Part shown: piece after piece, positions 1 to 20,756 of the stretch
How positions within the stretch are numbered: position 1 is the stretch's first letter
How the letters are laid out: every line of letters begins with the position of its first letter
IMG/VR virus record: IMGVR_UViG_3300028920_001322
Location: 1-20,756 of that record
DNA length: 20,756 bases
Strand: one strand, 5' to 3'
Source of the DNA: a virus
Program-made: the position numbers and the translations under genes
The notes under the pieces: generated by a model
Told to the model about the DNA's origin: nothing
The model's input: only the letters and a program-made list of their open reading frames with translations
Databases searched by the model: none

Positions 1-348
1 AACCCCGAAAAAGATTCTAAATTAGAGAACATACCATGTATGCAGATTGTAGACTTCAAAAATATTAATGATGTATTATGTTTGACGGCATATTTTAGGA
101 GTCATGACATTTGGGGGGCGTGGCCAATGAATGTGTATGGACTGTCAGAATTGTTAAGATATGTATCAGAAAGTGTTAATATTAATACAGGAAATATTAC
201 CATGGTGTCAAGTTCGGCTCATATTTATCAACGTGACTGGGATTCAGTATTAGATTATTTATATAGAAATAATGGTCATCTTTTGAACATCTGGAAAGGT
301 ATACTGAGAGCAAGAGTTGGGCATCATTCAAAAGATGCAATTGCATAG
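1..348 (+). CDS. Thymidylate synthase, archaeal type (3' part, runs off left edge)
   Basis: The open frame enters from the window edge, and the visible 115 residues are the C-terminal half of a ThyA-fold enzyme that converts dUMP to dTMP with methylene-tetrahydrofolate. The conserved order is visible: a Pro-Cys-Met at codons 12-14 aligned with the catalytic cysteine, then an FRSHD motif (Arg/Asp phosphate and nucleotide contacts), then PMN with the pyrimidine-binding Asn, then an SAHIY motif. The Asn is informative: dCMP hydroxymethylases usually have Asp here, so a uracil substrate is favoured, but a dUMP hydroxymethylase cannot be excluded. An internal ATG at 40 is not the start because it lies after the catalytic Cys and the upstream frame is open. 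It ends in TAG overlapping the ribosome-binding site of the next gene, so it heads a plus-strand nucleotide-metabolism operon. The family is clear, the exact reaction less so. Confidence 0.85.
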   Translation, partial: NPEKDSKLENIPCMQIVDFKNINDVLCLTAYFRSHDIWGAWPMNVYGLSELLRYVSESVNINTGNITMVSSSAHIYQRDWDSVLDYLYRNNGHLLNIWKGILRARVGHHSKDAIA

Positions 349-358
349 GAGGAATAAA

Positions 359-532
359 ATGAAAGATGCTAAATATATAGCAATGAATGCAGACTTAAGA
401 GAGAAATGTCTTAAGAGCTTGGAAGAAAATTTGAAACTTATGCAGGATATTATACCAGCAGCCGACCGAGACGTACTTGAATGGCGAAATGACCAAATTT
501 TGAAAGTGTTTGATAGGATTAAAGATATATAA
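359..532 (+). CDS. Small hypothetical protein, 57 aa
   Basis: The start is the ATG at 359, preceded by a strong AGGAGG that begins at the stop codon of the thymidylate synthase gene, so the two are probably translationally coupled. The predicted protein is almost wholly helical and charged (LREKCLKSLEENLKLMQDI), with no metal-binding motif, signal peptide or membrane segment. I do not recognise the family. The position between thymidylate synthase and glutaredoxin hints at a link to nucleotide metabolism, but this is context only. Confidence 0.6.
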   Translation: MKDAKYIAMNADLREKCLKSLEENLKLMQDIIPAADRDVLEWRNDQILKVFDRIKDI

Positions 533-562
533 TCCTATTTTTATATTTTTGGTGGTGAAAGA

Positions 563-829
563 ATGAACAAAGATTTTGAATTTTGGAGTACGCCATCCTG
601 TACCAGGTGTCCAGGGTTGGAAGTATGGCTAAATGAAAATAATATTAATTATATAAAAAAGAATGCTGCCAGTGATCCCATCGGATTCGATCTGGCCGTA
701 TTAAAAACAGGACAAAAAGTGTTATCGCTTCCAGTACTGATTTTCCCAGATGGAAGAAGGCGATTAACCGATGCTGAAATTTTCGACAATTCCGGAAACA
801 TCAAAATATCCAAGGAGGATCTCAAATGA
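563..829 (+). CDS. Glutaredoxin / NrdH-redoxin-like protein
   Basis: An 88-residue thioredoxin-fold protein. Visible landmarks are the N-terminal strand FEFWSTP, a CTRC redox motif at residues 13-16, a helix with NENNINY before the second strand, and the cis-proline SLPVLIF near residues 55-61, followed by a short G/R turn. The size matches glutaredoxins and NrdH redoxins, which donate electrons to ribonucleotide reductase or act as general disulfide reductants in the cytoplasm. Next to thymidylate synthase, a role in deoxynucleotide supply is the simplest reading (inference). Start ATG 563 has a GGTGGTGA ribosome-binding site. It overlaps the next gene by ATGA. The CxxC here is CTRC, rather than the CxQC of classical NrdH or CPYC of classical glutaredoxin, so the exact partner is uncertain. 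Confidence 0.8.
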   Translation: MNKDFEFWSTPSCTRCPGLEVWLNENNINYIKKNAASDPIGFDLAVLKTGQKVLSLPVLIFPDGRRRLTDAEIFDNSGNIKISKEDLK

Positions 830-1221
830 CTTCAGAATATGAAATGAGCATGTCGGAAATGGAACTTTTTGAAGAAATGGAAAAAATACAACATAAATAC
901 AAGAATAGAGAAAATAATTCTGTAGAGAAGTTCAATTTTGAATATGACGAAATCCTCAAGGAAGTTGCTGACAAAATTACCGAAAAGAACATCCAGTATG
1001 GGGATGCATATTCAAAAATACCCCAAATATTGGAAATTTTGGCTCCAGAAGGTATACCAAAGGATAAATATGAAGAGTTTCCCATAGTCCAGAGACTCAT
1101 AGAAAAAATCTGTAGGTGGTTTGGGGACGGAGGGAATCAAGATCTATGGGACGATATCATAGGTTTGGGACTGAATGGCCGAAAACACCAGAAATATGAA
1201 TCGGTGGATAGCGATGATTAG
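826..1221 (+). CDS. Possible MazG-like / DUF1599-like nucleotide-associated protein
   Basis: 131 residues. The start overlaps the glutaredoxin stop (ATGA) and an AGGAGG lies just upstream. The first ~45 residues are acidic and helical. The C-terminal half carries a block resembling the phage DUF1599 / MazG-like group: QYGDAY, then APEGIP, then a helix with IVQRLIEKICRWF, then DLWDDIIGLGLNG. Proteins of that group are all-helical and often sit beside nucleotide-modification or dNTP-hydrolysing genes in tailed viruses. The match is by eye to a pattern, not a search, so the name is tentative. Context (thymidylate synthase, glutaredoxin) supports nucleotide metabolism. It ends with TAG, inside the start region of the next gene. 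Confidence 0.55.
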   Translation: MTSEYEMSMSEMELFEEMEKIQHKYKNRENNSVEKFNFEYDEILKEVADKITEKNIQYGDAYSKIPQILEILAPEGIPKDKYEEFPIVQRLIEKICRWFGDGGNQDLWDDIIGLGLNGRKHQKYESVDSDD

Positions 1222-1429
1222 CGACAAACAAAATACTTTCTTTTTTATATTAAAGCGTTTATTCAGATATGGATATATATATCTGAAAACCAATGATGAT
1301 AAGTGTTACGAATTGACAACATGGAACAAGAAATTCATACTGAAAGATTTTGATTCTAGACAAGTCATAATGGAATCAGATGAAGCGAAGATCCCGTTTG
1401 AATTTTGGTGGGAACAAAGAATTAAATGA
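1214..1429 (+). CDS. Small hypothetical protein, 71 aa
   Basis: Overlaps the preceding gene by 8 bp. I chose ATG 1214 because a GGTGGAT sits six bases upstream, and because longer in-frame starts would run deep into the preceding gene. The protein has an aromatic and basic N-terminal half (FFFILKRLFRYGYIYLK), a TW/KKF strand pattern in the middle, and ends FEFWWEQRIK. It may be a small beta-rich protein. No family recognised. The tight overlap on both sides argues that it is translated as part of the operon. Confidence 0.5.
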   Translation: MISDKQNTFFFILKRLFRYGYIYLKTNDDKCYELTTWNKKFILKDFDSRQVIMESDEAKIPFEFWWEQRIK

Positions 1430-1445
1430 ACCGGAGGATATTATA

Positions 1446-2024
1446 TTGAACGCAGATATAATGAATATTAAAAACATGGAACCTGGAAACCAAATATATA
1501 TTAATGATAAAATATTATATAAGAATAAAAATGGTATGTTCTCGGTTTTTCGGGGAAATGATTTGATATTACATGAAATAAATATTAATGTTGTATTTGA
1601 GTATTTCGGATTACTGGAAGAGTCGAGATATGCAGATTTGCCTAGACCAGACGAATTATTTGATCAAGAACATTATATTCAAAGATGTGGGAAATGTAAA
1701 ATTTATTTTAGTGGTCCGATTATATACAGAGAAAAAAAAGAACAACATTATATGGGGCGTGTTAAATATTGGTGTCCAGTATGTAAAAGTTGGTGGGTAG
1801 AGAAGAATGTTTCTTGGGAAATACTCCAAGGATTTGAAAGGTATCAAGTTTTAACGGCTATTAGAGATGTTCCAGGATCAAAACAATGGGAATTATTAAA
1901 ATATTTAAATAAAAACATGTGTGGCGATTGGTATCAACGGAAATTATCCAGGGTTTTAGACGAATTAGAGCAACGAAATAGAATATTTTCAGATGAATAT
2001 ATCGAATATTGGCTTAATGATTAA
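1446..2024 (+). CDS. Zinc-ribbon and winged-helix protein, probable DNA-binding regulator
   Basis: 192 residues if translation starts at the TTG at 1446, which is six to seven bases after GGAGGAT at 1433-1439. The first ATG (1461) is too far from that site, and ATG 1380 lies inside the preceding gene. The N-terminal third is beta-rich (IYINDKILYKNKNGMFSVF). A CGKC pair about 30 residues before a CPVC pair forms a four-cysteine zinc ribbon in the middle. The last ~60 residues (QVLTAIRDVPGSKQWELL, then RKLSRVLDELEQRNRI) look like a winged helix-turn-helix with a recognition helix. This architecture suggests a transcription regulator or DNA-end-binding protein. Target and role are unknown. Confidence 0.65.
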   Translation: MNADIMNIKNMEPGNQIYINDKILYKNKNGMFSVFRGNDLILHEININVVFEYFGLLEESRYADLPRPDELFDQEHYIQRCGKCKIYFSGPIIYREKKEQHYMGRVKYWCPVCKSWWVEKNVSWEILQGFERYQVLTAIRDVPGSKQWELLKYLNKNMCGDWYQRKLSRVLDELEQRNRIFSDEYIEYWLND

Positions 2025-2090
2025 ATAGAGCATTTTGTTTAAAATTCTAGACAAAAACTAGCCACTGTATATTGATAGTAGGGGAAAGAA

Positions 2091-2336
2091 ATGATAACCA
2101 TTTCGAAAATGTCAGACGATGAACTAATGAATGAAATTGAAACTTTGATTTCTAAGCTGGACATATTAAATAATGAAGTTCGCAAACGTACAAATATTTC
2201 TTTTGGTGATCATTCGTTTGGGTTAGAAACACACACGTTGTCGTCTTTAGAATATTATGCCGCTACACATGCGATATTGCCAAATATGCGTAGCGAGGAA
2301 ATGAATTTTCAACATACTCATGTATTTGGTATGTAA
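2091..2336 (+). CDS. Hypothetical protein, 81 aa
   Basis: The start ATG 2091 has a GGGGAAAG ribosome-binding region. The N-terminal half is a heptad-like helix (DELMNEIETLISKLDILNNEVRK), suggesting a coiled coil and possible dimerisation. The C-terminal half contains several histidines (DHSFG, TH, HTHVFG) that could bind metal but form no recognised motif. It is followed after two bases by the next gene and is probably in the same transcript. Not recognised. Confidence 0.5.
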   Translation: MITISKMSDDELMNEIETLISKLDILNNEVRKRTNISFGDHSFGLETHTLSSLEYYAATHAILPNMRSEEMNFQHTHVFGM

Positions 2337-2338
2337 TA

Positions 2339-2614
2339 ATGGTAGCATTTGGAAAAAATCCAGACGGGTCTAGACACGTGTTCGTTCATGAATCTATTAA
2401 CAAAACCGGTAAACCTTGGAGAGAGGAACCAGCATACGACGAAATAGAAACGGAAGGATTGTTAGGAACTGACAAGGTTTTTATTGGTTGGAATAGATTC
2501 AAATGCTCAAAATGTGGAGAAGTTGTGCGGTTCGATGAAAGAGGATATGCTGTCTGTCCCGAATGTGGATTAATATATAATGATTTTGATGGGGTGATTT
2601 GTAATGACAGATGA
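2339..2614 (+). CDS. Small zinc-ribbon protein, 91 aa
   Basis: Begins two bases after the previous stop, so translation is probably coupled; there is no strong ribosome-binding site of its own. The C-terminal 40 residues form a zinc ribbon with knuckles CSKCGE and CPECGL separated by about 18 residues including a GYAV turn. The N-terminal half is polar and includes a GKPWREEP segment. Zinc ribbons of this size in viruses bind nucleic acid or act as protein adaptors; no specific function can be assigned. Confidence 0.6.
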   Translation: MVAFGKNPDGSRHVFVHESINKTGKPWREEPAYDEIETEGLLGTDKVFIGWNRFKCSKCGEVVRFDERGYAVCPECGLIYNDFDGVICNDR

Positions 2615-2825
2615 AAAAATACCTGAGATAGTTATTCCTATAAAAATAAAAATACAAATATGCGTCGAGGAAGAAGAGTCGGATTGTGAGAGGTGTCCAA
2701 AATATCCATGTGTATTATCCCCATACGAAGTAATGCGGGAACTGCATATGGAGTGGATACCATGGAATGGTGACACTATAACATACAGTACAAGTAAAGA
2801 TTCATCATACAGTACAGATTCATAA
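2604..2825 (+). CDS. Small Cys-containing hypothetical protein, 73 aa
   Basis: Overlaps the preceding gene by 11 bp, with GGGGTGAT upstream of ATG 2604. A beta-strand N-terminus (IPEIVIPIKIKIQICVEEEE) precedes a compact cysteine cluster, CERCPKYPC, which could hold a metal. The C-terminal tail is Ser/Thr rich with an imperfect internal repeat (TYSTSKDSSYSTDS). Last gene of the left plus-strand module; the intergenic control region follows. Confidence 0.5.
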   Translation: MTDEKIPEIVIPIKIKIQICVEEEESDCERCPKYPCVLSPYEVMRELHMEWIPWNGDTITYSTSKDSSYSTDS

Positions 2826-2840
2826 TTAGTTTCATAATTT

Positions 2841-2895
2841 AGGAGCCGGCCGAAAGGAGCGGGCAAAGGGTGGGATTCGGGGGATATTTTTTTTT
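2841..2895 (+). other. GC-rich patch plus T9 run: terminator and possible pac/cos region
   Basis: This short stretch is strikingly G-rich in AT-rich surroundings. It can form a small hairpin (CCG 2846-2848 with CGG 2860-2862, inner CC/GG closing a GAAA tetraloop at 2852-2855). It is followed by a G-rich run and then nine T residues at 2887-2895. The oligo-T alone would terminate an archaeal RNA polymerase, ending the left module. The position immediately before the small terminase gene is also where many tailed viruses carry their packaging recognition site. The terminator reading is reasonable; the packaging-site reading is inference. Confidence 0.45.
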
Positions 2896-2954
2896 AGTTT
2901 TATGATTCTATTATTTTAATTTTATTTTAATAATTCTCAAATAATTGATTTCAA

Positions 2955-2991
2955 TTTTATATAAATAATATATAAGCTTTTCGGTGATAAT
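2955..2991 (+). promoter_or_regulatory. Promoter region of the packaging/head module
   Basis: AT-rich DNA ends in TTTTATATAA (2955-2964) and a second ATATATAA element (2969-2976), followed by TTTTCGGTGAT, whose GGTGAT is the ribosome-binding site for ATG 2992. An archaeal start site about 25 bases after the first TATA would leave a leader of only a few bases. The TTTCGGTG sequence read on the minus strand is a BRE-like CACCGAAA, so a minus-strand start cannot be excluded, although no minus-strand gene lies to the left. Confidence 0.5.
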
Positions 2992-3498
2992 ATGTCAAAT
3001 AATTCAGATTCAATGCCGTGTTGGTGGTCTCCACAAATTGGCAAATTTATAGAAGATAATTGTCAATTAAGCTTCAGAAAAATATCCGTAGCCCTCAAAA
3101 AGGAAATAGGAGCAGACGTTTCTGAAACTTCACTAAGGCCCTTCGTGCGCGAAGCTCGGAGAGACCGACAGGAAGATAATGAAGCCCACATAGAAAACGT
3201 ACGATCAAAACAACTCCTAGCCTTGGAAGAAGCCGTTATTACGGAATTAAAAAAAAGTATTCAGATATTGCAAGGATACCGCTCAAAAGTGGAAGAAGCC
3301 CTTACGATGGAGGGTTCCGAAAGTAACACGAAACCATACTATGCCCAAGCTAGGATGGTAGAAGTTTACGAGCGCTTCGTGATAGATTTGGCAAAGCACC
3401 TAGTAGAAATGGGATCTCGAAATAAAATTATGGACATAAATATAGAAACAGCAGACGGCAAAAAATCTCTAGCCGACATTCTGAATGAAGAAGAATAA
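2992..3498 (+). CDS. Small terminase subunit candidate
   Basis: 168 residues, first gene of the packaging module. The N-terminal part (about residues 20-60) looks like a helix-turn-helix (SFRKISVALKKEIG, then SETSLRPFVREARR), fitting recognition of the packaging site. It is followed by long charged helices (SKQLLALEEAVITELKK, YYAQARMVEVYERFV) suited to oligomerisation, and a short tail (DGKKSLADILNEEE) that could contact the large subunit. Size, domain order and position upstream of the large terminase match the small terminase role: ring-forming DNA recognition and modulation of the ATPase. No sequence motif proves it, since small terminases are poorly conserved. Ribosome-binding site GGTGAT, five bases before ATG. 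Confidence 0.65.
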   Translation: MSNNSDSMPCWWSPQIGKFIEDNCQLSFRKISVALKKEIGADVSETSLRPFVREARRDRQEDNEAHIENVRSKQLLALEEAVITELKKSIQILQGYRSKVEEALTMEGSESNTKPYYAQARMVEVYERFVIDLAKHLVEMGSRNKIMDINIETADGKKSLADILNEEE

Positions 3499-3507
3499 AA
3501 ATATTAT

Positions 3508-3530
3508 GGATTCTTTTTATTCTTTTTCCC
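3508..3530 (+). terminator. T-rich stretch after small terminase gene
   Basis: Two T5 clusters separated by a few bases directly follow the plus-strand stop codon at 3498 and overlap the 3' end of the convergent minus-strand gene. Oligo-T tracts on the non-template strand are intrinsic terminators in archaea. Whether it stops or only weakens transcription of the downstream virion genes is not visible. Confidence 0.35.
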
Positions 3531-3693
3531 GTCTCCAATCGGCCACGGTTCGTCTGCCAGAAGCGTATTCTGATATATGGCGTTCTACATCTCTGTGGTG
3601 TGATTTGGCTTCTTCTTTAGACTCAAACCCCCCACATCGCCACATGGAATCGTTCCATGTCCATTTATTGTTCTTTTCGGTAATTTTCAACAT
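3517..3693 (-). CDS. Minus-strand cassette 1: small hypothetical protein, 58 aa
   Basis: The start is ATG 3693 with GAGGTG seven bases upstream; a GTG at 3702 overlaps that site and is less likely. The protein begins MLKITEKNNKWTWND, continues with an MWRCGGF turn, then a basic, His-containing helix (SKEEAKSHHRDVERHISEYA) and ends RRTVADWRREKE. It resembles a very small beta-beta-helix protein, perhaps nucleic-acid binding; family not recognised. It lies alone between two plus-strand virion genes, is convergent with the small terminase gene, and has its own archaeal promoter at 3737-3758, so it can be expressed independently of the head operon. Confidence 0.6.
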   Translation of the reverse strand: MLKITEKNNKWTWNDSMWRCGGFESKEEAKSHHRDVERHISEYASGRRTVADWRREKE

Positions 3694-3736
3694 CTGATAC
3701 ACCTCTTAATCCTTACAATACATAATAGGACTCGTA

Positions 3737-3758
3737 AGTATATATACTTTTCGGTGGT
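3737..3758 (-). promoter_or_regulatory. Archaeal BRE/TATA promoter for cassette 1
   Basis: On the minus strand this reads ACCACCGAAA (BRE) then AGTATATATACT (TATA, a perfect 12-base palindrome at 3737-3748). The TATA centre is about 50 bases from ATG 3693, giving a leader of roughly 25 bases that contains GAGGTG. The BRE end overlaps the GGTGGT ribosome-binding site of the plus-strand gene starting at 3762. The palindromic TATA could in principle fire both ways, but plus-strand spacing to ATG (about 20 bases) is short. Confidence 0.75.
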
Positions 3759-3761
3759 CGC

Positions 3762-4397
3762 ATGTCAGAAATACCAGATGCACTTTTTCCCACTGACAAT
3801 CAGCTAGATATCCCAGTTCTGAAATTGGATCTGCAAGCAGATTATTTAGATTTGCCGTTCGTCCCATATGGAAGCATAGGAAGATCAAGAAAGATGAATG
3901 GAACTTATCATTTCTATGTAGATGATAGACATTTTAGTGCATTGTGGAAAAATCCAGATAAGATTATAAAATCTGGGTGTGTTACTGTGGTAGAACCAAA
4001 CTTTTCCACATCAGAGAGCCAGCCATTAGCATATTCAATATACCAAATATATAAAAAGCGTTGGTTGTCGCGATACTGGCAGGAAAACGGAATTAGAGTT
4101 TTCGTTGATCTGAATGTTACTCCCAAATGCGAAGAGCTAAATTTTTATGGCGTTCCGGTTGGATGGAATGCATATGCTACGCGAGTCCATAAAAATACTA
4201 CAGAAGAAGAATTATTACATCAAGCCGATATAGCAAAATATCATTCTAGATCTTCAGATATATTATTTTTAGTATATGGTCATCGTAAAAGTATTGATGA
4301 ACTATGTCGCGAGCAAGGATGGATATACGTATCTGAAACATGGCCCAAACCGAAAGATTCAAACAAAAAGAAACATAAAATGAAAGTGGTGGCCTAG
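3762..4397 (+). CDS. DUF4417 family protein
   Basis: 211 residues. Recognised as DUF4417 from the run of conserved features: FYVDDRHFSALWKNPDK, then PNFSTSESQPLA, then the strong RWLSRYWQENGI motif, then FYGVPVG, then a C-terminal LVYGHRKSIDELC helix and a Lys-rich tail. DUF4417 proteins occur in tailed phages and prophages, often near terminase or head genes; their biochemical function is not known. Here it sits between small and large terminase and is followed after two bases by a Gly-rich protein, so the two probably act together. The start is ATG 3762, four bases after GGTGGT. Confidence 0.75.
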   Translation: MSEIPDALFPTDNQLDIPVLKLDLQADYLDLPFVPYGSIGRSRKMNGTYHFYVDDRHFSALWKNPDKIIKSGCVTVVEPNFSTSESQPLAYSIYQIYKKRWLSRYWQENGIRVFVDLNVTPKCEELNFYGVPVGWNAYATRVHKNTTEEELLHQADIAKYHSRSSDILFLVYGHRKSIDELCREQGWIYVSETWPKPKDSNKKKHKMKVVA

Positions 4398-4399
4398 AT

Positions 4400-4726
4400 A
4401 TGGCAAAAAATAGCGGCGGTGGTGGTCGCAGCGGACGATCTGGGGGGAAGGTCGGTGGAGGAGGAAGCAGTGCAGAATCCCCGCCTACCAGGAAAGAACT
4501 TGACGATATGAGACGCGACTCAAAAGACATAGAGAAGGAGATCCACAGCACGGAGCGTCAAATAAATCGATTGTACATGGCACCAGATTCAAAAAAGAAA
4601 GAAGCAGCACTTGAAACCAAATTAAGGAATCTGATCGCGAAAAAAGCAGAACTAGATACTACCATAACCAAAAGAATAAAGCAGTATCCAGGAGGAAGCC
4701 TAGAATACCTATTTGGGCATCGGTAA
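4400..4726 (+). CDS. Gly-rich coiled-coil protein, 108 aa
   Basis: Begins two bases after the DUF4417 stop, with GGTGG overlapping that gene's end. The first ~27 residues are a flexible Gly/Ser/Arg tail (SGGGGRSGRSGGKVGGGGSS), followed by a predicted coiled coil through residues ~35-90 (KELDDMRRDSKDIEKEIHS, NLIAKKAELDTTITKRIKQ). No catalytic motif. The disordered basic tail plus coiled coil would suit a DNA- or protein-tethering accessory of the packaging machine, but this is inference. Its TAA stop directly abuts the TAA of the convergent minus-strand gene (TAATTA). Confidence 0.6.
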   Translation: MAKNSGGGGRSGRSGGKVGGGGSSAESPPTRKELDDMRRDSKDIEKEIHSTERQINRLYMAPDSKKKEAALETKLRNLIAKKAELDTTITKRIKQYPGGSLEYLFGHR

Positions 4727-5212
4727 TTAGAGATTTGCGCCTATCATGGAATATATATCCCAATGGTTGGGATCGATGTCCATTGCTCTGGCAACTATGG
4801 CAGATATACTGATTCCATTTCCCTGGCCAACATCGATGAGATTTTCGGGGTCTTCGATCCCTTCATGGACTTTGGCAACGAGGGCGATTGCTTTTTGTTC
4901 CAGAGGAGTATCTTCGAGATCGGATGCTTTGATTGTTTCGTCATTCATGAAAGCTTGGAGTTCTTCATCTGGCAAATCAACTTCCTCGGTCTCTGAGTAA
5001 TTCTCAACGGCTTCTTTTTCGGCAGCCCATCCGTGGCCGTCATCGTCCCTATATATTTTCCCTTTCTCTTTTCGATCCACAACATACCTGCGAAGGTATG
5101 TCATCTCGTAGTATCCTTTACTGACCCCGTTTTTCTCAAACTGGTCTATGATTTTGCCTTCGAGTTGTACCTTCAACCATATCTTTTCTATATCGTTTGG
5201 ATGTTTGTACAT
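4727..5212 (-). CDS. Minus-strand cassette 2: acidic hypothetical protein, 161 aa
   Basis: The start ATG 5212 has GGAGATG eight bases upstream, and a BRE/TATA promoter lies at 5247-5266. The N-terminal ~60 residues mix charged strands and a basic YLRRYVVDRKEKGK segment; the central part is strongly acidic (EEVDLPDEELQAFMNDE); the C-terminal part contains ENLIDVGQGNGISISAIVA and a helix ending near ANL. GC content looks higher than in the flanking virion genes, which would fit separate acquisition. Not recognised. The cassette is an individually promoted gene between the Gly-rich protein and the terminase ATPase, with stops abutting at 4726/4727. Confidence 0.6.
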   Translation of the reverse strand: MYKHPNDIEKIWLKVQLEGKIIDQFEKNGVSKGYYEMTYLRRYVVDRKEKGKIYRDDDGHGWAAEKEAVENYSETEEVDLPDEELQAFMNDETIKASDLEDTPLEQKAIALVAKVHEGIEDPENLIDVGQGNGISISAIVARAMDIDPNHWDIYSMIGANL

Positions 5213-5246
5213 TATGTTTCATCTCCAATACATACATTGTCTTGAG

Positions 5247-5266
5247 AGTATATATACTTTTCGGTG
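5247..5266 (-). promoter_or_regulatory. Archaeal BRE/TATA promoter for cassette 2
   Basis: The minus strand reads CACCGAAA then AGTATATATACT (same palindrome as at 3737-3748), followed by CTCAAGACAATG, a post-TATA sequence also found at the other cassette promoters. The TATA centre to ATG 5212 is about 41 bases. The BRE overlaps the GGTG that precedes the plus-strand terminase start at 5275. Confidence 0.75.
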
Positions 5267-5274
5267 CGCGATCC

Positions 5275-6138
5275 ATGACAACTCAAGCAGAGAAACTCAG
5301 AGAAAAGGGGCCGATCTTTTTCTGTGAAAAAATTCTTGGAACAGAATTATATCAGTACCAAAAAGATATTATTAATGCAGTATTTGAAAACCCGCGTGTG
5401 ACGGTTCGATCTGGAAATGCGGCTGGGAAGACTTACCTAGCTGCGAATTTGATTTTATCATTTTTATATTTAAACAGTCCGAGCGTTGTAATTTCGACTG
5501 CTCCGACATACAACCAGGTAGAAAAACTGATCTGGAAGGAAATTCGTACATTGTATCATGGGGCAAATGATAGAATTGTGGGGGGATTGGGGGGGACGCT
5601 GCTTCCAAGAGCCCCCGAACTGTACTTAACAAACAAATGGTTCGCGATCGGTCTATCAACAAACCAGCCAGAACGTTTACAGGGATACCATGAAGAAAAC
5701 TTATTGTTAGTTGTTGATGAAAGTTCCGGTATAAAAGATGACATTTTCGAGGCCGCACAGCGAATACTGACAAGTAAAAATACTCATATTTTACAAATCG
5801 GGAACCCAAACCCGCCAAAAGAGACCACCGGAAATTATTTTTATGATTCATTTAACAGCGAAATATACAAAAAATTTAATATTAATGCATTTGACACTAT
5901 AAACTTTACTACATTTGGCATAACTCAAGAAGATATAGAATCTGGAAAATGGAAAGAGAAGATAGGCAATAGTAAACTCCCATCTCCCTATCTCGTAACT
6001 CCTCAGTGGGTTGATGCTATGTCCACTCAATGGGGAATCGATAGTGCTGCATACAGTATTTCGGTACTTGGAGAATATCCCAAAGATGGCGCCAACAACT
6101 TGATTCCCGTAGAATGGCTTAGGGCTGCAACTCAGTAA
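5275..6138 (+). CDS. terL: Large terminase, ATPase half (split gene)
   Basis: 287 residues, cytoplasmic motor ATPase that drives DNA into the procapsid. Visible: an adenine-contacting YQYQKD near residue 27, Walker A SGNAAGKT at residues 46-53, STAPTYNQVEKLIWKE at 74-89, the LQGYHEENLLLVVDES Walker B block at 135-150 with the catalytic Glu, and coupling motif IGNPNPP at 175-181. It ends at WLRAATQ-TAA, precisely where the linker to the nuclease domain is expected. The nuclease domain is encoded by a separate gene beyond a tRNA. The chosen start ATG 5275 follows the TTTTCGGTG motif; upstream in-frame codons lie in the promoter of the minus-strand cassette. The stop is TAA, so amber suppression or pyrrolysine cannot join the halves. 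Confidence 0.9.
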   Translation: MTTQAEKLREKGPIFFCEKILGTELYQYQKDIINAVFENPRVTVRSGNAAGKTYLAANLILSFLYLNSPSVVISTAPTYNQVEKLIWKEIRTLYHGANDRIVGGLGGTLLPRAPELYLTNKWFAIGLSTNQPERLQGYHEENLLLVVDESSGIKDDIFEAAQRILTSKNTHILQIGNPNPPKETTGNYFYDSFNSEIYKKFNINAFDTINFTTFGITQEDIESGKWKEKIGNSKLPSPYLVTPQWVDAMSTQWGIDSAAYSISVLGEYPKDGANNLIPVEWLRAATQ

Positions 6139-6161
6139 ATTTTATGTAAGCGTTTCGGTTG

Positions 6162-6234
6162 GCCAACATAGCTCAATTGGCAGAGCAGGTCCCCTGTAAG
6201 GACCAGGTTGTCGGTTCGATTCCGGCTGTTGGCT
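6162..6234 (+). tRNA. tRNA-Thr (anticodon UGU), with C33
   Basis: A full 73-nt cloverleaf: acceptor GCCAACA/TGTTGGC (7 bp), D stem GCTC/GAGC, anticodon stem GGTCC/GGACC (6188-6192 with 6200-6204), loop CCTGTAA (6193-6199), 5-nt variable region, T stem GTCGG/CCGGC with loop TTCGATT. Anticodon 6195-6197 is TGT, reading ACA (threonine). G1-C72, C2-G71 and discriminator U73 agree with archaeal tRNA-Thr; CCA is not encoded. The near-universal U33 before the anticodon is C here, which is rare. It lies 23 bases after the ATPase-half stop and 21 bases before the nuclease-half start, and is preceded by a GTTTCGGTTGG sequence like that before many virion genes. Confidence 0.93.
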
Positions 6235-6255
6235 TTATACTATTTGGTGAATAAT

Positions 6256-6834
6256 ATGCCTAATATAATATTTGGTGCGGACATTGCCAGATTTGGGGAA
6301 GACAGTTCCGTAATCGCTATCAGAGAAGATAATAGAGTTCTACCATTAATAATATATAATAAACTTGATACAATGGCGATCGCGAACACCATAGGGATTC
6401 ATGCAGATGAATATCAACCGTCATCAATTTTTGTAGATGTTATTGGCGTTGGGAGTGGTGTTGTAGATCGCTTGGCTCAAGTAGGGTATCCGGTCGTTGG
6501 GGTCAACGTGGCCGAAAAATCGCATTTTCCTGAGAAGTTCACAAATTTGAAATCTGAGTTATGGTGGAATCTCAGAATACAATTAAATCCAAAATATAAT
6601 AATCCCATAAAAATTCCTGATGATAAGTTGTTGTTTGATGAATTACGCAGAACGTCTTATATATATGATGAAAAGGGGCGCTTACGAATAGAAAAGAAAG
6701 ATAAAATAAAAAAGATGTTGGGTCGGTCTCCCGACAGAGCAGACGCAGTAGTTCTGGCCGCGATCAATTCCGTTGGGGAATCCGGCAAGGGCTCCGACGT
6801 TGGCTTAAAATCCAATATGGAGCTACCCTGGTAG
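6256..6834 (+). CDS. terL: Large terminase, nuclease half (split gene)
   Basis: 192 residues with an RNase H-like terminase nuclease fold that cuts concatemeric DNA at initiation and termination of packaging. The three acidic metal-binding sites are present: GADIARFGED (Asp9), FVDVIGVGSG (Asp61) and RSPDRADAV (Asp160/Asp163), plus KSELWWNLRIQL and the YPVVGVNV strand. Together with the 287-residue ATPase half the length (479) equals a normal large terminase. The start ATG 6256 has GGTGA six bases upstream; an earlier in-frame codon at 6208 lies inside the tRNA and is rejected. The 3' end overlaps a convergent minus-strand gene by 12 bp. Confidence 0.88.
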   Translation: MPNIIFGADIARFGEDSSVIAIREDNRVLPLIIYNKLDTMAIANTIGIHADEYQPSSIFVDVIGVGSGVVDRLAQVGYPVVGVNVAEKSHFPEKFTNLKSELWWNLRIQLNPKYNNPIKIPDDKLLFDELRRTSYIYDEKGRLRIEKKDKIKKMLGRSPDRADAVVLAAINSVGESGKGSDVGLKSNMELPW

Positions 6835-6945
6835 GTCGCATTCGCAAAACTGTTCTGGATTGAACATAGCTTCTCTTTCTTGTTGGCGGTCGTCTGTATA
6901 CCTAACAACCTTTCCACATTTCTCGCAAATAGTTTTTATTGTCAT
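6823..6945 (-). CDS. Cassette 3a: 40-aa zinc-ribbon peptide
   Basis: Short gene with start ATG 6945 and GAGGTGA eight bases upstream; that ribosome-binding site lies in the last codons of the preceding minus-strand gene. The translation starts MTIKTICEKCGKVVRYTDD and ends with FCECDLPG. Two cysteine pairs, CEKC and CEC, about 24 residues apart, can bind one zinc. It ends inside the 3' end of the terminase nuclease gene (12-bp antisense overlap). It is the third and last gene of a minus-strand operon starting at 7365. Function unknown; small viral zinc ribbons often bind nucleic acid or inhibit host proteins. Confidence 0.6.
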   Translation of the reverse strand: MTIKTICEKCGKVVRYTDDRQQEREAMFNPEQFCECDLPG

Positions 6946-6946
6946 T

Positions 6947-7105
6947 TTATCTCACCTCTTCAGACCACATATCATTTTTTACCGGATCCAATCCTTTCGA
7001 TTTCGCAACTTTGTCAGCTTGATGCCGTATGGCATCTATATCTATTTCATCAAGGATAAAGTAATCTGCGCATCCATTCACAGTATAGTGTATTTTGTAT
7101 TTCAT
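6947..7105 (-). CDS. Cassette 3b: 52-aa hypothetical protein
   Basis: Start ATG 7105 overlaps the stop of the upstream minus-strand gene (TAATG), so translation is coupled. The protein begins MKYKIHYTVNGCADYFILDE, a strand-rich start, and continues with a helix IDAIRHQADKVAKSKGL ending VKNDMWSEEVR. The beta-beta-helix pattern and size resemble small phage proteins of unknown role. It stops one base before the ATG of the next gene and its final codons contain that gene's ribosome-binding site, strong evidence that all three genes are real. Confidence 0.6.
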   Translation of the reverse strand: MKYKIHYTVNGCADYFILDEIDIDAIRHQADKVAKSKGLDPVKNDMWSEEVR

Positions 7106-7365
7106 TACGCCACCCCTCGCCTTTCTTTTTCATCATCGTATCCCTTCACGAAAATCGCAACAAATCTCTCATGAGCTTCGATCTCGTCATCGACTATCAA
7201 AATGCCTTCTTGGATATCACCAGAAAATACTTCCTCTGCCACTTGATTGGCATCGACATTTTTTAGATCTTCATCATTTAATACTTGAGCCGATTCTCTG
7301 CCATATTCAAAGGCCATGCGGCAAAATTCTATTCGGTCGTACACACTAGTTTTCAAGTTCCACAT
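7105..7365 (-). CDS. Cassette 3c: 86-aa acidic hypothetical protein
   Basis: First gene of the three-gene minus-strand operon. Start ATG 7365 has GAGGT about nine bases upstream, and the promoter is at 7408-7426. The protein is mainly helical and acidic (YDRIEFCRMAFEYGRESAQ, NDEDLKNVDANQVAEEVF), with a central strand GILIVDDEIEAHERFVAIF and a charged tail. No recognised domain. The leader and promoter are nearly identical to those of the unrelated minus-strand gene at 11019-11306, implying shared control. Confidence 0.6.
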   Translation of the reverse strand: MWNLKTSVYDRIEFCRMAFEYGRESAQVLNDEDLKNVDANQVAEEVFSGDIQEGILIVDDEIEAHERFVAIFVKGYDDEKERRGVA

Positions 7366-7373
7366 TTTTTTAT

Positions 7374-7417
7374 ACCTCGTATTTCTACAATACTACATTG
7401 TCTTTAGAGTATATATA
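7374..7417 (-). repeat. Promoter-leader repeat, copy 1
   Basis: 44 bases that match 11315-11358 with only two substitutions by eye. The segment spans the TATA box through the transcribed leader to the GAGGT ribosome-binding site, upstream of the minus-strand gene starting at 7365. The two downstream genes are unrelated, so the regulatory segment, not the gene, is what is duplicated. Confidence 0.85.
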
Positions 7418-7426
7418 TTTTTCTGT
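7408..7426 (-). promoter_or_regulatory. Archaeal promoter for cassette 3 operon
   Basis: The minus strand reads ACAGAAAAATATATATACT, then CTAAAGACAATGTA. The BRE is one base off the ACCGAAA of the other cassettes, and here no plus-strand gene starts next to it, so constraint from a plus-strand ribosome-binding site is absent. The TATA centre is about 48 bases from ATG 7365. Confidence 0.65.
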
Positions 7427-7457
7427 CCTTAGGTTTTCATACATAGAACATTAATTC

Positions 7458-7475
7458 TAAAAAAATAAATAAAAA
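7458..7475 (-). terminator. Oligo-T terminator after the 69-aa minus-strand gene
   Basis: Directly after the stop of the gene at 7478-7687, the minus strand reads five T, then ATTTA, then seven T. Such T clusters terminate archaeal RNA polymerase. It separates this gene from the downstream promoter of cassette 3. Confidence 0.5.
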
Positions 7476-7477
7476 GG

Positions 7478-7687
7478 TTAGTATTCTGTTTCCACGATAG
7501 TCCAAAACTTATAATCGTGTTCAGCCAGAATTTTACCCCCGTCAATTTTGTTAACTGACCATTTGTTTATATCATCATATTCTATCTTCCATATTCCCCA
7601 TTCTGGGTTATCGGTTGATACAACTTTGATTCCAGGCTCGATGTTCTCAGAAGTTAAGATTCCTTTTTCTGTAATTTTTGGGTACAT
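7478..7687 (-). CDS. Cassette 4: 69-aa beta-rich hypothetical protein
   Basis: The start ATG 7687 has GGTGAAATG upstream; an ATG four codons earlier is followed at once by a stop and is rejected. The sequence suggests a small beta barrel: ENIEPGIKVVSTDNPEWGIWK, IEYDDINKWSVNK, then FWTIVETEY, with a PG-K-V pattern like small SH3/KOW-type folds. It may bind nucleic acid or protein; no family recognised. It has its own BRE/TATA promoter (7718-7736) and an oligo-T terminator, so it forms a complete single-gene transcription unit. Confidence 0.6.
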   Translation of the reverse strand: MYPKITEKGILTSENIEPGIKVVSTDNPEWGIWKIEYDDINKWSVNKIDGGKILAEHDYKFWTIVETEY

Positions 7688-7717
7688 GTCATTTCACCAT
7701 GTAATACTTGTCTTGTG

Positions 7718-7736
7718 AGTATATATAGTTTTCGGT
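7718..7736 (-). promoter_or_regulatory. Archaeal promoter for cassette 4
   Basis: The minus strand reads ACCGAAAACTATATATACT, then CACAAGACAAG. It lies between two minus-strand genes with no plus-strand start nearby, which shows that ACCGAAA here serves as a BRE rather than as a ribosome-binding site for a plus-strand gene. The TATA centre is about 36 bases from ATG 7687. Confidence 0.75.
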
Positions 7737-7738
7737 AC

Positions 7739-8089
7739 TTAGCTTTCCATAGATAATAGTTGTTGCACTTCTTCAGAAAAGCGCTCCCGTGGTACAAATA
7801 CGTGAATTTGTGTTACTTGGAAGTTATTACATTTTCCAAATAAATGAACTATTTCTTCCTCCATAAATGCATACCGAACATACGTAAATGGTTGTGATCC
7901 ACAATATTCTCCATGATCTATTCCTCTGGCATTTCCAATAGTTGCGTGTTCCCAGTCTCGTACTTTTATGTGTTCCATTAGGGTCTCGACGATATCAGTT
8001 TCGATATTGTTCATATTGTATCCTATTATTATTATAGAATAATCTCCATTACGTATTATTGCCTTGTAGTCATTTTTTACAAAATGCAT
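7739..8089 (-). CDS. Cassette 5: 116-aa hypothetical protein
   Basis: Start ATG 8089; no clear ribosome-binding site, and the TATA centre is only about 25 bases away, so the transcript may be leaderless. The protein has an N-terminal strand pair (YKAIIRNGDYSIIIIGYNM), a helix, an RDWEHATIGNARGIDHGEYCG segment, then YVRYAFMEEEIVHLFGKC and a C-terminal QIHVFVPRERFSEEVQQLL. This looks like a compact alpha/beta protein. Not recognised. It sits directly before the portal gene, in the opposite orientation. Confidence 0.6.
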   Translation of the reverse strand: MHFVKNDYKAIIRNGDYSIIIIGYNMNNIETDIVETLMEHIKVRDWEHATIGNARGIDHGEYCGSQPFTYVRYAFMEEEIVHLFGKCNNFQVTQIHVFVPRERFSEEVQQLLSMES

Positions 8090-8108
8090 ATGGCATTATT
8101 ATCAATAT

Positions 8109-8129
8109 AGTATATATATCTTTCGGTGG
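8109..8129 (-). promoter_or_regulatory. Archaeal promoter for cassette 5
   Basis: The minus strand reads CCACCGAAAGATATATATACT. The BRE overlaps the GGTGGT ribosome-binding site of the portal gene (ATG 8135) on the plus strand. TATA to ATG 8089 spacing matches a leaderless mRNA. Confidence 0.7.
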
Positions 8130-8134
8130 TTTCC

Positions 8135-9649
8135 ATGCCTAAAAAAAATACTAATTCCAAATTACAAATTACAGAAAATGCAGCTGGGGCATCCGCAACA
8201 ACTGGACTTTTGTTTGCCCTTGATCCGTCGGACTCAGATTATATTGAGTTTGAACTAGAAGACTTGCGCAAAGCCCGAAAAAATGATACGGTTGACAGAG
8301 TTTTGCAGGCTTTGAAGGATTTTTCTTTTCAATTGGAGGACATAGAACCAATTCCACCCATCGATAAGGAAGTTTCTGAGGAAGAAATTGAGGAAGTCCG
8401 CCAAAAAATCCATCAAATAGACCGAATAATCAATACGGAGGAGTCCACGAAAGCTGCGTGGGACGACGAAATTACGTATGGATCGGGAATCTTCAATTTT
8501 AATTCTGCAACAGAAGATGTTACTGGGTGGAAGTCTCCAACGGTATTTAAATTATTACCTGCATATTCTTTTAGCGAAGCACCATCCGACTATATAGGAG
8601 ACACAACTAGATATAAGCAGTCCCAATTTTTGGAAGGAATACTGTATGATAAAAATGACGACAAATATATATATTACCAGAAACAGGGAACCATCAATAC
8701 AGAAATAAAAAATGAAGAAGTACTACACATAAAAAGTAAAATTGCAGACTTCCCAGATGGAAAATCCAGACTAATTAATATTATTCATTTAATAAAACAG
8801 ATGGGAGATATTGACGTTGCGCGAATGCAATGTATTCGACGCGCCGGCGCTCCAATAATTCTGTTTAAGATCAATCCTCCAGAGACCCAAATGGACTTAA
8901 ACTATGGATATAAAGATTCCAGCGGGAAGAATCTGTGGGCAACATACAAAGAACGCCACGAATATATACAGAAAGTTGCAATCAACCAAAGCAGATCTAA
9001 TGTATTCATTGTTCCCGATTGGTGCGAAGTCATACCTATTGACGTTTCTAATGTTTTGGAGACTGTTAGGGAAGAGTACAACGATAAAGTATTACGAGTA
9101 GTCCAATATTTCATATCGCGGGACTTTACCGAAAATTCCGGAAATGCTATCTCTCAGTCTGCGAAACCTGGATTGGACTTAATTAAGCTCCAAGCCGAAG
9201 GAAGAAGAAAAGAAATCGGCCAGCATTTTGTACAATTCTGGGAAAAGATATTAGCAGAAAATGGTAAAGAAGGGTGGACCGTATCATTAAACTGGAAAGA
9301 TTTGAATCCAAGAGATTTACTGAATGATGCAAGGGCCTCCGAGTTGTTACGAAAAGCAGGAGCCTTCACACTTAATGATATCAGAGAGGCTGTTGGGTAT
9401 TCGGAATTGGCAGATGAAGAAAGGGTCGAACTAGAACAATTGGGAAGCATCCCAGAAATGGATCCCGAAGAAACCGAAATGGAAGAGGAACCAGAACTTC
9501 AACACAAAATCGAACTGAACAAAAAGTACGATCTGGAAAAAGAGGGAGATCTGACCGAAGAAGAATTATCTGAACTAATAAAGGATTCTCCCCTAAACAT
9601 TCTGAGAGCGAAAGGGAAACTAGAAGCTTTTATGGATAGAATAAAATAA
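8135..9649 (+). CDS. Portal protein
   Basis: 504 residues, the expected size for a portal, the dodecameric ring at the capsid vertex through which DNA is packed and ejected. Features fitting the family: a helical N-terminal region after a low-complexity start, a long helix with acidic residues (EVSEEEIEEVRQKIHQI), the FKLLPAYSFSEAP and QFLEGILYDKNDD strand-rich wing/clip region, the EEVLHIKSKIADFPDGKSRL loop, IHLIKQMGDIDVARMQCIR stem helix, ISQSAKPGLDLIKLQAEGRRK, and an acidic C-terminus (EMDPEETEMEEEPE). It lies after terminase and before the Mu-F-like protein, the standard order. The start ATG 8135 follows TTTCGGTGGT; an in-frame ATG three codons earlier overlaps that site. Confidence 0.85.
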   Translation: MPKKNTNSKLQITENAAGASATTGLLFALDPSDSDYIEFELEDLRKARKNDTVDRVLQALKDFSFQLEDIEPIPPIDKEVSEEEIEEVRQKIHQIDRIINTEESTKAAWDDEITYGSGIFNFNSATEDVTGWKSPTVFKLLPAYSFSEAPSDYIGDTTRYKQSQFLEGILYDKNDDKYIYYQKQGTINTEIKNEEVLHIKSKIADFPDGKSRLINIIHLIKQMGDIDVARMQCIRRAGAPIILFKINPPETQMDLNYGYKDSSGKNLWATYKERHEYIQKVAINQSRSNVFIVPDWCEVIPIDVSNVLETVREEYNDKVLRVVQYFISRDFTENSGNAISQSAKPGLDLIKLQAEGRRKEIGQHFVQFWEKILAENGKEGWTVSLNWKDLNPRDLLNDARASELLRKAGAFTLNDIREAVGYSELADEERVELEQLGSIPEMDPEETEMEEEPELQHKIELNKKYDLEKEGDLTEEELSELIKDSPLNILRAKGKLEAFMDRIK

Positions 9650-9668
9650 TATTCGGTTGTGATATAAA

Positions 9669-10304
9669 ATGATTAAAAAATTAAGTATTTTATTTTTGTT
9701 AGTATGTATTTCTATGTCGAGCGCCACGTTGGAACAAGCTTCTGATATTACTTTATACTCAGGAAGTATTAACGCATATTACAATACTCCGGATTCCTTC
9801 GCAAAATTTCTTCAAGATGGCCAGGCTTCATATGTGTTTAGCAGCACATTAAATAAAAATGAAAGTATATTCGGTATGGAGGTTACTGGAAATGGATCGA
9901 ATGGTAGGTTTGCGGTTGGGTTGCTTCCAACAGACGCAGGAATTTCTCATACATTAAATATTAATGATGTTACTAAAATTAAATCCGATGTCTATGTTGA
10001 AAGTGTGCGCGAAGTAGACATAGAGGATGGAACTGACTTTAGGCGCGTTTTGACGGAGTATTCGGTTTTGGCCGATGCCGGATCTGGATTGATGACCGTC
10101 CAAAGATCAGAAGACGGAAAAATGCAGGATCAAGAGCGGGTTTACTTTGATGGTATAATTAATATAAATTCGACTGTATTTGAAGATTGCTTTGAACTAC
10201 CTGGAGAGGGAGAAGAAGATTGGCTACCATGCTTAGGTATGTTGGATTACCCCGACTGGACCGTCGAGATATCCGATGATTCATCTTGTGCTACTTGCGG
10301 CTAG
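9669..10304 (+). CDS. Secreted protein with Sec signal peptide, 211 aa
   Basis: The N-terminus is a clear signal peptide: KK, a hydrophobic core LSILFLLVCISM, and a likely cleavage after SSA (about residue 19). The mature part is beta-rich and Ser/Asn rich (LYSGSINAYYNTP, FGMEVTGNGSNGRFAVG), with an acidic C-terminus carrying several cysteines (DCFELPGEGEEDWLPC, SSCATCG) that could form disulfides outside the cell. It lies between portal and later head genes; virion proteins are normally assembled in the cytoplasm, so an exported protein here is unusual. Candidates are a surface-modifying or superinfection factor, or an adhesion protein. The TTCGGTTGTGAT motif precedes the ATG. Function not recognised. 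Confidence 0.65.
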   Translation: MIKKLSILFLLVCISMSSATLEQASDITLYSGSINAYYNTPDSFAKFLQDGQASYVFSSTLNKNESIFGMEVTGNGSNGRFAVGLLPTDAGISHTLNINDVTKIKSDVYVESVREVDIEDGTDFRRVLTEYSVLADAGSGLMTVQRSEDGKMQDQERVYFDGIININSTVFEDCFELPGEGEEDWLPCLGMLDYPDWTVEISDDSSCATCG

Positions 10305-10321
10305 AATGTTTCGGTGGTAAT

Positions 10322-10765
10322 ATGGTTGATTTGTCATACTTAAGAAATATATTAACTTCAGAATCGCCAAAAAAGATTCTGACTAGTACCCGACGTTCAG
10401 AAAAAACGATAGCGGGATTGCCGTTTCCTAGGGGGTTGCGTAGAACAATTGTATCAGATACAAAATATAAATTCTTCTCACAAGATGAATACTTGGGAAT
10501 ACTTAAATCCATAGATATTGGAAAATATGTAGCTGATTATTTAGATTGTGATGATAGGACCTTATGGGTTCTCGCAAATGTTAAAGCCAATCCTGAATTG
10601 CCCACATTTTGGGGGGCTGCGATCGGAGAGGCTAGGGGAAAAATCAAAGGCCATACAGTATATCATAGCCTAATTGTATTTTGGGATACGAATAAAAAGA
10701 GACACTATTATGAACCCACAACAAAAAAATTAGTAGATTTTGAACCAAAAGAAATATATATTTAA
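10322..10765 (+). CDS. Protein with Cys-Asp-Asp / His / Glu-Pro motif, possibly papain- or transglutaminase-like
   Basis: 147 residues; start ATG 10322 follows TTTCGGTGGT. The C-terminal 80 residues contain DYLDCDDRTLWVL, then GAAIGEARGKIKGHTVYHS, then YYEPTTKKLVDF. This order (CDD, GH..H, EP) resembles a group of phage proteins with a circularly arranged transglutaminase- or papain-like fold, in which Cys and His would form the catalytic pair. The N-terminal part is basic (TSTRRSEKT, PRGLRRT). If the resemblance holds, it could be a cysteine-dependent peptidase or crosslinking enzyme of the virion; alternatively a binding domain with lost activity. Recognised by pattern only. It overlaps the convergent minus-strand membrane protein gene by 4 bp. 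Confidence 0.5.
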   Translation: MVDLSYLRNILTSESPKKILTSTRRSEKTIAGLPFPRGLRRTIVSDTKYKFFSQDEYLGILKSIDIGKYVADYLDCDDRTLWVLANVKANPELPTFWGAAIGEARGKIKGHTVYHSLIVFWDTNKKRHYYEPTTKKLVDFEPKEIYI

Positions 10766-11013
10766 GCCAGCAATGCATTCACTACGGTAATAATCACGTC
10801 ATACGCTACTAGTATCAATACCATAATAACGCATACTATTGGTATCAACATCATAATGCATAATGGAATGAATAATAGAAATCCTGGTATAAAAAATAAT
10901 ACATTATGTCTTTCCTCTCCAATACCAATAAAAATTACTCCCAACAGGGCACAAATTATGGTAAATCCCAGGTGGATACCAACATCTAAATTAAGAAATT
11001 CTGTGAAGCCCAT
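10762..11013 (-). CDS. Cassette 6b: small membrane protein, 83 aa
   Basis: Start ATG 11013, with AAGTGAT seven bases upstream; a GTG at 11022 overlapping the previous stop is an alternative. Three hydrophobic stretches are visible: GIHLGFTIICALLGVIFIGI, NVLFFIPGFLLFIPLCIMML, and IPIVCVIMVLILVAYDVIIT. The last two are nearly continuous, so two or three membrane passes. The short charged loop GEERHN lies between the first two. It could be a holin-like or superinfection-exclusion protein, but neither is demonstrated. Second gene of the minus-strand pair expressed from the promoter at 11349-11368. Confidence 0.6.
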   Translation of the reverse strand: MGFTEFLNLDVGIHLGFTIICALLGVIFIGIGEERHNVLFFIPGFLLFIPLCIMMLIPIVCVIMVLILVAYDVIITVVNALLA

Positions 11014-11018
11014 GTAAA

Positions 11019-11306
11019 TCACTTATATCCATCGTGATCGTCCATTTCCTTCAATATTTCCGCCACCTCCATCGATCGGATCATTTCAGCGGCTTCTGTC
11101 GCCGTTCCGAACTCTTCAGTGTAGTACTCTCCCAAGGGGAGATCTTCAGTGTCCCCAGTGTCGGCGATCAGATCATTGAATGCGTCTTCGGGCGTCTCGA
11201 AAACAACGAGTTTTCGGAGAACCGCGTCGGCGAATTCGGGATCTGCTTCTTGCATTCGCTTGAATACAGCGAATTGCATTGGGGTCATTTCATACGTTTT
11301 TGTCAT
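11019..11306 (-). CDS. Cassette 6a: strongly acidic protein, 95 aa
   Basis: Start ATG 11306 with GAGGTG eight to nine bases upstream. The protein has roughly three times more Asp/Glu than Lys/Arg, is mostly helical (TPMQFAVFKRMQEADPEF, EAAEMIRSMEVAEILKEMD) and ends DDHDGYK. GC content is visibly higher than in the neighbouring genes, suggesting a different origin. Small, acidic, individually promoted viral proteins are often nucleic-acid mimics or inhibitors of host defence, but there is no motif to support a specific target. Its promoter and leader are nearly identical to those of the operon at 6823-7365. Confidence 0.6.
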   Translation of the reverse strand: MTKTYEMTPMQFAVFKRMQEADPEFADAVLRKLVVFETPEDAFNDLIADTGDTEDLPLGEYYTEEFGTATEAAEMIRSMEVAEILKEMDDHDGYK

Positions 11307-11314
11307 TTTCTTAC

Positions 11315-11358
11315 ACCTCGTATTTCTACAATACTACCTTGTCTTAAGAGTATATATA
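11315..11358 (-). repeat. Promoter-leader repeat, copy 2
   Basis: 44 bases matching 7374-7417 with two substitutions, spanning TATA box, leader and ribosome-binding site of the minus-strand gene starting at 11306. The coding sequences they drive are unrelated. Confidence 0.85.
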
Positions 11359-11368
11359 GTTTTCGGTT
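11349..11368 (-). promoter_or_regulatory. Archaeal promoter for cassette 6
   Basis: The minus strand reads AACCGAAAACTATATATACT, then CTTAAGACAAGGTA. The BRE overlaps the GGTTGTTGAT ribosome-binding region of the plus-strand Mu-F-like gene (ATG 11378). The TATA centre is about 48 bases from ATG 11306. Confidence 0.75.
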
Positions 11369-11377
11369 GTTGATATA

Positions 11378-11995
11378 ATGCCAGATAATAATATAAATTC
11401 AGAAATAAATAAGCTTATTGACAATCCCAAACTAGATAAAAAACTAGAAGAAGAAAATTGGGGTCTATGGGAATCAATTTGGACATTAGCAGCGCTCAAA
11501 TACTTTCAGAAAGGAGTAAAAATACAATCAGAATTATTTAAAGTTCCGCTTCCAAGTATGAAACTTCAGAATGACAAAGCCATGAAATATTTTGAAAAAC
11601 ACGGTATGGAATTAGTAAAAACGCTATCAGAAGCTGATAAAAACAGTTTTAAGAAAATTTTGAGGGATAACTGGAACGAAAATCCCAGAGTATTATCCAA
11701 AAAATTTAACGAAAGTTATACGGTGTCCGACAAAAGACTGTATACGATTGCCAGAACGGAGGCACATACGGCTTTCGAGGCAGCCAGAAACGATCTAGCA
11801 CAAGACATGCAGAAAGCAGGCAGACACGTAAAAAAAATGCACATCCATTCAGGGAACCCAAGACCGCGACCATCGCATCTCGCAGCTGATGGAGAAGTTA
11901 GGGAGCTTGATCAAGATTTTTCTTACGGGCAACCATTTCCATATGCTCCTCACTGTACTTGTATCGTTGAATATATTGATGCGGGAAAAAAATAA
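11378..11995 (+). CDS. Minor capsid protein, Mu gpF / SPP1 gp7-like
   Basis: 205 residues. The C-terminal half carries the Phage_Mu_F signature: LYTIARTEAHTAFEAARND at about residues 121-139, KMHIHSGNPRPRPSHLAADG at 153-172 and the terminal PHCTCIVEY at 191-199, with conserved Cys and His residues that may bind metal. The N-terminal part is helical and charged. Family members are minor head proteins near the portal, needed for head assembly or ejection. Usual length is larger (about 250-400), so this is a short version. It follows the portal module and precedes the prohead protease, the usual order. Start ATG 11378 is preceded by CGGTTGTTGAT. Confidence 0.82.
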   Translation: MPDNNINSEINKLIDNPKLDKKLEEENWGLWESIWTLAALKYFQKGVKIQSELFKVPLPSMKLQNDKAMKYFEKHGMELVKTLSEADKNSFKKILRDNWNENPRVLSKKFNESYTVSDKRLYTIARTEAHTAFEAARNDLAQDMQKAGRHVKKMHIHSGNPRPRPSHLAADGEVRELDQDFSYGQPFPYAPHCTCIVEYIDAGKK

Positions 11996-12048
11996 AATTC
12001 TGCATATAATGTATTATGTTCCTAAAGTATTTAAGGGTTTTGGTCAAC

Positions 12049-12288
12049 ATGTCATATACAGATCAAGATTTCGAAAATGATTGTTGGGATTGGTTTCGCG
12101 ATGTTACGGAAAAATATAACAACATACCGAATATTATAATCAAATTGACATATGGAAATGGAGATACTGACATATTGACTGGATGGAATGCTGTTGAATT
12201 TGAAGATCCAAGTCCATATACCCCGAAACAAATTGATTTTTTTAGGCATTGTGTAGAAGTATATCGTAAAAATCCCATAGAATGGTAG
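12049..12288 (+). CDS. Small acidic, Trp-rich hypothetical protein, 79 aa
   Basis: The start ATG 12049 has GGTTTTGGTC upstream, a weak ribosome-binding region; earlier in-frame ATG at 12016 has none. The protein begins MSYTDQDFENDCWDWFRD, has a strand-turn-strand IIIKLTYGNGDTDILTGWNAV, and ends with a helix IDFFRHCVEVYRK. Looks like a small alpha/beta protein. Family not recognised. It follows the Mu-F-like gene by 53 bases, on the same strand, and its stop is directly followed by a structured region. Confidence 0.55.
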   Translation: MSYTDQDFENDCWDWFRDVTEKYNNIPNIIIKLTYGNGDTDILTGWNAVEFEDPSPYTPKQIDFFRHCVEVYRKNPIEW

Positions 12289-12289
12289 A

Positions 12290-12389
12290 GACAGAGAGGG
12301 GCGTTAATCCTCCCTGTCAGAGGCTAGAAAATGGCTGATAATTTGGAGGGAATGAGTAGAGGCATGGGGTAGCAATCCCACACCTCCAA
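12290..12389 (+). ncRNA. Structured intergenic element, possible small RNA or bidirectional terminator
   Basis: Two independent folds are visible. The first, 12290-12318, pairs GACAG with CTGTC and GAGG with CCTC across a single A/C mismatch, with a loop of about nine bases. The second, 12343-12389, pairs TTGGAGG (12343-12349) with CCTCCAA (12383-12389) and contains an inner hairpin TGGGG/TCCCA around TAGCAA (12365-12380). The second is like an acceptor stem with an adjacent T-arm-like hairpin but has no D or anticodon arm. No open frame covers the region. It lies between a plus-strand gene end and a convergent minus-strand gene end. A folded RNA or a terminator are both possible; orientation is uncertain. 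Confidence 0.45.
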
Positions 12390-12413
12390 TACTATATGTG
12401 TAGTTAATGTTAT

Positions 12414-12917
12414 TTATACCTTTTGGTCTATGACTACTTTAGATCGGGTTTTATTTGAATATAAACAATCTGAATAAAATTCATCTAATAATTGTTCATG
12501 GGGGGCATCCTGAATGTCAATATCATCAAATGGATATGGAAGTCTTTGATTTTCTTCATGAAGTATTTTTGCAAATAAATACTGTAAACATTTCATATGC
12601 TCAAACCGAATGGGAGTTTTTCTGCAATATCCAGCATAAATGGTTACAATTTCTGCACAAGTTGGAGATTCCATTATTAATTTTATGTCTTTTTGTGGAG
12701 TTTTGTCTGTTATTTTTGACAGTCTGCTAGAAATCTCAATACAATGGTTCCTAAACATAAAGTCTGGATAATCCATCAATATGTCTGATTGATACGCCAA
12801 AAAACAGCGATTATGTAAAGAATCCTTGGGGTATTGTTCAAGAATTTCTTCACATATTCCAATTTTGTTCAGTATGTCAGGTATTTCCGTTTTGTTCAGT
12901 ATGTCAGGTATTTCCAT
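12414..12917 (-). CDS. Cassette 7c: hypothetical protein with N-terminal 9-aa tandem repeat, 167 aa
   Basis: Start ATG 12917, with a GGTGA about 20 bases upstream and a TATA box at 12941-12948 on the minus strand; longer frames run through the promoter and the upstream gene. The first 18 residues are an exact 9-residue repeat, EIPDILNKT/EIPDILNKI, caused by a 27-bp tandem duplication. The rest is helical with scattered cysteines and histidines (ILEQYPKDSLHNRCFLAYQ, SPTCAEIVTIYAGYCRK, FEHMKCLQYLFAKIL). No recognised family; an all-helical, possibly metal-binding protein. Last gene of the minus-strand group between Mu-F-like and protease genes. Confidence 0.6.
   Translation of the reverse strand: MEIPDILNKTEIPDILNKIGICEEILEQYPKDSLHNRCFLAYQSDILMDYPDFMFRNHCIEISSRLSKITDKTPQKDIKLIMESPTCAEIVTIYAGYCRKTPIRFEHMKCLQYLFAKILHEENQRLPYPFDDIDIQDAPHEQLLDEFYSDCLYSNKTRSKVVIDQKV
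12863..12916. repeat. 27-bp tandem duplication
   Basis: Units 12863-12889 and 12890-12916 are identical except for the last base. The duplication begins exactly at the start codon of the minus-strand gene and keeps the reading frame, adding nine residues to the N-terminus. This points to a recent slippage or recombination event. Confidence 0.9.
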
Positions 12918-12936
12918 GTTAGTATCTATGTCACCA

Positions 12937-13155
12937 TCACTTATATAGTTTTTGGTACTCTTCATACTTTTCATACATATCAATGTTATCTACTATGCAA
13001 TCCCGCGAAACCTGTATGTTGTTCATTGCCAGAATAAACGACAGTTCTTCGCGGGTTAGCTCATACTGAACGTTATATTCTAGTATGTCTTCTAGCTCGG
13101 TACAGTTCCCGAAAGGTACCAATAACAATAGTAAAACTAAAGAGCATTTATTCAT
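12937..13155 (-). CDS. Cassette 7b: small secreted protein, 72 aa
   Basis: Start ATG 13155, eight bases after GGAGAATG; an ATG three codons earlier is an alternative. It overlaps the upstream minus-strand gene by eight bases. The N-terminus MNKCSLVLLLLLVPFGNC is a signal peptide or a membrane anchor; the Cys at the end of the hydrophobic stretch is not a standard lipobox. The mature part is acidic and helical with tyrosines (DILEYNVQYELTREELSF, MYEKYEEYQKLYK). A small exported protein in a moron-like cassette could alter the host envelope or block superinfection (inference). Confidence 0.6.
   Translation of the reverse strand: MNKCSLVLLLLLVPFGNCTELEDILEYNVQYELTREELSFILAMNNIQVSRDCIVDNIDMYEKYEEYQKLYK
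12941..12958 (-). promoter_or_regulatory. Archaeal promoter for the 167-aa minus-strand gene
   Basis: The minus strand reads GTACCAAAAACTATATAA, a weaker BRE (ACCAAAA) with TATATAA, lying in the last codons of the upstream minus-strand gene. The TATA centre is about 28 bases from ATG 12917. No plus-strand gene starts here. Confidence 0.55.
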
Positions 13156-13396
13156 ATCCGACATTCTCCATTACGGTGGTGATCTTTTCCCCACAAAATG
13201 GGCAAAACTTGAAGGTTTTGGTTACATAATACCGATGATTGTTGTTGGTAATAATTCCTATGTTCATTACCAACGATTCTCCGTTCTGCCACATGAGATC
13301 CTGCATGGGCTCACAACAATATTCATATATGGTATCTTCTTCAATTTTTTCCTTCGCGGGGATGATCCGCGTATGGAATCTTCGAATTATTTTCAT
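13148..13396 (-). CDS. Cassette 7a: zinc-ribbon protein, 82 aa
   Basis: I place the start at ATG 13396 (MKIIRRFHTRIIPAK); the longer frame to 13441 would pass through the TATA box. A Cys-Cys pair (YEYCCEPMQ) about 35 residues before CPFCGEKI gives a zinc ribbon of the kind common in small phage proteins that end in CPFCGEKI. Between them is a beta-strand region (SLVMNIGIITNNNHRYYV). Such proteins are widespread and of unknown function. First gene of the minus-strand group, driven from the promoter at 13417-13436. Confidence 0.65.
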   Translation of the reverse strand: MKIIRRFHTRIIPAKEKIEEDTIYEYCCEPMQDLMWQNGESLVMNIGIITNNNHRYYVTKTFKFCPFCGEKITTVMENVGYE

Positions 13397-13416
13397 GTAT
13401 ATCATAACAACTACAT

Positions 13417-13436
13417 AGTATATATAATTTTCGGGG
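13417..13436 (-). promoter_or_regulatory. Archaeal promoter for cassette 7
   Basis: The minus strand reads CCCCGAAAATTATATATACT. The TATA centre is about 28 bases from ATG 13396, giving a very short leader. On the plus strand the same bases give TTTTCGGGGGAC just before a 13-codon mini-gene (ATG 13443). Confidence 0.7.
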
Positions 13437-13442
13437 GACATA

Positions 13443-13484
13443 ATGAAACTTATAAATCCTGTTGATGAATGGTGGTTAATTTAA
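13443..13484 (+). CDS. Possible 13-aa leader peptide before the prohead protease
   Basis: ATG 13443 follows TTTTCGGGGGAC, the same motif that precedes most virion genes here, and encodes MKLINPVDEWWLI then TAA. It is out of frame with the protease gene that starts 26 bases later. It may be a translated leader, a remnant of the original gene start, or chance. Two adjacent Trp codons are notable, but no attenuator-like hairpin is seen. Confidence 0.3.
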   Translation: MKLINPVDEWWLI

Positions 13485-13510
13485 ATATTATTATATAGGA
13501 GGTGATATTT

Positions 13511-14797
13511 TTGGTTTGGGATGCATCAGCCGCGAGAAAACAAATATTTAGCGGTGATAGAATCGACGAAGACGGAAAGCCAATCAAATCAAAATGTTCT
13601 AAGTATTTTTTACAAGTTTTGGGAAATGGAGACAACAAGGGAGATTATAAATATCCCATAGGTACCCCGTCGCAATTTCCAAATCGAGGAGCTTTGATTG
13701 CCGCGTATCAACGAGCTTCTCAGTTTGCTCCAGAATTACATTCTAAAATCAAGAATATGGCTAATAGATACGGCATAAAGTTTCCAGCAATCTCTCAAAA
13801 CGAGATTACAATTAACGCAGGGCTTGATACGGAATTTGGGGGCGGAAAGATACGGGTTCCGATGATTTTAATGAGAACGGGAATATACAACAATCTAGAA
13901 AAAGTTCCCGAACAATTAGAGGAGGCTGCACCTGGTTTTAATCATAGACCTATTACTATATTTTCGGAGGAACAGTTGGGACATACCGAAAATGGAGTTG
14001 CTACAAATAATACCGTCAATGTCGGAAAAATTGAAGGGGCAATTTGGCGAGAAGATACCCAAGATATTTTCGGATATGGGGTATTAGATGAATCGCGGAC
14101 ACCAGATTGGCTAATAAACCGAATAAATAATGGTGAAAATCTTGGAATATCTGCCGCATATTGGCATGATACCGAAGATAATATAGAGACTAATTATATA
14201 ATTGACAACGTATCAATTTTGGAGCCGCAAAAAGCAGCATGTGAGCCACCAAACTGTGGGCTCAATTTAAATACAAAAACAGAAATAAAGGAGGAAGATA
14301 ATATGACCATCGAACTTAATGAGAAGATCATTCTTGAAAAAATTGAACAGATAGCAGGAATGAAACAAAAAATTGAACAGAATGCCAAAGAAATGGCAGA
14401 ACTTAATGAACAAATTGAGGGATTCGAGGCCGAAAAAATTCAGATGAAGGAACAATTCGATGCAGATCTTAAGGGTGTCGTGGCCGAAAAGGATAAGGCC
14501 ATTGGAGAACTTACGGAAAAAATTTCTGGATACGAAACGGAGATAGAGAAATCCAAATTCCTGAAACAGTTCCCAGAAGGTGTCGAAGTTCCCGATGAAT
14601 TGATTGAAGCGTACATCAAGAATCCCGAAAATATTGTCAGAGAACCAGAATTAAACGAAAAATATATTAAGCTTATGACTCCCAAAGGCGGGGAACATAC
14701 TAAAGTTTCCGGCGAAGAGTTTCCGGAACAGAATAGCAAAAAACTTGAAGAGAGTAAAGAAGATGATGAGTTTTGGGAAACTCATTTCGGAAAATAA
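13511..14797 (+). CDS. Prohead protease fused to scaffold
   Basis: 428 residues. I choose TTG 13511 because AGGAGGTGAT at 13497-13506 is correctly spaced; a GTG at 13502 lies inside that site. Residues 1-90 form a small domain with YKYPIGTPSQFPNRGALIAA and FAPELHSKIKNMANRYG, similar to domains seen at the front of some prohead proteases. Residues ~110-250 resemble DUF2213-type prohead proteases: VPMILMRTGIYNNLEKVP, FNHRPITI (candidate catalytic His), VGKIEGAIW, LGISAAYW (candidate Ser) and VSILEPQKAACEPP. Residues 265-428 are a coiled-coil scaffold. The order protease, scaffold, decoration, capsid is standard. The catalytic residue assignment is by eye. Confidence 0.75.
   Translation: MVWDASAARKQIFSGDRIDEDGKPIKSKCSKYFLQVLGNGDNKGDYKYPIGTPSQFPNRGALIAAYQRASQFAPELHSKIKNMANRYGIKFPAISQNEITINAGLDTEFGGGKIRVPMILMRTGIYNNLEKVPEQLEEAAPGFNHRPITIFSEEQLGHTENGVATNNTVNVGKIEGAIWREDTQDIFGYGVLDESRTPDWLINRINNGENLGISAAYWHDTEDNIETNYIIDNVSILEPQKAACEPPNCGLNLNTKTEIKEEDNMTIELNEKIILEKIEQIAGMKQKIEQNAKEMAELNEQIEGFEAEKIQMKEQFDADLKGVVAEKDKAIGELTEKISGYETEIEKSKFLKQFPEGVEVPDELIEAYIKNPENIVREPELNEKYIKLMTPKGGEHTKVSGEEFPEQNSKKLEESKEDDEFWETHFGK
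14303..14797 (+). CDS. Nested scaffold protein from internal start
   Basis: Within the protease gene, in the same frame, ATG 14303 is preceded by AAAGGAGGAAGATAAT, a ribosome-binding site as strong as those of the capsid genes. Translation here gives a 164-residue acidic coiled coil (MTIELNEKIILEKIEQIAG, then long Glu/Lys heptads) ending in FWETHFGK. This is the layout of lambda C/Nu3, where a separate scaffold is made from the 3' part of the protease gene. The internal site is seen directly; its use is inferred. Confidence 0.65.
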   Translation: MTIELNEKIILEKIEQIAGMKQKIEQNAKEMAELNEQIEGFEAEKIQMKEQFDADLKGVVAEKDKAIGELTEKISGYETEIEKSKFLKQFPEGVEVPDELIEAYIKNPENIVREPELNEKYIKLMTPKGGEHTKVSGEEFPEQNSKKLEESKEDDEFWETHFGK

Positions 14798-14828
14798 ATA
14801 AAATTATTATTATAAGGAGGAATTATAT

Positions 14829-15275
14829 ATGTCTAAAATTCAAACTATTGGAGAAAATGGCATCCAGCTTCCGTGTGCAGCCGAAACAATTAAAAGAGGC
14901 TATTTATATAAAATGAGTTCCGGTAACATGACGGTAACAGCTTCTGTTGATGATAAACCAACTGGGGTTGCATGCTGGGACTCCACCGATGCTGACGGTG
15001 ACGCTAAAACTATGACCGCGGGGGACTATTGGAACTTCTATCCTATTGGATGCGGACAAATTGTGGAAGTCGCGTTCCTAGCATCTCAGTCTTTGGTTGC
15101 GGGTGTTACGGAAATCTATACGTCACAAACGGCGGAAACTGACGGATTGGCCGGAACTAGTAGTGGGAACTCTGCAACTGCTATCGGTCATTACATGGGC
15201 CGTAAGAATGTTACTACATCAACAACCGCTGGAACTTGTTACCCAGTGTTACTTGATGTAGAAAACGCAAACTGA
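14829..15275 (+). CDS. Head decoration protein candidate, 148 aa
   Basis: ATG 14829 has AAGGAGGAATTATAT upstream. The protein is beta-rich and small (IQLPCAAETIKRGYLYKM, then VTASVDDKPTGVACWDS, AGDYWNFYPIGCGQIVEVA, LVAGVTEIYTSQTAETD, GHYMGRKNVTT). The pattern of an early 'RGYLYKMSSG' strand with 'PTGVA' resembles DUF2190-like capsid decoration or cement proteins, and its place directly before the major capsid gene is the usual one. The assignment rests more on position and fold type than on a motif. Confidence 0.6.
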   Translation: MSKIQTIGENGIQLPCAAETIKRGYLYKMSSGNMTVTASVDDKPTGVACWDSTDADGDAKTMTAGDYWNFYPIGCGQIVEVAFLASQSLVAGVTEIYTSQTAETDGLAGTSSGNSATAIGHYMGRKNVTTSTTAGTCYPVLLDVENAN

Positions 15276-15317
15276 TTACGATTATATTAAAATTATTATA
15301 CTTAGGAGGTAATATTT

Positions 15318-16280
15318 ATGCCAGCAAGTGCAATAGGAGCTATGTCTCCAGATCAAATTTCTAATTTCGTAAAAAGGCGAGCAAGCCTAATTTTGGAGAA
15401 AATCGACCAGACCATGATCACGAAACCGTCGGTGGGCCGATATTTCCCTGTAAACACTAGTTTGACGTCTGAAAGAGTAGAATTTTATGTTACTCATGGA
15501 AATCCTGGTGTTCCCCATACCACACTTTCAGGAACTGTTGAAAGAGTGCGTGACAAACAACTGAAAAAAGTTCAGGATATCAAATGGCACCACTACGGAA
15601 CTTTCGTACCCGATGAGTACAAAACTAAAGTACGGATTGATGATTCTATGGCCGATGCTGCCAGATATGCTCAGAATTTCTTCAATTATATACAGGATTT
15701 TGATATTATTACGGAACTCAAAGCTAGCAACAACACAAATACGACCGATGCCGCCACTGATTACTGGACAGACGATACCGGGCGAAACATAGACAAAGAT
15801 ATTGCAAACGCTCTCCAAACCATTCTAGAATATTCTAACGTTCAAAACATAAACGATAGAAAGTGGATCTGTATCTATCCGGGCAAAGCAGTTGGTGGGT
15901 TGATGGAACTGGACACTGTCAACGGAAATGTAGTAAGAAGAATGGAAGATTATTTGAAAGAGGCTTGGAAAGGTGGAATTGAATTTGTTCCATTTTCTCC
16001 AACGAAAGACGCAGACGGTAACGAATATCTAGACAACTGGAATACTTCTTCTGATGCTTTGGGGACTTCTGCCATAATTTGTGCTACAGGACCTGACGTT
16101 CTTAAGAATGTGGAATGGAGACCTCCCGAAATTAACAGAGCCGAAACCTGGAGAACTCATGGAGAAGGCGAAAATGTTCTTTACAAAAAGTGTACTGGCG
16201 CGGTAATTGTACCTCAATATGACAGCAATATGGAAACTACGCCGCTTGTATTTGAACTAACTGGTGTGGTGGAAAGCTAG
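15318..16280 (+). CDS. Major capsid protein, HK97-fold candidate
   Basis: 320 residues with the strongest ribosome-binding site of the region (AGGAGGTAATATTT). It follows protease/scaffold and decoration genes. Recognisable HK97-type features: an N-terminal helix (ISNFVKRRASLILEKIDQ), a strand-rich E-loop-like region (VEFYVTHGNPGVPHTT, KKVQDIKWHHYGTFVPDEY), a spine-helix-like segment (MADAARYAQNFFNYIQDFD), an ALQTILEYSNV helix, KWICIYPGKAVGGLMEL, and a C-terminal strand region TGAVIVPQYDSN. It probably forms the icosahedral shell. Identification is by position, length and pattern; a structure prediction would confirm it. Confidence 0.75.
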   Translation: MPASAIGAMSPDQISNFVKRRASLILEKIDQTMITKPSVGRYFPVNTSLTSERVEFYVTHGNPGVPHTTLSGTVERVRDKQLKKVQDIKWHHYGTFVPDEYKTKVRIDDSMADAARYAQNFFNYIQDFDIITELKASNNTNTTDAATDYWTDDTGRNIDKDIANALQTILEYSNVQNINDRKWICIYPGKAVGGLMELDTVNGNVVRRMEDYLKEAWKGGIEFVPFSPTKDADGNEYLDNWNTSSDALGTSAIICATGPDVLKNVEWRPPEINRAETWRTHGEGENVLYKKCTGAVIVPQYDSNMETTPLVFELTGVVES

Positions 16281-16313
16281 ATCCTGATTCCTATACTGTC
16301 TAGGAGTGTAAAT

Positions 16314-17678
16314 ATGAAAAAATTTATTACTTTGGTTCTGGCTATGTCTCTGTTGTGGGGCATGGCTGGAGCCGAAAAACTCAATTATGAGCGCCTATTC
16401 AACGGAGACCAAAAAGTACAGGGATTTTGGATGGCCGATGACGCAAATCTAGAATTTGGTGACGATCTCGATATGACTATGTTGTATGACGAGACTACAA
16501 ATGATAGATTTGAACTTACGATGACGTCAGGCGGAATGTATTTTGACGTAACGGATATTACTTTCTATACTGATGATGCTACCAACGAATCTCTGACGTT
16601 CACTGGATTTGTTCCAGCGTTTGGCGCTGGAATCGCTATACCTGATGACATGTCCGCGACGTTTGGGGACGATTCTGATGCTACAATTACATATGATGAA
16701 ACAACTGACAACGAACTAGAAATAACATGTAGTAACGGTATTTCTGTTGAATCTGCCACTACGTTTGATTCGACCGTCGGTATTTCTGACGATCTGACTA
16801 TGGCAGCCAACAAAGATATTACGATGAGTGGAACTGCTGTCCTCACAGGTGTTACGGGAACTTACTCTGGTACAGTGCAAGGGGAGCAAATAACAAGTAC
16901 GGACGACGCTCTAATTTACGATGATGTAACATGTAATGATATAATTGTAAATGCTACCGTTGATATCGATGGAAATGTTGATGTAGATGGTAACACTGAT
17001 TTAGATTTGTTGAATGTTTCCGAATCTGCAACTTTCAACGAGGCCATCATAGTTGACAAGGAGATAGGCACGGCGCCATTTACTATCACAAGTACGACCG
17101 TGGTAGCAAATCTCAATGTTGACCAAGTCGATGGAAAGGACAGCACGGATTTTGTTCTTTTGGATGGTACCCAAGAATTGACGGCTGATTGGGATGCAGG
17201 AGATTATGAAATTACCGCCGATGATCTCACTTCAGATAATGATACTACGGTAGGTGGGGCATTGGATGTAGACGGGGCTACCACATTGGATGGGTTGACC
17301 GTTGCAGAAGCCGCCACATTTTCATCTACGATCGATGTTGATGGAGCGTCTACACTCGATACGACCACCGTGTCAGAAGCAATGATATTCCATGCCACCA
17401 GAGACAGTTCAGCATCTTATACTGTTTTGGCAACTGATTATTACGTTTTGTTGAATTATACAGATACTGGAACGGTTTCTGTTACAATTCCTACATCATT
17501 GTTGACAGATGGTAGGACTTTGCATTTCAAAGACGAGCAACTAAACGCGTCCGGATATGCCATTACGATCGCTACCGAGGGAGCGGAACAAATTGATGAA
17601 TCCGACACTGCAACGATAAGTTCAGACGGTGGATCTCTGTCTCTGTTTTCTGATGGTACGTCCTGGTTCGCTTTCTGA
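16314..17678 (+). CDS. Secreted fibre-like protein with beta repeats, 454 aa
   Basis: Residues 1-20 are a Sec signal peptide (KK, core FITLVLAMSLLWGM, cleavage AGA). Residues 40-140 carry two copies of a GDDLDMTMLYDETTND type unit; residues 215-360 carry repeats of VDGN/ATTLD-(G)LTV-EAATF type, typical of elongated beta-helix fibres. Residues ~362-454 form a C-terminal domain (SYTVLATDYYVLLNYTDTG, LHFKDEQLNASGYAITIAT, LSLFSDGTSWFAF) seen at the end of many phage fibres. Almost no lysine and many Asp/Thr. It is probably a trimeric adhesin or head fibre. A signal peptide on such a protein is odd, since fibres usually assemble in the cytoplasm. Ribosome-binding site TAGGAGTG; the next gene starts nine bases after the stop. 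Confidence 0.7.
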   Translation: MKKFITLVLAMSLLWGMAGAEKLNYERLFNGDQKVQGFWMADDANLEFGDDLDMTMLYDETTNDRFELTMTSGGMYFDVTDITFYTDDATNESLTFTGFVPAFGAGIAIPDDMSATFGDDSDATITYDETTDNELEITCSNGISVESATTFDSTVGISDDLTMAANKDITMSGTAVLTGVTGTYSGTVQGEQITSTDDALIYDDVTCNDIIVNATVDIDGNVDVDGNTDLDLLNVSESATFNEAIIVDKEIGTAPFTITSTTVVANLNVDQVDGKDSTDFVLLDGTQELTADWDAGDYEITADDLTSDNDTTVGGALDVDGATTLDGLTVAEAATFSSTIDVDGASTLDTTTVSEAMIFHATRDSSASYTVLATDYYVLLNYTDTGTVSVTIPTSLLTDGRTLHFKDEQLNASGYAITIATEGAEQIDESDTATISSDGGSLSLFSDGTSWFAF

Positions 17679-17687
17679 GGTGGACAA

Positions 17688-18320
17688 ATGAAGGCACTGA
17701 TAACGATTGTTGTTATGGTGGGGATTCTTATAATCCCCCTTTCCAGTGCTACTTGGGGATCAAATTTTAATACTCCGATAACACTATCTGGTGATGCCAT
17801 TACTGAAATTATCCTCAGGCCTGCGTTAGATTCGGTATCCCTAAAAAAGGAAGACAAGCCAACCCAAGTAACACGTGGTATTGTGCAGGGGTATAGTTTC
17901 CCGATATATGCATGCGATGACGAAGAAATGTTTTTCAGGCTTAGATTGCCTCGCCGGTGGGACGAAGCATCGAATATAACCGTTACTGGTTGCGTTCTAA
18001 TTCCAGAAGCTAATATGAATGGTAAAAAATTTAATCTAAGTATGGACTATATTTGGGGTACCTGTGGCGAGGTTGTTCCAGAAACTAATTATACAACTTA
18101 CCACGAAGTAACATGTTCTAGCGATTTAGCATATGTTTCGTATGATGTAGAGGCTGAATTTCAGTACGATGTTGATCTTGGAAAACCATTGACCGCAGAC
18201 GATACTCTATTTTTCAGAATATACCGTACAGCGGCTAGTTCTGATGAGATCACAGGCGAAGTCGTACTGCTAGAAACATATTTAGTTTTCAAACGTGATA
18301 AATTAGGTGTAATAACATAA
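17688..18320 (+). CDS. Secreted beta-sandwich protein, 210 aa
   Basis: The first ~22 residues form a signal peptide (MKALITIVVMVGILIIPLSSA). The mature protein has FPIYACDDEEMFFRLRLPRRW at about residues 70-90, DEASNITVTGCVLIPEANM, a FNLSMDYIWGTC strand and, near the end, DDTLFFRIYRTAASSDEITGEVVLLETYLVF. This run of strands matches a jelly-roll-like protein found near head genes of marine and archaeal-like tailed viruses, where it is thought to decorate the head or bind surfaces. Start ATG overlaps the upstream stop region (GAGGTGG before ATG), so it is co-expressed with the fibre-like protein. Function inferred from context. Confidence 0.6.
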   Translation: MKALITIVVMVGILIIPLSSATWGSNFNTPITLSGDAITEIILRPALDSVSLKKEDKPTQVTRGIVQGYSFPIYACDDEEMFFRLRLPRRWDEASNITVTGCVLIPEANMNGKKFNLSMDYIWGTCGEVVPETNYTTYHEVTCSSDLAYVSYDVEAEFQYDVDLGKPLTADDTLFFRIYRTAASSDEITGEVVLLETYLVFKRDKLGVIT

Positions 18321-18338
18321 TAATTTATGGTGAATAAA

Positions 18339-18752
18339 ATGACCAATATAAAAAAGAAACGTGGTCGTCCGGCAAAGACTAAAGAAATTGATACAGTTTC
18401 TGAAATTCCCATGCCAGAACCCAAACAAAAATCTTCGTGTACATCCAAAGAAATTTTAGAATTTTTGGATAAATGGGAATCTTCCAGAGGTTCCGAAACA
18501 GTCAAAAAAATAAAGAGCATGGCAACCAATAAAGAAATCATGGTAATGGTTCCGAGATTTGGGAAAGGGAGAGCAATGTCTAACAAGATAGACGGTCCCA
18601 TTGTTGTTGATGGATTTACGTTAGATAGAAGGATTCCAACGATAGTTCAAGAAACTCCACTAATTAGACTGGTTTGCAGGACTGGATTGTTTCAGATATC
18701 CACACTTCCACAAAAATTGGTAAACAAAATTCGCAAAATGGAGAGGAGATAA
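18339..18752 (+). CDS. Basic protein with AT-hook-like N-terminus, 137 aa
   Basis: ATG 18339 has GGTGAATAAA upstream; an ATG four codons earlier overlaps this site. The N-terminus has KKKRGRPAKTK, an AT-hook-like minor-groove binding motif, followed by a Pro/Glu linker, a helix (SKEILEFLDKWESSRGSE), and a C-terminal beta-rich part (GPIVVDGFTLDRRIPTIVQ, IRLVCRTGLFQI) ending in a basic helix KLVNKIRKMERR. It may bind DNA within the head or at the neck. Next gene starts at the base after its stop. Family not recognised. Confidence 0.6.
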   Translation: MTNIKKKRGRPAKTKEIDTVSEIPMPEPKQKSSCTSKEILEFLDKWESSRGSETVKKIKSMATNKEIMVMVPRFGKGRAMSNKIDGPIVVDGFTLDRRIPTIVQETPLIRLVCRTGLFQISTLPQKLVNKIRKMERR

Positions 18753-19151
18753 ATGGGACGATATCTTCCACACAATTTACCCAAAGAACGGGTTGGTTCG
18801 GCTCCACTGTTTGAACAAATTACTGTTACCACCGATGATTCTGGAAACGCTGAGGTAACGTCAGATAATTATATTATTGGTAAACTTCTGGGAATTTATT
18901 ACGATGACGGTACCGTAACAAGTTCCACCACGGCAGTAATAACAGCAACTACTCCAATAACTTTACAATTGGATTCATACGACATAAACAGTAATGATGC
19001 GTTCCGAATTCCGAAAATAAAAACTCAGGATACCGCGGGAAGCGCAAGTACAGATGATTGGAGTTCAATTAATTTACATTCTAAAGTTGTTGTTACTGTT
19101 ACGGGTGGTCAGGTTGAAAAAACGTTTTATGTCTATATAGTATATAAGTAG
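18753..19151 (+). CDS. Virion beta-sandwich protein, 132 aa
   Basis: Begins directly after the previous stop, with GGAGAGGAGAT upstream. The pattern FEQITVTTDDSGNAEVTS, then GKLLGIYYDDGTV, a run of Thr/Ala strands, and a C-terminal VVVTVTGGQVEKTFYVYIVYK matches a widespread small head/neck-region beta protein of tailed phages that sits between capsid and connector genes. Exact role is not established in that family. All beta, no signal peptide, no metal motif. Confidence 0.6.
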   Translation: MGRYLPHNLPKERVGSAPLFEQITVTTDDSGNAEVTSDNYIIGKLLGIYYDDGTVTSSTTAVITATTPITLQLDSYDINSNDAFRIPKIKTQDTAGSASTDDWSSINLHSKVVVTVTGGQVEKTFYVYIVYK

Positions 19152-19161
19152 GTAGATATAA

Positions 19162-19677
19162 ATGGCAGTAACAGAATCACAAGCGGTGGCAGCAACTAAG
19201 GCCTTTGCTCAGTTGTCGATACAAACATCTGACCAAAATAATACTGGAAGTAATACTGGAGCAGATCTGCTTTATGATGACAGTTCGGAAATTCAGGGGA
19301 ACTGGACTTTATTTTATGCCGACGTATTGGAGAAAATTTCAAATGATGAAACTCTATATGGTGTTACGCTTTCTGATATTCAGATGAAGCGAGCAATCGC
19401 ATACGGAGTCAGAATTTATTTTGAGCAGAAATCCTCTGACTATTCAGCAACAAAAATTAAAAATGAAGGATACGAAATTAACAGAACATCCCTAATAAAC
19501 AATTGGGAAGACTTATATAATAAAGTATTTGAAGAAGCTGTTCTGATTGCCAATGCCGAAGGATCTGCTGGTGTTGAGCCCGACGCGGTCGTAGCTACCG
19601 CGGATTCTATTGCCGAAAATTATCCTGACGAATGGAAACCGGTTATTGAACTCGAAGAAATTGATGAGGTCATATAA
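19162..19677 (+). CDS. Head-tail connector candidate, 171 aa
   Basis: 171 residues, mainly helical: QAVAATKAFAQLSIQT, a disordered Asn/Ser stretch, ADVLEKISNDETLYGVTLS, MKRAIAYGVRIYFEQ, LINNWEDLYNKVFEEAVLI, and an acidic C-terminus. The helical bundle, size and position between capsid and stopper-like genes match head-tail adaptor proteins (gp6/gp15-like), which bind the portal's bottom. No motif is diagnostic. It overlaps the next gene by the TAATGA sequence. Confidence 0.5.
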   Translation: MAVTESQAVAATKAFAQLSIQTSDQNNTGSNTGADLLYDDSSEIQGNWTLFYADVLEKISNDETLYGVTLSDIQMKRAIAYGVRIYFEQKSSDYSATKIKNEGYEINRTSLINNWEDLYNKVFEEAVLIANAEGSAGVEPDAVVATADSIAENYPDEWKPVIELEEIDEVI

Positions 19678-20261
19678 TGATTCCTGGTTGGACTCATTTA
19701 TTGACAGTTTCGGAATATTCACAAACCATTTTTTCTGGAAGTGCAACCAGTACACTTGTTTTAGGTGCACAACCACCATCGGGTGGATGTTACCTGAAAA
19801 TTACGTCCGACACTGCAATCACTTTGTCAATTTCTGATGATACAAATTATGAAGATGTAGTATTTACGGGATCAAGAGATAAGCAGACCGTAAAAGAATA
19901 TGTTCCAACTTTGACAATTTCATGCAGTGGATATACGGGTGATGTAACGCTATTGATAGAGAGTGTAGATATTTCAGGTAATTATATATATCTTGGGTCT
20001 TCAGTAACAAATTATCCTTGCATAATAGAAAAACAGACAACCACAACAGCAGACCTAGAGCTACTAACAAAAATTGGAGCATCATCTAAGAATTTATATA
20101 TTATTAATGTTAAAGTTGATACTCCTCTTGAACTGAATGATGAATTTTTGATAATTGGAAATTCGGATACATATAAAGTAATTTCGGAGCCATATAAAAG
20201 CAAGTTTACCGGAACAAACACAAATGCAACCCTAAAATTTAAGGCAGTTAGAGTCAGTTAA
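19677..20261 (+). CDS. Head-closure / stopper candidate, 194 aa
   Basis: Start ATG overlaps the preceding stop (TAATGA). The protein is all beta: an N-terminal domain (FSGSATSTLVLGAQPPSG, VVFTGSRDKQTV, LTISCSGYTGDVTLLIESV) and a C-terminal part (LYIINVKVDTPLELNDEF, LIIGNSDTYKVISEPYKS, ATLKFKAVRVS) with the DTYKVISEP-like strand seen in small barrel head-closure proteins. It follows the connector candidate as a stopper would. The N-terminal domain is extra compared with minimal stoppers. Assignment tentative. Confidence 0.45.
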   Translation: MIPGWTHLLTVSEYSQTIFSGSATSTLVLGAQPPSGGCYLKITSDTAITLSISDDTNYEDVVFTGSRDKQTVKEYVPTLTISCSGYTGDVTLLIESVDISGNYIYLGSSVTNYPCIIEKQTTTTADLELLTKIGASSKNLYIINVKVDTPLELNDEFLIIGNSDTYKVISEPYKSKFTGTNTNATLKFKAVRVS

Positions 20262-20296
20262 ACATAAAAATATTAATATAAAAAGGAGGAAGTATT

Positions 20297-20539
20297 ATGG
20301 CGATACTAGATGAAGTAGCCCGTCAGGGCATAAATCAACTTTTGGGAATGATTCCAGATGCCCAGTTTAACATGGTGATGACTGGATTCTCGACTATTGG
20401 ACCCATTATGACAAGAATTGGTGAAATTGGAGCCGATCATCGAGTAGATGATGAAGAGTTCCAGGCAATTTTAGACGAAGTAAACATTGAACAATTGAAA
20501 TTAATTTACGGTACTATCCGAAAGATGCTCGGATTATAA
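20297..20539 (+). CDS. Small helical virion-region protein, 80 aa
   Basis: ATG 20297 has AAAAGGAGGAAGTATT upstream, a capsid-type strong ribosome-binding site, so a highly expressed protein is expected. The sequence is mostly amphipathic helix (ILDEVARQGINQLLGMIP, FSTIGPIMTRIGEIGADHR, DDEEFQAILDEVNIEQLKL) with Gly-containing stretches. No family recognised. High predicted expression and position suggest a structural or assembly protein. Confidence 0.55.
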   Translation: MAILDEVARQGINQLLGMIPDAQFNMVMTGFSTIGPIMTRIGEIGADHRVDDEEFQAILDEVNIEQLKLIYGTIRKMLGL

Positions 20540-20567
20540 TAATATTTTTATAATTCGGGGTATATAG

Positions 20568-20756
20568 ATGGACACCGAGGCTTACGACGACCACACGATT
20601 TTATATATTTTATTAGATAATACTAAGCGCATCGAAGAATCTTTGGAAAAACTTAACAAAAAGTTTGATACTGAGACCAAAGAACTAGACAAGCGCGTAA
20701 AATGTTGTGAAACTTTTAAACAAGTGATTGAACGTGAAGAAGTTCCAAAACGTCTA
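20568..20756 (+). CDS. Coiled-coil protein, 5' end only (runs off right edge)
   Basis: ATG 20568 follows TTCGGGGTATATAG, a variant of the motif before other virion genes. The 63 visible codons have no stop. After an acidic start (MDTEAYDDHTILYILLDN) comes a coiled coil (KRIEESLEKLNKKFDTETKE) and a Cys-Cys pair. Small proteins of this type occur beside head-tail or lysis genes, but the visible part is not enough to name it. Confidence 0.5.
   Translation, partial: MDTEAYDDHTILYILLDNTKRIEESLEKLNKKFDTETKELDKRVKCCETFKQVIEREEVPKRL

Follow-up and report, generated by a model that had tools for sequence, protein, structure and literature searches.

Minus-strand gene cassettes behind one shared predicted promoter in the head operon of a tailed virus probably infecting a methanogen

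The head operon of a tailed virus that probably infects a methane-making archaeon is interspersed with seven minus-strand cassettes of small genes, all preceded by a single class of predicted BRE/TATA promoter. The explanation we favour, and consider rather probable, is that the cassettes are seven lineage-specific morons under one shared strong promoter, forming one regulon that is read by host TBP/TFB, is likely expressed before the head genes and yields takeover or anti-defence products. The window analysed here is a linear fragment of 20,756 nt (20.8 kb), IMG/VR virus record IMGVR_UViG_3300028920_001322. An archaeal host is indicated by the BRE/TATA promoters and by the relative vir525, whose host is given as Methanosarcinales.

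Results

The exact ten-base TATA sequence TATATATACT (10/10) occurs seven times on the minus strand, at the first positions listed for P1 to P7 in Table 1. The pattern that includes the BRE, GAAAR-n-TATATATACT, was found seven times on the minus strand, never on the plus strand and never in 300 dinucleotide shuffles. Alignment of the seven elements gives ACCGAAAAn-TATATATACT with a fixed BRE-TATA spacing, in which C(-8), G(-6), A(-5), A(-4), A(-3), all ten TATA bases and a G at +15 are invariant. When each 20-nt element was scored with a matrix built from the other six, leave-one-out p values ranged from 2e-11 to 2.5e-8. In a scan of both strands of the whole window the seven reached 27-32 bits, against 15.9 bits for the runner-up (minus 2976). 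The latter is a degenerate copy of the cassette promoter at 2956-2991, before terS, that is followed by no convincing minus gene; it could be a remnant, or could belong to a plus-strand promoter. A first-pass annotation of the same DNA had counted at least eight alike minus-strand promoters and given positions for eight. Seven of these fall into the class described here, and the eighth, AACTATATAA at 12941-12950 (minus strand), was rejected at about 6 bits (p ~1e-4), below several plus-strand background scores. A promoter at this site is also not needed, since m9, m8 and m7 overlap and the single one at 13417 suffices.

Outside the core the elements are less uniform. Four of the seven carry CTnAAGACAA or CACAAGACAA downstream. 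Between cassettes 3 and 6 the 64 nt of control region up to the ATG, where unrelated genes begin, show 91% identity, which suggests that gene gain involved the copying or reuse of a promoter unit. A short ACAATgtagtATTGT palindrome lies at P3 and, imperfectly, at P6; it is present in two or three elements only. There was no stem-loop common to all seven, an operator palindrome uniform across them was found only in part, and no dedicated repressor was identified.

Table 1. Positions of the head genes, minus-strand cassettes and cassette promoters in the window.
Feature	Position	Strand	Evidence and remarks
Terminase small subunit (terS), probable	2992..3498	+	32% identity to the L096 gene preceding L096 terL
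Terminase large subunit, ATPase part	5278..6138	+	44-47% identity to TerL of vir525 and others; phrog_2
Terminase large subunit, nuclease part	6256..6834	+	42% identity to C-terminal part of vir525 TerL
Portal protein	8135..9649	+	phrog_12; 27-34% identity to relatives
Head morphogenesis protein	11378..11995	+	phrog_2468, 2.5e-17
Head maturation gene (protease), probable, before dec/MCP	13511..14797	+	26-31% identity to same-place L092-L096 genes; function by position
Major capsid protein (MCP), probable	15318..16280	+	29-32% identity to same-place genes of three relatives; function by position
Cassette 1: m1, 58 aa	3517..3693	-	Coding score 0.30, other frames negative; between terS and DUF4417 gene
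Cassette 2: m2, 161 aa	4727..5212	-	Coding score 0.35; stop abuts plus gene stop at 4726
Cassette 3: m3a, 86 aa (7105-7365); m3b, 52 aa (6947-7105); m3c, 40 aa (6823-6945)	6823..7365	-	Coding scores 0.20-0.31
Cassette 4: m4, 69 aa	7478..7687	-	Coding score 0.38; T-rich terminator-like run CCTTTTTATTTATTTTTTTAG past stop
Cassette 5: m5, 116 aa	7739..8089	-	Coding score 0.20
Cassette 6: m6a, 95 aa (11019-11306); m6b, 83 aa (10762-11013)	10762..11306	-	Coding scores 0.40 and 0.09
Cassette 7: m9 (13148-13396); m8 (12937-13164); m7 (12911 or 12968 to 12414)	12414..13396	-	Coding scores 0.12-0.19; genes overlap
P1, BRE+TATA of cassette 1	3737..3754	-	TATATATACT, CCGAAAAG 5' of it; leave-one-out p 9e-10; TATA 5' end to first ATG 53 nt
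P2, BRE+TATA of cassette 2	5247..5264	-	Leave-one-out p 2e-11; 44 nt to ATG
P3, BRE+TATA of cassette 3	7408..7425	-	BRE variant AGAAAA; leave-one-out p 2.5e-9; 52 nt to ATG
P4, BRE+TATA of cassette 4	7718..7735	-	Leave-one-out p 2e-11; 40 nt to ATG; BRE kept without a plus gene start
P5, BRE+TATA of cassette 5	8109..8126	-	Leave-one-out p 6e-9; 29 nt to ATG
P6, BRE+TATA of cassette 6	11349..11366	-	Leave-one-out p 2e-11; 52 nt to ATG
P7, BRE+TATA of cassette 7	13417..13434	-	Leave-one-out p 2.5e-8; 30 nt to ATG

The spacing between element and ATG fits archaeal initiation. In the methanogen Methanolobus psychrophilus ~19-22 nt separate the BRE/TATA from the start site, and leaderless transcripts make up ~16% of the total (PMC5378194). 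A TATA 5' end that lies 29-30 nt ahead of the first ATG, as at 8109 and 13417, would thus fit leaderless mRNAs, and the distances of the other five (40-53 nt) are compatible with a short leader that carries a ribosome site of the GGTG or GGAG type. At P1, P2, P5 and P6 the BRE bases are doubly used, their complement belonging to the TTTCGGT leader of the plus gene that follows. The possibility that the BRE is a mere by-product of this leader was rejected, since the element at 7718 retains it although no plus gene begins there. The TATA sequence TATATATACT is near-palindromic and hence readable on the plus strand as well. A bidirectional promoter was nevertheless discarded: the plus-strand TATA copies have no BRE, score ~4-10 bits and mostly start at or inside a plus gene. 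Among the plus genes, terL at 5278 could conceivably use such a copy.

Behind the promoters lie one to three small genes each (m1; m2; m3a-b-c; m4; m5; m6a-b; m9-m8-m7), in agreement with the earlier description. With a coding score based on codon usage and trained on the plus genes of the window, all twelve minus ORFs scored between 0.09 and 0.40 (plus mean 0.28) and their five other frames were negative or close to zero; the twelve look coding. The only terminator-like sequence of a cassette's own is the T-rich run after m4. The ends of the other cassettes directly adjoin those of plus genes or extend into them: the last 12 nt of terL lie within cassette 3 (6823-6834), and the stop of cassette 6 shares a TTAA with that of a plus gene (10762-10765). 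The GC content of m1, m2 and m6a is 44-49% vs 38% for the window, which would fit a foreign origin for some. Within m7 a 27-nt tandem duplication (12850-12903) gives a repeated EIPDILNK peptide. The 125-nt gap between converging genes at 12289-12413 folds into several hairpins; structured RNA at 12280-12420 was not significant against shuffles (z -1.6).

The cassette proteins have no similarity to each other or to the rest of the window and none has a confident match in Pfam, PHROGs, NCBIfam or PADLOC, in agreement with the earlier view that the genes are unrelated and mostly unrecognised. The same four collections gave no confident match to a known anti-defence family for any cassette protein; m9 matched the Lar restriction-alleviation family only with an E value of 0.06 over 13 residues. 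No homologues in phages were found for the proteins tried, m2 being without a homologue, and three cassette proteins compared with the whole records of relatives gave no match. By inspection m6b is hydrophobic and membrane-like, the start of m8 resembles a signal peptide, and m3c and m9 are small Cys-rich proteins. Structure prediction, which had been proposed as a check for each small protein, was run on m2 and m5; the AlphaFold2 single-sequence models were poor (pLDDT 47 and 59) and there was no significant fold match.

The elements sit among the terS, terL, portal, head morphogenesis and protease genes, and thus inside the head operon as originally claimed. The terL gene (5278-6834) is split in two, one gene for the ATPase and one for the nuclease, and a tRNA-Thr(TGT) at 6161-6235 separates them; the nuclease part is preceded by a ribosome-site-like leader of its own. 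Unlike in the window, TerL is a single ORF in vir525, L009, L010, L012 and others. The terminase region also holds a DUF4417 / phrog_940 nuclease-like gene (3762-4397). Near the contig end a short ORF (40-348) matches thymidylate synthase (PF00303, E 3.5e-8) over the C-terminal part of that enzyme and is either a fragment of the gene or a divergent relic.

Relatives of the head genes were found in three lineages: vir525 (Caudoviricetes sp., BK063673) with its near relative L022 (terL, portal, head, dec and MCP), L093-L095 (portal, head, protease, dec, MCP and downstream genes) and L096 (terS, portal, protease, dec and MCP). Identities are 25-53% and the head genes are in the same order. The terL and portal genes lie 1 bp apart in vir525, L022 and L096, whereas the same junction in the window spans 1.3 kb with cassettes 3, 4 and 5. 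Likewise, where the window has cassettes 6 and 7, L093 has a portal-head gap of 19 bp and the portal and protease genes of L096 are adjacent. There are no free-standing minus genes in the head modules of the three lineages, all coding-like minus ORFs of the relatives being within plus genes, and the cassette promoter pattern is absent from their records; one loose match occurred in a much more distant record. Searches of viral_contigs with the exact motif and with portal and MCP single-sequence queries gave no match, nor did a host genome search with dec and MCP profiles. Rather than being fixed in place among relatives, the cassettes are thus missing from all three lineages, and the proposal of modular accessory units holds, given this absence and, on sequence evidence, a promoter for each. 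The absence places the cassettes outside the ancestral head module as sampled, at identities of 25-53% at which recency is not datable. We conclude that the cassettes are lineage-specific units with their own predicted promoters, or morons.

Discussion

A control sequence common to seven cassettes, of a promoter class used by the cassettes alone, implies the co-regulation that the first-pass annotation had suggested. Host TBP and TFB would read all seven promoters strongly and together. The cassettes oppose the virion genes and their promoter is unused by the plus genes, so likely the cassettes would be expressed first and the head genes later; where opposing genes are flush-ended or overlap (4726/4727, 10762-10765 and 6823-6834), simultaneous transcription would collide. 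From this arrangement we infer early expression and a shared timing of the cassettes, whose products would most likely be small host-takeover or anti-defence proteins.

The elements could instead represent the strongest consensus promoter of the host, acquired separately by unrelated insertions, with no regulon and no common timing or purpose. BRE and TATA are general archaeal signals, and beyond the core the downstream block is limited to four of the seven and no operator is common to all. Yet the seven elements are identical throughout the ten TATA bases and over almost the whole BRE, no plus gene uses such an element, and the 64-nt identity between control regions 3 and 6 is more than a generic promoter needs; we regard this explanation as unlikely. 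The same two regions, ending at the ATG before unrelated genes, would also be in accordance with elements that serve mainly as shuffling units, like the PeSLs of T4-type phages, where repeated promoter DNA provides homology for swapping the gene behind it. A TATA-plus-inverted-repeat motif of halovirus HGTV-1 has been likened to PeSLs (PMC3950731). The cassette elements, however, have no stem-loop in common, only the short palindrome in two or three of them, and no relative was found with swapped genes at the same element. As their main role shuffling seems quite improbable, but it is compatible with the regulon we favour, as its route of gain.

Transcription from the minus promoters could also act mainly as antisense, running into the plus head genes and delaying these until late, the small ORFs being secondary. 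Read-through from cassettes that are flush with or overlap convergent plus genes would be antisense, and long counter-transcripts have been described in halovirus HF2 (PMC8707807). However, all twelve ORFs combine a coding signal with plausible translation starts, which argues that selection acts on the proteins, and cassette 4 is followed by its terminator-like run; we consider a mainly antisense role very unlikely. Coming back to the regulon, a fuller account of it, in which a methanogen-infecting tailed virus has a dispersed early regulon of new anti-defence families, lying antisense in a late head operon and with BREs that share bases of ribosome-binding leaders, is possible and we put it forward only tentatively.

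Tailed phages are known to carry morons, extra transcription units with their own promoter that lie between the genes of structural operons and are absent from relatives. The cassettes resemble these in all three respects: they are extra units between conserved structural genes, have a predicted promoter of their own and are absent from relatives. Classical morons are single and independently controlled, unlike the seven units under one promoter class in the window. In an archaeal tailed virus, halovirus HF2, the class I/II intergenic repeats contain BRE/TATA sequences that are functional promoters; their position is conserved among relatives and they drive early-middle or late transcripts (PMC8707807). 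The elements in the window are likewise repeated intergenic BRE/TATA sequences of an archaeal tailed virus but, unlike those of HF2, they do not recur in relatives, and they are dedicated to the minus cassettes of the head module. With the T4-type PeSLs and the HGTV-1 motif (PMC3950731) they share the arrangement of repeated promoter units before small dispensable genes, although no stem-loop/terminator common to the elements is joined to the promoter here, the short palindrome being absent from some of the seven.

The closest precedent appears to be the BRE/TATA regulatory sequence shared by early anti-defence genes of Sulfolobales viruses (Bhoobalan-Chitty et al. 2024, PMC11065993), with whose sequence features the window locus largely agrees. 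The viruses surveyed there were rudi-, lipothrix-, bicauda- and fuselloviruses; early expression was demonstrated for SIRV2, some of the genes were assayed, and the words 'methanogen' and 'Caudoviricetes' do not occur in the main text. The study looked for a motif shared within a genome, 30 nt or wider, with p below 1e-8. Our own 30-nt leave-one-out calculation, used in place of MEME/RSAT, gave p <1e-8 for five of the seven elements, 1.8e-8 for that at 3746 and 1.1e-7 for that at 13426. In both systems a virus-specific strong BRE/TATA is repeated before small, mutually unrelated and mostly unrecognised genes. The preferred TFB contacts, G(-6) and A(-3) as cited in PMC11065993, make up the strong TFB site, and here they are invariant in all seven elements. 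The locus differs in belonging to a tailed virus, in lying antisense in a head operon and in its TATA sequence, and its promoters and genes are predicted from sequence.

Promoter-guided discovery of anti-defence genes succeeded in the Sulfolobales viruses, and the window suggests that the same logic may apply to a tailed virus, one related to a virus from Methanosarcinales. It offers twelve mutually unrelated candidate proteins and points to where such genes may be searched for, on the opposite strand between the genes of the capsid operon.

Follow-up and report, generated by a model that had tools for sequence, protein, structure and literature searches.

The large terminase subunit (TerL) of this virus is encoded by two adjacent reading frames 117 nucleotides apart, one for the ATPase domain (terL-N) and one for the RNase H-like nuclease domain (terL-C), with a complete tRNA-Thr gene between them (Table 1). 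TerL couples DNA pumping and cutting in one chain, and the cross-talk between its domains is a long-standing question. In the window (the whole stretch of DNA that was analysed, a virus record of 20,756 bases with linear ends that is probably incomplete), TerL is not encoded as a single polypeptide, and a two-subunit terminase appears to be the best explanation of the split. We consider it probable that TerL is made as two polypeptides from a transcript that is cut at the tRNA, and that the two chains join on the portal.

Table 1. Features of the divided terL locus and of related genes in the window
Feature	Coordinates	Strand	Remarks
Possible small terminase subunit, 168 aa	2992..3498	+	Tentative, based on position and an apparent combination of HTH and coiled coil
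Promoter-like repeat (TTGTCTTGAGAGTATATATACTTTTCGGTG type) before ATPase half	5236..5266	+	Reference copy of eight-copy family D1
terL-N, ATPase half, 287 aa	5275..6138	+	Walker A K52 T53, Walker B D148 E149, GNP 176-178
23-nt spacer, ATPase-half stop to tRNA	6139..6161	+
tRNA-Thr, anticodon TGT (UGU)	6162..6234	+	C at position 33, U73, no encoded CCA
21-nt leader of nuclease half, GGTGA ribosome-binding site	6235..6255	+	Similar leader before gene 18327 (family D12)
terL-C, RNase H-like nuclease half, 192 aa	6256..6834	+	Acidic residues D9, D61, D160, D163
Portal protein	8138..9649	+	PHROG 12, E 6e-4; 26-29% to proteins of relatives L006 and L074

The divided terL gene and its tRNA

The terL-N frame starts with the ATG at 5275 and stops, as originally predicted, with TAA (6136-6138), and terL-C extends from the ATG at 6256 to a TAG at 6834. 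The ATPase half matches PHROG 2 (terminase large subunit) up to profile position 468 (E = 1.8e-21), and the match resumes in the nuclease half at position 482 (E = 1.4e-13); therefore, the break lies within the linker. Together with the Rfam match described below, this establishes that the original prediction had placed correctly both the split at the ATPase/nuclease boundary and the tRNA-Thr in the gap. The ATPase half ends with the last conserved ATPase helix. The nuclease half begins just before the first catalytic strand and, as had also been proposed, has its own ribosome-binding site, a GGTGA located five bases before the ATG at 6256 in a leader that is 81% repeated before the gene at 18327. 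The combined length of the halves was expected to be normal, and indeed they total 479 amino acids, versus 480 in the intact relatives L002 and L003.

The catalytic motifs are present across both halves. K52, D148, E149, N177 and P178 of the ATPase domain are invariant, as are D9, D61, D160 and D163 of terL-C among the aligned relatives. Across 63 intact relatives, 33 alignment columns are invariant, and the window TerL keeps 30 of them, including (in read-through numbering) K52, D148, E149, D336, D487 and D490. It differs at 20 of the 108 strongly conserved columns, which is the most of any row. The end branch of terL-N is the longest in its tree (1.59, versus a median of 0.16), and that of terL-C is among the long ones (1.39, versus a median of 0.32). 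These long branches and the 20 departures could possibly reflect relaxed constraint on the split TerL. Because several intact TerL lineages are also on long branches, the long window branch may instead reflect a divergent lineage.

Both halves are in the same frame, interrupted by the TAA at 6136 and by a TAG at 6169, within the tRNA. A read-through fold, in which the stops were read as Gln for the model only, has pLDDT values mostly above 90 in both domains and below 50 in residues 294-309 (the tRNA-coded linker), in residues 183-185 and in the C-terminal tail. Its best PDB matches are the large terminases Sf6 gp2 and T4 gp17.

The tRNA-Thr gene is 73 nucleotides long and is the single tRNA in the whole record. 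It scores 63 bits with the Rfam tRNA model, versus a cut-off of 29 (E = 8.6e-12), and ARAGORN places it at 6161-6235. The RNA forms a cloverleaf with the expected D, T and anticodon features, except that C33 replaces U33. The gap thus holds a complete tRNA, as predicted, but the description of almost no slack on either side was somewhat strong, because 23 and 21 nucleotides separate the tRNA from the flanking genes. The gene shares 86% identity with a tRNA-Thr from an unrelated phage that carries 31 tRNAs, and the single match elsewhere to its 28-nucleotide 5' part also lies in this phage. Its identity to the methanogen tRNA-Thr genes that were fetched is at most 74%.

Intact and split terL genes in other viruses

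Relatives were fetched from IMG/VR by profile scans and a single-protein scan, and from GTDB genomes by a profile scan; no relatives were returned when the nuclease half served as the sole query. At about 214 related loci, a count that includes overlapping copies of the same contig, a single open frame spans both domains, in most cases with 8-13 residues of linker, in agreement with the view that TerL is a single chain in most tailed viruses. The split form is therefore derived. Several loci that matched just one of the two domain profiles were left unclassed. An ancestral gene has given way to adjacent genes that jointly hold all motifs, with two state changes on the tree, and the split terL is a rare but recognizable gene in pieces.

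The TerL of Caudoviricetes sp. vir525 (BK063673; host Methanosarcinales; PHROG 2) has the same domain order and is 44% identical in the ATPase domain and 42% in the nuclease domain; capsid, portal and head genes are also common to the two viruses. Unlike the window TerL, it is a single 502-amino-acid chain with a 12-residue linker, and no tRNA was found nearby. In the phage collection, 397 records match vir525 TerL, and in 301 of these one place covers at least 80% of it; the matches are single pieces among those listed.

A second virus, IMGVR_UViG_3300037212_000012 (L034), has a terL gene (5959-8329) in which a zinc-ribbon open reading frame and an HNH endonuclease gene interrupt the same linker. 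This virus is represented by contigs from four IMG/VR samples (L034, L035, L037, L038 and repeats). As in the window, the nuclease half has its own start, with an SD-like site (GTGAT) in front, and the proteins are 44-46% identical. In contrast, the intervening sequence is about 0.9 kb long and is occupied by the two open reading frames rather than by a tRNA. No Rfam intron was detected in this split terL. SH-aLRT support of 99-100% places L034 among intact relatives, and a fewest-changes count gives two splits, although an AU test on each half alone did not reject a tree that unites L034 with the window (p = 0.17). Because the closest relatives of L034 are intact, the two splits are probably independent. 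That a second virus has its terL divided at this linker too strengthens the two-subunit reading.

Three further interrupted loci represent other kinds of event. In L010 (1-1342, Bajarodcaudo virus 4), the TerL annotation gives two overlapping frames with the break inside the ATPase domain, which is a different kind of split and appears to be a frameshift or sequencing error. L057 has a frameshift near the domain boundary, different from the window split. L103 has the ATPase half only, followed by unrelated sequence, which suggests a recombination event or a chimeric contig. The original interpretation stands with regard to a true boundary split, the motifs and the ribosome-binding site, but the other genomes it had looked to, with a tRNA in the same place, did not emerge: no other tRNA lies between TerL halves among the loci fetched.

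Split phage enzymes have been shown to be active in the cases of Aeh1 NrdA and gp43A/43B of phage 25 (PMC2988022). These genes in pieces of T4-like phages (nrdA of Aeh1, split by mobE, and gp43A/43B of phages 25 and 44RR) resemble the window locus in that one enzyme is two chains from adjacent genes. However, they concern other enzymes, and their halves are separated by a homing endonuclease gene or by untranslated sequence instead of a tRNA. The terL coding sequences of phD2B, K1E, ICP1, SIOphi and phiAGATE are also interrupted, but by an intron or homing endonuclease; splicing has been shown for ICP1, SIOphi and phiAGATE, and suggested for phD2B. A TerL with an intein is also known (PMC7156551). 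Among the papers searched, none described a terL divided by a tRNA, whereas split or intron-bearing phage terL genes and two-chain phage enzymes were already known.

A possible two-chain terminase and alternative readings

The ATPase and nuclease genes are separate with a tRNA between them, and therefore the ATPase and nuclease activities probably come from chains that are made separately and then joined. One transcript from the promoter-like copy at 5236-5266 would span terL-N, the tRNA-Thr and terL-C. In general tRNA maturation, RNase P and tRNase Z cleave at the tRNA ends, and here they would free the tRNA and leave two messages, one for the ATPase and one for the RNase H-like nuclease, with translation of the nuclease message starting from the GGTGA site in front of terL-C. 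The two chains would then meet on the portal and act like the ordinary TerL domains. The tRNA probably inserted into, or came to rest in, the hypervariable interdomain linker, where the chain can be broken with no conserved residue lost. Separation of the two messages by tRNA maturation is plausible, given one promoter-like repeat in front and none inside. In animal mitochondria, tRNAs punctuate polycistronic transcripts, and the tRNA that separates the two frames here could mark cut sites in the same way, although the window would present a putative case with a single tRNA in a virus operon. A more elaborate possibility, which we regard as tentative, is a two-subunit motor in which the tRNA is a processing mark that both separates and balances the messages, and perhaps also serves in counter-defence through its C33.

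It is also conceivable, though unlikely, that terL is broken and decaying, such that the tRNA insertion inactivated it, in which case the virus would be defective or would rely on a different terminase. Decay would fit the long branches, the 20 departures at conserved columns and the incompleteness of the genome, the rest of which could encode another terL; no second terL was seen within the 20.8-kb fragment. However, both frames are open over 479 codons with the catalytic residues kept, the nuclease domain has its own SD at its start, several intact lineages are long-branched as well, and the adjoining head genes (portal, head morphogenesis and capsid) have long open frames. The SD and ATG of terL-C similarly argue against the gap being an intron, of group I or of the archaeal bulge-helix-bulge type, that is spliced to give a single-chain TerL. 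Introns are known in phage terL genes (in Bastille-like phages and ICP1, with one suggested for phD2B), but here the conserved TerL sequence leaves at most about 139 nucleotides, of which 73 are the tRNA. Moreover, no Rfam intron family matches at E<=10 in 5900-6500, no bulge-helix-bulge was found across the gap, and no intron that restores one open frame was identified, which makes splicing very unlikely.

A single chain with a tRNA-coded linker would also result if ribosomes crossed the gap by read-through or bypassing, as might be imagined from the shared frame of the halves and the mere two stops between them. Because a shared frame has a one-in-three chance, the stops differ (TAA and TAG), folded tRNA arms are in the path and an independent start site is present, this scenario is extremely improbable. 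An assembly artefact that joins two pieces at 6139-6255 is highly improbable, since such a chimera must break at the linker and insert a complete tRNA there. The halves are similarly divergent from their relatives and terL is upstream of the head module, even though the record is a single linear contig and no close relative has the same layout.

If TerL is indeed made as two chains, then two natural splits at the same point would show that the covalent linkage of the domains is dispensable, and would provide a ready-made system in which to purify, titrate and mix a packaging ATPase and nuclease. In addition, the locus would show that a tRNA gene can sit within an essential viral gene and leave the function of that gene intact.

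C33 tRNAs, promoter-like repeats and neighboring genes

The C33 residue is also present in tRNA-Thr(UGU) genes near terL in L044 and L079, as read from their sequences. At least 54 C33 tRNA-Thr genes occur in viral contigs (L340-L455), although these contigs were picked by the C33 pattern itself and the number is not a frequency. By contrast, U33 is present in 41 of 41 methanogen tRNA-Thr(UGU) genes read out, and a scan for the C33 pattern gave one real tRNA-Thr in the 295 archaeal genomes covered, while 101 Bacillota genomes yielded none. C33 therefore seems to be a feature of many viral tRNA-Thr(UGU) genes, in a set picked by that pattern, and almost never of cellular ones. Some phage tRNAs are known to resist the anticodon nucleases of the host through changes in the anticodon loop (PMC10264068), and by analogy the window tRNA may be a counter-defence tRNA whose C33 loop change confers such resistance. 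A tRNA-Thr(UGU) gene is located 0.4-1.6 kb upstream of terL in L040 (3416-3489), L044 (464-538) and L079 (152-224), and four of the ten distinct tRNAs of TerL-family loci, window included, are tRNA-Thr(UGU).

The 31-nucleotide promoter-like family TTGTCTTGAGAGTATATATACTTTTCGGTG has eight copies in the window (at 2956, 3726, 5236, 7397, 7707, 8098, 11338 and 13406), which are found at the heads of genes. The best copies share a palindromic TATA core, GTATATATAC, and the family looks like an archaeal TATA-type promoter. Several copies are between divergent genes and may drive both. The copy before terL-N ends 9 nucleotides before the ATG, and none of the eight copies is located between the terL halves. 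A promoter inside the gap was considered, but of the family only the 7-mer TTTCGGT, a frequent sequence in the window, was found there, at 6153. Minus-strand genes flank the unit of terL-N, tRNA and terL-C on both sides.

The host is probably a methanogenic archaeon, because the capsid protein has its sole match in the phage collection in vir525, which is assigned to Methanosarcinales. Further genes of the window virus are shared with vir525 and with L074. The possible small terminase subunit had no match in family searches. Although tRNA-dependent lysogeny is known (PMC10865867), use of the tRNA as an integration site is unsupported, as no integrase was seen among the window open reading frames by reading, with some of the proteins searched against families. 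A DUF4417 protein (Pfam E = 3e-31) is encoded upstream of terL at 3762-4397 and has matches in 10 related TerL loci.
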